Assembly: GCF_003628535.1 (NCBI RefSeq)
Contig: NZ_RBCI01000004.1
Coordinates: 248,001-312,000, forward strand
Direction of reading: 5' to 3'
From: Flavisolibacter nicotianae
Lineage (GTDB): Bacteria; Bacteroidota; Bacteroidia; Chitinophagales; Chitinophagaceae
Length of the DNA: 64,000 nt
The position numbers and the translations under genes are program-made. Numbering within the stretch: the first letter of the stretch is position 1; each line of letters opens with the position of its first letter. Below the pieces are notes generated by a model that was not told the origin of the DNA, ran no database searches, and worked only from the letters and a program-made list of their open reading frames with translations. Below, piece by piece: positions 1 through 64,000 of the stretch.

Positions 1-1119
1 GTGTTTCAGTTTACGGCCTCCCTCTTTTTATTGATCGGCACACTGGCTGTTTATCAGCAAATCCAATACATGCGCAAGCAGTCGTTGGGTATAAACATCG
101 ATCAAACCCTGGTGGTAAATCGTCCGGTGGTACTGACGGATTCCACCTATCTGCGAAACATGACGGCATTGAAGGAAGCGCTAAGCCAGCAGACATCCGT
201 TAAAGGTGTCACCATCTCAACCAGTATTCCCGGCGAACCGGTGGATTGGAATGCTGGAGGGATAAAGCTGGTTGGTACCGACGAATCGACACAAAAGCAA
301 TACCGCGTTATTGGCGTGGATTACGATTACCTGAAATTGTACGGCATAAAACTTATTGCCGGTCGTCCCTTTTCCAAAGATTACGGCAGTGATGACCATG
401 CCGTTATTTTCACGAAAAAGGGGTTTGAGCAATTGGGTTTGGCGAAACCGGAAGATGCCGTGGGGAAAAAGATTGATTTTTGGGGCGAGCAGTTCACGAT
501 CGTAGGTATCGCAGATAATTTCCACCAGCAATCCTTGCGGGAAGATTTCGAGCCGCTGATCTTTCGCTTGATCCCGGATGTGCAGGGTTTCCTGTCAATT
601 AAAACACCGGCATCGAAAGCCAGCCAAACCATCGAAAACGTAAGAGCAGCCTGGAATCAATTTTTCCCCGGAAACACGTTTGAATATTTTTTTCTCGATG
701 ATCATTTCGACGAGCAGTACAAGGCCGATCAAAAGTTCGGACAGGTATTCGGGCTGTTTACTTCACTTGCCATCCTCGTTGCTTGTTTGGGCTTGTTCGG
801 TCTTGCCTCGTTCACCACGATTCAGCGCACAAAAGAGATCGGCATCCGCAAAGTACTGGGAGCTTCCGTTCCGCAGATCCTGAAATTGTTGTACCAGGAA
901 TTTGCGTCGCTACTTGCCATTGCATTTGTTTTAGCAGTGCCATTGGCATGGTATGTCGTTTTGAGTTGGTTGCAAGGCTATGCCTTCCGAATTGATATCC
1001 ATTGGTCTTACTTCATGATCCCGTTTGTGGCCATCTTTATCATTGCGTTTCTAACTGTAAGTTATCAGTCGATGAAAGCGGCGTTATCAAATCCGGTCAA
1101 GAGTTTACGAACCGAGTAA
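1..1119 (+). CDS. ABC transporter permease, MacB/FtsX family (C-terminal part, cut by window edge)
   Basis: Only the second half of a double-unit permease is present; the reading frame enters from outside the window, so the GTG at position 1 is internal. Residues 1-20 match the transmembrane helix that opens the second half in the downstream paralogs (FQFTASLFLLIGTLAVYQQ). A periplasmic MacB-type domain follows to about residue 240, then three membrane helices with the FtsX coupling motif EIGIRKVLGAS near residue 280. The protein ends in NPVKSLRTE, the same tail as the next six permeases, so it belongs to the tandem array. The substrate is unknown. Family assignment is secure. Confidence 0.9.
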   Translation: MFQFTASLFLLIGTLAVYQQIQYMRKQSLGINIDQTLVVNRPVVLTDSTYLRNMTALKEALSQQTSVKGVTISTSIPGEPVDWNAGGIKLVGTDESTQKQYRVIGVDYDYLKLYGIKLIAGRPFSKDYGSDDHAVIFTKKGFEQLGLAKPEDAVGKKIDFWGEQFTIVGIADNFHQQSLREDFEPLIFRLIPDVQGFLSIKTPASKASQTIENVRAAWNQFFPGNTFEYFFLDDHFDEQYKADQKFGQVFGLFTSLAILVACLGLFGLASFTTIQRTKEIGIRKVLGASVPQILKLLYQEFASLLAIAFVLAVPLAWYVVLSWLQGYAFRIDIHWSYFMIPFVAIFIIAFLTVSYQSMKAALSNPVKSLRTE

Positions 1120-1505
1120 AGATGGCTCCTGGATCGAAAACCTGCAGCTAAAAAGCTGTATCGAAAACGGACAGTTTTGTGCGAATACGAACAGGGTCGT
1201 AAGCGAACAGGATAAGTAAGTATTTGCTTCCCAGTTTCTTGTGGAAGTGGTACAATTGTTCGGTTTCAAAACGGGTGTTTGCATAGACAGCAATATCGAT
1301 TGTGTCGCTGATCGCTGCAAAGCAACACGCATCAAACCGAAACATTTTTCATGCTGTTCAACTTCGTAAATACGGCCTCGTGTCAAAAGGTAAAAGCGCA
1401 CCATCATGCCGTTGTTGTTATGTTGAAAATTTCAAAGCCGTGCTTACATGGAAAAAATGCTGGAAACAGCAGGCAGAGGAAAAATGAAAACATAAAACCG
1501 TGTTT
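1120..1505 (+). other. 386-nt intergenic gap between permeases 1 and 2
   Basis: I see no convincing gene here. Short antisense ORFs of 65 and 100 codons exist but show no recognisable family. The gap contains a 19-bp dyad at 1156-1174 and, just after it, a looser related stretch (1178-1194) ending in ACGAACAG. A TGGTACAATTGTTC string at 1248-1261 faintly resembles the -24 part of the elements described before the last permease and the ATPase, but it is too diverged to call a promoter. Confidence 0.5.
1156..1174 (+). promoter_or_regulatory. 19-bp dyad operator, third copy (C)
   Basis: The sequence CTGTATCGAAAACGGACAG matches the dyads at 14104-14122 and 16690-16708. The outer arms here are CTGT/ACAG, while in the other two copies they are GTGT/ACAC: the first and last bases have changed together and keep the symmetry. 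This supports recognition of the dyad by a dimeric protein. It lies about 330 nt upstream of the next permease start, farther than in the other copies, so its target is less clear. Confidence 0.5.
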
Positions 1506-3944
1506 ATGTTGAAAAACTTTTTTACGGTCGCCTGGAGAAATCTGGCGAAGCACAAGATTTTCTCCTTCATCAATATCATCGGCCTTGCCTCCGGCCTGGC
1601 CTGCTTTATTTTGATCGCCATGTACGTGGCGGATGAACTCAGCTACGACCGCTTCAACGAAAAGGCCGACCGCATCTACCGGGTCAATTCCGACGTGTTG
1701 TTTGGTGGCAACAACCTGCGGCTTGCCGTCTGCTCCGATCCGATGGGTGCCACCTTGAAGAAAGACTATCCGCAGGTGGAAGAATTTGTCCGGTTTTACA
1801 ACTCCGACGGTTACCGGATGGTAAAGAAAGGAAATGAATACCTGCGGGAAAACAATGTTGCCCGTGCCGACTCAACGCTGTTCAATGTGTTTACCCTTCC
1901 GGCTATCGCCGGCAATACAAAGACCGCCTTGAATGAACCCAACACGGTTGTGCTGACAGAGTCAACGGCGAAGAAATACTTTGGAACAACAGACGTGGTG
2001 GGAAAGCAAATTGAAACCGACGAAAACCGAAGCACTATTTACAAGGTCACGGCCGTGATCAAAGACATTCCGCACAATTCGCATTTTCAGTTTGATTTTA
2101 TTTTTCCCATGAAGGGCATCGACTACCAAATGGGAAATTTCCTCAGCCATAATTTTCAAACCTACATTCTCTTAAGACCCGGTACCGATTACAGGGCATT
2201 TGAAAAGAATTTCAACCAGGTAATTGACCGGTACGTAATACCGCAGGCCAAGGAGTTCATGAACATTGGTTCGATGGATGAATTTCGCAAGGCGGGCAAC
2301 AATCTTTCGTACAGCCTGATGCCGCTGACCAAAATCCATCTTTACTCCGACCGCTTTCCGGAACTGGGTGTTAATGGTAACATCCAGTACGTGTACATTT
2401 TTTCGGCCGTGGCCATTTTCGTTCTGTTGCTGGCCTGCATCAATTTCATGAACCTGTCAACGGCCCGTTCCGCCGGGAGGGCAAGGGAGGTCGGCATCCG
2501 GAAGGTACTGGGTTCCGAAAAGCGATCGCTCATCCAGCAGTTCCTGCTCGAGTCCATCGTCACTTCGTTTTTGGCCACGGCACTGGCCATCGGCATTGCC
2601 GCCGTTTGTTTGCCCTGGTTTAACGAACTGTCAGGCAAGCAGCTTTCGCTGGCCGATTTTTTCCAATCGAAACAAGTTGTTTTCCTTGTGCTATTGCCGC
2701 TCATCGTTGGCCTGCTGGCCGGTGCTTACCCGGCCTTCCTGTTGTCGTCGTTCAGGCCCATCGCCGTGCTGAAAGGCCGCCTCAATGCGGGTTTCCGGCG
2801 CAGCAACCTTCGTGGTGCCCTGGTGGTTTTCCAGTTCACCACGTCCATCATCCTGATCATCGGCACCATCGTGGTGTACCGCCAGTTGAATTATGTACAA
2901 ACCAAGCAGCTTGGCTTCAACAAAGACCAGGTGCTGATCGTGAACGGAACCGGCGCCCTGCGGGAACAGGCCACGGCCTTTAAGCAGGAAGTGGCAAAGC
3001 TGAGCGGCGTTTCCGGCGCTGCGTTTGCCGGCTACCTGCCGGTGGAGGGTTCGGCACGCAACGACAATACGTTTTCAACGGAAGCCGTGATGACGGCAAA
3101 GAACGGCTTCAACATGCAGGCCTGGCAGGTCGACTACGACTACCTGAACCTGATGGGCATGCAACTGGTGAAAGGACGAAATTTTTCCCGTGATTTCGGC
3201 GCCGATTCTTCCGCCGTGATCATCAATGAAACGACGGCCAAACTGATTGGCTTCGACAATCCCATTGGCAAAAAGCTTTACAGCAATTTCCAGGATATCA
3301 CCGGCAACCGGCTGATCGCTTACGACATCATCGGCGTGGTGAAGGACTTTCATTTTGAATCGCTACGGCAAAATATCGGGCCTCTTTGCATGCGGCTGGG
3401 CAACCCCTCGTGGGTGACAGCCTTCAAGGTGCAGACGGGCAATCTGAAATCCCTCCTGGGCACCATCGAAAAAAAATGGAAAGCCATGGCGCCGGGCATG
3501 CCGTTCAGCTACCAGTTCCTCGATGACGCCTTCAACAGCATGTACAAGGTGGAGCAGCGCACCGGGAAACTGGGCTTAAGCCTTGCGGTGATCGCCATCC
3601 TCATCGCCTGTCTTGGCCTTCTTGGCCTTGCGATGTTTACGGCCGAACAGCGAATCAAAGAGATCGGTATCCGCAAGGTCCTGGGAGCAACGGTAACGAA
3701 CCTGGTTTCCATGCTCTCGAAAGACTTTTTAAAACTGGTCCTTCTCGCTCCGGTGATTGCCTTCCCGGTTTCGTGGTGGATCATGAACAAGTGGCTGCAG
3801 GACTTTGCCTACCGCACGGCCATCGGCTGGTGGATCTTTGCCCTGGCGGCGATCATGGCCGTGGTGATCGCCCTGCTTACGGTTGGCTCGCAGGCCATTA
3901 GGGCAGCGCTGGCCAACCCGGTGAAGAACTTGAGAACAGAGTAG
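1506..3944 (+). CDS. ABC transporter permease, MacB/FtsX family (array member 2)
   Basis: Inner-membrane permease of about 812 aa, built as two fused MacB-like units. Each unit has one N-terminal helix, a periplasmic MacB core domain and three FtsX helices. Here the first helix is at about 20-41, the first FtsX block at about 296-425 with EVGIRKVLGSE, the second-unit helix at about 437-460, and the last FtsX block at about 685-805 with EIGIRKVLGAT. It ends NPVKNLRTE. MacB-type permeases do not form a through-membrane channel; they transmit ATP-driven conformational change to the periplasm. The ATG at 1506 is preferred over the in-frame GTG at 1500 because MLKNFFTVAWRNLAKHK matches the paralog N-termini. 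The substrate is unknown. Confidence 0.93.
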   Translation: MLKNFFTVAWRNLAKHKIFSFINIIGLASGLACFILIAMYVADELSYDRFNEKADRIYRVNSDVLFGGNNLRLAVCSDPMGATLKKDYPQVEEFVRFYNSDGYRMVKKGNEYLRENNVARADSTLFNVFTLPAIAGNTKTALNEPNTVVLTESTAKKYFGTTDVVGKQIETDENRSTIYKVTAVIKDIPHNSHFQFDFIFPMKGIDYQMGNFLSHNFQTYILLRPGTDYRAFEKNFNQVIDRYVIPQAKEFMNIGSMDEFRKAGNNLSYSLMPLTKIHLYSDRFPELGVNGNIQYVYIFSAVAIFVLLLACINFMNLSTARSAGRAREVGIRKVLGSEKRSLIQQFLLESIVTSFLATALAIGIAAVCLPWFNELSGKQLSLADFFQSKQVVFLVLLPLIVGLLAGAYPAFLLSSFRPIAVLKGRLNAGFRRSNLRGALVVFQFTTSIILIIGTIVVYRQLNYVQTKQLGFNKDQVLIVNGTGALREQATAFKQEVAKLSGVSGAAFAGYLPVEGSARNDNTFSTEAVMTAKNGFNMQAWQVDYDYLNLMGMQLVKGRNFSRDFGADSSAVIINETTAKLIGFDNPIGKKLYSNFQDITGNRLIAYDIIGVVKDFHFESLRQNIGPLCMRLGNPSWVTAFKVQTGNLKSLLGTIEKKWKAMAPGMPFSYQFLDDAFNSMYKVEQRTGKLGLSLAVIAILIACLGLLGLAMFTAEQRIKEIGIRKVLGATVTNLVSMLSKDFLKLVLLAPVIAFPVSWWIMNKWLQDFAYRTAIGWWIFALAAIMAVVIALLTVGSQAIRAALANPVKNLRTE

Positions 3945-3956
3945 GAGAAAGAGCGG

Positions 3957-4012
3957 GATATTGGATATTGGATATTGAGATATTTGGTATAGCTAAAAAC
4001 TGATTGCTGATC
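3957..4012. repeat. Short intergenic repeats (GATATTGG units plus CTGATTGCTGAT)
   Basis: Between permeases 2 and 3 there are three near-perfect tandem units of GGATATT, followed by an ACTGATTGCTGATC string. The same pair of elements, in the same order, recurs at 31808-31914. The GATATTGG part alone recurs inverted at 41065-41108, and the CTGATTGC part alone at 24096-24111 and 31221-31232. These look like a small dispersed family confined to intergenic DNA. I cannot tell what they do. Confidence 0.55.
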
Positions 4013-4039
4013 ACTTTTATAATTCGTAAATAAAAAACT

Positions 4040-6397
4040 ATGTTTCGTTCGTATTTGAAAATTGCCTGGAGGAATATTTGGAAGAACACGGCTTTCTCCG
4101 TCACCAATCTGTTAGGACTAACCATCGGTATGACCTGTACCATCCTCATTCTGCTGTGGGTGCAGGACGAACGGAGCTGGGACAGGTTTCATTCCAATCA
4201 CAGCAACGTTTACCGCTTGTTGGTGAACCGCAATTTCAACGGTGAGATCACCACCGATGTTGCGTCGCCTTACCCGACGGCCGAAGCCCTGAAGGCGAAT
4301 TTTCCGGAGGTCAAAAATGCCGCGGTGGATGATTATGGCGGAGACCATGTATTGAAGTTCAACGAAACGATCGTCAAAAAGCGTGGCTACAATACCATCA
4401 GTGGTTTTCTCAACATGTTCCAGTGGAAATTTGTGAAAGGGAATGCGGCAACGGCGTTTAGCAATCCGGAAAACATCGTGATCACCGCGTCTATGGCAAA
4501 ATCGCTTTTTGGAAGCGAGGAGCCCCTGGGCAAAATGGTGAAGTTCGACAACCAGGCCCTGAAAACCGTTTCGGCCGTAGTGCAGGATCCGCCATCGAAT
4601 TCAAGCTTCCAGTTTAGCTTTTTAACTTCCTTCAACCCAAGCGGTGATTTTGAAAAGCAGGCGGCTACCGATTGGGTGAACTCTTTTACCGAGACCATCG
4701 TGGAAGTGCAACCGGGCACCAATATCCCGGGGCTGAATAAAAAGATCACGGCGTTCATGAACAGCAAAACCACCGGTGGCGCCAAATTCGAATTCTTTCT
4801 TCACCCGATGGACAAATGGCGGCTCTACAGCGATTTTAAAAACGGGGTGAATACTGGTGGGTTGATTTCCTACGTGAAGCTGTTTACCATTATCGCCATC
4901 ATTATCCTGGTTATCGCCTGCGTCAATTTCATGAACCTTTCTACCGCCAAATCGGAAAAGCGGGCCAAGGAAGTGGGCATTCGCAAAACGCTCGGCTCCG
5001 AACGCAGACAGTTGATTTGGCAGTTCTACAGCGAGTCGCTCATCTTTGCCTTGCTATCGTTTTTGTTGTCGGTACTGGATGTTTACACCCTGCTGCCTCT
5101 GTTCAATACATTGGTGGAAAAACAGCTTTCACTGAACGTGTTTGACCCGAAATTTTTAGCGGCATCGCTGGTGATGATCTTGCTGACAGGCCTGATTGCA
5201 GGCAGCTACCCGGCGCTTTACCTGTCTTCGTTCAATCCTGTAAAAGTTTTGAAAGGAACGTTTCTTCCGGGTAAAAATGCGGCCCTTCCAAGGAAGGTGT
5301 TGGTGGTGCTGCAGTTTGGCATTTCGGTACTGCTGATTTCCTCTACAATCTTGGTTTACCAGCAAATTCAGCATGTCAAAAACCGCGATCTTGGCTACAA
5401 CCCGGCCAACCTGCTGCAGATCCCGTCGTCGCAAGACGCCAACAAAAACGCGGAGATCATCAAAAACGAGCTGCTGCAATCAGGCATGGTGGCTTCTATT
5501 ACCCGCACGTCATCGCCCATCACGGCCATCTGGAATTTCACACCGGCGCCTGACTGGAAGGGTAAACCACAGGGAACAAACCTGGTGATGACAGCCATGC
5601 GTACCGATGTGGCCTTTGCCGGCACCACGAGGGCACGCATTACCCAGGGCCGTGATTTTACCACGGCACCCGTGGATTCCAACGCAATGCTGCTGAATAA
5701 ATCTGCTGTGAAGATTATGCAACTTGCCGACCCGGTGGGGATGAGCATGCGCTACGGCAACCGGGATTACACCGTGGTAGGTGTAACAGACGATGTGGTC
5801 ATGGGATCGCCGTATGCACCCGTGATGCCAATGATGATGATGTTGGACAAGGCCCGGGGCGGCTTTTATGTGCTTCGCCTGCGCGACGGCGTGAAACCTC
5901 AGGCGGCCCTGCCAAAAATTGAAAGCGTTTTCAAGCAGTACAACCCGGAATATCCGTTCGAGTACACCTTCGTGGACCAGGACTTCAACCGCAAGTTTGC
6001 CACCGAAGACCTGATCTCGAAACTGAGTAAGATCTTTGCAGGCCTTGCTATTTTCATTTGCTGCCTGGGCCTTTCGGGACTGGCTTCCTTTACCATCGAA
6101 AAGCGGTTCAAAGAGATCGGCATCCGCAAGGTGCTGGGCGCTTCCGTGCAGCAACTGCTTTACCTGCTCTCCAAAGAATTTTTGTTCCTGGTGTTGCTGG
6201 CGGCGCTCATCAGCATTCCCATTACGTGGTGGCTGCTGAACAACTGGCTGCAGAACTACGAGTACCACATCAACATCAGCATCTGGCTGTTTGTGGGCAG
6301 CTGCTTCAGCGTGTTGTTTTTGACGCTGCTGATCGTTTGGCTCAACGGCCTGCGGGCCGCACTGGCAAGCCCGGCGAAAAGTTTACGAACCGAATAA
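4040..6397 (+). CDS. ABC transporter permease, MacB/FtsX family (array member 3)
   Basis: 785-aa paralog of the preceding gene with the same two-unit layout. The N-terminus is MFRSYLKIAWRNIWKN, the first FtsX block carries EVGIRKTLGSE and the last carries EIGIRKVLGAS; the tail is NPAKSLRTE-like (ASPAKSLRTE). The periplasmic domains differ clearly from the neighbours, so this is an old duplication rather than a recent copy. The start lies 95 nt after the previous stop, across a short repeat array. No Shine-Dalgarno sequence is visible before the ATG. Confidence 0.93.
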   Translation: MFRSYLKIAWRNIWKNTAFSVTNLLGLTIGMTCTILILLWVQDERSWDRFHSNHSNVYRLLVNRNFNGEITTDVASPYPTAEALKANFPEVKNAAVDDYGGDHVLKFNETIVKKRGYNTISGFLNMFQWKFVKGNAATAFSNPENIVITASMAKSLFGSEEPLGKMVKFDNQALKTVSAVVQDPPSNSSFQFSFLTSFNPSGDFEKQAATDWVNSFTETIVEVQPGTNIPGLNKKITAFMNSKTTGGAKFEFFLHPMDKWRLYSDFKNGVNTGGLISYVKLFTIIAIIILVIACVNFMNLSTAKSEKRAKEVGIRKTLGSERRQLIWQFYSESLIFALLSFLLSVLDVYTLLPLFNTLVEKQLSLNVFDPKFLAASLVMILLTGLIAGSYPALYLSSFNPVKVLKGTFLPGKNAALPRKVLVVLQFGISVLLISSTILVYQQIQHVKNRDLGYNPANLLQIPSSQDANKNAEIIKNELLQSGMVASITRTSSPITAIWNFTPAPDWKGKPQGTNLVMTAMRTDVAFAGTTRARITQGRDFTTAPVDSNAMLLNKSAVKIMQLADPVGMSMRYGNRDYTVVGVTDDVVMGSPYAPVMPMMMMLDKARGGFYVLRLRDGVKPQAALPKIESVFKQYNPEYPFEYTFVDQDFNRKFATEDLISKLSKIFAGLAIFICCLGLSGLASFTIEKRFKEIGIRKVLGASVQQLLYLLSKEFLFLVLLAALISIPITWWLLNNWLQNYEYHINISIWLFVGSCFSVLFLTLLIVWLNGLRAALASPAKSLRTE

Positions 6398-6505
6398 AAC
6401 ATGGTTACAAACCCGATGAAACGATAAGGTAATAACAAACCTTGAGCGAGCCAGGCAAGATCACATGAGGATACATTCAATTTATCCATTTTCAAAATTC
6501 CGGTT

Positions 6506-8862
6506 ATGGTAAAGAATTATCTTCTGGTGGCTTTACGAAACATGCAACGAAACAAAGCCTTTACGGCCATCAACGTGTTGGGGCTTGCGCTGGGCATCGC
6601 TTGCAGTTTGCTCATTTTCCTTTGGGTGAATGATGAATACAGCATCGATAGGTTTCATCAAAACAGTCCGCAGTTGTACAGCATTTTTGAACGGCAGTAC
6701 CACGACGGAACGGTCTTCGCCAACCACAACACGCCGGGGCACAGGAACTGAAAAAGGTGTACCCGGAGGTGAAATTTGCCGCTGGCTATGCCTGGAACAA
6801 AGAGGCGACGTTCGAGGCGAACAACAAGATCATCAAAGAAGGAGGAAACTACGGCGGTGAGGATTTCTTTCGCATGTTCAGTTTCCCCTTGTTGAAAGGC
6901 AGGGCGGAAACAGCCTTGGAGGAACCGCTTGCCATCGCCTTATCGAAAAAGATGGCGGAGGATTTCTTTGGCTCGGCAGAAAAAGCCTACGGCCAAACCA
7001 TCCGTTTTCAAAACAAAAAAGATTTTAAAGTGACGGCTGTTTTTGACAATGTGCCGTCCAGCAGCTCGCTAAAATTTGACTATCTCCTCAACTGGGAAGA
7101 ATTTTTGAACGAAAATGAGTGGGCAAAAGACTGGGGCAACAATGCGCCGGAAACCTATCTCGTACTCCGGGAAGGAACGGATGCGAAAGCCTTTGCCAAA
7201 AAGATCACCGCCTTCATTGAAAACTATTTCAAGGAACCCAATTTTAAGGTCCGTCTCGATTTGCAACCGTTTGGCGACGTGTACCTGCATTCAACTTTCA
7301 AAGACGGCGAACTTTCCGGCGGACGAATTCAGTATGTACGGTTATTTAGTGTCATCGCCATTTTCATTTTGCTGATCGCCTGCATCAACTTCATGAATCT
7401 TACTACTGCACGATCAGTGAGGCGGGCCAAGGAAATTGGTGTACGAAAAGTGGTCGGCGCTTTCCGCATCGCCCTGATCCGGCAGTTTATTGGTGAAGCA
7501 CTGTTTTTTGTTTTCCTGGCGGCGATCGTGTCATTGGTTCTTGTGGCCCTGGTCATGCCGCTGTTCAATGAACTAACCCATAAGCAACTGACGGTTCCTT
7601 TTGCAGATCCGCGCTTTCTCCTGGGCTTTGCCGGCCTGATCCTCCTTACAGGGGTTGTTTCGGGTAGTTATCCCGCTTTGTACCTCTCGTCATTCAATTC
7701 AATCAGCGTTTTAAAAGGAACGATCAGGTTCAGTACCGGTGCGTTGTGGTTTCGAAAAGGACTGGTGGTTTTCCAGTTCGTTTTGTCGATTGTTCTCATT
7801 ATTGGTACCATCGTGGTGAGCCGGCAAATCGATTATGTTCAGCGGATCAATCTTGGTTACGACCGTGAAAATCTACTCTATGTGCCGCTGGAAGGCGACC
7901 TGCTGAAAAACTATGCGCTTTTTAAAAACAAGGCGATGGCCCTGCTGGGCATACAGCAGGTATCACGCATTACCGATAATCCGACCAACATCAGCAACGC
8001 TACGGGTGGTGTGCAGTGGGAGGGTAAAGATCCGACCTCCATGGTGCAGTTTGCACAAGCCGCAGTGGGTTATGATTTCACCGGAACATTGAAAATACCA
8101 CTGGTGCAGGGCAGGGATTTTTCAAAGGATTTTCCGACCGATTCGGCTGGTTACATCATCAACGAAACAGCCTTGAAACTGATCGGGTACAAAGATCCGG
8201 TTGGTAAAAAGCTGGTCTTCTGGCAGATGCCCGGAATGATCATTGGCGTCATCAAGGACTGTCATTTCAGTTCCTTGCACGATCCCATCCGTCCGATTGT
8301 CCTTCGTCTTGGCGAAACCGCCGATTATGGACGTGTGCTGGTCCGCACAGAACGCGGCAAGACAAGAGAGGCCCTGGCCAGCCTTGAACGCATCAGTAAG
8401 GAACTGAACCCGAAATTTCCTTTCACCTATTCTTTTTCGGACGATGACTATCAAAAGCTATATACCAGCGAGAAACTGGTGGGCAAACTTTCCAACGCGT
8501 TTGCCTTCCTGGCCATTTTTATTTCCTGTCTTGGACTGTTGGGTTTGGCCATGTTCACGGCCGAGCAACGTACCAGGGAGTTTGGCATCAGAAAGGTCCT
8601 GGGTGCGAGTGCCCGGTCGTTGTTTCAACTGCTGTCGAAGGAATTCATCGTACTGGTTCTGCTGGCGCTGTTGATTGCCTCGCCACTTGCCTGGTATTTT
8701 ATGAACAGCTGGTTGCTTGATTATGCGTACCGGGTGAATCTTTCCTGGTGGATGTTTGCGCTGGCGGGTTCGGCAGCAATGATGATTGCGCTGCTGACCG
8801 TAAGTCTCCAGGCCATCAAGGCAGCCTTTGTAAACCCGGTAAAAAGTTTACGGACGGAATAA
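6506..8862 (+). pseudogene. ABC transporter permease, MacB/FtsX family (array member 4), broken by a one-base frameshift
   Basis: The first frame runs from ATG 6506 and stops at 6749-6751 just after NHNTPG. The continuing frame picks up at once with AQELKKVYPEVKFA and runs to 8862. Adding one G to the GGGG run at 6736-6739 restores a single frame of about 785 aa, the length of array member 3, with normal FtsX motifs (EIGVRKVVGAF, EFGIRKVLGAS) and the tail NPVKSLRTE. Everything outside the break looks intact, so this is either a recent inactivating mutation or a homopolymer sequencing error. If real, the second part could only be made by reinitiation, for example at GTG 6757, and would lack the first membrane helix. 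Confidence 0.88.
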
Positions 8863-8958
8863 CGTTCATTTTAAAAGGGAAAAAAACGAATTGGTTGATC
8901 GGACAGTGGGGGTAAACAAGAAAGGTTGTAAACCGGCATCATTACCTAAATCTTTTCT

Positions 8959-11418
8959 ATGCTGAAAAATTATTTCAGGGTTGCTCTCCGGAGCCTTCTC
9001 AAACGCAAAGGCTATAGCCTCATCAACATCCTGGGCCTGGCAACCGGGATGGCCGTTTGTTTGCTGATCGTGCTGTTCGTGAAAAGTGAGCTCGGCTACG
9101 ACCGGCACAACGAGAAAGGCGATTCCATTTACCGCGTGGTATTTGACCGTATTTACCCGGGACGGTCAACTTCGTATTCGATGATCCCGCAGTCCATCGG
9201 CCCGGCTATCCAGAAAGAGTTTCCCGAGGTGCAGGAAGTGACCCGGGTGTTCAACTTTACGGGCGGCATCGGTAATTTTTTCATGCGTGTGGGCGACAAG
9301 ACGTTTGAAGAAAAAAAGGTCCTGGCGGTTGACTCCAACTTCTTCCGAGTATTTACCGGTACGTTCCTCGTTGGCAACCCGGCAACGGCCCTGCAGCAGC
9401 AGAATGCCGTGGTGCTAAGCGAAAGCGCTGCCAAAAAGATTTACGGCTCCGCAGATGCCGCGATGGGCAAGCAGTTTCAAACAGACGGCGACGGCAACAA
9501 CACGTTCCTGGTTACCGGCGTTTGTAAAGACTGGCCCGGGAATTCACATTTTACGTTTGACCTGTTGCTCTCCGTGAGTGGCTTTCCCTTTATCCGGCAA
9601 CCGAATCACACCGGCTTCGCGGCCCATACCTACCTGCTGCTCTCGCCCCATGCGAATCCAAAAGCACTGGAATCCAAGCTGCCTCTCGTTGTTGAAAAAT
9701 ACGTATCGGGAGCCATCGAGCAGGCCTTCAACCAGAGTTACCAGGACTTTAAAAAAGCCGGTAACGGCTATCATTACTACCTGCAGCCGCTGCAAAAAAT
9801 TCACCTCATCTCTGACCTCGAGGCCGAGCTGAGTCCCAACGGCAGCCTGGCGTCGGTGTATATTTTTGGTGTGATCGCAGTGTTCATTCTCTTTCTTGCC
9901 TGTATCAATTTTATCAATCTTTCGACGGCACGATCCGTTGAACGGGCCAAAGAAGTGGGCATTCGAAAGACATTCGGTTCGGAGAAAAATGCGCTGATCA
10001 TCCAGTTCCTGGTCGAGTCGGTGGTATTGGCCCTGTTTGCCTTGTTGCTGGCGATTGGCCTGATGTTTATTTTGCTGCCGCTTTTCAACCAGGTATCCGG
10101 GAAGAATTTAACGCATAGTTACCTTGTGCAGCCGTTGTTCCTGCTCGTGCTGGTTGTTTTTGCCATTTTGGTAGGCGTGGTGGCCGGCCTGTATCCTGCC
10201 TTTGTCCTGTCATCGTTTCAGCCCATTGAAGTCCTGAAAGGACGATTCAAATCAAACAAAAAAGGCCTTGTGTTACGCAACGGGCTGGTGGTTTTCCAGT
10301 TTGCCATTTCGGTAATCCTGATCATCGCCGCCATTGTAGTGAACCAGCAAATGCGGTACATGCTGGGCGACCGATTAGGCTTTCGCAAAGACCACATCAT
10401 CATTATCGAACGTGCCGACCTTTTGGACAGGCGAACGGAATCGTTCAAGACAGAGCTGCTGAAAATCCCCGGCGTGGAGATGATAACCGGCACGTCGGCG
10501 ATGCCGGGAACGCAAAACTTTTTCGGCACCAGCTGGCAGAAAGAAAATGCCAAGGAAACACTGACGGGGCGGGGGCTTGTCGTTGACGAAAATTTTGCGA
10601 AAACGCTGGGACTTGCCTTGAAAGAAGGCCGGTTTTTCTCCAAAGAATTCGGCACCGATTCGCTTTCGGTGGTGCTGAACGAAAAGGCTGTTCAGGAACT
10701 GGGCCTCGGCGCCAATCCTGTTGGCGCACGACTAACCACCCCCGATGGGTTTTTCAACGCACCTGACGGCAAGCCTTATGTGTATACCGTGGCCGGGGTT
10801 TTAAATGATTTTCATTTCCAGTCGCTGCACCAAAAAATTTCACCGCTGGTGATCACCAATTCGGCAAGAGGCAATGGGGCAAACAACCTCATGGCCGTGC
10901 GGGTGAAAGCGGACAACTTTAAAGCCGCCGTTGAAGACATTGAAAACAAGTGGCGTGAGTTTGTCAAGGACCGTCCCTTTCACTACAACTTTTTTGACCA
11001 GACACTGGCCGATCAGTACCTGGCCGAGCAAACCACGCAAAAGATCTTTACCGTGTTTTCGTCGCTGGCCATCTTCATTGCCTGTATCGGGCTTCTTGGC
11101 CTGGTAGCCTACACCACGCAGCAACGTACACGGGAGATCAGTATCCGGAAGGTATTGGGAGCAACGGCGTCCAATATCGTGAACATGCTTTCAAAGGATT
11201 TTCTCAAGCTGGTGCTGGTTACGTCCCTGATCGGTTTACCGGTGGCCTGGCTGGGGATGCACAAGTGGCTGCAGGATTTCGCGTACAGGGTAAACATCAG
11301 CTGGTGGGTATTTGTGATGGCGGCCGTTGTGGCCGTGGTGATCGCTCTGCTCACGATCAGTTTTCAGTCGCTGAAAGCTGCTTTCTCGAACCCGGTAAAA
11401 AACCTCCGCTCGGAGTAA
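8959..11418 (+). CDS. ABC transporter permease, MacB/FtsX family (array member 5)
   Basis: 819 aa, the longest member of the array. The N-terminus is MLKNYFRVALRSLLKRKG, the first FtsX block carries EVGIRKTFGSE and the last carries EISIRKVLGAT; the tail is NPVKNLRSE. It starts 96 nt after the frameshifted member 4. Intact reading frame, same strand and even spacing suggest it is expressed with the rest of the array, but no promoter box of the kinds found elsewhere in the window is visible in the gap. Confidence 0.93.
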   Translation: MLKNYFRVALRSLLKRKGYSLINILGLATGMAVCLLIVLFVKSELGYDRHNEKGDSIYRVVFDRIYPGRSTSYSMIPQSIGPAIQKEFPEVQEVTRVFNFTGGIGNFFMRVGDKTFEEKKVLAVDSNFFRVFTGTFLVGNPATALQQQNAVVLSESAAKKIYGSADAAMGKQFQTDGDGNNTFLVTGVCKDWPGNSHFTFDLLLSVSGFPFIRQPNHTGFAAHTYLLLSPHANPKALESKLPLVVEKYVSGAIEQAFNQSYQDFKKAGNGYHYYLQPLQKIHLISDLEAELSPNGSLASVYIFGVIAVFILFLACINFINLSTARSVERAKEVGIRKTFGSEKNALIIQFLVESVVLALFALLLAIGLMFILLPLFNQVSGKNLTHSYLVQPLFLLVLVVFAILVGVVAGLYPAFVLSSFQPIEVLKGRFKSNKKGLVLRNGLVVFQFAISVILIIAAIVVNQQMRYMLGDRLGFRKDHIIIIERADLLDRRTESFKTELLKIPGVEMITGTSAMPGTQNFFGTSWQKENAKETLTGRGLVVDENFAKTLGLALKEGRFFSKEFGTDSLSVVLNEKAVQELGLGANPVGARLTTPDGFFNAPDGKPYVYTVAGVLNDFHFQSLHQKISPLVITNSARGNGANNLMAVRVKADNFKAAVEDIENKWREFVKDRPFHYNFFDQTLADQYLAEQTTQKIFTVFSSLAIFIACIGLLGLVAYTTQQRTREISIRKVLGATASNIVNMLSKDFLKLVLVTSLIGLPVAWLGMHKWLQDFAYRVNISWWVFVMAAVVAVVIALLTISFQSLKAAFSNPVKNLRSE

Positions 11419-11572
11419 GGCAATCCGAACGACAAGTTCAGCCGTGTATGATGAGTGATGAGCAGAAAAGTCTCTGTTCGCCATTAGCCATCGACCATTC
11501 ACTATACACGTGTTACCTGTTGTAAGAAATCGTCGTCTAATCAAACTTCATTGCTGACCATAAATTAAAACG
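11419..11572. repeat. Intergenic spacer with CCATTCAC repeat
   Basis: This 154-nt spacer carries CCATTAGCCATCGACCATTC, related to strings at 14060-14072 (ATTCACCATTCACC) and 16603-16658 (a GAATGGTCG/CGACCATTC hairpin plus CATTCACC). These three gaps between array genes thus share a degenerate repeat. No gene is apparent here. Confidence 0.4.
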
Positions 11573-14014
11573 ATGTTCTTCCACAATTTAAAAATCGCGT
11601 TTCGCAACCTTGCCAAGCAAAAGGTGCTGTCCTTTATCAATATCAGCGGCCTGTCGATCGGGCTGGGTTGCTTTGTGCTCTTCCTGCTTTTTGCCGTGCA
11701 TGAATTTACCTACGACCGCTTTCACCAAAATGCCGCGAATATCTATCGGGTTGCCGAATGGATACAGACACCCGAACGGCAGGGCGGCGATGCCTTTGGC
11801 GGTACGCCGCTTGGCCCCGCCATTAAAGCAGATTTCAGCGATGTGAAAGCGTATGCCCGGATCCAGGCAGGGTTTGACGACAAGTTTGTCCGGGTGAACA
11901 ACGACGTGACCCGCAGCAAGATTTCCTTTGCCGATCCGCAACTGTTCAAAATGTTCAGTTTTAAAACGATCGCCGGCGATGCATTTACTGCGCTGAACGA
12001 TAAACAAACGGTGGTGCTGACAAAAGAAAAGGCCATCCAGCTTTTTGGCAGAACGGATGTTGTTGGCAGCCGCGTCGACATCAAAATGGGAGAGCAGTAC
12101 GAGCCCTTTGTGGTGGGTGCCGTCACGGAAGATATTCCGTCCAATTCTTCGATCCGCTATAGCATTTTGGGCAGTTATGCCTACCTGATGGCTTCGGACA
12201 TGGGCCGTCAAAGCGATGGTAACTGGCACATGACCATTGGCAGCGAAACCTACCTGCTGCTCGATTCAAAGTCAAACCTGGCGCAGGATGCGGGACGGCT
12301 GGCGCAGTTCCGGCGCAGTCACATGCCCGGCGAGGAAGAGGAACTAAAAAAGATGGGCGTTTGGGACGGCAAAGGTCCTTTTCCCGTCCGCTTTCTCCTG
12401 CAGCCGTTGAAAGACGTTCATACCAACCCGGCCATTGGCGGTCCTTCCGACACCATCGACCCTAAGATCATCTGGATCCTGATCGCCATCGCATCGGCCA
12501 TTCTTATCATTGCCTGTATCAATTTCACCACCATTGCCATTGGCCGCTCCTCTGCCCGGGCCAAGGAAGTGGGCATTAAAAAAGTGACGGGCAGCAGGCG
12601 GGGGCAACTCATTGGACAGTTTTTGACCGAATCCATTTTACTGAGTGTTTTTGCCGTGATCCTCGGCTGCGTACTGGCGATGCTGTTGCTGCCTTTCTTC
12701 AATCAGCTCGCAGGTCGCGAACTGCATTTTTCCTTTTCGCAGTTTCCGCAGCTATTGTGGCTGTTGCTGGCGCTGACCTTGCTGACCGGTTTGTTCGCCG
12801 GCATCTACCCGGCCTTTGTGTTGTCGTCCTTCCGACCCATTGAGGCCATCAAGAACAAGATCCGGTTGGGCGGGTCCAACCTTTTTACCAAATCGTTGGT
12901 GTCTTTCCAGTTTGTCCTGTCGATTGTCCTGATCATTTCAACGCTGGTGCTGCTGCAGCAACTGAAGTTTTTGCGGACGCAGAACATCGGGTTTCAAAAA
13001 GAAAATGTGTTGGTGGTGGATGCCGACGGCACCGATGCAAAAAAGATCTACCCGCTGTTCAGGCAGATGGTGCTTTCGAATACGGCCTTCGCCGGTATCT
13101 CCGCTTCGGAAATGGGCATGGGCGAAGGGAAAGGCCTGATGGGCACCGGGTTTCAGTACGAAGGCGAAACAAAAGGCGTGATCATGTACCCCGTTGATGC
13201 GGGCTTCCTGAAGACGATGAAGATGCAACTGCTCGCAGGTCGCGATTTTAACCCGGAACTGACGACGGATACAGTAGACGCCATTATTGCCAACGAAGCC
13301 CTGCTGAAGGATTTTGGCCTGACACTTTCCACGGCTGTCGGCGCTGAATTGAAGGAGCGGCGCTTTGGCGACCAGTTGATTTCCCGCCGGATCATTGGCG
13401 TGGTGCGGAATTTCAACTATGCCAGCCTGAAACAGGAAGTGCGGCCACAAATGTTTTTCCAGCCGCCGCAATTGCAGCCCACGAAATTTTACATCCGACT
13501 GCGTAGCGGCGATCCTTCCACTGCGCTGGCCTTTCTGCAGGCGGCGTGGAAAAAACTCGCTCCTGAATTCCCGCTTCGTTATAGTTTCCTGGACGAAGAC
13601 ATGAACCGGTTTTATGTTTTCGAAGAACGGTGGAGCCGGGTGGCCGGCTGGGCCGGTGGCATTTGCATTTTCCTTGCCTGCCTAGGCTTGTTTGGACTGG
13701 CGGCGCTCACGGCTGTCAATCGTACGAAAGAGATCGGCATCCGCAAAGTGTTGGGTGCTTCCGTTTCTTCGATCGTGACGCTTCTTTCAAAAGATTTTCT
13801 AAAGCTGGTGCTGATCGCGTTTGTCATTGCATCACCGCTTGCCTGGCTGCTGATGCACAAATTTTTGCAGGAGTATGCCTACCGCATTTCCATCGGCTGG
13901 TGGGTATTCATCCTGACCGGCGTGGTGGCCCTTCTTGTTGCTTTTGTAACGATTGGCTCACAGGCCCTGAAATCGGCGGTGGCTAACCCCGCGAAGAATT
14001 TACGAACGGAATAG
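11573..14014 (+). CDS. ABC transporter permease, MacB/FtsX family (array member 6)
   Basis: 813 aa, two MacB/FtsX units. The N-terminus is MFFHNLKIAFRNLAKQK. The first FtsX coupling segment is diverged (EVGIKKVTGSR instead of GIRKVLG-type), while the second is canonical (EIGIRKVLGAS). The tail is NPAKNLRTE. The first periplasmic domain differs from its neighbours by a long insertion around residues 215-270. Divergence in the first coupling helix could mean altered contact with an ATPase subunit, though that is inference. Confidence 0.93.
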   Translation: MFFHNLKIAFRNLAKQKVLSFINISGLSIGLGCFVLFLLFAVHEFTYDRFHQNAANIYRVAEWIQTPERQGGDAFGGTPLGPAIKADFSDVKAYARIQAGFDDKFVRVNNDVTRSKISFADPQLFKMFSFKTIAGDAFTALNDKQTVVLTKEKAIQLFGRTDVVGSRVDIKMGEQYEPFVVGAVTEDIPSNSSIRYSILGSYAYLMASDMGRQSDGNWHMTIGSETYLLLDSKSNLAQDAGRLAQFRRSHMPGEEEELKKMGVWDGKGPFPVRFLLQPLKDVHTNPAIGGPSDTIDPKIIWILIAIASAILIIACINFTTIAIGRSSARAKEVGIKKVTGSRRGQLIGQFLTESILLSVFAVILGCVLAMLLLPFFNQLAGRELHFSFSQFPQLLWLLLALTLLTGLFAGIYPAFVLSSFRPIEAIKNKIRLGGSNLFTKSLVSFQFVLSIVLIISTLVLLQQLKFLRTQNIGFQKENVLVVDADGTDAKKIYPLFRQMVLSNTAFAGISASEMGMGEGKGLMGTGFQYEGETKGVIMYPVDAGFLKTMKMQLLAGRDFNPELTTDTVDAIIANEALLKDFGLTLSTAVGAELKERRFGDQLISRRIIGVVRNFNYASLKQEVRPQMFFQPPQLQPTKFYIRLRSGDPSTALAFLQAAWKKLAPEFPLRYSFLDEDMNRFYVFEERWSRVAGWAGGICIFLACLGLFGLAALTAVNRTKEIGIRKVLGASVSSIVTLLSKDFLKLVLIAFVIASPLAWLLMHKFLQEYAYRISIGWWVFILTGVVALLVAFVTIGSQALKSAVANPAKNLRTE

Positions 14015-14090
14015 AATGGTCAACGGAAAACTCGTTTTCTATAATTTGTCTTCGTTATTCACCATTCACCACTACATACCGCCAGCCCGA

Positions 14091-14188
14091 ATTCGTACAT
14101 CGGGTGTATCAAAAACGAACACTATCGTACATTGTATACTATCTATTTTACTGATTTTCAACTTGTATAAATTTGGTACGCAATTCAT
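14091..14188 (+). promoter_or_regulatory. Duplicated control region, copy A: 19-bp dyad plus sigma-54-like promoter
   Basis: This aligns without gaps to 16677-16774; by hand count about 75 of 100 positions agree, concentrated in three blocks. Block 1 is ATTCGTACAT followed by the dyad GTGTATCAAAAACGAACAC (14104-14122). Block 2 is CTGATTTTCA (14151-14160). Block 3 is TTGGTACGCAATTCA (14173-14187), ending 13 nt before the ATG at 14201. Block 3 resembles the sigma-54 -24/-12 pattern (TGGCACG-N4-TTGC) in its -24 half, but the -12 half lacks the usual GC. An overlapping TAAATTTG box (14168-14175) fits the housekeeping consensus but is not conserved in copy B. Confidence 0.6.
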
Positions 14189-14200
14189 TATTCAATAAAC

Positions 14201-16585
14201 ATGCTGCGTAACTATTTCAAGATTGCCCTCCGTCATTTGCAAAAAAACAAACTGTATGCGCTGGTCAACATCTTTGGTTTGTCCATCGGTATTGCCAGCT
14301 GCCTGCTGATTGGCCTTTACATCTGGCACGAGCTAAGCTTCGACCGTTTTCACAAAAATGCCGACCGCATTGCACGGGTGACCTGGCAGTACAATTTTGG
14401 TGATGCCGAAAATAAAACTGCAACCACCGGCACGAGGGTGGGCCCCGATTTTCAGCGGCACTTTCCAGAGGTAGAGGCCTATGTCCGGTTGCTGAAATAC
14501 CCGAGAGTGGTGCGGTACGAGAACGCGATGTTTGATGAAAAAGCCTTTCTCTATGCGGATTCGGCTTTCTTTTCCCTGTTCTCTTTCCCGCTGCTGAAGG
14601 GCGATCCGAAAACTGTGCTGGCAGGGCCCGACAAAGTGGTGATCACGGCGTCTGCCGCAAAAAAATATTTCGGCAATGAAGACCCCGTGGGTAAAACCGT
14701 GAACGTGGGTGGCACAAAGGATTTCGTGGTTACCGGCGTGGCGAAAGACGCACCGGCGGCTTCGCAGATCCGGTTTGATTTTGTGGGAACCTTTTCGTCG
14801 CTGGGTGCAGCAAAAGAAGAAAAGTGGAACGAAGCAAACTACGTGACCTACCTTTTGTTGCAGGATGAAAAAAGCGTCCCGGTTTTGCAGAATAAGATTG
14901 ATGCCTACATCCGCAACATCGCGAAAAACGAGATGCAACTGACCGGGCCGCAGTACATGGCCTACCACCTGGAGCCGCTGACCCGTGTGCACCTGCATTC
15001 GGAACTGGACGGCTTTGAGCCAAACAACAATATCCTTTACATCTACATCATGGCCGCTGTCGCCGTATTAATTCTTCTCATCGCCTGTGTCAATTACACC
15101 AACCTGAGTACGGCACAATCGGCCAGGCGCAGTGCGGAGATCAGTATGCGAAAGGTAATGGGGGCGGGCAGGGGGCAGGTATTCAGGCAATTCATCATTG
15201 AATCATTTTTACTGACTTTGCTGGCTGTTGTGCTGGCCCTGTTGCTATCGGCGTTGTTTCTGCCTGCCTTCAACCGCCTTGCCGGGAAGGAGTTTGATAC
15301 CGACATATTGTTTGGGCCTGTAACACTGATTGTTTTACTGCTGGCTGCCGTTGTCATTGCCTTTGCGGCTGGTGCTTACCCGGCACTGGTTCTTTCCGGT
15401 TCCAGGCTGATCTCCACCCTAAAAGGTGGTTTTGCGTTCACCGGTTCGGCCACGTTGCGCAAATCGCTGATCGTTTTTCAATTTGTCATCTCCATCTTTC
15501 TCATCATTGCCACCATTATTATCCTGCAACAACTTTCGTTTATCCGGAACAAAGACCTTGGCTACAACAAAGAGCAGGTAGTGGTACTCCCGGTGGACAG
15601 GACAATCTCGGAGCATTACGACGAACTCAAAAAAGCACTGGCCACCAGCCTTGGCGTGGTTTCTGTTGGTGGCGCTTATGAAGCACCCACGCACATCGAC
15701 TGGAGTGACGGCATCACCACCAAAGACGGGAAAAAGATCACCGTTAATGCCCTGCCCGTGGACGAGGACTTTACCAGGACGCTTGGCCTGAAGATCATTG
15801 CCGGTGAGGATTACAGCCAGACGGATGTGCTGCAGTTTGACACATCCAACGGCGGAAACAATCTTCGATATTCGTTCATGGTAAACGAATCGGCGCTGAA
15901 GCAACTGGGATGGACACCGGAAGAAGCTATCGGCAAAACCATCACCAAGGGGAATGATGGCGTGATCAAAGCCGTGGTGAAAGATTTTCATTTCCGCTCG
16001 ATGCACGAGCCGATCAACCCGCTGCTGATTTTTTACGACAAGCGGATAGCGAGTTCCCTCTTTGTCAAGCTCTCGGGCAGCAACGTTTCAGCTACCCTTC
16101 AAAACCTGGAGAAGACGTGGAAAGAACGGATCAGCCATCGTCCGTTTGAATACCACTTCCTGGATGAGGAGTATGCCGAGTTGTACAAGGCCGAACAACG
16201 CACGGCTGGTGTGTTTACCGGTTTTTCTTCGCTGGCCATCCTGCTGGCCTGTCTGGGCTTGTTTGCCCTGACGGCTTTCACCATGGTGCAGCGCACCAAG
16301 GAAATCGGCATCCGCAAGGTGCTGGGAGCAACGCTGGCAGATATTTTGGCCCTGGTGGCAAAAGATTTTTTGCTCCTCGTGATCCTTGCCTTGCTGATTG
16401 CGGCACCGCTTGCGTTTTTCACCGCCAGCAAATGGCTGGATAGCTTTAGCTACAAAGTGGACCTGCACTGGTGGGTGTTTGCCGGCGCCGGTGTGGTGAC
16501 GATCCTCATTGCTTTTTTTACCATCAGCCTGCAGGCCATCAAAACCGCGCTGGCCAACCCGGTAAAGAATCTACGGACACAATAG
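14201..16585 (+). CDS. ABC transporter permease, MacB/FtsX family (array member 7)
   Basis: 794 aa with N-terminus MLRNYFKIALRHLQKNK. The first FtsX segment is EISMRKVMGAG and the second EIGIRKVLGAT; the tail is NPVKNLRTQ, the only member ending in Q. It has its own upstream control region (14091-14188) that is shared with the ATPase gene 3' of it, so these two are likely co-regulated and may form the core transporter, with other permeases as alternative partners. That pairing is inference from the shared upstream DNA. Confidence 0.93.
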   Translation: MLRNYFKIALRHLQKNKLYALVNIFGLSIGIASCLLIGLYIWHELSFDRFHKNADRIARVTWQYNFGDAENKTATTGTRVGPDFQRHFPEVEAYVRLLKYPRVVRYENAMFDEKAFLYADSAFFSLFSFPLLKGDPKTVLAGPDKVVITASAAKKYFGNEDPVGKTVNVGGTKDFVVTGVAKDAPAASQIRFDFVGTFSSLGAAKEEKWNEANYVTYLLLQDEKSVPVLQNKIDAYIRNIAKNEMQLTGPQYMAYHLEPLTRVHLHSELDGFEPNNNILYIYIMAAVAVLILLIACVNYTNLSTAQSARRSAEISMRKVMGAGRGQVFRQFIIESFLLTLLAVVLALLLSALFLPAFNRLAGKEFDTDILFGPVTLIVLLLAAVVIAFAAGAYPALVLSGSRLISTLKGGFAFTGSATLRKSLIVFQFVISIFLIIATIIILQQLSFIRNKDLGYNKEQVVVLPVDRTISEHYDELKKALATSLGVVSVGGAYEAPTHIDWSDGITTKDGKKITVNALPVDEDFTRTLGLKIIAGEDYSQTDVLQFDTSNGGNNLRYSFMVNESALKQLGWTPEEAIGKTITKGNDGVIKAVVKDFHFRSMHEPINPLLIFYDKRIASSLFVKLSGSNVSATLQNLEKTWKERISHRPFEYHFLDEEYAELYKAEQRTAGVFTGFSSLAILLACLGLFALTAFTMVQRTKEIGIRKVLGATLADILALVAKDFLLLVILALLIAAPLAFFTASKWLDSFSYKVDLHWWVFAGAGVVTILIAFFTISLQAIKTALANPVKNLRTQ

Positions 16586-16602
16586 TCTTGTCAAAAGGTA
16601 GT

Positions 16603-16660
16603 GGTGAATGGTCGATTGGGAAACTCGCTATTCACCGCCGACCATTCGTCATTCACCCTC
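16603..16660. repeat. Hairpin repeat GAATGGTCG / CGACCATTC
   Basis: Inverted repeat with 9-bp perfect arms at 16606-16614 and 16639-16647, lying between permease 7 and the dyad of copy B. It belongs to the CCATTCAC-type intergenic repeats also seen at about 11490 and 14060. It has no T-run, so it is unlikely to be a simple intrinsic terminator. Confidence 0.45.
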
Positions 16661-16676
16661 CACCTGGCTATCCCAA

Positions 16677-16774
16677 ATTCGTACATTTGGTGTATCGAAA
16701 ACGAACACTGTCGTATAAAGTTACTTATCTAATTACCTGATTTTCAGAAGGAAAAAAATTGGTACGCATTTCAC
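16677..16774 (+). promoter_or_regulatory. Duplicated control region, copy B, before the ABC ATPase
   Basis: Second copy of the region at 14091-14188, with identical spacing: 82 nt from ATTCGTACAT to TTGGTACG in both. The dyad is GTGTATCGAAAACGAACAC (16690-16708); the promoter-like element is TTGGTACGCATTTCA (16759-16773), 27 nt before the ATPase ATG at 16801. The TAnnTTTG box seen in copy A is absent here while TTGGTACGCA is kept, which argues that TTGGTACGCA is the functional element. Confidence 0.6.
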
Positions 16775-16800
16775 ATAACAATCAATACCAGACTGAAATT

Positions 16801-17486
<686 letters not shown>

Positions 17487-17490
<4 letters not shown>

Positions 17491-18815
17491 AACGCATTGC
17501 ATTTTTAGGAAGCCTGTTCCTGCTCTTGCAGGCAAGCGGACTTGCACAGCCACACTACACCTTGCAGCAATGCATCGACACTGCATTGGCCAAAAATATC
17601 GGTGTACAGCAAAGCGGGCTTTTGGCCGAAGCCGCCGATGTGAACATGAAACAAGCGAGGGCCAATCTTTTGCCTGACCTGAACGCGACCCTGGATCACG
17701 GGATCAATACCGGTAGAAGCATCGATCCGTTTACCAACGGCTATGTCAACCAGTCGATCAACTACGCCAGCTATGGCGCCAGTTCCGGCGTGGTATTGTT
17801 TAACGGCTTGAACCTGCACAACCAGGTCAGGCAATACACACTTGCCTACGACGCTTCCCGCATGGAATTGCAGCAGGCAAAAGATAATCTGACGCTCAAC
17901 GTGATCCTGGCTTACCTGCAGGTGTTGAATAACGAAGACCTTCTATCGTCTTCGCTTGCGCAAAAAACCGTTAGTGACAAACAACTCGAACGACTAACCA
18001 TTTTAGACAAGCAAGGCGCCATCAGTCCCTCGCAGGTCACGGATGTCAAGGGACAATTGATGAATGATGAACTGTCAATCCTGAACATGCGCAACAACCT
18101 GGAGACCGCCAAGCTTTCACTGGCGCAGCTGATGAATGTACCCTACGATAAAGGCATGACCCTGGAACGCATGAATGCCGACGAGTTTTTGACAGCGTAC
18201 AGTGTGAGCAGTTCCGACATTTACCAAACGGCCCTGCAACAATTTTCGCTGGTGAAGTCAGTGGAGCTACGCACAAAAAGTTCCGAATACGCCCTGAAAG
18301 CCGCCCGGAGCCGCCTGTTTCCTACCGTTACGCTGGGCGGAAGCATGCAAACCAACTACTCCAGCGTCGCGCAGAATTCGACCGGCAAAATTCCTTATAA
18401 CGACCAGATCAGGAACAACGTGTTTTACAGTCTGAACCTGGGTGTGCGAATCCCGATCTTCAACTCGATGCGGTCACGGAATAACATCCGCTTGGCCGAC
18501 ATTGCGGTGCGCAACAACGAGCTGACGGAGGAAAACACCAAGCTGCAATTGCGCCAGCAGATCGAACAGGCCCACCTGAATATGACCAATGCCTACGATC
18601 GCTACAAAACCCTGTTAAGCCAGGTAGAGGCGTACCAGACTTCCTTTAAGGCTGCCGAGGCCCGCTTTACTGCCGGTGTGGGCACATCTGTCGATTATGT
18701 CATTGCAAAAAATAACCTGGACAGGGCCAACATCAACCTGATCGCAGCCAAATACGATTTCGTGCTGCGGAAAAAGATTCTGGATTATTACCAGAATGCG
18801 AAACTGGTACGATAA
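17487..18815 (+). CDS. TolC-family outer membrane efflux protein
   Basis: 442 aa, signal peptide about residues 1-21 (ending SGLAQ), then two repeats of the outer-membrane efflux (OEP) helical hairpin typical of TolC. It would form the trimeric outer-membrane and periplasmic exit duct for the ABC pump. The start overlaps the ATPase stop by four bases, so the two are translationally coupled. A periplasmic adaptor (MacA/HlyD type), normally needed to join permease and TolC, is not encoded next to it; it may lie upstream of the window. Confidence 0.92.
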
Positions 18816-18864
18816 GCGACTCCCCCGGAATGTTTTGAATAACTGCGTGTCACGGAAGGAAAAC

Positions 18865-19692
18865 CTATTTCTTTCCATGCACTTTGTTGAGCGTATAGCT
18901 GAAGTCTTCATCGCCGACCAGGAGCCTGCCCTGAGCATCGGTAAACAAAAGAATGTTTTCATCAGGCTGCAGCATGGAAAGAAACAGCTTGCCGTTTTCA
19001 TCGTTCAACCGGTAAACGGTGTTTCCGTTTGTTGTTCCCATTTGTTGCCAGGTACCTGTTTTGCTGCCTTGCTGCCGCCAGGCTGTGCCCAATACCTTGT
19101 AGCGGCCAGACAGCCTTGATTTGCCGCCGGCATACAGCGTTAACTTCCATTTCAACTTATAACAGGTTGTATAGTTTCTTGCGAGCCCCGGAATACCGCA
19201 GGGCGTACGTCCAACAAAGACCACAGAATCTGTAAATGCAAATGGTGACGCTGGTTGGCCGGTATACGGATGACCGGAAGGGTCGGTACGATTGAGTGTG
19301 TAGCTCCAGCCGCCGTTTCCCACGAGCAAGGTTTTGTCGGTATCGAGCAGGTGAAGCAAGTCGCCGTTCAGATCAACAAGCGTGAGTGCGTTGGAACCAT
19401 TTGTTAGTTCATACCGGGCTCCTTTTTTTGTACAGGTCCCGGCGAGGTCGATTTTTGCGCCACCGTTGATAAAGCCATTGGTATTGGGCTGGCCAATACC
19501 GTAGCGGCACGAAAGACGGTAGCGGCTATCTTCGAGTACCAGCTTCCAGCGGATAAAGTCGATTGAATCAGCCATGGAGATTCCCAGGAAAGAACGAACC
19601 AGCGGGGCTGCCGGCGTGCTGCCGGTGAACCTCCGTTCTTTTTCACTAACCGGGCAAACCGCCAACAGAATGGCCAGTAGGAGCGAAGTCAT
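18865..19692 (-). CDS. Secreted protein with two tandem copies of a lipocalin-like domain
   Basis: 275 aa with a short hydrophobic N-terminus (TSLLLAILLAV) that suggests export. Two segments align with each other: one begins WKLVLEDSRYRL (about residue 49) and closes LLVGNGGWSYTLNR, the other begins WKLTLYAGGKSRLSGRY (about 185) and closes LLVGDEDFSYTLNK. Each repeat thus ends L-L-V-G-[ND]-x-x-[FW]-S-Y-T-L-N. The shape recalls NlpE-like or lipocalin-like small barrels, but I do not recognise a named family. It is convergent with the tolC-like gene, 49 nt away, so it is not part of the efflux operon. Confidence 0.7.
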   Translation of the reverse strand: MTSLLLAILLAVCPVSEKERRFTGSTPAAPLVRSFLGISMADSIDFIRWKLVLEDSRYRLSCRYGIGQPNTNGFINGGAKIDLAGTCTKKGARYELTNGSNALTLVDLNGDLLHLLDTDKTLLVGNGGWSYTLNRTDPSGHPYTGQPASPFAFTDSVVFVGRTPCGIPGLARNYTTCYKLKWKLTLYAGGKSRLSGRYKVLGTAWRQQGSKTGTWQQMGTTNGNTVYRLNDENGKLFLSMLQPDENILLFTDAQGRLLVGDEDFSYTLNKVHGKK

Positions 19693-19896
19693 TTTTACGG
19701 TTTTTCAGGTAAGTTCAGCCAATTTCCCCTTTGTTGCCGGCACACTTTACCAACGGCAGCTTTTCCTTGACAAAGCTTCTACAAGAAGTAATTTGACTGA
19801 TTGTCAAGACTGGCTTCTAACCCGTTCCGGCAATTGGCAGGAGAAATGTCCTCGTGCATAGGTTAACGATTTGTCTACTTTTCAAAAACCCTCTTT

Positions 19897-20700
19897 TCAT
19901 CCCAGGAACTCGTCAATCAGGCAGGTCGCATTGAACGAAGACCACTTCCCACTTTCAAGCGTTTCTATCGTACCGAGATAAGCCCCGTGTCCACCCGGGA
20001 ATATCGCCAGTTCACAGTTGGGAAGCAGGCGGTACATGGCCACAGCATGTTCGGGACTGCCAACGTCTTTACTGCCATTGATCACAAGCGTTTGTGCCTG
20101 GATCGATTGTAGTTGTTCGTCCGTCCAGCCGGTGAAATCTTTCATTCGCTGAACATCCCTGTTAAACATATTGAGAAGCCCGGCTTCGTCCGGATTGGCC
20201 TTTAAATAGCCTTCGGCCAAAACAGTCGGCATACTTTCCAGGGTGGCCCTTTCAAAACCTTCCCAAAACTGCGGGACCACCGCTTCCCGTTTGTAAAATG
20301 TGGAGGCCAAAATGAGTTTATTGATCATTTTCGGGTGCCGGATTGCCAGTTCAATAGCGGTGTGGCCGCCATTGCTGAATCCCAAAATATCAGCTTTTGC
20401 GATCTCGAGGTTTTGCAAAAGCGCGGCGACATCGTCGGCATCCTGCTTAAAGGTCAGGGGTGTATCACGATCGGCCGTATGCCCGTGGGCCTGCAATTCC
20501 ACACCAATTACCTGCCTGTTTTTAGCAAGCAAGGGGATGATCCTGCCAAAACTGGTTTCGATGGTAGAACCACCGCCATGGATCAGCAACAGTGGTTTGC
20601 CCTGCCCGTGAATTTCGTAATACATGTCCAGTCCGTTCACGTTTGAATAACCGCTTTTGATGGAATAACTGTCTGTCATTTGCGAAAAATTAGTGCTCAT
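19897..20700 (-). CDS. Alpha/beta hydrolase
   Basis: 267 aa from the ATG at 20700 (an earlier ATG at 20739 adds 13 residues without family similarity). It shows the alpha/beta hydrolase set: oxyanion-hole HGGGS, nucleophile elbow GFSNGG, acid in NGSKDVG and catalytic His in GGHGAYLG. No signal peptide, so it acts in the cytoplasm. The substrate is not predictable. A TATTTTTG box on the - strand at 20802-20795 is a plausible promoter about 90 nt upstream. Confidence 0.88.
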   Translation of the reverse strand: MSTNFSQMTDSYSIKSGYSNVNGLDMYYEIHGQGKPLLLIHGGGSTIETSFGRIIPLLAKNRQVIGVELQAHGHTADRDTPLTFKQDADDVAALLQNLEIAKADILGFSNGGHTAIELAIRHPKMINKLILASTFYKREAVVPQFWEGFERATLESMPTVLAEGYLKANPDEAGLLNMFNRDVQRMKDFTGWTDEQLQSIQAQTLVINGSKDVGSPEHAVAMYRLLPNCELAIFPGGHGAYLGTIETLESGKWSSFNATCLIDEFLG

Positions 20701-20794
20701 ATCCCTTTGCTGGGTTTCAAAATCGCTGTTCAATAACAAAAGCGAACTGCCGTATACCGACCTCGTTTTGCAGGTTCACCGCTTTTTGCCAAAC

Positions 20795-20802
20795 CAAAAA
20801 TA
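20795..20802 (-). promoter_or_regulatory. Candidate TAnnTTTG promoter for the alpha/beta hydrolase
   Basis: TATTTTTG read on the - strand, about 90 nt upstream of the preferred start. It matches all fixed positions of the Bacteroidota -7 box. It lies in the 117-nt gap after the ABC-F gene stop, where a promoter is needed only if the hydrolase is not read through from ABC-F. Confidence 0.4.
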
Positions 20803-20817
20803 TTTTCGATTGCATCG

Positions 20818-22407
20818 TCAGAGCTGGATTGTTCGGTCGATATGTACTTCCTCCAAAAAGCGTTCGTCGTGCGAAACAACAAGCAGTGTTCCCCGGTACT
20901 CGTTGATGGCCGCTGTTAGTATCTCAATATTTTGAATGTCCAGGTTGTTCGTTGGCTCGTCTAAGATAATGAGGTCGGGTGATTGTTGGTAAACCGTCAG
21001 GCAGCAAAGAAGCAGACGCATTCTTTCGCCGCCACTCAGCGCCGAGCAGGGTTTATCCCAGTCATCTTTCGTAAACAAAAAACGACTGAGCCGGTTTTTC
21101 ACTTCGTGTTCCTGCAACGCAGATGCGTTGAATTTCTGAACCTGTTCATACATCTTCAGACGCTTGTCGATGAGTGAATAATCCTGGTCGACGTAAACGG
21201 ATTGACTGTCCGCCCTGTATATCGTCCCAATGTGGTTTTCCAAATTTCCCAGAATCAGTTTGACCAGGGTCGTTTTACCAGAACCGTTTGCACCTTTCAG
21301 GACAATGCGTTCACCGCTTGTAATTTGGAAATTCAGGCTGTCCGGCCAAAGCGGCTGCGTGCCATACCGGAAATTGAGGTTCGTTGCCGTAACCAGGATT
21401 TTGCCCCTGTGAAGGGCGGAATCATCGAAACCAAATTTCATTTTCGCAATATCGGGTAAGGCAGCACGCAGCTCCTGCAAATCCTGCGAGATACCGTCAA
21501 TTTTTTCGGCATGAACGGTTTTCATTTTTGCCGTGCTGTTTTCCGCATTGTTGCGCAGGGTGTTCATCATAATCCGGGCAACGCCGGCCTTTTCCTGTTT
21601 GCTTTTTCCCCGGCTGTCCAGTTTTTGTTGCCGTTCGATTGTTTGCCTTTCCTTTTCCCTGGCTTTCCGCAACGTTTTTTCCTTGCTTTGAATGTTCTGG
21701 TTCAATGCAAGATTCTCTGCTTGTTTTTGTTGGAGGTAAAATTCATAATTGCCACCGTAAACAGCAATTCCATGCTTACTCAACTCGCAAACTTTTCCAA
21801 AAAGATTGACAAGTTTCCGGTCGTGGCTAACAACAATTAACGTGCTCGGGGTGGATTGAAGAAGATCGTACAAAACCTGCCGGCTCAGATAATCCAAATG
21901 GTTGCTCGGCTCGTCTAATAAAATCAATTCAGGCTGGTGAATCGAAATACCCGCAAGAAACAGTTTTGTTTTTTGCCCGCCGCTCAGCGTTCCCATTTTT
22001 TGCTGTAAATCCAGATCCGTAAGTTGCCAATTGCGCAAGGCCTGATGGCAGCGCTCTTCGATTGTCCAGTCATCGTCGAGCAGCGCATAATTTTCTTCCG
22101 TTGCATTCCCGTTTTCGATCTCCCGAAGCGCAGTGAGTTTGCGCTCTACCTGCAATGCCTGTCCAACTGTGAGGTCATTGTATTGCCCGAAATGTTGCGG
22201 TACATCATACGGTTGCGCCAGAACAGTCATGTTTCCAGCCGACGGTTGACACTGGCCCGCAATGATTTTCAGTAAAGTTGACTTACCCGCGCCGTTGTTG
22301 CCGATCAGGGCTATTTTGTCGTGTTTGTTTACTGTCAAATCAATGCTGTCAAAAAGTAAATCTTTGTTAGGATGTGTGTAGGAGATGTTTTGTAAACGAA
22401 GCATCAT
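20818..22407 (-). CDS. ABC-F family ATPase (ribosome-associated)
   Basis: 529 aa with two ATPase domains on one chain and no membrane domain. First domain: Walker A GNNGAGKST, signature LSGGQKTKLFLAG, Walker B LILLDEPSNHLD. Second domain: Walker A GANGSGKTT, signature LSGGERMRLLL, Walker B LIILDEPTNNLD. A long charged linker (about 240-290, rich in K, R, E and Q) joins them. ABC-F proteins bind the ribosomal E site and act as translation factors or antibiotic-protection factors; which applies here cannot be decided from sequence. Two adjacent ATGs (22407 and 22404) are possible starts. Confidence 0.92.
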   Translation of the reverse strand: MMLRLQNISYTHPNKDLLFDSIDLTVNKHDKIALIGNNGAGKSTLLKIIAGQCQPSAGNMTVLAQPYDVPQHFGQYNDLTVGQALQVERKLTALREIENGNATEENYALLDDDWTIEERCHQALRNWQLTDLDLQQKMGTLSGGQKTKLFLAGISIHQPELILLDEPSNHLDYLSRQVLYDLLQSTPSTLIVVSHDRKLVNLFGKVCELSKHGIAVYGGNYEFYLQQKQAENLALNQNIQSKEKTLRKAREKERQTIERQQKLDSRGKSKQEKAGVARIMMNTLRNNAENSTAKMKTVHAEKIDGISQDLQELRAALPDIAKMKFGFDDSALHRGKILVTATNLNFRYGTQPLWPDSLNFQITSGERIVLKGANGSGKTTLVKLILGNLENHIGTIYRADSQSVYVDQDYSLIDKRLKMYEQVQKFNASALQEHEVKNRLSRFLFTKDDWDKPCSALSGGERMRLLLCCLTVYQQSPDLIILDEPTNNLDIQNIEILTAAINEYRGTLLVVSHDERFLEEVHIDRTIQL

Positions 22408-22580
22408 TTCTTTCTTTAAAGTGTAACGAAACTGGCCACTGGAATACAGTCGGCCACTTTTACCTGCGGAAAGAAATTATTTTTTACATGTTCGTCTTTG
22501 GAATTAAAGCTCGCGAAACTACAAAATATTTTCTTCGTTCATATAGTCGCCACAGTTAAAAATCCACTGGTTTTGAAGAA

Positions 22581-23042
22581 ATGAAAGGGGTCCTGTATAC
22601 GGCTCTTGTTACTGTAATGAACACACAAAGCGATACTTCCTTGGCAGCCTCCCCACATCCAAATTATTACCTGACTGCTAAAGGTGTGAGTCCGAGCGGC
22701 GGTTCATACGACCTGCTGTTTCATTATCTCAATGATACGGCTTCGGTAGGTTATCACTGGGAATACAATGCCTGTAACGGCAATGGCTTTGCAGCCCTGA
22801 TAAAAACCACGATCGTTGCGAAAAATCTGACCATGACTGTAGCCGGCAAAACCTATAGTAACGTGATCCAAACCCGTCTCGATCTAGCGTATGATCTCTT
22901 GGGTAGCCCAATGGATATGGGCAATTACAACTATTTTATCGCAAAAGGAGTCGGGATAATTAAGGTAAGGTCGGATTTGAACATGATGGGAGTTCCGATT
23001 ATTCAAACTTCTTCCGACCTGATAGATTATAGCATCAAATAA
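22581..23042 (+). CDS. Hypothetical protein, 153 aa
   Basis: No family recognised. It lacks a clear signal peptide although its composition (Thr, Asn, Gly, beta-prone segments such as YNYFIAKGVGIIKVRSD) resembles the C-terminal half of secreted lipoproteins common in Chitinophagaceae; it could therefore be the remnant of a longer exported protein. It is isolated, with a strong intrinsic terminator 20 nt downstream (23063-23091), which supports it being a transcribed unit. Confidence 0.6.
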   Translation: MKGVLYTALVTVMNTQSDTSLAASPHPNYYLTAKGVSPSGGSYDLLFHYLNDTASVGYHWEYNACNGNGFAALIKTTIVAKNLTMTVAGKTYSNVIQTRLDLAYDLLGSPMDMGNYNYFIAKGVGIIKVRSDLNMMGVPIIQTSSDLIDYSIK

Positions 23043-23062
23043 AACACACAAAGTGATATACA

Positions 23063-23091
23063 AAAGCCTTTCAGAAATGAAGGGCTTTTTG
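23063..23091 (+). terminator. Intrinsic terminator after the 153-aa hypothetical gene
   Basis: Arms AAAAGCCTTTCA and TGAAGGGCTTTT (11 of 12 pairs), loop GAAA, followed by T residues. It begins 20 nt after the stop codon. Confidence 0.8.
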
Positions 23092-23345
23092 TTGCAAGGT
23101 GAAACGATTTTTCTGTAAGCGAACAGTCATATCAGTGAAAATTCAACTACGCAACGAACGCAAATAGCCACGTAACTTGCCGGGTTTTATGAGCAATGCA
23201 AGGCCGCCTGACACCCTTTTGGTGCTTCCAAAAACACTTGTTGGCCTGGTAACCGCAGTTCTAAAAACATGCAAATCGCAACGGTATTTTCCTGGTTTTG
23301 CTATCTTTTAAAAAAACCTAACACCACCCGCAAACCGCATGGAGT

Positions 23346-23353
23346 TATCTTTG
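23346..23353 (+). promoter_or_regulatory. TAnnTTTG promoter of truB
   Basis: TATCTTTG ends 6 nt before the ATG at 23360. With the TAnnTTTG-to-RNA distance seen at the SRP gene (4 nt), transcription would begin at about 23357, so the mRNA would have almost no leader. The box lies inside the longer ORF beginning at 23339, which argues against that upstream ATG. Confidence 0.6.
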
Positions 23354-23359
23354 CGCCGC

Positions 23360-24043
23360 ATGCAGCAACTAAACAGTTTTGAAGAAGGAAGAGTGCTCCT
23401 GGTCAACAAGCCGCTCCGCTGGACATCTTTCGATGCCGTTCGCAAAATCCGCAACCTTACCCGGACCAAAAAGGTCGGTCATGCGGGCACGCTTGACCCG
23501 CTGGCAACCGGTCTCCTGATCGTCTGTACCGGCAAATTCACCAAGAAGATCAACGAATACATGGCGCAGGAAAAAGAGTACACCGGCACCATCACTCTCG
23601 GCGCCATTACGCCAACTTACGACCTGGAAAGCGAGCCGCAGGATTTCAAGCCGGCCGATCGCTTTACGCCGGAAGAACTGCTAAAAGCAACTGAACCATT
23701 CACCGGCGCCATCCTGCAGGTGCCACCGATCCATTCGGCTATCAAGAAGGAAGGAAAGCGTGTGTACGAACTGGCCAGGCGAGGCGAGGAGGTGAAGCTT
23801 GATCCGCGGCCAGTGACCATCTCCGAATTCAGCATCACTAAAATCGAACTGCCGGTGGTTCATTTCAAAGTGGTTTGTTCCACGGGCACCTACATCCGCA
23901 GCCTGGCCAACGACTACGGCGCACAACTTGGCTGCGGCGGTTACCTGAGCAGCCTGTGCCGCACCCGCATCGGCAATTTTCGTTTGGAGGACTCCATTAC
24001 TATTGAACAATTGGAACTGGAGATAAAGGAAGGGAAACAGTAG
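23360..24043 (+). CDS. truB: tRNA pseudouridine(55) synthase TruB
   Basis: 227 aa from ATG 23360. It converts U55 of the tRNA T-loop to pseudouridine. The family core opens EEGRVLLVNKPLRWTSFD, and the catalytic aspartate is Asp46 in GHAGTLDPLATG. Later motifs VPPIHSAIKKEGKRVYELAR and CSTGTYIRSLANDYG are typical. The length fits the short TruB form without a PUA domain. The upstream ATG at 23339 would place the promoter box inside the gene, so 23360 is preferred. Confidence 0.95.
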   Translation: MQQLNSFEEGRVLLVNKPLRWTSFDAVRKIRNLTRTKKVGHAGTLDPLATGLLIVCTGKFTKKINEYMAQEKEYTGTITLGAITPTYDLESEPQDFKPADRFTPEELLKATEPFTGAILQVPPIHSAIKKEGKRVYELARRGEEVKLDPRPVTISEFSITKIELPVVHFKVVCSTGTYIRSLANDYGAQLGCGGYLSSLCRTRIGNFRLEDSITIEQLELEIKEGKQ

Positions 24044-24044
24044 G

Positions 24045-24111
24045 CAATACTCAATCGGCAATTGGCAGGCAAACAATACATCAACCGAGTTCAATAGCTG
24101 ATTGCTGATTA
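24045..24111. repeat. Intergenic repeat (CAATCGGCAA ... GCTGATTGCTGAT)
   Basis: Between the convergent truB and tamL genes, TCAATCGGCAATTGGC is followed by AGCTGATTGCTGATT. The two parts are partly complementary and could fold. The same arrangement recurs at 31178-31232 between another convergent pair. Confidence 0.5.
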
Positions 24112-24122
24112 CCACCTGAATT

Positions 24123-26507
24123 TTAGAACGGATAGTCAATCCCCAATTGCACCTGGCCGTTCAGCAGTTGCCAACCATAAAACCATTTGTTTTGCGCCGC
24201 TGCCAGTTCCGGTGTAGGGTTTTTCACTTTGTACGCATAGTCTACCCGTACTTTCAAAAAGCCAAAGTCAATTCGCAGGCCTGTCCCAGCTCCAATGGCC
24301 AGGTCTTTCCAGAGTTTCGCAAAAGAATTTGGGAATTCGCCGTCCGGAAAATCGTCGTTTTTGCGCAGGAACCACACGTTGCCGACATCAGTGAAAAGGG
24401 CCGTGTTGATTCCAATCCCCTTGTAATTGGTCAGGAAGATTCGGTACTCGGCATTGGCCTCGAGGCGGATGTCGCCAAAGCGGTCGGGTGCATCGGTACG
24501 GCCAAAGGGCCGGATGGCCGAACCGGGTCCCAGTTTGCGTACACTCCAGGCCCGCATGCTGTTGGGACCACCGGCAAAATATTCCCGGAAAAAAGGTAAG
24601 AAGCGGTTGATGCTGTCATCTGACGATGAAGGCATCGAATAGCCTGCACCCGCAAACACACGCCATGCAAACGCATTCCGGAACAACTTGTGCGTTTGCC
24701 GGAACTCGGCATCCACCTTGAAAAAACGATAAAGGTTTGTTCCGAAAATTTTGGTTTTGAATAAACCCGGCAAACCCGATAATTCCGCACTCACGCTGGT
24801 CAGGTTGGTCACATTGCCCTTGCCGCCGGCGATGCTGTAATTCCACAACGTGGAAATGATCAAACCCGTATTAAAAATGTATTTGTAGGAGGCGTTTTTC
24901 CTGATCAGTTCTTCCAGCGAGTCGAGCCGGATCAGGTAATTGTATTCGATATTGGGAAAACGGATCCCGAGCAATTTGTTGCGCCAGCCAAACTGGTAAC
25001 CCCACGATGTGTTCAGCGTGGTCAGGTCAAAATAATCGCGTCGTTGTGTGAGTCCGCCGTTGAGGGCAAATACGGATGTAACCGTGTTCTCCTTGGCCTT
25101 GTTGAAACGGCGCATGAAGCTCGGCACCAGGCGGGGAATCTGAACGGTATTGCTCAGCGTGATCTGCCTCGTTTGAATCAGGTCCCTGAAGGTTGCATTC
25201 AGTTCCGTGCCAAAGCGGAAATTGGTAATGGCTAAGTTGGCACCGTGCAGAAAGTTCCGGTTTTGTACACCCAGGGTCAATCCAAGTCCAATCAGGTTTC
25301 CCTGCGCAATGGAAATGTTTCCTTGGTTGCGGCTGACCTCAAAATTTGTGTTGAAGGCGTATTTGCGGGCAGGGGTCAGGCGAATGCTGAAGTCGGCCGT
25401 ATCCTGCCCGGCGCGGGGTTGCTGGTCGATAGCCACCACCCGCCAGGCGCTGAGCGCATTGAACTTGTTTTGTGTTTTGAGGTAATCGCTTTGCCGGTAC
25501 AAAGCGCCGGGATTGAGAAAAATATAATCCGGGAAAATTCGCGATTTGAACAGGCGGTCGTTGTACCTGATCACGAATCCGTCCACGGTGTCGGTGAACC
25601 GAAAATTACGGACCGTGTCCGTGTTATATTCCGGGTATACAGTCACCCGGCCAACATGATAACGAGTAATGCGGGTAGAGTCGGGGTTTGCCCGCAGCCG
25701 GAACTCCACGTCGGCAACAGGATGCGCCCTGCGCTCTGCCAGCCGCTGTAGGAGAGCCGCTTGTTCGATAGGGTCAACAGTCGGGCGAAGCAGTTCGATG
25801 CCAACTGTATCCCAAACGATCAACAACTCTTCTTCCGAAAAACGCAGGTAGCCGTTGTTGCGGTACACGTCGGCAAGGCGGTCCCGCTCTGTGGCCAGTT
25901 TATAACGGGCAAAGGGATCGCCTTTTTTGATGGTGGCCGTTGATTTCACTTCGTCTGTGACCTTTTGCAGGGTATCGAGATTTTGCTGCTGCAGAACAGA
26001 CAGGCCGGCAGTATCGTTATTCAGGCGGTAGGCAATTGAATCCAGCCTGGTCACCGCGCCGGGGTAAACGTAAAAATCAATATAGGTGCGAAGCTGGTTG
26101 CTGTCGTTCCGCGATTTGATCTTCGTGGTGAAGTTGATGCTGTCCCGGAAATAGCCAAGGGTGTTCAGCAACGTATGCATAAAGCCCACGGTCTGGCTGG
26201 CAGAAAGGCTGTCGAATGGTGTGGGGCGGTTCTGTACTTCGTAAAAAAACTTTGGTCCATTATCCCAGCCAATGGCTTTGCTCACGGCCCGAACGCGGAT
26301 GCTGTCATCGAGCTGTTGCGACAGTTGCGCCTCCAGTTCTTTGCGTTCGTCGGCACCGAAATCTCCTTTTACATGGACGTTGGTCTGGAAAACAAAGGGT
26401 GTTCGCTGCGGGTAATTCTTAACGGTCACTGTAAAGCAGCCGGTACACAGAAGGAGCAAAAAAAATAAGAAAGAGAAAAAAGGAAGAAACGTTTTTCTTT
26501 GAATCAT
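24123..26507 (-). CDS. tamL: TamL-type outer membrane lipoprotein (BamA/TamA superfamily)
   Basis: 794 aa from ATG 26507. The N-terminal signal sequence ends LLLLCTGC with Cys24 as lipidation site. POTRA-like periplasmic segments follow to about residue 360, and the C-terminal half is a 16-strand barrel of the surface-antigen (BamA/TamA) type, ending in LGIDYPF with a terminal aromatic residue. TamL is the Bacteroidota lipoprotein counterpart of TamA; with TamB it helps build the outer membrane. tamB is not adjacent here. The upstream 13 codons from 26546 lack signal-peptide character. It is divergent from the methyltransferase gene with only 16 nt between start codons, so its promoter must lie inside that gene. 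Confidence 0.9.
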   Translation of the reverse strand: MIQRKTFLPFFSFLFFLLLLCTGCFTVTVKNYPQRTPFVFQTNVHVKGDFGADERKELEAQLSQQLDDSIRVRAVSKAIGWDNGPKFFYEVQNRPTPFDSLSASQTVGFMHTLLNTLGYFRDSINFTTKIKSRNDSNQLRTYIDFYVYPGAVTRLDSIAYRLNNDTAGLSVLQQQNLDTLQKVTDEVKSTATIKKGDPFARYKLATERDRLADVYRNNGYLRFSEEELLIVWDTVGIELLRPTVDPIEQAALLQRLAERRAHPVADVEFRLRANPDSTRITRYHVGRVTVYPEYNTDTVRNFRFTDTVDGFVIRYNDRLFKSRIFPDYIFLNPGALYRQSDYLKTQNKFNALSAWRVVAIDQQPRAGQDTADFSIRLTPARKYAFNTNFEVSRNQGNISIAQGNLIGLGLTLGVQNRNFLHGANLAITNFRFGTELNATFRDLIQTRQITLSNTVQIPRLVPSFMRRFNKAKENTVTSVFALNGGLTQRRDYFDLTTLNTSWGYQFGWRNKLLGIRFPNIEYNYLIRLDSLEELIRKNASYKYIFNTGLIISTLWNYSIAGGKGNVTNLTSVSAELSGLPGLFKTKIFGTNLYRFFKVDAEFRQTHKLFRNAFAWRVFAGAGYSMPSSSDDSINRFLPFFREYFAGGPNSMRAWSVRKLGPGSAIRPFGRTDAPDRFGDIRLEANAEYRIFLTNYKGIGINTALFTDVGNVWFLRKNDDFPDGEFPNSFAKLWKDLAIGAGTGLRIDFGFLKVRVDYAYKVKNPTPELAAAQNKWFYGWQLLNGQVQLGIDYPF

Positions 26508-26523
26508 AAAGTTGCTCTCGTCT

Positions 26524-27234
26524 ATGCTCAGTAAAAAGGTGCTCAAAGATATTCAAAGTTTAGGCCTGAAAAAGTACCGCGACGAAACGGGCTTGTTCGT
26601 TGCCGAAGGACCCAAGGTGGTGGAAGAATTGTTGCAGGTGGTGCCGCAACTGGTGCAGGGCGTCTACGCGGTGGAGGAATGGGCAGCAGGCCGGAAAGGG
26701 GTGGAAGTGATTTCGGATGTAGAACTGGAACGGATTTCCACCCTGAAAACACCGAACAAAGTACTGGCCGTGTTGCGGCAGACGGAAAGCCGGGAGCCAC
26801 AAACGGGTGGTTTCACCCTTTACCTGGATACCATCCAGGATCCGGGGAACTTTGGTACCATCATCCGCATTGCCGACTGGTTTGATGTAAAGGATGTTGT
26901 TTGCAGCCCCGGATGCGCAGACCGTTTCAACCCGAAAGTGGTGCAGGCAACGATGGCAAGCATTGCCAGGGTCAATGTTTTTTACGACAGGGAAGAGAAC
27001 TGGTTGCAACGGCAATCGGTGCCCGTTTATGCGGCCACGCTGAAGGGAAAAAACCTCCACAGCTTTCCCAAAACCGAAACGGGCATACTCGTTATCGGCA
27101 ACGAGTCGAAAGGCATTCGCAAGGAGTTTCTGGCGCGGGCCACCGAGCCGGTAACGATTCCCAAAAGGGGAGAAGCAGAGTCACTGAATGCGGCTGTTGC
27201 CACCGGTATCCTCCTTTCGCACCTGCTGCCCTAA
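26524..27234 (+). CDS. SpoU/TrmH-family RNA 2'-O-methyltransferase
   Basis: 236 aa from ATG 26524. A substrate-binding N-terminal domain (opening VLKDIQSLGLKKYRDETG, with LFVAEGPKVVEELL) is followed by the SPOUT knot methyltransferase domain: motif 1 QDPGNFGTIIRIADWF, motif 2 LVIGNESKGIRKE and motif 3 IPKRGEAESLNAAVATGILL, which form the S-adenosylmethionine knot. It probably methylates a ribose in rRNA; the target nucleotide cannot be told. Its stop overlaps the convergent permease stop by four bases. Confidence 0.93.
   Translation: MLSKKVLKDIQSLGLKKYRDETGLFVAEGPKVVEELLQVVPQLVQGVYAVEEWAAGRKGVEVISDVELERISTLKTPNKVLAVLRQTESREPQTGGFTLYLDTIQDPGNFGTIIRIADWFDVKDVVCSPGCADRFNPKVVQATMASIARVNVFYDREENWLQRQSVPVYAATLKGKNLHSFPKTETGILVIGNESKGIRKEFLARATEPVTIPKRGEAESLNAAVATGILLSHLLP
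26544..26551 (-). promoter_or_regulatory. tamL: Candidate TAnnTTTG promoter of tamL
   Basis: TATCTTTG read on the - strand, ending 36 nt before the tamL ATG. It lies inside the first codons of the divergent methyltransferase gene, as it must given the 16-nt gap between start codons. Confidence 0.5.
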
Positions 27235-28466
27235 CGGAAATGGATGGCTTTAATGGGCTGGATCTTACGCACCAGGAGCGAAGGAATAAAAAGAATGAGC
27301 AGCGAAAGCAAAAGTGTTCCACCGATCACCGCCAGCACCTGCCACCACACAATGTGTACAGCTGCTGTTTCCATAAAGTAGGCTTCTTCCTTTAACCGCA
27401 CAAAGCCGGTTTTGATCTGGAGGAAAAGCAGGGCCAGGGCAAAGACAGTCCCGATGACGATACCCGTCAGCGTGATGATGCCCGATTGGTGAAGAAAAAT
27501 CTTTTGCACCGTCCAGTTGGAAGCGCCAACGGCTTTCAATATCCCGATCATGCGAAGTCGTTCCAATACGAGGATGATCAGGCAGGTAATCAGGTTGATG
27601 GCCGCGATGACAACCATAATGGAGATGAGAATGGCCTGGTTGGTATCCTGCACATCGAGCCAGTCGAAGATATTCGGGTAAAGTTCCCTTGCCGTTTTCA
27701 CTTCCAGTTCGGGCGGAAACATGTCGTTGTCGTGAATCGCTTCGCTCACGCCGTTCATTTGCCTGTAGTCTTTCAAAAAGATTTCATACCCGCCAATCTC
27801 GTTTTCACTCCAGCCGTTCAGGCGGCGGATCAGTTTCAGATCGCCGATGGCAAACGTGCGGTCGTACTCCTCGATGCTGGTTTTATACAGGCCCACCACC
27901 GTGAGCTTGTCCGGGCGGAGCGAACCGTCGGGCCGCACGAAATAGATCAGGATTCGGTCGTTGAGTTTTAAATTGAGCTGGCTGGCCGTGTACGTAGAGA
28001 TCACGATCTCCCTTGTGTACGAGCTGTCGTTGTAACGGATCCATCTTCCTTCCTTCAAAAACGGCTGCAGGTGGCTGAAGTCATAGGTGCTGTCAAGTCC
28101 TTTCAGCAGCACACCTTCCATTGCATCGGTGGTTTTCAGGATGGCATACTTCGTCGCAAACGGGTGCACAGAGCGGATCTGGGGCAGGGAATGAACACTG
28201 CGTATCAGGGAATCGTTGGCCGTAATGGGTTGTTCTTCCGCGATCGAGGCCCGTCCGGGCTGCAGGTAAGAAATCCGCACATGGCCCCAAAACGAAAAGA
28301 CTTTTTGGCTGACCGTGTCCTGGAAACCGTTGACAAACGAAAGCGTTATGATCATAACGGCAACACTGATAGCCGTAGCCAGGATGGATAGGCGGATGAT
28401 GAACCGGGAAAAGGATTTTTGCTGGTTAAAAGCGATGCGCTGCGCTATGAAAGAGGAAATATTCAC
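27231..28466 (-). CDS. FtsX-like ABC permease of the LolC/LolE type
   Basis: 411 aa, single MacB/FtsX unit: N-terminal helix at about 27-50 (IIRLSILATAISVAVMIITL), periplasmic domain to about 270, then three helices with a GILKAVGAS coupling segment near 310. Length and layout match LolC/LolE, the inner-membrane part of the lipoprotein-release transporter. No LolD ATPase is adjacent. The start is GTG (28466); an in-frame stop lies just upstream. It differs from the tandem permeases in region 1, which have two units. A TATTTTTG box 65 nt upstream is a likely promoter. Confidence 0.88.
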   Translation of the reverse strand: MNISSFIAQRIAFNQQKSFSRFIIRLSILATAISVAVMIITLSFVNGFQDTVSQKVFSFWGHVRISYLQPGRASIAEEQPITANDSLIRSVHSLPQIRSVHPFATKYAILKTTDAMEGVLLKGLDSTYDFSHLQPFLKEGRWIRYNDSSYTREIVISTYTASQLNLKLNDRILIYFVRPDGSLRPDKLTVVGLYKTSIEEYDRTFAIGDLKLIRRLNGWSENEIGGYEIFLKDYRQMNGVSEAIHDNDMFPPELEVKTARELYPNIFDWLDVQDTNQAILISIMVVIAAINLITCLIILVLERLRMIGILKAVGASNWTVQKIFLHQSGIITLTGIVIGTVFALALLFLQIKTGFVRLKEEAYFMETAAVHIVWWQVLAVIGGTLLLSLLILFIPSLLVRKIQPIKAIHFR

Positions 28467-28531
28467 AATCTGATTAAATCATTCCAGTCTTAAAGAAAAC
28501 CTTTTGCCTGTTTTCTTCGTCATCTGTTTAT

Positions 28532-28539
28532 CAAAAATA
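28532..28539 (-). promoter_or_regulatory. Candidate TAnnTTTG promoter of the LolC/E-like permease
   Basis: TATTTTTG read on the - strand; predicted transcript start about 62 nt upstream of the GTG start. It lies in the divergent gap shared with the T9SS plug gene. Confidence 0.45.
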
Positions 28540-28571
28540 GGGCTGTGCGCCGAAATCCATTATTTTTAAAC

Positions 28572-29843
28572 ATGACCCGGAAAATCACGCTGTGTTTTAC
28601 CTTTTTCCTCTTCACGCTTTTTGCTTTGCAAAGCAGTGCCCAAACCCAGGTATTTGATCCCAACGTTAAATCCATTAAACTTTTCCGGGCAGGCGACCAG
28701 ACCTCCTTCCCGGTACTGCAGTTGAACAGTGGCGACCAACTGCAACTGGAATTCGATGAGCTCAACACCCGTGTCAGCAATTATTATTATTCATTTCAGT
28801 TGTGCAATGCGGACTGGTCGCCCAGCATGCTGACAAGCTTTGAGTATACACGCGGTTTCCAATCTACCCGGATTACAACGTACCGCAATTCGTCGCTGGC
28901 CACGACGCACTATGTGCACTACCAGGCTACGCTACCCGACCGCAACAGCAGCCCAAGCCGCGCCGGGAATTATTTGCTGAAAGTGTACCTGAACAACGAC
29001 ACCACGCAGCTTGCTTTTACCAAACGGTTCGTGGTGGTAAACAACCTGGCGCAAATCTCCGCCCAGGTGCAGCAGCCGTTTAACGCCACCTTATTTCGAA
29101 CAGGGCAGAAGCTGCAGTTGGCTATTCAAACCGATCCGCGCATCAACGTTCTCAGTCCATCGGATATGAAAGTGGTGGTGCTGCAAAATCAAAACTGGCA
29201 GACCTCACTATTTATGGACCGGCCCACCATCTGGCGGGGAAAATATTTTGAATACAGCGATGAAGCCATCACCGGTATGGAAGCCGCACGGGAGTTTCGC
29301 TGGCTCGACATGCGCAGCCTCCGCCTTCGCAGCGATCGCATGGAGGTGCTCGACAACCGGAGCGATTCCGTGAACGTCTATGTAAAAACAGAAGGAAGCC
29401 GCAACGGCCAGCCCTATATTTTTTACCGCGACCTCGACGGCAGTTTCACTATCGAATCATACGAAAGCATCAACCCATTCTGGCAGGGCGACTACGCTTT
29501 CACGCATTTTACGTTCGTTCCGCCGAACAAGCGGCCGATCGAAGGAAGTGATGTCTACATTTTCGGCGAGATGACCAACTGGGCTTCCGACACAACAGGG
29601 CTGATGCACTTCAACCCGGAAAAGGGCGTCTATGAAAAAACGTTGTTTCTTAAACAGGGCTATTACAATTACCTCTATGCATCCAAACCCATGAACGGGG
29701 GTATGGTGGATTTCAGCCAGACAGAAGGAAATATCTGGAGCACCGAGAACAACTACACCGTTCTTGTTTATTATCGTCCTTTTGGTGCCCGCGCCGACGA
29801 GTGCATTGGCTTTGCCAGCCTGAATTCGGTTTTCCAGCGGTAA
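28572..29843 (+). CDS. Type IX secretion system plug-domain protein (formerly DUF5103)
   Basis: 423 aa from ATG 28572 with signal peptide ending LQSSAQ. It opens VFDPNVKSIKLFRAGDQTSFPVL and contains the conserved LCNADW and NPFWQGDY stretches of the T9SS plug family (PF17116). Known family role: in the gliding/secretion machinery a plug protein occupies the periplasmic side of the giant SprA translocon. Here no other T9SS gene is adjacent, so the identification rests on the protein alone. Likely periplasmic or outer-membrane associated. Confidence 0.88.
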   Translation: MTRKITLCFTFFLFTLFALQSSAQTQVFDPNVKSIKLFRAGDQTSFPVLQLNSGDQLQLEFDELNTRVSNYYYSFQLCNADWSPSMLTSFEYTRGFQSTRITTYRNSSLATTHYVHYQATLPDRNSSPSRAGNYLLKVYLNNDTTQLAFTKRFVVVNNLAQISAQVQQPFNATLFRTGQKLQLAIQTDPRINVLSPSDMKVVVLQNQNWQTSLFMDRPTIWRGKYFEYSDEAITGMEAAREFRWLDMRSLRLRSDRMEVLDNRSDSVNVYVKTEGSRNGQPYIFYRDLDGSFTIESYESINPFWQGDYAFTHFTFVPPNKRPIEGSDVYIFGEMTNWASDTTGLMHFNPEKGVYEKTLFLKQGYYNYLYASKPMNGGMVDFSQTEGNIWSTENNYTVLVYYRPFGARADECIGFASLNSVFQR

Positions 29844-29941
29844 ACGTTCATCGTTTTGAGTCTTTCGCAGGAGAGAGGTGACTATTTGGAAAATTTTTTC
29901 ACCTTAAGAACTGTAAACTAAAAACATAAAACAAAGACTCC

Positions 29942-29949
29942 TATATTTG
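29942..29949 (+). promoter_or_regulatory. ffs: TAnnTTTG promoter of the SRP RNA gene
   Basis: TATATTTG, a perfect match to the Bacteroidota -7 box, ends 4 nt before the first base of the SRP RNA terminal stem (29954). It provides an internal ruler for box-to-transcript distance in this genome. No clear -33 TTTG is visible at the expected place. Confidence 0.75.
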
Positions 29950-29953
29950 CACC

Positions 29954-30048
29954 GGCAGGTCTTATACGGCCAGCTCCTGCTGAACTCCCCCAGGACCGGA
30001 AGGTAGCAAGGGTAGGCGGTTGTAGCGGTGCGATGTAAGTAGCCTGCC
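29954..30048 (+). ncRNA. ffs: Signal recognition particle RNA (4.5S type)
   Basis: About 95 nt. The 5' GGCAGG (29954-29959) pairs with the 3' CCTGCC (30043-30048), giving a long hairpin. The apical conserved region is present: TGAACTCCCCCAGGACCGGA followed by AGGTAGCAAGGGTA, which carries the GGA tetraloop and the symmetric/asymmetric internal loops that bind Ffh. A T-run at 30051-30056 directly after the stem serves as terminator. With Ffh and FtsY it targets nascent membrane proteins; the Ffh gene is not here. Confidence 0.95.
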
Positions 30049-30105
30049 ACTTTTTTATTTAAGGATTGAAGATTTTATATTTAATAGGTATAAAACTTCA
30101 AGCTG

Positions 30106-30465
30106 ATGACTTCAGAAGATCTGCAAAAACGATTTAAACCCTTCGCTTACCGCCTTGTTCCACTCTGCGAGGCCCTTCCACCCAAAAAGATTTCCCGGAT
30201 TATCCAAGACCAGCTTTTGCGTTCAGGTTTTTCTGCCGCAGCCAACTACCGCGCCGCCTGCAAGGGGCAATCAAAAAAAGCGTTCAAAGCAAAAATCAGT
30301 ATTGCTTTTGAAGAAATAGATGAGTCGCTGTTTTGGTTGGAGGCAATAAATGATTTAAACTTAGTCCCATCCGAAAAAACAGAACGCCTGCGAACAGAAG
30401 CAGACGAATTAACACGTATTTTAGCGGCCACCAGAATCAAGCTGGAAAAGGAAGAAGATCAATAA
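30106..30465 (+). CDS. Four-helix-bundle protein (S23 / rRNA intervening-sequence protein family)
   Basis: 119 aa, all helical and rich in charged residues. Typical family strings are [26 protein letters not shown]-like (RAAC...AFxxKxxIaxEExdEsxfWLe) and the terminal IKLEKEE. Such proteins are encoded inside 23S rRNA intervening sequences in some bacteria, but free-standing copies are widespread in Bacteroidota with unknown function. It follows the SRP RNA gene by 58 nt and precedes the transaldolase gene by 34 nt. Confidence 0.85.
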
Positions 30466-30499
30466 TCTTCAATTTTCAATCTTAAATATTCAATCGACA

Positions 30500-31150
30500 A
30501 TGAAATTTTTTATTGATACGGCGAACCTTGCGCAGATCAAAGAAGCTAACGAACTCGGAATACTCGATGGTGTAACCACCAATCCTTCGCTGATGGCCAA
30601 AGAGGGCATCCGCGGCGAAGAGGCCATCAACCAGCACTATAAAACCATCTGCGAAATGGTAAACGGCGACATCAGCGCCGAAGTACTGACAACCGATTTC
30701 AATACCATCATTGAAGAAGGGAAAAAGCTGGCCGCCATTCACCCGAATATCGTGGTAAAGGTGCCAATGATCAAAGACGGCGTGAAAGCCATCAAATGGT
30801 TTACCGACAACGGCATCCGCACCAACTGCACCCTGGTCTTTTCTGCCGGCCAGGCTATCCTGGCAGCAAAGGCTGGCGCTGCCTATGTATCTCCGTTCAT
30901 CGGCCGCATCGATGATACCGGCTGGGACGGGATGGACCTGATTGCACAGATCGCCAATATTTTTGCTGTACAGGGCTTCAAAACAGAAATCCTCGCCGCT
31001 TCGATCCGCAATTCCAACCACATAGTCAGGGCCGCAGAACTGGGCGCCGATGTGTGCACCTGCCCGCTCGAATCGATCCTCGGCTTGCTGAAACATCCGT
31101 TAACCGATATCGGCCTGGCGAAGTTTCTGGAAGACGCGAAAAAAATGTAG
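30500..31150 (+). CDS. tal: Transaldolase / fructose-6-phosphate aldolase family (small type)
   Basis: 216 aa TIM barrel. It opens [16 protein letters not shown] with the family string [14 protein letters not shown]; the Schiff-base lysine is Lys87 in [10 protein letters not shown]. In the segment [11 protein letters not shown] the residue after Pro is Phe; fructose-6-phosphate aldolases have Tyr there and transaldolases Phe, so transaldolase activity (dihydroxyacetone transfer between sedoheptulose 7-P/erythrose 4-P and fructose 6-P/glyceraldehyde 3-P) is more likely. Cytoplasmic, pentose phosphate pathway. Confidence 0.92.
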
Positions 31151-31177
31151 TCGTTGTCAATAGCCAAAAAGGGAAGA

Positions 31178-31232
31178 AGCAATCGGCAACGGGAAGGATG
31201 GTAAAAATATCAACCTCTTTTTGCTGATTGCT
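31178..31232. repeat. Inverted repeat between convergent genes (AGCAATCGGCAA / TTGCTGATTGCT)
   Basis: 12-nt arms (31178-31189 and 31221-31232) with one G-T type mismatch, loop 31 nt. The right arm reaches the stop codon of the convergent gene. It is related to the repeat at 24045-24111 and could fold in transcripts from either side, so a bidirectional terminator or mRNA-end stabiliser is possible. Confidence 0.55.
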
Positions 31233-31654
31233 TATTGCTCTTTGTTCTTCTTCCTCGCCGGCTGGCGGCTCATCTCGTCCAAAATTTCCCGGTTGGTTTT
31301 CAGGGGTTCATCGAAACCCCTTTTCCGTATGTAGATCGTCACTTCTTTCCAGACCGCGGGATTGTTCTTCAATACGGCTTTTACCGTAACTGTTTCCCTG
31401 GCATAGGCGCTGTCGATAAAAAGGTCGTTATTCTGGAAACGGAGACAGGAATCGTTGTTTGCGGAAAACATCACATCCGTTGTTGTCAGCGGCAGCCATT
31501 TGCCGTCGGCAGTTTTGCCGTCGACATTGATGTAATTAAAATACCCTTTTTTGAGGCTATCGGTATAGAGATTAAAGTAAATGCTTTCGATCTTTTGCGC
31601 CGAAGACCATTTTGCTGCTGTGAATAAACAAAAGATGAAGACGATTTTTTTCAT
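31232..31654 (-). CDS. Secreted hypothetical protein, 140 aa
   Basis: Signal peptide 1-19 (ending KWSSAQ), then a single domain that begins KIESIYFNLYTDSLKKGYFNY and ends in a basic tail PARKKNKEQ. The middle (NYINVDGKTADGKWLPLTTTDVMF, split by Gly/Asp turns) looks like an immunoglobulin-like beta fold. Conserved hypotheticals of this size are common in Chitinophagaceae, but I do not recognise a named family. Likely periplasmic. Confidence 0.72.
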   Translation of the reverse strand: MKKIVFIFCLFTAAKWSSAQKIESIYFNLYTDSLKKGYFNYINVDGKTADGKWLPLTTTDVMFSANNDSCLRFQNNDLFIDSAYARETVTVKAVLKNNPAVWKEVTIYIRKRGFDEPLKTNREILDEMSRQPARKKNKEQ

Positions 31655-31807
31655 CAGGCCCGTTTGTGCAAAATTGTGGCAACCAATTTTGGGCCAATGA
31701 TAAGGTTCTGTTGTTTAACAGAAATTTGCTCTGCAAAATAAACCCTGTGTTATTGAAGCGATAATCGGATAGGCAGTTTTTCTGATGGAAATTGTATAGA
31801 GAGAATT

Positions 31808-31914
31808 AGATATTGGATATTCGGATATTTTGCACGTGACTGCCTGTCGTGCCGGGCAAAACATATTCCCGCTGCTGCTGGCTGCTGAAAACTAAGAGCT
31901 GATTGCTAATTACC
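31808..31914. repeat. Intergenic repeats (GATATTGG units plus GCTGATTGC)
   Basis: Within the 265-nt gap between two - strand genes, GATATTGGATATTCGGATAT is followed some 70 nt later by GAGCTGATTGCTAATTACC. The same two elements occur in the same order at 3957-4012. The rest of the gap shows no gene. Confidence 0.5.
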
Positions 31915-31919
31915 TTGTC

Positions 31920-32564
31920 CTACTGGCTCTTGTTTTTGAAATCGCCGCGCTTCCAGGCCTTGATAAACTCCGACCAGGCGGCCGGGTTAAAAATGTTCAT
32001 CGGCGGCATCTGTCCCCGGTAAGTGGCTTTATTGGCTATGTTGCGGAACTGCATGGCCACGGCACCGCCACCGTCCATCGGTGTGTTTTCCATCAATATC
32101 CGCCGCTTGGCTGCATCGTTGTTTCTGCGGGCAATTTCAATGTCGTCGTCGGGTACTTTGGTGCTGGCAAAATCGCGGGCAAATTGCTCGGCAGATGGCT
32201 TGGGACGGATGATTGTGGCCGGGAGGTAAAACGTATCCTCCACCATCAGTTGCACAATATTGTATTGGTTGCCTTCGATGTTGCGGGGAATCGTCACCGT
32301 CTTGGGCTTGAAGCTGACGTGGGTAAACTCCACGACATCGCCCTTCAATGCAACAATGGAAAAAACGCCCTGGTTGTTGGTGATGGTACCGCGGTTTGTT
32401 CCGCGGATGGATACACTGACAGCGGGAATGCCAACCAGGCTGTCGGCTGTCATCACAATACCATAAAGCTGGACAACCGAATCTTTTACTGTTTCAAACT
32501 GGGCACTGGCCTGCTTGTGCAGCAAAAAACTCAGTATAAAGAAAAGGGGTAGCGCTTTTTTCAT
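31920..32564 (-). CDS. Secreted protein with carboxypeptidase-D-regulatory-like domain
   Basis: 214 aa. Signal peptide 1-21 (ending KQASAQ). Residues about 33-110 form the CarboxypepD-regulatory-like beta sandwich (LYGIVMTADSLVGIPAVSVSI, GTNRGTITNNQGVFSI, VEFTHVSFKPK) that in Bacteroidota precedes TonB-dependent receptors or stands alone. The rest is helical with no recognised domain. Cell envelope location is expected; role unknown. The box TATTTTTG ends only 5 nt before the ATG, suggesting a leaderless mRNA. Confidence 0.85.
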   Translation of the reverse strand: MKKALPLFFILSFLLHKQASAQFETVKDSVVQLYGIVMTADSLVGIPAVSVSIRGTNRGTITNNQGVFSIVALKGDVVEFTHVSFKPKTVTIPRNIEGNQYNIVQLMVEDTFYLPATIIRPKPSAEQFARDFASTKVPDDDIEIARRNNDAAKRRILMENTPMDGGGAVAMQFRNIANKATYRGQMPPMNIFNPAAWSEFIKAWKRGDFKNKSQ

Positions 32565-32569
32565 CTCTT

Positions 32570-32577
32570 CAAAAATA
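32570..32577 (-). promoter_or_regulatory. TAnnTTTG promoter 5 nt before the start codon
   Basis: TATTTTTG on the - strand, followed by AAGAG and then the ATG of the 214-aa secreted protein. The start codon is fixed by a clear signal peptide, so the transcript would carry 1-2 nt of leader at most. Confidence 0.6.
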
Positions 32578-32620
32578 GTCTGCTGTGTGGAATGTCCTTC
32601 CGGCGGAACTTCCTTTGGGT

Positions 32621-32628
32621 TAACTTTG
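32621..32628 (+). promoter_or_regulatory. mrp: TAnnTTTG promoter of mrp
   Basis: TAACTTTG ends 24 nt before the mrp ATG. It predicts a leader of about 20 nt, an ordinary arrangement in contrast to the leaderless cases. Confidence 0.6.
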
Positions 32629-32652
32629 CGCTTTCGTTAACAAAAGCCACAA

Positions 32653-33747
32653 ATGACACAACAAGATATACTAAATGCGTTAAGCACAGTGCAGGAGCCG
32701 GACCTGAAAAAAGACCTCGTCACCCTGAATATGATTCGCGATATCGAAATCGAAGGCAATTATATTTCCTTTACCGTTGTGCTGACAACACCCGCCTGTC
32801 CCCTGAAAGAATTGATCAAAAACGACTGTATCAAGGCCATAAAAAATAGCTACAGCAATACTGTCGTCAATGTCAAGTTTGATTCCAGCACGACCACCAT
32901 CCGTGCCGATAAAAGCAACGTCCTGCCCGGTGTAAAAAACATCATTGCCGTGGTAAGCGGCAAGGGCGGCGTCGGCAAAAGCACGGTATCGGCCAACCTC
33001 GCCCTGGCCCTGGCCCAGGGCGGTGCACAGGTGGGTTTGCTGGATGCGGACATTTACGGCCCCAGTGTGCCCATCATGTTTGGCGTTCGCGGTGAACGGC
33101 CCATGATGACCAATATTAACGACAAAGCCATGATCGTTCCGCTGGACCGTTACGGACTCAAGCTCCTGAGCATCGGGCTGCTGGTCGATGAAAAAAATGC
33201 CGTTGTCTGGCGCGGTCCGATGGCCAGCAGCGCTATCCGCCAGTTCATCACCGACGTGAACTGGGGCGAACTGGATTACCTCGTGATTGACATGCCGCCC
33301 GGAACCGGCGACATTCACCTGACGCTGATGCAGACCGCACCCGTGACCGGAGTAGTCGTTGTAACAACACCGCAGGATGTTGCCCTTGCCGATGCCAAGA
33401 AGGGCATCGCCATGTTCAGCCAGGCGCAACTGAACGTACCCATTATTGGCCTGGTTGAAAACATGAGCTATTTCACGCCGCAGGAACTGCCCGACAACAA
33501 ATATTATATTTTCGGAAAAGAAGGCGGCAAGCGCCTGGCGGAAGAATATGATTTGCCCTTCCTGGGCCAGATCCCGTTGGTGCAGGGAATTCGCGAAGGC
33601 GGCGACATCGGTATACCCATCATGATGAGCGACGACGAGATCACCAAAAGTGCATTCGCGGAATTTGCAGGCATCGTGGCACGCAGCGTTTCCATGCGCA
33701 ATGCGCATATGAAAGGCGAAGAGGTGGCGGAAGTGATTGAAGAGTAA
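32653..33747 (+). CDS. mrp: Mrp/ApbC-type iron-sulfur cluster carrier ATPase
   Basis: 364 aa. N-terminal DUF59/MIP18-like domain (1-85, with TTPACPL) joined to a P-loop ATPase domain: deviant Walker A GKGGVGKST (103-111) and YLVIDMPPGTGD. Members bind and transfer [4Fe-4S] clusters. The CxxC pair that E. coli ApbC uses after ENMS is absent: the text here reads ENMSYFTPQELPDNKYYIFG. The only other cysteines are Cys49 and Cys59 in the N-terminal domain, so cluster binding, if it occurs, must differ. It leads a likely three-gene unit with the next two genes. Confidence 0.93.
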   Translation: MTQQDILNALSTVQEPDLKKDLVTLNMIRDIEIEGNYISFTVVLTTPACPLKELIKNDCIKAIKNSYSNTVVNVKFDSSTTTIRADKSNVLPGVKNIIAVVSGKGGVGKSTVSANLALALAQGGAQVGLLDADIYGPSVPIMFGVRGERPMMTNINDKAMIVPLDRYGLKLLSIGLLVDEKNAVVWRGPMASSAIRQFITDVNWGELDYLVIDMPPGTGDIHLTLMQTAPVTGVVVVTTPQDVALADAKKGIAMFSQAQLNVPIIGLVENMSYFTPQELPDNKYYIFGKEGGKRLAEEYDLPFLGQIPLVQGIREGGDIGIPIMMSDDEITKSAFAEFAGIVARSVSMRNAHMKGEEVAEVIEE

Positions 33748-33765
33748 AGTGTATATTCACTTTAC
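33744..33765 (+). other. Hairpin overlapping the mrp stop codon
   Basis: Perfect 8-bp arms GTAAAGTG and CACTTTAC around TATATT. The mrp TAA lies in the left arm and the next ATG follows 12 nt after the right arm. There is no T-run, so this may modulate expression of the downstream gene rather than terminate. Confidence 0.5.
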
Positions 33766-33777
33766 AAAATTTCTACA

Positions 33778-34494
33778 ATGACAACTGCTTTACTTCGCAC
33801 AACAGCCTGCATCGTTGGTTTTTGCTTCCTGTGCCTTGCTGGTTTTTCGCAGCGTAAAATCTACAAGATCAACCCGGGTGAAAAGTTTCTGGAGGTGATC
33901 CCCAAAGAGGAGATTTATTCCTACCCGGACTTTACGGAAGGCAAGGTTTATCTAAAAGGCGATAAATTTTCAACGGCCAAACTCAATTACAATGCGCTTT
34001 TTGGCGACATGCAATTTATCGATCAAAAAGGCGACACATTGGGCATTGCCGATGAAGGAAATATCCAGTCGATCGTAATCAACAAAGACGTGTTTTATTA
34101 CGACAAAGGTTATTTGAAACTGCTGGCCAATTACAACGGGCTGAAACTGGCAAACAAAAAATACTTTTCGTTTACCAACAAACAAAAGGTCGGCGGATTT
34201 GGCGAAGTGTCCAGTGCTTCCATTGATGCCTACGACAGGATCAGTTCGGCCAACGTCTTTAACGACCTGGTGGCAAAAGAAGTCGTCACACTTTCTTCCT
34301 ACAACCTTTTTTACATCGGTGACCAGTTCAATCATTTCAAGCCGGCGAACAAGAAAAACATACAGGATATTTTTGGCAAAAAGCAGCCAAAGCTTCAGCA
34401 ATATCTGAAAGAAAATACGGTTGATTTTTCCAGCGAAGAAGACCTGCGCAAACTGCTTCTCTTCATGCAGGACGAACAAAACGCCACGAAGTAA
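33778..34494 (+). CDS. Secreted hypothetical protein, 238 aa
   Basis: Signal peptide 1-24 (ending LAGFSQ). The mature part begins RKIYKINPGEKFLEVIPKEE and repeats short beta motifs (FTEGKVYLKGDKFSTAKLNYNALFGDMQF, split by turns) that look like the start of proteins describing a membrane-linked beta domain, then a helical C-terminus. The family is a common conserved hypothetical in Chitinophagaceae. It sits 30 nt after mrp and 8 nt before the FMN-binding gene. Confidence 0.75.
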   Translation: MTTALLRTTACIVGFCFLCLAGFSQRKIYKINPGEKFLEVIPKEEIYSYPDFTEGKVYLKGDKFSTAKLNYNALFGDMQFIDQKGDTLGIADEGNIQSIVINKDVFYYDKGYLKLLANYNGLKLANKKYFSFTNKQKVGGFGEVSSASIDAYDRISSANVFNDLVAKEVVTLSSYNLFYIGDQFNHFKPANKKNIQDIFGKKQPKLQQYLKENTVDFSSEEDLRKLLLFMQDEQNATK

Positions 34495-34502
34495 ACAAGC
34501 CT

Positions 34503-35138
34503 ATGTACAATCTTCCCTATTTTAAAGAAAGCGACAAAACTGTCGTTTTGGAGTTTATCCAAAAACACCCGTTTGCATTGATTGCCGGCTGCGATGAAGA
34601 CGGAAAGCCCGTGGCTACGCAAATCCCTGTTTTCATCGACGAGCGGGAAGGCAGGCTTTACCTAACGGGTCACATGATGCGAAACTCGGATCACCACAGG
34701 GCCATAGTTGCCAATCCGCAGGTACTTTGCGTATTCACCGGCCCTCACACCTATGTCAGCGCCACCTGGTACAGCAATCCGCACCAGGCATCTACCTGGA
34801 ACTATATGTCGGTGCATGCCAGAGGCAATCTTTCGTTTCTCGACGAGGAAGCGCTTGTTGACATGTTGAAAAAAACAAGCCTCCATTTTGAAAAGAATAA
34901 TCCTGATTCGGCAACGGTGTACGACAATTTACCGGTCGACTACCGCAGCCGCCTGCAAAAGGCCATCGTTGCCTTTGAAGTGAATGTGCAGGAACTGGAC
35001 ACTGTTTTCAAGCTAAGCCAGAACCGCGATGCGGAAAGCTACCACAACATCATTGGGCATTTAAATAAACAGGACGCAGAGGCGCAGGCTGTGGCAGCAG
35101 AAATGCAAAAACGAGCGGCTACATTGTTTTCGACCTAA
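34503..35138 (+). CDS. PaiB-type FMN-binding protein
   Basis: 211 aa. It opens MYNLPYFKESDKTVVLEFIQKHPFA with the PaiB strings GKPVATQIPVF, LTGHMMRNSDHHR and VSATWYSNPHQASTWNY. The fold is the split-barrel FMN-binding type. B. subtilis PaiB was described as a negative regulator of sporulation and protease genes; a DNA-binding role outside Bacillus is not established, and a flavin-dependent role is equally possible. It starts 8 nt after the preceding stop. Confidence 0.9.
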   Translation: MYNLPYFKESDKTVVLEFIQKHPFALIAGCDEDGKPVATQIPVFIDEREGRLYLTGHMMRNSDHHRAIVANPQVLCVFTGPHTYVSATWYSNPHQASTWNYMSVHARGNLSFLDEEALVDMLKKTSLHFEKNNPDSATVYDNLPVDYRSRLQKAIVAFEVNVQELDTVFKLSQNRDAESYHNIIGHLNKQDAEAQAVAAEMQKRAATLFST

Positions 35139-35187
35139 GACCTACGGCTGTCAACGGATTTTTCACCTTATAAAATTGAATGGAAAG

Positions 35188-35973
35188 ATGAACCTATCAC
35201 TCGACGGACGGAATGCAGTCATTTGCGGAAGCAGCCAGGGAATTGGCTATGCCATTGCCGAAGAACTGGCCCTGATGGGTGCCAACTGCATCCTGCTGGC
35301 ACGGAACGAAGAAAATTTACGAATTGCCGCTTCACAGTTGGATACATCGATCCGCCAGATCCACAGTTACCATGCGATTGACTTTAACGATGAACCGACG
35401 ACAAGGGAATTGATCCGGTCCATCATTGCACAGGGACCTGTGCACATTTTGGTCAATAACTCCGGCGGCCCCAAAGCAGGACCCATCATTGAAGCAACGG
35501 AAGAGCAATTTTTGACAGCCTTCCAGCAGCACCTTATCACCAACCATATCCTTACACGGGCGGTGATGGAAGGCATGAAAAACGAAGGGTATGGCCGCAT
35601 TATCAATATCATTTCCACCTCGGTTAAAATACCGCTTAAAGACCTCGGCGTCTCCAACACCATCCGCGGCGCTGTGGCTTCCTGGGCGAAGACGATGGCC
35701 AACGAACTCGGTCAATACGGGATTACGGTCAATAACGTCCTTCCCGGTTTTACACGAACGGGGCGGCTCGATTCGCTGATCGGCAGCATTGCCGAAAAAG
35801 AAGACGTGCCGAAAGAAATCGTGGAAAAAAAGATGATGGCGGAAGTGCCGGCCCAACGATTTGGCGAAGCAGCAGAAGTAGCTGCCGTGGCGGCTTTCCT
35901 GGCAACACCTGCGGCTGCGTATGTCAACGGTACCAGCATCCCCGTTGACGGGGGACGAACCGGCTCCATTTAA
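35188..35973 (+). CDS. Short-chain dehydrogenase/reductase, atypical (BKR-like)
   Basis: 261 aa from ATG 35188 (the TTG at 35176 is less likely). Rossmann motif CGSSQGIGYAIAEEL replaces the usual GxxxGxG spacing closely, and the acidic/basic NADP signature follows (LLARNEENL). The NNSGGPKAG stretch is typical. The catalytic Ser is present (IISTSVK), but where the YxxxK pair should be the sequence reads GVSNTIRGAV, so Tyr and Lys are replaced by Ser and Arg. This is known for the BKR-like SDR subgroup, which lacks the full tetrad. It lies 10 nt before kynU. Substrate unknown. Confidence 0.88.
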   Translation: MNLSLDGRNAVICGSSQGIGYAIAEELALMGANCILLARNEENLRIAASQLDTSIRQIHSYHAIDFNDEPTTRELIRSIIAQGPVHILVNNSGGPKAGPIIEATEEQFLTAFQQHLITNHILTRAVMEGMKNEGYGRIINIISTSVKIPLKDLGVSNTIRGAVASWAKTMANELGQYGITVNNVLPGFTRTGRLDSLIGSIAEKEDVPKEIVEKKMMAEVPAQRFGEAAEVAAVAAFLATPAAAYVNGTSIPVDGGRTGSI

Positions 35974-35983
35974 TTTGTACAAC

Positions 35984-37267
35984 ATGGATTTTCAAAACAA
36001 CCAGGCCTTTGCCCGGCAACTGGATAAGGAAGACCCGCTCCGGCAGTTTCGCTCACAATTCATCATTCCGCGGCACAAAGACAGGGACGCCATTTATTTC
36101 CTCGGGAATTCGCTGGGGCTGCAGCCCAAACAAACGGCCGGCGCTATCCGCGAGGTGCTGGATCAGTGGAGCCGCTTCGGTGTGGAGGGGTTTTTCATGG
36201 GCGAAAAACCCTGGCTGGAATTTCACCGGCAACTCACACCCTCTTTATCAACGATGGTCGGTGCGCAGTCGCACGAAGTCGTAGCCATGAACCAACTAAC
36301 CGTCAATCTTCATTTAATGCTGGTGAGCTTTTACCAGCCCACCGGCCGGCGAACGAAAATTCTTTGTGAGGCAAAGGCTTTTCCCAGCGACCAGTACATG
36401 CTAGCCACCCACGTCAGGCAACGCGGCCTGAATCCAGCCGATGTCATTGTGGAAGTGCAGCCACGGGAGGGAGATTCATTGATCCGCCACGAGGATATCC
36501 TGGCGGCCATCGACCGGCATAAAGAAGAATTGGCGCTTGTTTTCTGGGGAGGAGTCAATTACTACACGGGGCAGGTGTTCGATATGGAGAGTATTACCAA
36601 AGCAGCGCATGCTGCCGGTGCCAAAGCCGGTTTCGATTTGGCACATGCCGTCGGCAACGTTCCCCTGCAATTGCACAACTGGGACGCCGATTTTGCCTGC
36701 TGGTGCAGTTACAAATATTTGAATTCCGGTCCCGGCGGAATTGGCGGCGCCTTCATACACGAACGCTATCACACGGATTCGTCACTGAACCGCTTTGCCG
36801 GCTGGTGGGGAAATAAAAAAGCAACGCAGTTCCTGATGGAAAAGGACTTCGACCCCGAAGCTTCTGCGGAAGGCTGGCAACTGAGCACGCCGTCGCCCTT
36901 GCTCTATGCCGCACACAGGGCAGCGCTGTCCATTTTTGAAGAAGCCGGTTTTGAAAATGTCGTTGCCAAGAACAACCGGCTGAACGACTACCTGTGGTTT
37001 GTGCTGGACGACATAATCCGGGACATGCCGCCGAATTCCGTGCGGATTTTCACGCCGCGCAACAGGTCCGAAAAAGGCTGCCAGGTTTCACTGGCCGTGA
37101 AGAATGGCCGCGAGGTTTTTGCGCAGCTTTCAGCAGAAGGGGTGTTTGCCGATTGGCGGGAACCGGACGTGATCCGTGTGGCTCCTGTTGGTTTGTACAA
37201 CACGTTCGAAGAAGTGTGGCAGTTTGGACAGATCGTAAAAAAAGCCATCGTTACATTTGCGGCATGA
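35984..37267 (+). CDS. kynU: Kynureninase
   Basis: 427 aa from ATG 35984. PLP-dependent hydrolase that cleaves L-kynurenine to anthranilate and alanine (or 3-hydroxykynurenine to 3-hydroxyanthranilate). The PLP lysine is Lys244 in WCSYKYLNSGPGG, the PLP-ring aspartate Asp218 in GFDLAHAVGN; the family opening YFLGNSLGLQPK is clear. Other genes of tryptophan breakdown are not in the window. The last four bases (ATGA) overlap the start of pyrF. Confidence 0.95.
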   Translation: MDFQNNQAFARQLDKEDPLRQFRSQFIIPRHKDRDAIYFLGNSLGLQPKQTAGAIREVLDQWSRFGVEGFFMGEKPWLEFHRQLTPSLSTMVGAQSHEVVAMNQLTVNLHLMLVSFYQPTGRRTKILCEAKAFPSDQYMLATHVRQRGLNPADVIVEVQPREGDSLIRHEDILAAIDRHKEELALVFWGGVNYYTGQVFDMESITKAAHAAGAKAGFDLAHAVGNVPLQLHNWDADFACWCSYKYLNSGPGGIGGAFIHERYHTDSSLNRFAGWWGNKKATQFLMEKDFDPEASAEGWQLSTPSPLLYAAHRAALSIFEEAGFENVVAKNNRLNDYLWFVLDDIIRDMPPNSVRIFTPRNRSEKGCQVSLAVKNGREVFAQLSAEGVFADWREPDVIRVAPVGLYNTFEEVWQFGQIVKKAIVTFAA

Positions 37268-38130
37268 CAAGGCAGGAACTCGTTCAGCAGATTTACCAGA
37301 AAGGCTCGTATTTACTTGTCGGTCTCGATACCGATCCCGCAAAACTCCCCCAGCAATTCGACCGGTCGACAGCCGGCATGCTGGCTTTTAACAAGGCCAT
37401 CATCGATGCAACAAAAGACTTTTGCGTTGGCTACAAGATCAACACGGCTTTTTATGAAGCCCATGGCGTGAAAGGCTGGGAGGTGATGGAAGAAACGGTA
37501 AACTATATCCCACGCAACCATTTTACCATCGCGGATGCCAAGCGCGGCGACATCGGCAATACCTCGTCGCAATACGCCAGGGCTTTTTTCGAAACCCTGC
37601 ACTTCGATGCTGTCACCGTTGCGCCGTACATGGGAGAAGACAGCGTAAAACCATTCCTGGAGTTCAGCGACAAATGGACCATCCTGCTGGGCCTAACCTC
37701 AAATCCCGGTGCAAAGGATTTCGAGCTTCGCCGGCTTTGGCCACAGGAAAATGCAGGGAAACAAACCGGCGGGTCGTCTCCGGATCCTTCTTCCCATCAA
37801 ACCGAATTTTTATACGAACGGGTGATGCAGACAGCGGCAACCTGGGGCAACGAGGGCAACCTGATGTTTGTTGTGGGAGCCACCCGCTCGGAAGAGTTTA
37901 CCAATATCCGCCGGCTCACGCCCAATCATTTTTACCTCGTGCCCGGCGTGGGAGCACAGGGGGGAAGCCTGAAGGATATTTCAGAAAAGGCCATGACTAG
38001 CGACTGCGGCATTTTGGTGAATGCCAGTCGTGCCATCATCTATGCGTCCGGTGGCGACGATTTTGCTGAAGCAGCCACGGATGTGGCCAGGCAATACGCC
38101 GGCGAGATGAAGACATATCTGGGAAACTGA
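37264..38130 (+). CDS. pyrF: Orotidine 5'-phosphate decarboxylase (type 2 PyrF)
   Basis: 288 aa from ATG 37264. It makes UMP from orotidine monophosphate. The catalytic Lys-Asp tetrad is seen in IADAKRGDIGNT (Asp91, Lys93, Asp96), with the first lysine in CVGYKINTAFYE (Lys58). The sequence belongs to the longer OMPDC subgroup. The start overlaps kynU by ATGA, so translation is probably coupled. Reading frames that begin earlier (36994) run antisense-like through kynU in another frame and are not used. Confidence 0.95.
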   Translation: MTRQELVQQIYQKGSYLLVGLDTDPAKLPQQFDRSTAGMLAFNKAIIDATKDFCVGYKINTAFYEAHGVKGWEVMEETVNYIPRNHFTIADAKRGDIGNTSSQYARAFFETLHFDAVTVAPYMGEDSVKPFLEFSDKWTILLGLTSNPGAKDFELRRLWPQENAGKQTGGSSPDPSSHQTEFLYERVMQTAATWGNEGNLMFVVGATRSEEFTNIRRLTPNHFYLVPGVGAQGGSLKDISEKAMTSDCGILVNASRAIIYASGGDDFAEAATDVARQYAGEMKTYLGN

Positions 38131-38221
38131 CCGTCTTCTTCGTTGCGTTTCTTCAAACTTCTTTAACGGCCAGGCCGCAATAAAACGGGGAAAGCGGAGT
38201 TTTAACGGTAAAAAACAGGTT

Positions 38222-38710
38222 ATGGCACCCTTAGCTGTTTTGCTTCCTCTTTTTCTTTCACTTCATTCACTTTCCCCGGTAAAAGATCCCGTTCTTCCCG
38301 GTAAAGATCCTGCACCCATCAATAAAACACTCCTGCTACAGTTGATCAATGAAACCCGTAAAAAAGGTTGCCGCTGCGGCGACGCCTGGTACCCGGCAGC
38401 GCCTGCCTTAAATTGGAACAGCCAACTGGAACAGGCGGCCCTGGTGCATAGCAGCGACATGGCCGGTAACAATTACTTTGCACATGCGGCACAGGATGGC
38501 AGCAGGGCCGGCGACCGCATCGATAACACGGGCTATCACTGGCGCACCTATGGCGAAAACATTGCTTTTGGCTATCGCAGCGAAAAGGAAGTGGTCAGGG
38601 GATGGATACAGAGCCCGGGACATTGCAAAAACATCATGAACAAGGCGTTTAAGGAAATGGCGGTCGCAAGGGTTGGCGATTACTGGACGCAGGTGTTTGC
38701 GACGAAATAA
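38222..38710 (+). CDS. CAP (SCP/PR1) domain secreted protein
   Basis: 162 aa with an N-terminal hydrophobic segment (VLLPLFLSLHSL) suggesting export. The CAP domain shows ALNWNSQLEQAALVHSSDMA, the tetrad-type residues His (HSSDM), Glu (YGENIAFG), Glu (SEKEVVRGW) and His (SPGHCKNIMN), the usual cation-binding cavity. A CxC pair (GCRCGD, 50-54) lies in front. Bacterial CAP proteins have varied, mostly unknown roles. Isolated. Confidence 0.9.
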   Translation: MAPLAVLLPLFLSLHSLSPVKDPVLPGKDPAPINKTLLLQLINETRKKGCRCGDAWYPAAPALNWNSQLEQAALVHSSDMAGNNYFAHAAQDGSRAGDRIDNTGYHWRTYGENIAFGYRSEKEVVRGWIQSPGHCKNIMNKAFKEMAVARVGDYWTQVFATK

Positions 38711-38849
38711 ATTCTCTGAACCGGGATTCGTGGGATGGATGGGATTTTTAGGATAAATAGTTTGCGGTGCAACATTCCAACCTCTAGAAACTCACCCAGA
38801 TAATTCCCACTTTTCCTACTCGACCGATTAATCCCGGTACAGAAGTCGT

Positions 38850-39260
38850 TTACTTGAAAATATAGGTTCCCGTTTGTGTCCACCAGGGATGGATTTCAAA
38901 ACGCAGTCGTCCGCTTTTGACAGCCGGGTCGGTGTTGATGAGTGAAGCGGCAGATGCAGAATCAATTGCATCCAAAATAAAAATGCCGCGAAGGTCTTTG
39001 TCGTATCCCATGGGCCCGGCCATGATCAACGAACCTTCCCTGGCCAGGCGACGGATGTTGGCCATGTGTCCTTCCTGGATCATTTCTGCAGTCAGGCTGT
39101 CTTGCGAACGGTTGGCTCCTTTCAGCAAAAAAACCAGCCAGTATTGTTTCATGCGTGGCGTGTCGGCAATGGCAACAGGCATTGTCTTGCCCGATGGAGT
39201 TTTGGCACCGAGCAGGAAAGCAACAAGACAAGACAGTGGCAGGAGGAAGAGCTTTTTCAT
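38850..39260 (-). CDS. Exported YCII-related domain protein
   Basis: 136 aa from ATG 39260 (an upstream ATG at 39290 adds ten residues before the signal peptide). The signal sequence is KKLFLLPLSCLVAFLLG. The mature part has the YCII/ferredoxin-like pattern: YWLVFLLKGANRSQD, IQEGHMANIRRLAREGSLIMAGPMG and the ending RFEIHPWW. YCII domains are usually cytoplasmic, so a secreted version is a little unusual, though known in Bacteroidota. Function unknown. Confidence 0.85.
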   Translation of the reverse strand: MKKLFLLPLSCLVAFLLGAKTPSGKTMPVAIADTPRMKQYWLVFLLKGANRSQDSLTAEMIQEGHMANIRRLAREGSLIMAGPMGYDKDLRGIFILDAIDSASAASLINTDPAVKSGRLRFEIHPWWTQTGTYIFK

Positions 39261-39320
39261 AACCCGTTTTTGAATAGCCAAAATAGGCAAGCTTTCGTTT
39301 AATTTTAAGCAATTCGCTGT

Positions 39321-39839
39321 ATGAAGATTCTTGCATTGCTACTGCTGCTGACGAGCATGTTGCCGGTTTTTTCGCAGGAAAATAAGCCAGCCGCAACCGA
39401 CGTATTAAAACCGGCACTGGCAAAAGCGTCGGTTGAACAGAAAAACGTCTTGTTGATTTTTCATGCCTCCTGGTGCGGCTGGTGCCGCAAAATGGATTCA
39501 TCGCTGGCTGACCGAACAATAAAAGAAGCCATTGACCGCAATTATGTGATTGCTCACCTGACAGTTTATGAATCGCCGGGGAAAAAATACCTGGAAAACC
39601 CCGGTGCGCTTGAATTTTTGACACAACACGGCGCATCAGGCCAGGGCATTCCCTATTGGTTTGTTTTGGATAAAAACGGGACCGTGCTTTTCGATTCGCA
39701 ATACAAACCGGGAAAAAATTCGGGATGTCCCGCCAGCGAAGAAGAAGTGGCTTATTTCATGAATGTCCTGAAGAAAACAGCAACCCTTCGTGAAGAGGAA
39801 GTGGAAGCGATCCGAAAGCGGTTTCGGCAAAATGAATAA
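39321..39839 (+). CDS. Periplasmic thioredoxin-like protein
   Basis: 172 aa, signal peptide 1-18 (ending PVFSQ). A thioredoxin fold of the Thioredoxin_7/DUF255-like type with active site ASWCGWCRKMD (Cys52, Cys55). GIPYWFVLDKNG is the cis-Pro loop region. Likely a periplasmic thiol-disulfide reductase or chaperone. It is convergent with the last gene of the cbb3 locus, 15 nt away; a role in cytochrome or copper thiol chemistry is conceivable but not shown. Confidence 0.88.
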   Translation: MKILALLLLLTSMLPVFSQENKPAATDVLKPALAKASVEQKNVLLIFHASWCGWCRKMDSSLADRTIKEAIDRNYVIAHLTVYESPGKKYLENPGALEFLTQHGASGQGIPYWFVLDKNGTVLFDSQYKPGKNSGCPASEEEVAYFMNVLKKTATLREEEVEAIRKRFRQNE

Positions 39840-39853
39840 GTCATTAATAGCAT

Positions 39854-40564
39854 TTAATGACAGGTGGTTTCCACCGCCGCCGTATCCTGTGGCAGGGAAG
39901 GACTGAGATACGGTATGCCAAGATTTAATCCCCGCAACACCAGCAACGCCGCCATGCAGGCGAGAAAAACAGGCACTGCTTTGCGAAGTTTCAGCCGCAC
40001 CTGCTGGTTGATAAAACTTCCAAAAAAGACCGCGGCCAGCATGGCGGGAAATGTTCCGGCACCAAACGAGAGCATGAACAAACCACCTTTCAATATACCT
40101 CCGGCAAGAAACGAGGATGCCAGCGCCAGGTAGATCATGCCACAGGGGAGAAGGCCATTGAGCAAACCAATGCCGAAATAAGAACTGTTGGTCTGCGTAG
40201 AAAGCAGCTTGCCCAACTGCCGCCGAAGTGCGAGAAGAAAGCCCGGGGTCTTTTTTCCCACCGTCGTTTTCAGCCCGGATGGAAGCAGCAGGTAAAGCAG
40301 GATTGCCGCGCCAAAAAAAATGGAAATACTGCTTTGCACGCCAGGCGTAGTGAGGAAGCCTCCCGTCAGACCCAACACCAGTCCGATCCAGGTGTAGGTC
40401 AGCACCCGTCCGAAGTTGTAAAGAATTCCGCCATACAACCGTCCGGCCGTGGTGCGGTTTCCCATCGGCAGGGCCATCGCAATCGGACCGCACATGCCCA
40501 GGCAGTGCAGGCTGCCCACGACACCCATGACAAATGCAAGCGGTATGATCTCGGAAGGACTCAT
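39854..40564 (-). CDS. SafE/TauE-like membrane protein of the cbb3 locus
   Basis: 236 aa with about six hydrophobic helices. It opens with GSLHCLGMCGPIA, a CxxxC metal-type motif in the first helix typical of the sulfite exporter TauE/SafE-related (DsbD-like, formerly UreH-like) proteins found at the end of cco clusters in Bacteroidota. A role in copper or heme delivery to the oxidase has been suggested for such proteins; not proven. It starts 6 nt after ccoH. Confidence 0.88.
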   Translation of the reverse strand: MSPSEIIPLAFVMGVVGSLHCLGMCGPIAMALPMGNRTTAGRLYGGILYNFGRVLTYTWIGLVLGLTGGFLTTPGVQSSISIFFGAAILLYLLLPSGLKTTVGKKTPGFLLALRRQLGKLLSTQTNSSYFGIGLLNGLLPCGMIYLALASSFLAGGILKGGLFMLSFGAGTFPAMLAAVFFGSFINQQVRLKLRKAVPVFLACMAALLVLRGLNLGIPYLSPSLPQDTAAVETTCH

Positions 40565-40570
40565 GACAGT

Positions 40571-41008
40571 TTAAAAAAAGAGCCGTTTTTCATGATAAAA
40601 TCGCTTGCCGCCAGCTTCCCAGGAAAGTTTCAACTCGTAAGCGCCGGAGAGGTCTTTACCAAGATCCAACTGGTAAAAACCATCCTGCGTGGAAAAGTTC
40701 TTCCGGATGTCCTTACCGGCATCAGATGGACGGTACAGGTACATTTCCCCCCGTACAGATTTGTTCGCAAACTCCGCCGGCAATTGTAGACTAACGGTCT
40801 TCAACGTATGTGAAACTCTTGGTGCCTCCGACAAAACCGCCACGTTGCTTTTCTGGTCGATCACATCCTGGTATTTTAATTCGGCATCGTAATAATTTTC
40901 CGTCACCAGGTCGAAATTTTGCCGGCTGGCTTTGTAGGCCAGAAAAAGAATGCCCGCAGCAAAGAGCGAATACGCGATAAAAATTTTATATCCCCAACTG
41001 ATACGCAT
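40571..41008 (-). CDS. ccoH: CcoH / FixH cbb3 oxidase assembly protein
   Basis: 145 aa, one N-terminal membrane helix (IFIAYSLFAAGILFLAYKA) and a periplasmic beta domain (GEMYLYRPSDAGKD, DLSGAYELKLSWEAGGK). FixH helps assemble or stabilise the cbb3 complex. Position between ccoG and the SafE-like gene agrees with the family's gene order. Confidence 0.9.
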   Translation of the reverse strand: MRISWGYKIFIAYSLFAAGILFLAYKASRQNFDLVTENYYDAELKYQDVIDQKSNVAVLSEAPRVSHTLKTVSLQLPAEFANKSVRGEMYLYRPSDAGKDIRKNFSTQDGFYQLDLGKDLSGAYELKLSWEAGGKRFYHEKRLFF

Positions 41009-41064
41009 GGTGTACTGTTTGATGTTTAATGTCTGATGTTTTTACAGCCTCGTTTTCTCTTTTC

Positions 41065-41108
41065 GATATCACAATATCTAAATAACCAATATCCCAATAT
41101 CCAATATC
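41065..41108. repeat. Tandem AATATC-type repeat between ccoG and ccoH
   Basis: About six units of (C)AATATC(C) in 44 nt: reverse complement of the GATATTGG units at 3957 and 31808. It sits in the 105-nt gap between ccoG and ccoH, inside the cbb3 operon. Confidence 0.55.
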
Positions 41109-41113
41109 TACGC

Positions 41114-42550
41114 TCAACCTCCCGGTCCCAAAAATGTCGTTTCGCTTGTTTCGAGCCGCCTCTTGCCCTGGTACACGGCGATCCTGATTTTGGTCTTGCG
41201 GCGTTCAATTTTAGCTGGATGAATCTTCACAAAAAATGGCGATTGGAAGTGGCTTTCTTTGGGCACAACAAGGGCATTACCAATGACGGTAATTTCGCCA
41301 TCGATGTCTTCCAGCTCGAGCCGGATGGGGATGTCCTTTCTTGTTTTGTTCGCCAGCTTGATGCTGTACAAATTTGAAATGCGGCCATCGGGCTGAGTCT
41401 GGAAGATCTGGCCGGGAGTGCGAAGCACCGTTGCATCTACATCTTTCCGGCTTATGACCAGGAAGGCCAGGAAACCGACCAGCAGCACCAGGACAGACGA
41501 ATAGGCCGCAACCCGCCAGTTGAAACGGTTCTTTTTGGCATGCTGGATATTCTCCTCGCTGTCGATGCGGATCAGGCCCAGAGGCTTGTTAATCTTCGTC
41601 ATGATGTCGTCGCAGGCATCAATGCAGGCCGTGCAGTTGACGCACTCGAGCTGCGTGCCATTGCGGATATCAATGCCGGTAGGACAAACACGAACGCAAG
41701 CCAGGCAGTCGATGCAATCACCCTGGGACAGATCGATCTGCGCTTTTTTCAGTTTTCCCCTCGGCTCTCCACGCACATAGTCGTACGCCACAACCATTGA
41801 TTTCTTATCCAGCAAAACGCCTTGCAGCCGTCCGTAGGGACAAACCACCAGGCAGGCCTGTTCGCGAAACCAGTAGTACACAAAGAAGAAAACGGTCGCA
41901 AAGCCAATCAACGTGGAAAACGTCACCGGGTGAGCACCAATGCCGTCTTTTACCATTTTCAGGACGTTGTCTATGCCAATGACGTAGGAAAGAAAGAAAT
42001 TGGCGATCAGGAAAGCGATCGCATAAAACACAGCAATCTTTGTTGCCCTCTTGCGGATCTTGAATGCATTCCAGGGCATTGCTTTCAGGCGCTTTTGTTG
42101 CTGTGCATCGCCGTCGATCCAGTATTCGATTTTACGGAAGACCATTTCCATGAAAATGGTCTGCGGACAAACCCACCCGCAAAACACACGGCCAAAGACC
42201 ACGGTAAACACCACGATAAAGACCATGAAGGCGAGCAAACCGACCGCGAAAATGAAAAAGTCCTGCGGCCAGAAGATCTGGCCAAAGAGGATAAACTTTC
42301 CTTCCAGTACATTGAAAAGAAACAATGGCTCATCGTCCACTTTTATAAAGGGAAGGGTAAAAAAGACAGCCAGGTATACCAGCGAGATGGCCGTACGCAG
42401 GTTGTACAATTTACCCTTTGGCTTTTTGGGAAAAAGAAAATTGCGCTTGCCCTCCGCATTGATAGTGGCAACAGAGTCCCGGAACGATTGATCCATGATC
42501 ACGGCCTTCTTTGTCGTCACGCTTTGATATGTCCCGGTTTTTGTTTCCAT
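41114..42550 (-). CDS. ccoG: CcoG cbb3 oxidase accessory iron-sulfur protein
   Basis: 478 aa, about five helices. Two ferredoxin-type [4Fe-4S] sites: CIDCLACVRVCP (Cys279, 282, 285, 289) and CVNCTACIDAC (Cys303, 306, 309, 313). Two further motifs in helices, FCGWVCP (124-128) and CLVVCP (233-237), match the NapH/CcoG pattern. The C-terminal third is a periplasmic immunoglobulin-like domain. CcoG (RdxA/FixG) reduces copper for delivery to the CcoN active site. It follows ccoP by 20 nt. Confidence 0.95.
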   Translation of the reverse strand: METKTGTYQSVTTKKAVIMDQSFRDSVATINAEGKRNFLFPKKPKGKLYNLRTAISLVYLAVFFTLPFIKVDDEPLFLFNVLEGKFILFGQIFWPQDFFIFAVGLLAFMVFIVVFTVVFGRVFCGWVCPQTIFMEMVFRKIEYWIDGDAQQQKRLKAMPWNAFKIRKRATKIAVFYAIAFLIANFFLSYVIGIDNVLKMVKDGIGAHPVTFSTLIGFATVFFFVYYWFREQACLVVCPYGRLQGVLLDKKSMVVAYDYVRGEPRGKLKKAQIDLSQGDCIDCLACVRVCPTGIDIRNGTQLECVNCTACIDACDDIMTKINKPLGLIRIDSEENIQHAKKNRFNWRVAAYSSVLVLLVGFLAFLVISRKDVDATVLRTPGQIFQTQPDGRISNLYSIKLANKTRKDIPIRLELEDIDGEITVIGNALVVPKESHFQSPFFVKIHPAKIERRKTKIRIAVYQGKRRLETSETTFLGPGG

Positions 42551-42570
42551 CGAGTGTTTCGTTTTCGTTT

Positions 42571-43467
42571 TTATCGTTTTGCGACGTTCGTTGTTGAGTC
42601 TTTGGGAGCCGCTTTTGGACCATTATTCTTTTCGTCGAACGGATCACCCTGCGGGGCTTTTGCGTTGGGCGGGTTGGTGCCGGCTAAACTTTTGATATAA
42701 CTGGCAAGGGCTTTGATTTGCGAAGGGGAATAGGTTTTTTCCCAGGCCTGCATTCCCTTGTCAGGAACACCGTATTTAATGGTTTTAAACACGTCGTTGA
42801 TGGTGCCGCCGTGCAGCCAGTAACTGTCGGTGAGGTTGGGACCAACACCACCTTCGCCTTTTGCGCCGTGGCAGGCGAAACAGTTGCTTTGAAAAATCTT
42901 TTGTCCTTCGGCAATTCCTTTCGCATCGGCCATCGTAACCGTTTTCTCATCCACAATATCACCAGCTTTCTTGCGGTATTCTTCGATCTGCTTTGCGGCC
43001 ACGGCCATTTCTTTCTGGTATTCCTGCTCCGGTGTCGGACCGGTGTTCCACACGTGGAAGCGAAACAAGTAAAATATCGCTACACCAATGGTGACATAGA
43101 AGCCATACTTCCACCAGGGCGGCAACGAGTTGTCCAGTTCGCGGATGCCGTCGTAATCGTGGTCCAGCAAGTGGTCCGCTTCTTTTTCTAACGGGATGGC
43201 TTTGGTGAACAGCCTTGCGTCGAGGTTGGACCACCACTGCCGGAAGGACGTCGCAGGTTTTTCTTCCGTGCCCAGGCTGCCAAACTTGCGCATCACGAAC
43301 ACGAGGCCGAGAAAGCCAAAGAGAAGAAGGATGCCCAGGCCCCAGGCTGTTCCGTTGAAACTGTCATCTACCAGCGGGTTTGAAACGGTTTTCTCCTGTG
43401 CCAGTGCGGCCACGTGGGCACCCAACACCCCCAGGAAACAGAAAATACGTTTTGTGTTTGTTCTCAT
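42571..43467 (-). CDS. ccoP: CcoP, cbb3 cytochrome c oxidase subunit III (one heme)
   Basis: 298 aa. N-terminal hydrophobic segment (WGLGILLLFGFLGLVFVM, about 42-59), then the FixP_N helix around 121-136 (YGFYVTIGVAIFYLF), and one cytochrome c domain with heme site CFACH (196-200) and likely axial Met239 (GMQAW). Proteobacterial CcoP has two hemes; only one CxxCH is present here, as is usual in Bacteroidota. It transfers electrons to CcoO/CcoN. It lies 4 nt after ccoQ. Confidence 0.95.
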   Translation of the reverse strand: MRTNTKRIFCFLGVLGAHVAALAQEKTVSNPLVDDSFNGTAWGLGILLLFGFLGLVFVMRKFGSLGTEEKPATSFRQWWSNLDARLFTKAIPLEKEADHLLDHDYDGIRELDNSLPPWWKYGFYVTIGVAIFYLFRFHVWNTGPTPEQEYQKEMAVAAKQIEEYRKKAGDIVDEKTVTMADAKGIAEGQKIFQSNCFACHGAKGEGGVGPNLTDSYWLHGGTINDVFKTIKYGVPDKGMQAWEKTYSPSQIKALASYIKSLAGTNPPNAKAPQGDPFDEKNNGPKAAPKDSTTNVAKR

Positions 43468-43471
43468 ACAA

Positions 43472-43681
43472 TCAGGCTTGTTTTACGGTGTGAAGAGGAA
43501 GAGTGGTTTCGGCATCCAGGTCTAGTGGCATGTTTTTCATTTCTTCTACACGGCGCTTGTCCATTTTCCGAACGTAATAGATGACAGCAATGAAGAACAG
43601 CACGAAAATGAACAGGGAGATGATCGGGTACACATCGATGCCCTTGATGGAGTCTGCGTAGTTTTTGATGTATTTGAGCAT
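43472..43681 (-). CDS. ccoQ: CcoQ-like small cbb3 subunit
   Basis: 69 aa from ATG 43681; an ORF begins farther upstream but its N-terminus is encoded by the repeat hairpin and is not real. One transmembrane helix (IISLFIFVLFFIAVIYYV) then a basic KMDKRRVEEMKNMPLD tail, the FixQ/CcoQ pattern. It stabilises the core complex. It sits between ccoNO and ccoP as expected. Confidence 0.85.
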   Translation of the reverse strand: MLKYIKNYADSIKGIDVYPIISLFIFVLFFIAVIYYVRKMDKRRVEEMKNMPLDLDAETTLPLHTVKQA

Positions 43682-43695
43682 GGCGGTTATAGTTG

Positions 43696-43775
43696 GCGAA
43701 ACGTCAAACGTGAGACGTGGGGCTGAGGAAAACACACTTCCGGGGATCACGTTTGTTTGACGTTTGACGTTTCAC
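43696..43775. repeat. 16-nt inverted repeat between ccoNO and ccoQ
   Basis: Left arm GCGAAACGTCAAACGT (43696-43711), right arm ACGTTTGACGTTTCAC (43760-43775), 15 of 16 pairs, loop 48 nt. The right arm continues with further ACGTTTG units. It fills the 101-nt gap in an otherwise tightly packed operon. In the transcript it would form a hairpin right after the ccoNO stop, able to attenuate or to protect the 3' end of the ccoNO part. Confidence 0.65.
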
Positions 43776-43782
43776 GTTTGAC

Positions 43783-45975
<2,193 letters not shown>

Positions 45976-45985
45976 GTGTTCGTAT

Positions 45986-46150
45986 TTAATTTGACGTTTT
46001 GTTTTCGGTGACGTTATCGTCGAAAAGCATTCGCACGGATGGCGTATAGTCGTCGTCGTATTGCCCTTTTTTCACCGATACGATAAAAGCCGCCAGGAAG
46101 GAGCCGGCTACAATGACGCTGATGATGACAAGAACAATAATGACACTCAT
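45986..46150 (-). CDS. ccoS: CcoS cbb3 oxidase maturation protein (54 aa)
   Basis: 54 codons, found by reading the - strand from ATG 46150. It has one N-terminal helix (VIIVLVIISVIVAGSFLAAF) followed by SVKKGQYDDDYTPSVRMLF; the conserved GQYDD string is the CcoS signature. CcoS is needed for insertion of heme and copper cofactors into CcoN. It starts 17 nt after a TACTTTTG box and is followed by ccoNO after 10 nt, so it opens the structural operon. Confidence 0.93.
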   Translation of the reverse strand: MSVIIVLVIISVIVAGSFLAAFIVSVKKGQYDDDYTPSVRMLFDDNVTENKTSN

Positions 46151-46418
46151 AAAAAATATTGTAGACGCAAAAGTATTTTTCCGCTCCAGGGGTGGTGCTG
46201 AGGTGTATCAAAAGAATTTATGACTTCAATCAGGTTTTGGTATTCTGTGCAAGACATGGAGGTTCTGTGCAGGAGAACGGATTCGCGATTCGTTCCTGCC
46301 GGGATTTTTAAGAGGCCGGCGTCTAACGTTTGACCTTACCGCAAGAAACCGCGGATGGGCTAACTGGCTTAAAATGCCAGGGACAAAGTAACACCACTGT
46401 CGATGGTACGTAAGCGCC
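46151..46418. other. 268-nt gap between ccoI and ccoS
   Basis: Holds the ccoS promoter box at 46175-46168. The remaining part shows no gene, no FNR-type TTGAT-N4-ATCAA site and no clear hairpin; a single GTCTAACGTTTGACC string at 46320 resembles the repeat units at 43696-43775. Confidence 0.5.
46168..46175 (-). promoter_or_regulatory. TAnnTTTG promoter of the ccoS-NOQPGH operon
   Basis: TACTTTTG on the - strand, ending 17 nt before the ccoS ATG. It matches all fixed positions of the Bacteroidota -7 box and stands in front of the structural part of the operon, so this part can be transcribed apart from ccoI. Confidence 0.6.
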
Positions 46419-48857
46419 TTACAACCCCCTGCGCTTTGCCGCGATCGACGTCGCCACCGTCACAAAACTGACAATGGTGATCGAGCTTACCGGCATGAGG
46501 GTGGCTGCGACCATCGGCGACAGTTTTGCCTGAACGGCAAAGCTCAGACCTACGAAATTGTAAAGGATGGAAATGATCCAGCTTGCCAGCACAATGCGTT
46601 TTCCGGCGAGGGCATAGGAGAGAAAGGCATTCAGCATACCCACTTTGCTGCTGTCAAGAATTGCATCGGATGCCGGTGTGAACTGGCTGGTGTTCTCACT
46701 GACCGCAATCCCGACATTGCTTTGCTTTAGTGCACCGGCATCGTTGAGGCCATCGCCCAGCATAAGCACGCTGGCCGTTCCCGTTTCTTTCAGATTTTTA
46801 ATATAATCGAGCTTGTCCTTCGGCGACTGGTTGAAGAGCATCGGAGTTTTTTTTCCAAAAAATGCCCGCAGCTTTTCCTGTTCCGCACTGTTGTCCCCGG
46901 AAAGAAGGTGAAGCGAAAAACCCGATCCTTCCAGTTTCCGAACCATCTCTTTTACTCCGTCCCGGTAAAGATTATGAATGGCAAAATAGCCTTTTACATT
47001 GTTGTCAACGGCAACCCACACTTCGGCACTGCCGCCTCTTGAATCATGGTAGCCGGTTACAAAACGGCAGGAACCGATTTTCACTGCCACACCGTTAATG
47101 AACCCTTCTGCGCCTTTCCCGGCTGTTTCCTTAAATCCTTCCACCGGCAGGGCAAATACGGCTGTTTTTTTCAGCAGGTGTTCCTTGATCAACCGGCTTA
47201 GAGGATGGGCGCTTTCTGTTGCCAGCGAATACACGGCGGCCATTTCGTCTGCGCTCAACAGTCCAAGCAATTCAATCTCCGCGTTGGAAGTGTAGGTCAG
47301 TGTACCCGTTTTGTCAAAGACGATGTTGTTCACACGGGCAAGCGACTCGATCACCGTCGCATTCTTCAGGTAAAGTTTATTCTTGCCATAATAGCGCAGC
47401 ATATTGCCAAACGTAAACGTTGCCGACAGCAGGAGCGAACAGGGACAAGCCACGATCAGCGAAGCCGTGATGGCAGGCAGTACATTCTTCGGATCTGCAA
47501 TTCCCCAGTAAATTCCGGCAGCCGCAGCAACCGCCAGGAGCACCGCGGTAAAATAGCGGCTCCAGGGATGGATGAAAGATTTTTCCCCATTCTTACTGTG
47601 GGCAAAAAAATCATTATTGTTCCAAAGTTGGGTGATATAACTCTGGTTGACCGTTTTGATCACCCGCAATTCAATGCTCCCGCCCAGTTGCTTTGCCCCT
47701 GCATAAATCAGATCGCCTCTTTTCCTGGCAACCGGTGTGTTTTCTCCCGACACAAAGCTGTAATCAATATTTGCCTCACCGCTAATCAGCACGGAATCGG
47801 CCGGGATCATTTCCTGGTGGCGCACGATGATGTGATCGTCTTTTCGCAGGCTGCTAATGGTGGCAGGAATCTCGGTGCCATTCTCCACTTTGGTAATACC
47901 CAGCGGGAAGTAGGATTTATAATCCCTGTCGAAGGAAAAACTGTCGTAGGTTTTGTTTTGAAACCAACGGCCCGCCAGCATGAATAACACGATGCCGCTC
48001 ATGCTGTCGAAATAGCCTGCGCCGGTGCCGCTAAGCACTTCGTATACACTTCGCGAAAACGTGATGAGAATGGAGAGGGCAATCGGTGCATCGATGTTCA
48101 GCCACTTTTGCTGCAAGCCTTTCCAGGCAGAAACAAAAAAATCGGAAGCGCTGTAAAAGAAAACCGGCAGTGCCAGCAACAGGTTGAGATAAATAAAAAG
48201 GTGTTTGAGCGTGCCTTCAGCGATGTCGCCGGACGAAAAATATTCCGGGAAGCTAAGCATCATGATATTGCTAAAGCAAAATCCTACAACACCAATCTTG
48301 TAAAATTGTTTGCGGCTGACTTTTTTTTCTTTTTTGGCCTCCTCTTCACTGAGACTAATGGCTGGCTCGTAACCGATGAAGGCCAAAAGCTCCACCACCT
48401 TGCGAAGCGACGTTTCGCTATGGCTGAACGCAATAAAAACCTCTTTGCGCTGGAAATTGGTTTTGGAAAACAGGATTCCCGGTTGAATGGCGTGGAGGTT
48501 TTCCAGGAGCCAGATACAGGAGGCACAGTGCATCTGCGGCAGGTAAAATGTGACCTGGCTTTGCTTTTCGTCGCTGAAGGAAAGGAGTTTTTGTATGACT
48601 TCCGGTGTGTCCAGGAATGCAAATTTTTCCGATGCGAATTTTCCCCTGGCTTTGATACCCGGCGTGTTGCTCAGGTCATAATAGTTGCAAAGACCGTTGT
48701 CTTTTAAAAGTCCATACACAAAGCGGCAGCCATCGCAACAAAAAAAATGGCCGTCATCTGCAATTGACCTGTCGCAGGACTCGCCACAGTGATAACACTG
48801 TACGGTTGTTTTGGCAGGGTTTTCTTTTTTTCTGACCGGTGCTTCGACAAGGGGCAT
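46419..48857 (-). CDS. ccoI: CcoI/FixI copper-transporting P-type ATPase
   Basis: 812 aa. The N-terminus has a Zn-ribbon-like cysteine cluster (CYHCGESC at 21-28; CCDGC at 40-44) typical of Bacteroidota CcoI, then a heavy-metal domain with MHCASC (109-114). Membrane core with CPC motif (471-473), phosphorylation site DKTGTLT (515-521), the HP motif SAHPLSRL and the hinge LGDGLNDAGAL. It moves copper for the CcoN active site. It is 268 nt upstream of ccoS in the same orientation. Confidence 0.95.
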   Translation of the reverse strand: MPLVEAPVRKKENPAKTTVQCYHCGESCDRSIADDGHFFCCDGCRFVYGLLKDNGLCNYYDLSNTPGIKARGKFASEKFAFLDTPEVIQKLLSFSDEKQSQVTFYLPQMHCASCIWLLENLHAIQPGILFSKTNFQRKEVFIAFSHSETSLRKVVELLAFIGYEPAISLSEEEAKKEKKVSRKQFYKIGVVGFCFSNIMMLSFPEYFSSGDIAEGTLKHLFIYLNLLLALPVFFYSASDFFVSAWKGLQQKWLNIDAPIALSILITFSRSVYEVLSGTGAGYFDSMSGIVLFMLAGRWFQNKTYDSFSFDRDYKSYFPLGITKVENGTEIPATISSLRKDDHIIVRHQEMIPADSVLISGEANIDYSFVSGENTPVARKRGDLIYAGAKQLGGSIELRVIKTVNQSYITQLWNNNDFFAHSKNGEKSFIHPWSRYFTAVLLAVAAAAGIYWGIADPKNVLPAITASLIVACPCSLLLSATFTFGNMLRYYGKNKLYLKNATVIESLARVNNIVFDKTGTLTYTSNAEIELLGLLSADEMAAVYSLATESAHPLSRLIKEHLLKKTAVFALPVEGFKETAGKGAEGFINGVAVKIGSCRFVTGYHDSRGGSAEVWVAVDNNVKGYFAIHNLYRDGVKEMVRKLEGSGFSLHLLSGDNSAEQEKLRAFFGKKTPMLFNQSPKDKLDYIKNLKETGTASVLMLGDGLNDAGALKQSNVGIAVSENTSQFTPASDAILDSSKVGMLNAFLSYALAGKRIVLASWIISILYNFVGLSFAVQAKLSPMVAATLMPVSSITIVSFVTVATSIAAKRRGL

Positions 48858-48935
48858 AGTGGCAGCAAAAGTTCAAAAGATGAACCTGTAGCCGGCTGAG
48901 AAGCATCAACGGAAAAGATGAGAAAAATCAGGAGA

Positions 48936-48988
48936 ATTCAAAAGGCAAAAAAAATAGAAATCTTTCACATGCAGACTGCCTTTTGAAT
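48936..48988. repeat. Perfect 12-bp inverted repeat between the Fe-S oxidoreductase and ccoI
   Basis: Arms ATTCAAAAGGCA (48936-48947) and TGCCTTTTGAAT (48977-48988), loop 29 nt. On the - strand it follows the Fe-S oxidoreductase stop by 6 nt and precedes ccoI; it could separate their transcripts. Confidence 0.6.
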
Positions 48989-48994
48989 GTTGAC

Positions 48995-50311
48995 TTAACT
49001 ATTGGCCCATGCATCCCTGTCGTCCGGGCTAAACTTCCAGGGCGCAAAATTATTTTCCACGTTGCTGTACATCCCATTCCATTCGGAAGGCTGGTTGCTC
49101 TCTTCCAAGGCAAGGTAGCGCTTCAGCTGGTTGATGATGTGCAAAGGGTCAATCAGCACAGGGCAGACCTGCACACAAGCCTGGCAGGAGGTGCAGGCCC
49201 ACAATTCTTCGGTGGTGATGTAGTCGTGGAGAAGCGATTTGCCATCATCCTGCAAGGAGCCGGATTTCTCGCGGCTATTGCCGATTTCTTCCATCCGGTC
49301 GCGGGTGTCCATCATGATCTTTCGTGGCGACAGCAGTTTTCCGGTTTGGTTGGCGGGGCACTGCTGCGTGCAGCGTCCGCACTCGGTGCAGGTATAGGCA
49401 TCGAGCAGGTTCTTCCACGACAGGTCGGTCACGTCCTTGGCACCAAAGCGCTTGTGTTCTTCCGGCGCCGCGTCGGTTGGAACGGTCTCTGGCTGCATGG
49501 CATACAATACCTCTTTTTGAATCTCGGGCATGTTCACCATTTTGGCCTGTGGCTTCAGCCTCGCATAATACGTATTCGGAAAAGCCAGGATGATGTGCAA
49601 GTGTTTGGAGTAAGGCAGGTAGTTCAGGAAAACGAAAATTCCCGTAATGTGCAGCCACCAGGCACCGCGTTCAATGCCGACAAGCGAAGACGCATCCAAA
49701 TTTGCAAAAAGCGGTGTGAGCAAACCGGACACCAGGAAATTCGTTTGCACCTCCGCATAGTGCCCGACGTTTTTCAACTGCAAGGCTTTGTCCGATGCAT
49801 TCATGAGAAGGAACAGCGACATCAGCACAATCTCGAACGCCAGGATATAATTGGCATCCTTTCGTGGCCAGCCGCCACTGAGTTCCTGCTGGTTCAGGCG
49901 TTTTACCTTAACAACATTGCGGCGCAGGAGAAACACAACGCAGGCGCTCAGTACCAGAAACGCAAGGACTTCGAAAAAATTAATCACGAATGAATAAAAC
50001 CCTCCCAACGACGGCGCAAACAAACGGTGCGTGCCCAAAAGGCCATCGAGGATGATCTCTAAAATTTCAATGTTGATCACAACAAAACCGGCATAGACGG
50101 CGAGGTGCAACAGGGCAACCAGCGGCTTGTCGAACATGCGCTTCTGGCCAAAGGCAATCAGCCACACATTGCGCCAGCGATCGGGGTGCGGCTCAAAATT
50201 TTCATCCCTGCCCAGGTTGATGTTCTTACGGATAAAGCCAACTTTTTTTACAAAAATCCAGACAGCGACAGCGACAAGCAGGAGAAATAAAATTTGTTGC
50301 ACGATTTGCAT
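48995..50311 (-). CDS. Membrane-bound (Fe-S) oxidoreductase (heterodisulfide-reductase-like)
   Basis: 438 aa. N-terminal membrane part with about five helices (NarI-like, His-containing), then a soluble domain with two [4Fe-4S] sites: CTECGRCTQQCP (Cys308, 311, 314, 318) and CTSCQACVQVCP (Cys373, 376, 379, 383). In many Bacteroidota this gene is followed by a separate CCG-domain Fe-S protein; no such partner is present between it and ccoI. Its electron donor and acceptor are unknown. Gene order suggests a link to respiration. It is divergent from the phosphoribosyltransferase, 33 nt apart. Confidence 0.9.
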   Translation of the reverse strand: MQIVQQILFLLLVAVAVWIFVKKVGFIRKNINLGRDENFEPHPDRWRNVWLIAFGQKRMFDKPLVALLHLAVYAGFVVINIEILEIILDGLLGTHRLFAPSLGGFYSFVINFFEVLAFLVLSACVVFLLRRNVVKVKRLNQQELSGGWPRKDANYILAFEIVLMSLFLLMNASDKALQLKNVGHYAEVQTNFLVSGLLTPLFANLDASSLVGIERGAWWLHITGIFVFLNYLPYSKHLHIILAFPNTYYARLKPQAKMVNMPEIQKEVLYAMQPETVPTDAAPEEHKRFGAKDVTDLSWKNLLDAYTCTECGRCTQQCPANQTGKLLSPRKIMMDTRDRMEEIGNSREKSGSLQDDGKSLLHDYITTEELWACTSCQACVQVCPVLIDPLHIINQLKRYLALEESNQPSEWNGMYSNVENNFAPWKFSPDDRDAWANS

Positions 50312-50344
50312 AATGCTAATTTAAGCCCGGTAAAAATAAGTCAA

Positions 50345-50851
50345 ATGCCTTCTGCAGAAACAAAGAGTTCGATCCTTGATAAAGAAACGGTGCGACGGAA
50401 AATTAAACGCATGGCGCTGGAAATTGCCGAACAAAACACGGAGGAAAATGAACTGATCATCGCCGGTATCGTGGGCAATGGAGAAATCGTAGCGCGGTCG
50501 GTTGCCGCCGAACTGCAAACGATCGTCCCCGTGAAGGTCAGTGTTGTGACCATTCAATTAAATAAAAAAGAACTGCGGGATGTTTCGGTAGAGGGACAGG
50601 CTTCGTTCCAGGATAAAGTCATCATCATCGCGGATGACGTGGCCAATACCGGCAAAACCATGTTTTTTGCCCTGAAGCCATTTTTGGCATCGACACCCAA
50701 AAAGCTGCAAACGCTTGTCCTGGTAGAGCGAAGCCACAAACTTTTTCCCATCCAAACGGATTATGCCGGCCTGACGATTGCCACAACACTGCAGGAACAC
50801 ATCGCGGTCGAAACAAAAGAAGGTGAGATCACCGGCGCCTGGTTGTTCTAG
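50345..50851 (+). CDS. PyrR-like phosphoribosyltransferase
   Basis: 168 aa from ATG 50345 (an earlier in-frame ATG at 50294 lies inside the divergent gene). Type I phosphoribosyltransferase fold with the PRPP-binding motif IIIADDVANTG (93-103) and an N-terminal flexible hood. It resembles the PyrR group; whether it salvages uracil or regulates pyrimidine genes cannot be told. It is divergent from the Fe-S oxidoreductase. Confidence 0.88.
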   Translation: MPSAETKSSILDKETVRRKIKRMALEIAEQNTEENELIIAGIVGNGEIVARSVAAELQTIVPVKVSVVTIQLNKKELRDVSVEGQASFQDKVIIIADDVANTGKTMFFALKPFLASTPKKLQTLVLVERSHKLFPIQTDYAGLTIATTLQEHIAVETKEGEITGAWLF

Positions 50852-50856
50852 TACGG

Positions 50857-50917
50857 TTCACAAGTTAGTGTCGCTACTAAATTAACTCGTCAACCCGTGA
50901 ACATATAAACTTGTGAA
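50857..50917. repeat. 10-bp perfect inverted repeat between convergent genes
   Basis: Arms TTCACAAGTT (50857-50866) and AACTTGTGAA (50908-50917), loop 41 nt. It fills the gap between the convergent phosphoribosyltransferase and DUF2279 genes, 6 nt after one stop and 5 nt before the other. A bidirectional transcript end is possible; there is no long T-run. Confidence 0.6.
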
Positions 50918-50921
50918 TTTT

Positions 50922-51860
50922 TCAGAATGCCAGGGCTTTCAGTTTAAATTTTCCCCTTGAAAATTCGAGAGCCGGCGCTGGAATCTTTACACAGTTGAAC
51001 GCAGAAAAAACGGAACGGAGCAACTTACTGCCGGTTTTAATTTTTGTCAGGTCGATGTCGGGTGCCAGGTACCACTGCCGGTAGCGACGAAGGTCGCGCC
51101 GATCGAAAACGACAGCGCCGCTTTTGTCTGTTGCCAGGTTTTCGAATCCGCCAAACATGCCTTCCGCACCATAGCCCAACGAAAGGTTCAGCCATCCGGG
51201 CATCTTCGTTTCCGGCAAAAAAGCACGAAGGTTGGCGCTGAGCCAATAGGTTTGTGCGTTGTAATCCTTTAGCAACCGTCCCTGGAAAGAACGGCCAAAC
51301 AGCTTGTCCGCCCTTGCCTCGAGGTCGGGCTGGTCATACTTCGCGGGGTGGGCAGAAAACTTGAACCCGATGCGTTGGTCGTTCCACAAACGTTGCTGGC
51401 CGGCAAACAGCGAAGCGCCCAATATATCGGCGGCTGCATCGCCCCAGCTCCATCCCCATTCAGCAGAACGGCCATCGAGGTATTCGATGGAAAGCATGTA
51501 GAGCAGGCTGCTGCCCGTGCCGAGGATGAGGGCATTGTTTGGCGACACGCCGGCCCATCGCCACATGTTTGTCGTCATGCGGCTGGTGTGGTAGGCGGTC
51601 CACGCATGGCCAACCTTGTCGACCTGCAGCCATTCGCCGTTATCGTTAAACGTATGAAAGGAGGTACGGGGATAATCCTTGTACCAGGCCTGGCTCAGAA
51701 AAAGAAAGGATCCTCCGTAGCCGGCCGTGGTTAACGCTCCGATGGTCCACTTGCGGGCTGGAGAATCAAAACGATTACCGGATACACGTAGGGTGGCGGT
51801 ATCCTGGCAGACTGCCGTTACCGAATAAAAAATCAAAATGGAAAGAAGGCCGTTCTTCAC
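50922..51860 (-). CDS. DUF2279 family secreted protein
   Basis: 312 aa from GTG 51860. Signal peptide KNGLLSILIFYSVTAVCQ. The family strings WLQVDKVGHAWTAYHTSR and SAEWGWSWGDAAADILGA are clear (YfiM/DUF2279). Function unknown; an envelope or outer membrane location is likely. The GTG start is preferred over an upstream in-frame start (51905) because a TACATTTG box ends 4 nt before it and the signal peptide begins there. Confidence 0.88.
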   Translation of the reverse strand: MKNGLLSILIFYSVTAVCQDTATLRVSGNRFDSPARKWTIGALTTAGYGGSFLFLSQAWYKDYPRTSFHTFNDNGEWLQVDKVGHAWTAYHTSRMTTNMWRWAGVSPNNALILGTGSSLLYMLSIEYLDGRSAEWGWSWGDAAADILGASLFAGQQRLWNDQRIGFKFSAHPAKYDQPDLEARADKLFGRSFQGRLLKDYNAQTYWLSANLRAFLPETKMPGWLNLSLGYGAEGMFGGFENLATDKSGAVVFDRRDLRRYRQWYLAPDIDLTKIKTGSKLLRSVFSAFNCVKIPAPALEFSRGKFKLKALAF

Positions 51861-51864
51861 TGGC

Positions 51865-51872
51865 CAAATGTA
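51865..51872 (-). promoter_or_regulatory. TAnnTTTG promoter 4 nt before a GTG start
   Basis: TACATTTG on the - strand, followed by GCCA and then GTG of the DUF2279 gene. The same 4-nt distance separates the box from the SRP RNA 5' end, so the transcript is predicted to begin at or next to the GTG. Confidence 0.55.
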
Positions 51873-51957
51873 CGGCACATCTCTTCGCGGAGATGGAAAA
51901 AACAAATATCTTCAAACCCTCAAATCAGACTAAAACCAACCAATAAAACTTGTTTCT

Positions 51958-53685
51958 ATGGATGCAGTAATCGAACAAAAGGTGAATTCCTGGCTCAACG
52001 GTGCGTATGACGAAGATGTAAAAACGTCCATTAAAGAACTACAGAAAAACAATCCCGAAGATCTTGCAGATGCCTTTTACCGCAACCTCGAATTCGGGAC
52101 CGGCGGCTTGCGGGGCATTATGGGCATCGGCACCAACCGCATGAACAAATACACGGTTGGCATGGCCACGCAGGGCTATACCAATTACCTGAAAAAAAGC
52201 TTTCCCAACGAAGAGATAAAAGTGGCGATCGCTCACGACAGCCGCAACAACAGCCGCTTTTTTGCAGAAACGGCGGCCAATGTATTTGCGGCGAACGGTC
52301 TGAAAGTTTTCTTATTTGAAGACCTTCGTCCCACGCCGGAACTTTCGTTTACCATCCGCCATCTCGGCTGCAAAGGCGGTGTCGTCTGCACGGCCTCGCA
52401 CAACCCGAAAGAATACAACGGGTACAAAGCCTATTGGACCGATGGCGGTCAACTGGTGCCGCCGCACGACAAGGCAGTGATTGCCGAAGTGGAAAAAATC
52501 GCCGATGTAAACGATGTAAAATGGAGCGGGGGCGAAGCCAACATCACCATCATCGGTAAAGAACTTGACGACGCCTATGTTCAAATGGTCAAAAGCCTGA
52601 GTGTTTACCCGGAAGTGATCCGGCAGCAAAAAGACCTGAAAATCGTTTACACACCGATCCACGGAACGGGCATCAAGCAGGTACCGGCCGTGCTAAAAGC
52701 CTTCGGTTTTGAAAACGTGACGATCGTTGACGAGCAGGCCACACCCGATGGCAATTTTCCAACCGTGCATTATCCCAATCCCGAAGAAAGCGAGGCCATG
52801 AGCATCGGCCTGAAAAAAGCGCAGGAAATCGATGCCGACATTCTTTGCGGCACCGACCCGGATGCCGACCGTGTAGGCATCGGCGTGAAGGATACCAAGG
52901 GCAACTGGGTGCTGATGAACGGAAACCAGACGGCCGTACTGGCGTTTAATTACATGATCGAAAGCCGCAAGGAAAAAGGCTTGCAGCAGCCCAACGATAT
53001 GGTGGTAAAAACCATCGTCACGACCAACATGATCGATGTGATCGCAAAACAGGCCGGTGTCAACTGCTACAACGTGCTGACCGGTTTCAAATGGATTGCA
53101 GAACTGATCCGTGAAAAGGAAGGAAAGGAAAAATATATCGTAGGCGGTGAGGAAAGTTATGGCCTTATGATCGGTGATGAAGTGCGTGACAAGGACGCCG
53201 TGTCGGCCGTAGCCCTGCTCTGCGAAATGGCCGCTTACGAAAAATCAAAAGGTCGCAGCCTTTATGAAAAATTGCTCGACCTCTATGTAAAGTTTGGCTA
53301 CTACCAGGAAGACCTGATCTCGATTACCAAGAAAGGCCGTAACGGACAGCAGGAGATCGCCGACATGATGGAAAGCTTCCGTGCCAACCCGCCGAAAGAA
53401 CTGGCCGGCAGCAAGGTCATTCAATTGCTCGACTATGAAAAAGGCGTGAAGACCGACCTCACTTCCGGTGCAACGGAAACCATTCAACTGCCCAAGTCAA
53501 ACGTTCTGCAGTTTATCACGGAAGACGGCAGTAAAATCAGTGCACGGCCATCGGGCACGGAACCGAAGATCAAGTTTTATTTCAGCGTGAACACGCAGCT
53601 TTCGGCACCCGAACATTTTGCCGAAGCTCAGCAAAAAGCAAAGGGAAAGATCAAGCAGATCATCAGCGATATGAGCTTAGCATAG
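51958..53685 (+). CDS. Phosphoglucomutase / phosphomannomutase (alpha-D-phosphohexomutase)
   Basis: 575 aa. The active-site serine is Ser147 in CTASHNPKEYNGYK, the Mg-binding loop GTDPDADRVG (Asp300, 302, 304), the sugar-binding loop GGEESYG and the phosphate loop RPSGTEPKIKFY. The longer form matches phosphoglucomutase/PMM proteins (PgcA type). It interconverts hexose 1- and 6-phosphates for glycogen or cell-surface sugars. A strong intrinsic terminator follows at 53730. Confidence 0.95.
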   Translation: MDAVIEQKVNSWLNGAYDEDVKTSIKELQKNNPEDLADAFYRNLEFGTGGLRGIMGIGTNRMNKYTVGMATQGYTNYLKKSFPNEEIKVAIAHDSRNNSRFFAETAANVFAANGLKVFLFEDLRPTPELSFTIRHLGCKGGVVCTASHNPKEYNGYKAYWTDGGQLVPPHDKAVIAEVEKIADVNDVKWSGGEANITIIGKELDDAYVQMVKSLSVYPEVIRQQKDLKIVYTPIHGTGIKQVPAVLKAFGFENVTIVDEQATPDGNFPTVHYPNPEESEAMSIGLKKAQEIDADILCGTDPDADRVGIGVKDTKGNWVLMNGNQTAVLAFNYMIESRKEKGLQQPNDMVVKTIVTTNMIDVIAKQAGVNCYNVLTGFKWIAELIREKEGKEKYIVGGEESYGLMIGDEVRDKDAVSAVALLCEMAAYEKSKGRSLYEKLLDLYVKFGYYQEDLISITKKGRNGQQEIADMMESFRANPPKELAGSKVIQLLDYEKGVKTDLTSGATETIQLPKSNVLQFITEDGSKISARPSGTEPKIKFYFSVNTQLSAPEHFAEAQQKAKGKIKQIISDMSLA

Positions 53686-53729
53686 TCTTTGGACTGAGAT
53701 TTTAGGATTTAAAATCCTGATAAAAGAAA

Positions 53730-53762
53730 AGAGCCGTTCAACGATTGAGCGGCTCTTTTTTT
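53730..53762 (+). terminator. Intrinsic terminator after the phosphohexomutase gene
   Basis: Stem AGAGCCG / CGGCTCT (53730-53736 and 53750-53756), loop 13 nt, followed by a T-run through 53762. Confidence 0.9.
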
Positions 53763-53771
53763 AAAACAACA

Positions 53772-53794
53772 AAAGCGCTCTTGGGAAGCGCTTT
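53772..53794. terminator. Second hairpin, AAAGCGCT / AGCGCTTT
   Basis: Perfect 8-bp stem (53772-53779, 53787-53794), loop of 7 nt, directly after the first terminator. On the - strand it is followed by TTTTGTTGTTTT, so it may end transcripts from the opposite direction. Confidence 0.6.
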
Positions 53795-53944
53795 CTCGTT
53801 AGGCGGATGGACTTAATGCTTTATATATAAAATTGGTTGCACGATTTTGATAACACAAAGAAAACGGGTTTTTGCTGTAGGACAGGGATGCATTCGCCGA
53901 AAGGGATTTTTTCCACGTCCGGCCGCTGGAAAGTCTTCGGCCAA

Positions 53945-54529
53945 TTAAAAACGGGGAATGAGCCCGGGCACTGTCTGCTGGTAAACCCGGTATTGATCGC
54001 CAAATTCCGCTACCAGTTTTTCCTCTTCCAGTTGAATGGCAAGCAGGGTGTATACGGTGATCACAACATCGGCAATCAGCAGGGTAGAGGCGGGTACGAT
54101 CACCCATAATCCCCAAATGGCGAGGAAGGTGCCCGTATACAGGGGGTGGCGCATGTAACGGTGAATCCCGGTGATCATCAGCTCCGATGAGGGAGTTTCC
54201 TGGTAGAGGCTTTTCAGCCCGCTGAGGTTCGCAAAATATTTTTTGATACAGACAGCCATCAGGACCAGGCCGGCCAGCAAAAGAACACCGCCAATGATCC
54301 GCGTAGTGAAGGTTGGCTGAAACAGGTATTTGCCCGGGATGCCGAGTTGGTATACGACAAGGGCGACCAGGGAAACAGCGGCAAATACGGTATAAAAAAG
54401 CCGGTAGTAACGGTAATATTTTCCGGTCCGTTTGCGGACGGCGCTTTTAAAACCAAGATTGGCCATCACGCTGTGCAACACACCATATAAAATCCAGAGT
54501 ATGGCAAGAAGTATGTGGTGATAAAGCAT
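53945..54529 (-). CDS. Isoprenylcysteine-carboxyl-methyltransferase-like membrane protein
   Basis: 194 aa from ATG 54529, with about five helices. The core TGIHRYMRHPLYTGTFLAIWG contains the RHPxYxG motif of the ICMT/phospholipid-methyltransferase superfamily, followed by the C-terminal EEEKLVAEFGDQY pattern. These are S-adenosylmethionine-dependent membrane methyltransferases; the substrate in bacteria is mostly unknown. Divergent from pcm, 53 nt apart. Just before the ATG the - strand reads TACTTTTA, one base off a promoter box. Confidence 0.87.
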   Translation of the reverse strand: MLYHHILLAILWILYGVLHSVMANLGFKSAVRKRTGKYYRYYRLFYTVFAAVSLVALVVYQLGIPGKYLFQPTFTTRIIGGVLLLAGLVLMAVCIKKYFANLSGLKSLYQETPSSELMITGIHRYMRHPLYTGTFLAIWGLWVIVPASTLLIADVVITVYTLLAIQLEEEKLVAEFGDQYRVYQQTVPGLIPRF

Positions 54530-54570
54530 GGGGTAAAAGTACAATCTGAAAAAAGTAAAGTGGGGAAAAT

Positions 54571-54578
54571 TATATTTG
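54571..54578 (+). promoter_or_regulatory. pcm: TAnnTTTG promoter of pcm
   Basis: TATATTTG ends 4 nt before the pcm ATG (box, then CCGG, then ATG). The distance equals that between the same box and the SRP RNA 5' end, so the mRNA should be leaderless or nearly so. Confidence 0.65.
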
Positions 54579-54582
54579 CCGG

Positions 54583-55239
54583 ATGAGAGCGACTGAAGAC
54601 ACATACCGTCACAAAGGACTGCGCAGAAAACTGGTAGAAACGGTACGTAGCAAGGGTATCACCGACGAAAGAATCCTGACTGCTATTGAAAACATTCCCC
54701 GCCATTTTTTTCTTGATTCCGCGTTTGACGAAGTAGCCTATGAAGACAAGGCCTTTCCCATTGATGCAGGCCAAACCATTTCGCAACCGTACACGGTTGC
54801 CTATCAAACCCAACTGCTGGAAGTAAAGCCCCACGAAAAAGTACTCGAAATCGGAACAGGCAGTGCCTACCAGGCTTGTGTGCTGGCCGAGATTGGTGCG
54901 AAGGTGTTTACGATTGAACGGCAAAAAAAACTGTTCGACAGTAACAAGCAATTTCTTTTCCTGAAGAAATATCCCAACATTAAATTTTTTTATGGTGATG
55001 GTTACGAAGGACTGCCAACGTATGCGCCCTTCGACAAAGTGCTGATCACGGCCGCAGCGCCGGTCGTGCCGGTAAAGCTCATCACCCAACTCAAGCCAGG
55101 CGGTATGATGGTCATTCCTTTCGGCGGCGGCGACGTGCAGGTTATGAAGCGACTCATCAAGCAGCAGGACGGCAGCGTTAAAGAAGAAGTGTACGACCGC
55201 TTCAGCTTTGTGCCCATGCTACAAGGAAAAAATGATTAA
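54583..55239 (+). CDS. pcm: Protein-L-isoaspartate O-methyltransferase
   Basis: 218 aa. It methylates L-isoaspartyl residues in damaged proteins to start their repair. Family marks: AFPIDAGQTISQPYTVAYQTQLL, SAM-binding motif VLEIGTGSAYQACVLAE (84-100), and DKVLITAAAPVVP. The start codon is fixed by the box at 54571-54578 and by the family N-terminus. A strong terminator follows at 55325. Confidence 0.95.
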   Translation: MRATEDTYRHKGLRRKLVETVRSKGITDERILTAIENIPRHFFLDSAFDEVAYEDKAFPIDAGQTISQPYTVAYQTQLLEVKPHEKVLEIGTGSAYQACVLAEIGAKVFTIERQKKLFDSNKQFLFLKKYPNIKFFYGDGYEGLPTYAPFDKVLITAAAPVVPVKLITQLKPGGMMVIPFGGGDVQVMKRLIKQQDGSVKEEVYDRFSFVPMLQGKND

Positions 55240-55324
55240 GTAAAAAAAGGCAGGATACACAGTTTACCCTGGAATTGCTGGATGGTATTCCGGACCCAGG
55301 AAAAGTGAATTCAGCAAATAGTTT

Positions 55325-55355
55325 AAAAAAACGGCGGGCCTACCGCCGTTTTTTT
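55325..55355. terminator. Bidirectional intrinsic terminator between pcm and the DHFR-like gene
   Basis: Stem ACGGCGG / CCGCCGT (55331-55337, 55343-55349), loop of 5 nt, with an A-run before and a T-run after, so it works in both directions. The two flanking genes converge. Confidence 0.9.
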
Positions 55356-55449
55356 GTTGCCGTGCATTCCGTAACACCTTTTCAGACCAGGATTCATTTT
55401 TTGGAACATGGAAGCCGGCGCAGGTCACAAGCCTTTGCAGACGGCCATA

Positions 55450-56046
55450 CTACTTATTTTTCGTGGCGTACACGTTTACGATCGCCCCAGACGTAAAAGG
55501 AGTCGAGCTGACAAGGTCCAGGTCTATCAGGTGAGGCGTTGTAGCAAAAATTGAAATACCCCGTCCTATCGCAACAGGGTGAATTGAAAACCGATATTCG
55601 TCAACCAGTCCATGTTTGACGAGCTCCTGGGCAAAACCTGCTCCGCCATGCGCTAAAATGGGTTTTCCGTCTTGTTGTTTAAGTTTAGTGATGTCGGCAA
55701 CAAGATCGGTTGCAACGGCTGAATCTGCCCACGTCGAAGCAGACGGAGAAATGGCTCCTGTTGAGTCACCATAACTTGCTTTCGGAACAAAACCACCTTT
55801 GGAAAAAACCACTTTTGGAATCCCGTTCATTGGTGCTGCCAGCTGGTCGGTTGACGTCGCCCAGTAAGGAGCCATGACTTCAAATGTGCGACGGCCCATG
55901 ATATGAACACCGCCTTCCCACAGGGATTTTTCAATCCAGTCTTTTACATGGTCGTCCTTCGTTCGCATGAACCAGTCCAGTTCATGATTGGGTCCGCAAA
56001 CAAAGCCGTCGGCAGTCACGGTCATTCCTAAAATTAATTTTCTCAT
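55450..56046 (-). CDS. Dihydrofolate reductase-like (RibD C-terminal) domain protein
   Basis: 198 aa. It opens RKLILGMTVTADGFVCGPN with HIMGRRTFEVMAPYW and a terminal GGAGFAQELVKHGLVDEYRFSIHPVAIGRG, the RibD-C/DHFR-like pattern. These stand-alone proteins are NADPH-dependent reductases of unknown substrate, often on accessory DNA. It is the first of a series of single - strand genes. Confidence 0.9.
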   Translation of the reverse strand: MRKLILGMTVTADGFVCGPNHELDWFMRTKDDHVKDWIEKSLWEGGVHIMGRRTFEVMAPYWATSTDQLAAPMNGIPKVVFSKGGFVPKASYGDSTGAISPSASTWADSAVATDLVADITKLKQQDGKPILAHGGAGFAQELVKHGLVDEYRFSIHPVAIGRGISIFATTPHLIDLDLVSSTPFTSGAIVNVYATKNK

Positions 56047-56613
56047 GATTTCTGTTTTGACAGGCTACAAATCTCACAAATCCCTTCGATTCCCTGGCGG
56101 TGCGAATGCGCCAATCGTCATGGCTGAATGCGAAGGCGAGGTAACTGCAATGTTTCGAAAATCATCGGTGGAAATTAACGTGTCGATTACTGGTCTTTTA
56201 TCATTGCCATTCAATTTTTACTGATAGTCGGAATGCACCGGCACGCAAAATCAAAGGTCCGTCGGGTGAAAAGTTTCAGCCGCCGCCCTGGAACCGGCGA
56301 CCGGCACCCTGATGAACGTTTGGGCATGCAACGGGTGAACAGCTGACGAATAAAACTGGTCAGCAATTGTATGCTGATGGCCGAGGTCTGCTACAGTTAC
56401 GACCGACTGCTGAAATTGGACAGGCGAAAAAAAACCAACAAACGTTTGCAGAACTCTTTTTATTCTGTGGTACTTCTTAATACAACGGGATGGGGATAGT
56501 GGTTCACTTTGCGTATTGGCAAAGGAAAATATAACCGCCATTTGCCGGATCAAAAACTGAAAAAGCCGATTGAATAAGTGACTTGTGCAACGGTCACCGC
56601 AGATTTGCTTTGC
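56047..56613. other. 567-nt spacer without a gene
   Basis: Short ORFs on both strands (78-100 codons) have no recognisable product and low-quality composition. The DNA is uneven in G+C. No tRNA, hairpin terminator or insertion sequence is visible. The last 50 nt contain the 3' surroundings of the VOC gene. Confidence 0.45.
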
Positions 56614-57066
56614 TTATTTCTTGCCAATTTCCTCTGCCAGCCCGATAAGTAGTCCTTCGACGCCCCGGATGTAGCAGAGTCGATAAGCGTTTTCGTACTG
56701 AACCACTTCACCAACGAGCTGCGCACCCTGCTTGCAGAGTCGGGCGACCATTTCGTCTATGTCTTCAACAGCAAACATCACACGTAAATAGCCGAGAGAG
56801 TTCACGGGAGCAGTCCGATGATCTGAAATGGTTGGTGGGGTAAGGAATTGTGAAAGCTCAAGCCGGCTGTGTCCATCGGGGGTCACCATCATCGCAATTT
56901 CCACACGCTGGGAACCGACTCCTGTAACACGACCAGCCCATTCACCCTCGATTGTTGCCCGTCCTTCGAGTTTCAGACCAATTTCTGTGAAAAAAGAAAT
57001 GGCTTTATCAAGAGATTCGACCACGATACCGACATTATCCATTCTAAGTAACCTGTTTTTTGCCAT
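56614..57066 (-). CDS. VOC family (glyoxalase/bleomycin-resistance) protein
   Basis: 150 aa, two beta-alpha-beta-beta-beta modules. It opens MAKNRLLRMDNVGIVVESLDKAISFF and contains EGRATIEGEWAGRVTGVG and HSRLELSQFL. The usual first metal His is replaced by Asn (MDNVGIVV), as is usual in this subfamily, so metal binding may be partial. Function unknown. It carries a strong Shine-Dalgarno sequence AAGGAG (57080-57075, 8 nt before the ATG), rare for Bacteroidota. Confidence 0.88.
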   Translation of the reverse strand: MAKNRLLRMDNVGIVVESLDKAISFFTEIGLKLEGRATIEGEWAGRVTGVGSQRVEIAMMVTPDGHSRLELSQFLTPPTISDHRTAPVNSLGYLRVMFAVEDIDEMVARLCKQGAQLVGEVVQYENAYRLCYIRGVEGLLIGLAEEIGKK

Positions 57067-57593
57067 CGTTTTTTCTCCTTATTGAATAAAGTTTATAATT
57101 ACAACTTAAACCTTTCCTTAATGAAGCTGAAATCTGAACCCCTCTGTCGGAAAGCCACGCCTGACGGATCACCGCTTGTTGTCCGTAGCGGCGGTGGCAG
57201 GGTATCAGCCTGTTTAAAGATATCCCATTCCGTAGATTTACCGCTGCTCACCGGGAAAAGTCAGTCGATACGGCAAGGCATCTCGTAGAAACAGTCTAAC
57301 CTTATCACAATGTCCCGAGACTGATACAATGCCGAGATTAAAAGCAACACGTGTCAGTTTTGTATGGGATGCAACATTTCACAGCTTTACGTTCAGCAGG
57401 ACATTTGGTAAATTTCCAGCCCGCAGCCGCCGACTGAAATTATAAACCAACAAGTATATTTTCTGCTATCTATCCTTGTTGGTTTGGGCGGATATGTAAC
57501 GGAAAGTAGTACTGCCAGGAAGGAATTATTCGGCCCCTGCTGCAGCAAAACTGCCTGTGCAAGCAGCTCTTCTTCTACTGCAATCATGCACAA
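57067..57593. other. 527-nt spacer: possible repeat copy and a terminator-like hairpin
   Basis: No gene recognised. At 57226-57249 the string CATTCCGTAGATTTACCGCT resembles the repeat block seen at 59199 and 60352. An 11-bp perfect inverted repeat, AAACCAACAAG (57444-57454) and CTTGTTGGTTT (57475-57485), lies about 110 nt past the hydrolase stop on the - strand and could end its transcript. Confidence 0.5.
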
Positions 57594-58511
57594 TTAATGT
57601 TTACCAATAAATCCAAGCACAACTTTATTGAATTCAGACGGGTTTTCATACTCCAATCCATGCGAGGTATTCGGCAGCGTTGCTTTTTCTTTATTGCGTA
57701 AACAAGGTTCCATCTTATTAATAATTAAAGGGAAAAACGAGGGAGATTTATCGCCTCCCAGCAATAGGACCGGGCAGTTTATTTTTTTCAAATCATTACA
57801 GGTGACTGGAGGCATAATGTTTTGAAGAGTAACATTTGCCCTGGCCTCCTGCGTATTCATCATCATTAATTCACGATTGTATTGGGAAAGCCTAGAGAAG
57901 TACGAACTGTCACCCGTTACGACGCCAACGAAGGAGTGTACTGCTTTTTCCTGTTCATTGTTTGCAAATGCTTCTACTGCTTTCGCAAACGGATTTGCAT
58001 CCGTTGGCGAAGGAGGCGGCAACAACGACATAACCGGCGGCTCCCCAAGCGTAAGACTGCGCACAAGTTCAGGGTGATCAATTGCAGCTAATAATGTAAT
58101 GTAGGCGCCGGAGGAATGCCCTACCAGGTGAGCCGGTCCAGGGTCCAGCTTTTTTAAAAATTCTGCAAGATCGTTCGCATGGGATGCAAAAGAATGTTTA
58201 GACGAATCGATCATCGTTTGCTGATTAGGCCAGGCATAGCGGCGACTGTAAACAATGACCCGGTGATTTTTAGCAAACGTATCTATTTGTGCCTGCCAGG
58301 TGCGGTAATCGCCCAATGCACCGTGAACAAAAACCACGGGATCGCCTTTACCTATATCAATGTAATGAATACTGTCACCATTGATGAAAATGCTTTTGAG
58401 TTCAGGTCCAAGGTGGGTTTCGCTTTGCGCTTTGACAGTGTTACTGATATTGCATGAACACAGATAAAACAGCGTCAAAATAAAACTGATTGGAAAAAGG
58501 TTCTTTTTCAT
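57594..58511 (-). CDS. Alpha/beta hydrolase, exported
   Basis: 305 aa from ATG 58511. The N-terminus KKNLFPISFILTLFYLCSC gives an export signal, perhaps with a lipidation cysteine (the lipobox is weak). Hydrolase motifs: VHGALGDYRTW (oxyanion hole), GHSSG (nucleophile), GGDKSPSF (acid) and NTSHGLEYENP (His). Annotations of this type range from haloperoxidase to esterase; the substrate is not predictable. Confidence 0.87.
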   Translation of the reverse strand: MKKNLFPISFILTLFYLCSCNISNTVKAQSETHLGPELKSIFINGDSIHYIDIGKGDPVVFVHGALGDYRTWQAQIDTFAKNHRVIVYSRRYAWPNQQTMIDSSKHSFASHANDLAEFLKKLDPGPAHLVGHSSGAYITLLAAIDHPELVRSLTLGEPPVMSLLPPPSPTDANPFAKAVEAFANNEQEKAVHSFVGVVTGDSSYFSRLSQYNRELMMMNTQEARANVTLQNIMPPVTCNDLKKINCPVLLLGGDKSPSFFPLIINKMEPCLRNKEKATLPNTSHGLEYENPSEFNKVVLGFIGKH

Positions 58512-58715
58512 ATTAAACAGTTTTGATGTTGACAATAATCACGGTGTTCGCCAGGGTTGCTTACAATGGTAACGCATTGTTGTCAGGTAGGGCATTGGAA
58601 GAAGTCCTGTTGAGTGAAGCAAAACGGTTGACGTATTGTTTGCCATGCGACATAGTAGCACTTCAGCTACTCTTGAAGCAATGCATTATTGGCTGCTGTT
58701 TCAACCCAAAAGGAA

Positions 58716-59093
58716 TTACTGACTAAATTCCATCATTTTTTTAGCAACATGTTCCATGACCTCCTTCAATTCTCCTTCAGGGCTAAAATCAATTAGCTTT
58801 GCATCCTTTACCACAATTGCCGTATGGCCAGGTTGCATATAAAAAACTTCCCCTGCTTGTAGTTTCTCTTCCGTTCCATCATCGTATCTCATCACCACCT
58901 CGCCTTCCAATAGGTACCCCCAATGTGGGCACTGACAACTGTCATTCTTCAGTCCCTGCAATACGGGTGCAAGATCCGTACCGGCGGGCATTTCATTGAA
59001 TGCTACCGTCATTCCGCCCCATCCGGGATGTCCACGCATGACGGTACCGGGAGCCTGCAACGTTACAGGAATGTCTTCTTTTTTCAGCTTCAT
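58716..59093 (-). CDS. Cupin-domain protein
   Basis: 125 aa from ATG 59093. Single-domain cupin: motif 1 CPHWGYLLEGEVVMRYDDG and motif 2 GEVFYMQPGHTAIV. The cupin His/Glu metal ligands are partly present (His in CPHWG, Glu in EGEV, His in PGHTA). Small cupins bind sugars or metals or act as enzymes; I cannot say which. No signal peptide. Confidence 0.87.
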   Translation of the reverse strand: MKLKKEDIPVTLQAPGTVMRGHPGWGGMTVAFNEMPAGTDLAPVLQGLKNDSCQCPHWGYLLEGEVVMRYDDGTEEKLQAGEVFYMQPGHTAIVVKDAKLIDFSPEGELKEVMEHVAKKMMEFSQ

Positions 59094-59439
59094 AAAACAT
59101 ATTTTACTGGTTATCAAAAGCAGAAATCAACATCATGAGGTAAGATCAAATCGCAGCCGGCTACGGTGTTGAAGGCTTTGTGTGGGTGGGGAAATAGCAT
59201 TCCGTCTGCCCTTAACCGCTGCTCAATTTATAAATTAAAGTTCATTGTCTATTCTATCGCTGAATGTTGTTCGTCATGCCAGAAATACAGCCGATGCTTG
59301 CACTTGGCTGATGTAACAACGTCTTGCCCTACTTGCACAAAGCCCCATGTTTTACGCCAGCAGATATTTAGTTTAAAGTATCAATATGCAATAAAGCCAC
59401 TGACGCCAAAATTAAATGGGCTCTGAAATGTCTCAAAAT
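59094..59439. other. 346-nt spacer with repeat block
   Basis: No gene. The block 59199-59270 (TTCCGTCTGCC, then CCGCTGCT, then TCATTGTCTATTCTAT) is also present, diverged, in the spacer at 60352-60426. A third fainter match is at 57226. Confidence 0.5.
59199..59270. repeat. Diverged spacer repeat, copy 1
   Basis: TTCCGTCTGCC and TCATTGTCTATTCTAT are 42 nt apart here and 43 nt apart in the second copy (60353 and 60396), with CCGCTGCT between them in both. The block lies between single-gene units. Confidence 0.5.
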
Positions 59440-60038
59440 TTAAGTCACCATAACCTGAAGGGTAAAATGCCCTTTCGCACCTTCGAACCTGCCTGTACCG
59501 CCAATGATATCGAATCCACCGTCTGCATCTATCCGATATCCTGCGGGCTCCGGTATTTCAGTGTGCCTTTGCCCCAAATAGAGTTTCCGTGTTTGTCCAA
59601 AAAAATCCAACCCACTGCATCTGGTACAGTAACGTTATACGCTGCTAATTGTGCCTTGAAATAGTCATTAACCGGCGGTGTAGTACCTTCTCCGACTAGG
59701 ACACCGGTTGGAACGACATGTTGATTAATGAACGTATAGCTCAAACCCAGGTGAGTAAGATTTCCTTCTCCACTTCCGGGGTACCAAGCAGGTGCTCCAG
59801 GATCTATTGAAGGATTATACCCACCCACCCAATCGGGAATAAAACCAACAGTGGTAACAAAATCTCCCTTAAAAGGACGATCTTGTTGTTTAATCTGTTT
59901 AGCGACAGCATTACTGGACGATAGCATATCTTCTGTAGAGATGCCATTAGATGACAATTGTTCTTTTTGACACCCCATTCCAATAAGTGAGAGAGCTGCG
60001 ATGGTTGGAGCAGGCTTGAAAGTTGATAAAGCTTTCAT
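59440..60038 (-). pseudogene. Dirigent/allene-oxide-cyclase-like lipoprotein, frameshifted near its end
   Basis: The first frame runs from ATG 60038 to a stop at 59529 (169 aa, signal sequence with Cys in IGMGCQKEQ). Its last about ten codons are out of frame. The correct C-terminus is the other frame: PEPAGYRIDADGGFDIIGG, TGRFEGAKGHFTLQV, ending at 59440. One more T in the TTT run at 59556-59558 (an A in the coding sense) restores about 199 aa with the GGTGRFxGAxG motif of barrel proteins of the dirigent/AOC type. So this is a single-base loss or a sequencing error. The function of relatives is unclear. Confidence 0.72.
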
Positions 60039-60588
60039 TGTTATGAGTTTTGGTTAAAGAAATTCTTTCTACAAAAGATGCATTTCACCTAAGGGTTGAA
60101 ATTTAATTTAAAAGGGTGCGAACCATTTGTAGTTTTTCAATCCTTATTCCAAAGGGGAGAGTTATTATTTAATAAACTTATACTATGATCTAATATCATT
60201 GTATGATAGCGATCAGTAAAAACACTGAGATGTATTAGTGGCAATGCTTTGTGTGAGGAAATTCGAATTAGAATCAACTCTTGATACGTTATATAGTGCT
60301 GTCAATTGTGGCGTACAACATTGAAGCATTTTCGATGTGGCGGCATTCTGTGTTCCGTCTGCCTGGTGCCGCTGCTGATTAAAGGTAGAAAAGCCTCATT
60401 GTTTATTCTATTACTCGGCGTTATTCCTCTGCCGAACTGAAGCTGAGCAGCGACCAAAAAGCCGAGAATATCTTTGTCGCCCCGCCATATTGCCGATGCA
60501 CTGTTGTGCGAAGTGTTTATGGTGTTATGGTAAAAAGCTGTACTTGAAATTCAAAGCGTTTATGAGAATACTTTCTAATCGAGTTTTG
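60039..60588. other. 550-nt AT-rich spacer with repeat block
   Basis: No gene. Contains the second copy of the spacer repeat (60352-60426). The first 250 nt are strongly AT-rich. No hairpin terminator is clear. Confidence 0.45.
60352..60426. repeat. Diverged spacer repeat, copy 2
   Basis: Partner of the block at 59199-59270, with TTCCGTCTGCC (60353), CCGCTGCT and TCATTGTTTATTCTATT (60396) at nearly the same spacing. Confidence 0.5.
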
Positions 60589-60882
60589 CTATTTTACTGC
60601 CAGTAAGTCAACCATTTCAATGATTGGTTCTTTAGCCAAAAGTGTTGCGGCATTGGCCATTAGAGCTTTGGCAATCTCTCCATTTAGATGGTCCATCCGT
60701 CCCTCGGTTGTTTCAAAAGTATCAAATATACCAAAAGTGGAAGGTCCAATTTGCAATGCATACCACCTGATAGTTCCAGGTTCCGCTTGTGATAAAGGAA
60801 GGGCAGATTTGAGAAATTCTAACACTTCTTTTTCTTTGCCAGCTTTAGCTTCAACTCTCGCCAAGAGTGCATACTTTTCCAT
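60589..60882 (-). CDS. Antibiotic-biosynthesis-monooxygenase (ABM) domain protein
   Basis: 97 aa, ferredoxin-like fold. It opens KYALLARVEAKAGKEKEVLEF, then EPGTIRWYALQIGPSTFGIFDTF and the helical ENGRM-type part (TTEGRMDHLNGEIAKAL). This is the YgiN/quinol-monooxygenase-like family; enzymatic function is often uncertain. Single - strand unit in the accessory stretch. Confidence 0.88.
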   Translation of the reverse strand: MEKYALLARVEAKAGKEKEVLEFLKSALPLSQAEPGTIRWYALQIGPSTFGIFDTFETTEGRMDHLNGEIAKALMANAATLLAKEPIIEMVDLLAVK

Positions 60883-61149
60883 AAGTGTATTATTTATAAA
60901 TGATTAATAAAATAAACATTTAATAAGTTGAAGTTAGCTCTTTCTAACTTTATAATTTTTTATTGATTGAATAAAAGGAAGACTTGGATAGGAAGAATTT
61001 TTAGCAATAGTTCAATTGAGAAAAAAGGTTTGAGAAAATTCGCACAACGTGCAGAGGATTGGTGAAGTAGCGGTATTTGGGAAACTGCTGCTTCAATTCC
61101 CTGCTACCATTGCCATTTGTTTTACAGCCGAAAAATAGCACATCAGCCG

Positions 61150-61650
61150 CTATTTTACCAATCCTTTGTTAGCCGCGTTCGACCAGTTGAACCATGTTCT
61201 GGCGTCCAATTCTCCATTTTCCTTTGTCAAAGTAAGTTCAAGGCTGTACTGGCTTTCCGTTCGGTTCACCAGTGAAGCAATATATTGACCGGCTTTAAGC
61301 GTAGCTTCCTTGCTGAAGGAGGGCTTGGAAAGTCTTTGGTAGCTGATAAAGTAATCGCCATATTTTGATACAACCGTGTATTCTCCTTTCACTTCAAATA
61401 CTCCCACCACTTCAGCATCATGTACAGCAAAAACCTTGTAAGCACTATCGGTAATTAGCCGTAGTGTAGAGTCGAACATGTTTACTGCTGAATGCTTGCG
61501 CTTTTCATTGTCCTCTACAAGCGAGATATGCTTCAATGGCAGTTGCCATTTTCCTTTTGACGCTTCAAACTTTTCGTTCAAGATTTTTTGAGCGAAAACA
61601 TTAGTTGACAATAGCAGCAGCAATATGTTTAAAAATAAACCTGGCTTCAT
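61150..61650 (-). CDS. Secreted protein with a degenerate M23-peptidase-like fold
   Basis: 166 aa, signal peptide 1-21 (ending TNVFAQ). The segment YKVFAVHDAEVVGVFEVKGEYTVV, KYGDYFISYQRLSKPSF and KAGQYIASL follows the lysostaphin/M23 beta pattern (VxAxxdGxVxxVxxxgxxVVIxHG-xYxxxYxxL-xKxGxxVxaGQxIG). The catalytic HxH pair and the zinc-binding Asp are not present: where the HG should be there is KYG. I therefore call it a non-catalytic relative; the assignment is inference. Confidence 0.6.
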   Translation of the reverse strand: MKPGLFLNILLLLLSTNVFAQKILNEKFEASKGKWQLPLKHISLVEDNEKRKHSAVNMFDSTLRLITDSAYKVFAVHDAEVVGVFEVKGEYTVVSKYGDYFISYQRLSKPSFSKEATLKAGQYIASLVNRTESQYSLELTLTKENGELDARTWFNWSNAANKGLVK

Positions 61651-61821
61651 AAGTCGTGGCTAACAGTAGCATTAACGAATAAGCCGAAACTACAATTTTT
61701 CACCTAACATTCTCATTTCCACCACACGCTTATTTCGTTTTATTTTTTCTGCAGTTTCGTTAATCTGTTTGAACCCTTTCCCAGGTATTGATGTCAAGGC
61801 CAGCACGCTGCCATCCGCCCG

Positions 61822-64000
61822 TTAAAACCATTTTCCTCTCCGTTTGTCCCAGGTAGTAAAGCCGATCTTGAACTGAATGGGATTGCTGAACTGGTTGGCG
61901 GCCGAGGTCACAACGTACACGCCCAGCTTGAATTTGTCCAGCGGGTTAAAAGGCGACTGGAAAGCCCGTTCAATGCCGAAATACAACTCGGCATACCGAA
62001 GGTTTCGTTCCTGCGTAAAAAGAAAGCCGGTGCCCGCAATTTCACGCAGTTGCAGCTTTTTCAGCAGGGGAATTTTGTTGAGCAAAAACCCATTGAATTC
62101 GTGCACGAGGTGCCCTTCGTAAAACCGCTTGAAAATGGGAAAGGTGGAGTCGAGTGCCTGGAAGGATTTATAGGGGTTCATGAACAGGAGAGGATCGCCG
62201 CGGCGCTGGAACTGGTAGTCGATCAGCCGTAGGTCTTTCGTGTTCAGGAAGCTCCCTGTCTTCACCGTGTATTTCGACACACCGAGCAGGCCCATATTCA
62301 ATTGCTGCTGCAAACCCGCTTCGAGGTAGTCGAAGTCCACATCCGACGCCAGTATATTTTTTATTCCTTTCCGCCACTCCACGTAAATCGTTGGCCATTT
62401 GGATCCCAGGATCACTTTCTCCAAAGGCTCCCGCCGGTATTTCTGGAACGGCGTGTATTCGAGCCGCACCTTGCCGTAAAGAGCATTGTAGGGCTCAAAC
62501 GGAATGGGCTGGTTGTTGTTCAGGACATCGCCCAGCAAACTGTCCACCAGCCGGCCTGTTTTGTAATTGCTCACCGAGCGGCGAAGTGCTATGCCCAATT
62601 CGTTTCGCAGGAACAGGCCGTTCACAATCTCGAGACCATGACCGATACCCAGCTCGTTGTTCAGGTAAATGTTGCTGCGCTTGATCATGTTGATATAGGC
62701 ATCACCTTCGAAGATGAACTGGAATTCCCGCTTGGCTGTAATGGTGTAATAACCTCGGTTGAACGGGTTGTACATGCGGTTCAGGTCCAGAGAGCCGTTG
62801 ATGTCTTTGTTGCGCAGCCCGTAACTCAGGCTGGTATTGATGAAAATATTTTTGCGGCTGGGAAAAAATTTACCGTAACCAACAGAAGCGTTGATCCGCC
62901 CGCCGCCAAAGGCAAAAGGAGAGTAGAGCGAAATCAGCGGCGGCAGGTACCAACTGCGCTCTTTCTGGCGATCGTAAAGGGTTTGTCCAAAAAAGCCGAT
63001 TTTTTTCCAGGTGATGCGGTTGATCTCTTTTGCGATGGAATCCTTGAACGATTCGGTTTGCGTGATGGCAAACAGGGAGTCGCGGTAGCGGATGAACTCC
63101 GTTTCCTTTACCGACAGCGTTTTGCGCCGGGCACTGTTCCAGAACGTACTGTCCTTGTGGTAAGCTTCTTCGGCCGTTACACTCACTTCGCTGTTGAAAT
63201 GGCGACGGTCAAACTGCTTGTCCAGTTCATAGTCGGAGTAGTTTACCACCGTTTTCCCCTGCACCCGCTTGCGTTTGCCATCGGCATAATAGGTAAACGT
63301 CTGCTGCTTCAGCATCCAGGCCTGGTTGTTCACGAAATCGTACTGCTGCTCCACTTCGAAGAAATTGTATTCTTGGAGGTGGTATTGCGGGAAACGAAAC
63401 CGGCAGTAAAGGATGTTCCAGGTGCTGTCCGAAACGGTCAGTTCTCCTTCCACTGTGGCATTGGTCAGCGCCCTCGGGCGAACGGAGATTGTGTACAATT
63501 TTTCGCGGCCACGACGCTCGATGTGGAGGGTTTTAAATTTATACGAAAGCAGGCCGGTACTACTGACAGGCGACACAAAGGGGGTGGGAGAGATCCGCGG
63601 CACCTGGACCAGGTTGTTGTAAAAATTGAAATCGCCGTCGGTTGTAGTCGTGTAGAAAAGAAGTTTGTTTTCGCCGCTGACCTTTACACCCAGCCGCTGT
63701 TCCTTGATGCGGTGCTGTGCATCCTGGTCCACTTTCAACAAAATCTCCTGCAGGCTAACAACCCGTGGTTCGGGCTTTACGGTGTCGCTTTCCTGTTTGT
63801 CGGTGCTGACGGAATCCTGCTGCAGGGCCTTGATATACGCTTTGTAGGAGAAGTTTTTCACCACATTGCTGACGCTATCCTTGTGCTCCACCAGCTTGCG
63901 CATGATCTCGTCAGCCCGGTCTTTCAGCTTTACCTTGATGACAACTTCCGAAAGCGTCGACTTTTCATCGTCATCGTCGAGGATCACGTTCTGCAATGTT
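61822..64000 (-). CDS. DUF5686 family outer membrane protein (partial, 5' end outside the window)
   Basis: At least 724 aa; the N-terminus, expected to hold a signal peptide and a carboxypeptidase-regulatory-like domain, lies beyond position 64000. The visible part begins with EVVIKVKLKDRADEIMRKL and contains the DUF5686 strings NFSYKAYIKAL and GENKLLFYTTTTDGDFNFYNNL-like, then alternating beta-strand segments of an outer-membrane barrel ending WDKRRGKWF. Function unknown; these proteins are abundant in the Bacteroidota envelope. Confidence 0.88.
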   Translation of the reverse strand, partial: TLQNVILDDDDEKSTLSEVVIKVKLKDRADEIMRKLVEHKDSVSNVVKNFSYKAYIKALQQDSVSTDKQESDTVKPEPRVVSLQEILLKVDQDAQHRIKEQRLGVKVSGENKLLFYTTTTDGDFNFYNNLVQVPRISPTPFVSPVSSTGLLSYKFKTLHIERRGREKLYTISVRPRALTNATVEGELTVSDSTWNILYCRFRFPQYHLQEYNFFEVEQQYDFVNNQAWMLKQQTFTYYADGKRKRVQGKTVVNYSDYELDKQFDRRHFNSEVSVTAEEAYHKDSTFWNSARRKTLSVKETEFIRYRDSLFAITQTESFKDSIAKEINRITWKKIGFFGQTLYDRQKERSWYLPPLISLYSPFAFGGGRINASVGYGKFFPSRKNIFINTSLSYGLRNKDINGSLDLNRMYNPFNRGYYTITAKREFQFIFEGDAYINMIKRSNIYLNNELGIGHGLEIVNGLFLRNELGIALRRSVSNYKTGRLVDSLLGDVLNNNQPIPFEPYNALYGKVRLEYTPFQKYRREPLEKVILGSKWPTIYVEWRKGIKNILASDVDFDYLEAGLQQQLNMGLLGVSKYTVKTGSFLNTKDLRLIDYQFQRRGDPLLFMNPYKSFQALDSTFPIFKRFYEGHLVHEFNGFLLNKIPLLKKLQLREIAGTGFLFTQERNLRYAELYFGIERAFQSPFNPLDKFKLGVYVVTSAANQFSNPIQFKIGFTTWDKRRGKWF

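Follow-up and report, generated by a model that had tools for sequence, protein, structure and literature searches.

A candidate sigma-54-like enhancer module, linked to an NtrC-type response regulator, before MacB-type permease genes of Flavisolibacter nicotianae

Activators of sigma-54 promoters bind upstream sites, loop with the help of IHF and open the sigma-54 polymerase, as described in PMC7057263 and PMC4641369. The closest known arrangements are the enhancer regulons of NtrC/AtoC type, with which the module reported here shares an activator of REC-AAA-Fis architecture, tandem dyads, an IHF-like site and a -24 element TGGCAY. It differs from them in the -12 half, which lies one base closer and mostly reads TT(G/T), and in its targets, which are MacB-type export genes.

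In Bacteroidota, sigma-54 promoters of the -24/-12 type are described for Flavobacterium psychrophilum SM4, one operon by mutagenesis (PMC9723704). The targets selected for the table of that paper are chaperones, gliding and exported proteins; no FtsX permease is among them, which sets it apart from the present case. A survey of 2025 reports that sigma-54 promoters are enriched before FtsX-like permeases (COG0577), Bacteroidia included, and its authors call this the first evidence of its kind (PMC12316311). Its predictions have FtsX-like permeases, Bacteroidia and sigma-54 in common with our module. However, its passages on these permeases mention neither an activator nor an enhancer sequence, and neither a tandem layout nor a module in common, and the consensus given there is a general one, TGGCAC-N5-7-TTGCT, so the canonical -12 half starts at +11. 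A further parallel is T6SS2 of Vibrio fluvialis. PMC5963220 quotes the IHF consensus YAANNNNTTGATW, which in that system precedes the -24 element by a set distance of 16 bp (about 18 here); the activator and the genes are different, and binding of IHF was shown in that system, whereas here there is a sequence match alone. Among open-licence papers, we recognised no literature on this activator, its enhancer or the shortened spacing beyond PMC12316311.

Gene cluster and its control blocks

The window (the whole stretch of 64,000 nucleotides that was analysed, from a genome of 6.09 Mb) covers part of a cluster that, from a divergent point upstream, runs HlyD, ATPase, 12 FtsX/MacB permeases, second ATPase and TolC-type protein. 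Pfam confirmed 11 of the 12 permeases and the fourth was judged by eye. All parts of a MacAB-TolC-type system are present: MacB-type permease, HlyD-type adaptor, ABC ATPase and outer membrane efflux protein. In MacB of E. coli the situation differs, as the ATPases of this cluster are separate proteins. The FtsX array in window 1-16585 is very large (12 in one cluster) and goes with just one HlyD gene and one gene of TolC type.

The initial annotation had noted that the window holds no activator gene and had advised a search for a Fis-family sigma-54 activator near this locus. The likely activator does lie outside the window, 16.2 kb upstream, where the 12-permease cluster begins. It is a response regulator (RR) of NtrC type (contig C24, 230439-231794), composed of a receiver (REC, PF00072), a sigma-54 AAA domain (Sigma54_activat, PF00158) and a Fis-type HTH (HTH_8, PF02954), and it lies beside a HATPase histidine kinase. 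Both genes are on the minus strand, 16-19 kb before the window; the RR gene is divergent from HlyD, and a 13th permease is found beyond the kinase, on its far side. The RR is 92% identical to that of Flavisolibacter longurius, a member of the same genus. At the position of the GAFTGA loop, the 80 RR orthologs carry GAFTDA (67), GAYTDA (10) or GSFTGA (3). The RR of F. nicotianae has GAFTDA, which PMC4641369 lists among the competent variants. The genome further encodes RpoN twice, with the three sigma-54 domains complete, and has two genes of the HU/IHF family.

Copy 1 of the control block precedes the last permease and copy 2 the second ATPase (Table 1). About 75 identical positions over about 100 nt had been counted by hand, and the recount agrees: 75 of 101 positions are identical without gaps between window 14091-14191 and the stretch 2586 nt downstream, while the best identity in 500 shuffles with 81 offsets averaged 35.6 and reached 46 at most. 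According to BLAST the repeat extends over about 132 nt (76.5% identical, E 7e-21). As a DNA query against the whole genome, copy 1 retrieves only itself and copy 2 (E 3e-18) at E of 0.001 or below. The description of the shared parts needs partial revision. The common block stands, including the CTGATTTTCA block, which corresponds to the IHF-like site, and the TTGGTACGCAWTTCA element; the "19-bp dyad", however, is not one operator, since its first part belongs to a degenerate distal dyad (right half) and its second part to a strong proximal dyad (left half). The box TAnnTTTG is confined to copy 1, as had been stated.

Scanning for more copies was fruitful. Among those found is a third, weaker one in the window itself (1157-1261), with TGGTAC at 1248-1253 and the geometry seen in orthologs. 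The three copies hold the three strongest dyads of the window. The next best (14.6 bits; 22422-22438, plus strand), just upstream of a minus-strand gene for a double-ABC ATPase (20818-22407), is probably due to chance. An RNA leader was considered as an explanation of the block and dropped, as no Rfam family reached its gathering score in window 1000-19000.

Table 1. Elements of the three control-block copies and genes next to them, with positions in the window
Feature	Position	Strand	Remark
Third copy: strong 17-bp dyad, distal position	1157..1173	+	24.3 bits; perfect dyad-N74-TGGYA match
Third copy: second dyad TGTGCGAATACGAACA, weak, 21 bp further along	1178..1193	+	read from sequence
Third copy: IHF-like element	1217..1229	+	8/9 vs YAANNNNTTGATW
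Third copy: -24/-12-like element TGGTACAATTGTTC	1248..1261	+	74 nt after dyad
FtsX/MacB permease downstream of third copy	1500..3944	+	Pfam
Copy 1: degenerate distal dyad, right half CGTACA kept	14083..14099	+	22 bp upstream of proximal dyad
Copy 1: proximal putative activator dyad TGTATCAAAAACGAACA	14105..14121	+	25.3 bits; perfect dyad-N52-TGGYA match
Copy 1: IHF-like element TATTTTACTGATT, overlaps CTGATTTTCA block	14144..14156	+	7/9
Copy 1: -24/-12-like element TGGTACGCAATTCA	14174..14187	+	52 nt after dyad
FtsX/MacB permease, 7th in window, 12th in cluster	14201..16585	+	Pfam
Copy 2: degenerate distal dyad	16669..16685	+	7.1 bits; 22 bp upstream of proximal dyad
Copy 2: proximal putative activator dyad TGTATCGAAAACGAACA	16691..16707	+	24.2 bits; perfect dyad-N52-TGGYA match
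Copy 2: IHF-like element TAATTACCTGATT	16730..16742	+	8/9
Copy 2: -24/-12-like element TGGTACGCATTTCA	16760..16773	+	52 nt after dyad
ABC ATPase, second of the cluster	16801..17490	+	Pfam on 16759-17490; start 16801 from orthologs
Outer membrane efflux protein, TolC type	17487..18815	+	Pfam OEP

Dyads, promoter element and IHF-like site in related loci

A matrix trained on the stretches upstream of the 80 RR orthologs and on the RR/HlyD region of F. nicotianae yielded the 17-bp dyad TGTATCAAAAGCGNACA. The three window copies were outside the training set; the counts that follow were made in the same 80 loci that served for training. In 56 of 80 loci, a dyad of at least 18 bits occurs in the 600 nt that precede the RR. 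Pairs within 450 nt upstream are found in 49, spaced by 22 bp (45 loci) or 21 bp (4). Somewhere in the whole locus (1.46 Mb scanned), a dyad above 17 bits is present in 60 of 80, and reversed sequences as well as 165 kb of other loci gave none. The remaining 20 activator loci show no dyad in the DNA available, which extends less than 700 nt upstream in only 3 of them.

The element TGGYA, which played no part in training of the matrix, follows the dyad at 50-56 or 72-78 nt in 58 of 80 loci. Single distances accumulate at 51-52 (40 cases) and 73-74 nt (50), with 4 at 53-56 and 8 at 75-78; a promoter with tandem dyads is counted twice here. Another 15 are single hits at other distances, 20-139 nt after the dyad. 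The usual order in orthologs is dyads, IHF-like site and TGGCAY, the last mostly 51-52 nt past the proximal dyad. The same distances recur in F. nicotianae, 52 nt in copies 1 and 2, 74 nt in the third copy as well as in the one at RR/HlyD, and the -24 half of the window copies reads TGGTAC.

We aligned 106 promoters on TGG, of which 89 were left below 65% identity; TGGYA is conserved in them by construction, the other positions are not. Of the 89, 85 have T at +11 and 63 have it at +10. TT begins at offset 10 in 60 and TTGC in 11, while TTGC at the canonical offset 11 (TGGCAC-N5) is limited to 2 promoters, so the canonical -12 half is not a property of this set, and the class we assign to the module is that of a variant, akin in its presumed working to a sigma-54 promoter. 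Here the -12 half sits nearer to the -24 element by one base than in the canonical form and reads TT(G/T) in most members, which is why its GC is usually missing, window copies included. The initial annotation had remarked on that lack, and it proves typical of the set, as GC occurs in 12 of 89 promoters in the conserved register and in 5 in the canonical one. Just upstream of the -24 element, at -8 to -2 of TGG, the 89 promoters have a weakly conserved TTAnnTT.

Counted genome-wide by spacer, TTGGCAC-N-TTGC occurs 24, 18, 5 and 21 times for N3 to N6 in 14 genomes, and a longer -24 half 28, 23, 25, 26 and 40 times for N4 to N8 in 58 genomes, with no clear peak in either series. Within the window, the canonical sigma-54 pattern with 2 mismatches has 5 hits where 14 are expected; the promoter half is therefore not significant unless its set distance from the dyads is taken into account. 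As an independent group of Bacteroidota sigma-54 promoters, 30 groES upstream loci were tried and set aside: TGG[CT]..TTGC was absent from them, but the minus-strand ones were read in the wrong direction, and several carry inverted repeats, which we take to be CIRCE.

Between dyads and promoter, the 89 promoters share a block at -31 to -14, approximately TAAN5TGRWWATCAA, which fits YAANNNNTTGATW. A match of at least 8/9 anywhere from -52 to -3, on either strand, is present in 58 of 89 (10.2 in mononucleotide shuffles), and one of at least 7/9 at the single register -31 in 42 of 89. The IHF-like elements of copies 1 and 2 are one base off this main register.

Distribution of sites, downstream genes and origin of copy 1

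In the genome of F. nicotianae, only the four sites of this cluster match dyad-N52/N74-TGGYA perfectly. Looser searches return 13 dyads with 1 mismatch (18 for the reversed pattern), 10 dyad-N52-TGGYA hits with up to 3 mismatches (9 reversed) and 9 dyad-N74-TGGYA hits with mismatches (3 reversed). Loose matching is therefore close to chance level, and only the perfect matches stand out. Judged by context, three of the looser sites look real: one before the 13th permease, with tandem dyads and CGGTA; one before a solo FtsX permease (contig C55), where TGGTACGATCTTGCA follows at 63 nt and so is further away by roughly one helical turn; and one before another FtsX permease (contig C5), with two dyads, an IHF-like stretch and TGGCAT. 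A loose match on contig C64 was taken as chance, as it falls inside an open frame of 213 codons and a downstream FtsX gene was not found.

Among 58 related genomes, the pattern dyad-N50-76-TGGYA occurs in 21 of the 24 that have the RR (a match at E 1e-100 or better) and in none of the 34 that lack it. Fisher's test gives p 6e-13, a value made too small by the relatedness of the genomes; if only the genus is considered, the pattern is found in 13 of 14 genomes with the RR and 0 of 4 without (p 0.002). The reversed pattern gave no hit across the 58 genomes. The pattern is missing from three activator-positive genomes (G015, G044 and G050), and in the latter two the sole RR match is a paralog of 42-43% identity.

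Targets were sorted by hand from 48 rows, which represent 46 distinct dyads, as two pairs share a dyad. Genes of this system lie downstream of 45 of the 46 sites: HlyD/RR in 18 cases (assigned from RR coordinates), ATPase in 11, FtsX permeases in 13 (by Pfam) and DUF4097 in 3. The ATPases were assigned by Pfam (that of F. nicotianae and four in relatives), by BLAST (3) or by N-terminal sequence only (3). The odd site out (G034, locus L267) precedes an ORF of 126 aa without assignment. In two relatives (L162:979-2010 and L265:1728-2759) a DUF4097 protein follows the mid-cluster module. The window copy at 1157, comparable to that module, precedes its permease with a leader of more than 200 nt, and this long leader may be a trace of a lost DUF4097 gene.

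Of the 8 relatives with an available ortholog of the second ATPase, 7 have a site before it. In 6 of 8 it lies within 230 nt upstream (weak in G005, 15.1 bits) and in G025 268 nt before the ATG; in G007 there is none within 230 nt. For the last permease, neither the ortholog in G006 (71%) nor that in G007 (67%) has a dyad within 300 nt. Taking both facts together, gain by duplication is likelier than repeated loss, as far as two orthologs can tell, and copy 1 looks like a lineage-specific duplicate of the ATPase control block. Such a fresh copy suggests a way in which a gene can be recruited, by copying of a control block.

Proposed mechanism and competing explanations

We propose that the NtrC-type RR, whose gene lies beside that of its histidine kinase at the cluster head, would upon phosphorylation bind a pair of 17-bp dyads spaced by about 22 bp. 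A protein of IHF/HU type would bend the DNA between dyads and promoter, and the AAA ring of the RR would open sigma-54 RNA polymerase waiting on TGGYAY-N4-TT(G/T). One activator would then switch on, as one unit, HlyD, ATPase and permeases, the TolC-type protein together with the second ATPase, and extra FtsX permeases elsewhere in the genome, and duplication of the ATPase control block would have brought a copy before the last permease of the window. We give this explanation as a whole, i.e. a sigma-54-like enhancer module of variant form run by the RR of the cluster head, including the duplication, a probability of about 0.9. The layout with an enhancer-binding activator had originally been suggested from two copies, and it gains support from the further copies, the nearby activator, the RpoN genes and the co-occurrence. 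DUF4097 targets and exporter genes point to a kinase that may sense envelope damage or an exported compound. A more far-reaching version remains tentative and, in our opinion, falls slightly short of even odds: sigma-54 polymerase itself would read the closer -24/-12 with TT(G/T), and one activator would run a portable enhancer-IHF-promoter cassette copied before FtsX permeases. If this is true, then export permeases enter a common stress response by gain of a cassette.

The dyads might be the operator of the RR and yet act on an ordinary sigma-A promoter (TAnnTTTG) instead of a sigma-54 one. In copy 1 this box overlaps the element, and the mostly missing GC of the -12 half fits as well; however, TAnnTTTG occurs at +5 to +45 of TGG in only 3 of 89 promoters (2.2 in shuffles) and overlaps TGG in 2 of 89. 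Since the dyad-spaced TGGCAY is a mark of sigma-54 and the RR has a sigma-54 domain, we find such a promoter improbable. Less probable again is another regulator of the dyads, for example a PadR- or TetR-type repressor, with the adjoining RR a coincidence. Only 1 of 7 sites in the F. nicotianae genome is directly adjoined by the RR, but the absence of the pattern from every sampled genome lacking the RR speaks against this, and the set dyad-to-TGGYA spacing suits an enhancer.

The weakest candidate in our view is a passive by-product of permease gene duplication or recombination, without a role in control. The permease ends upstream of both blocks are indeed alike too (86 nt at 74%, 127 nt at 69%), but a passive event would account neither for the site before the orthologous ATPase in most relatives nor for the module before solo permeases in other genomes. 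An RR-driven module of sigma-54-like form therefore remains our preferred reading. For MacB-type permeases of Bacteroidota it names concrete candidates for all three parts, activator, enhancer and promoter; it also makes the regulon testable by one RR deletion and poses a clear question on sigma-54 promoter spacing in these bacteria.

Some minor observations concern the same genes. The usual distance from the -24 element puts the start of the last permease message at about 14200, one base before the ATG, so this message would be nearly leaderless. In locus L027 (G000:C69, about 7862-10859), the second rpoN is directly followed by its own sigma-54 activator of response-regulator type. Several gaps of the FtsX array hold short repeated stretches, e.g. 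CATTCACCATTC.
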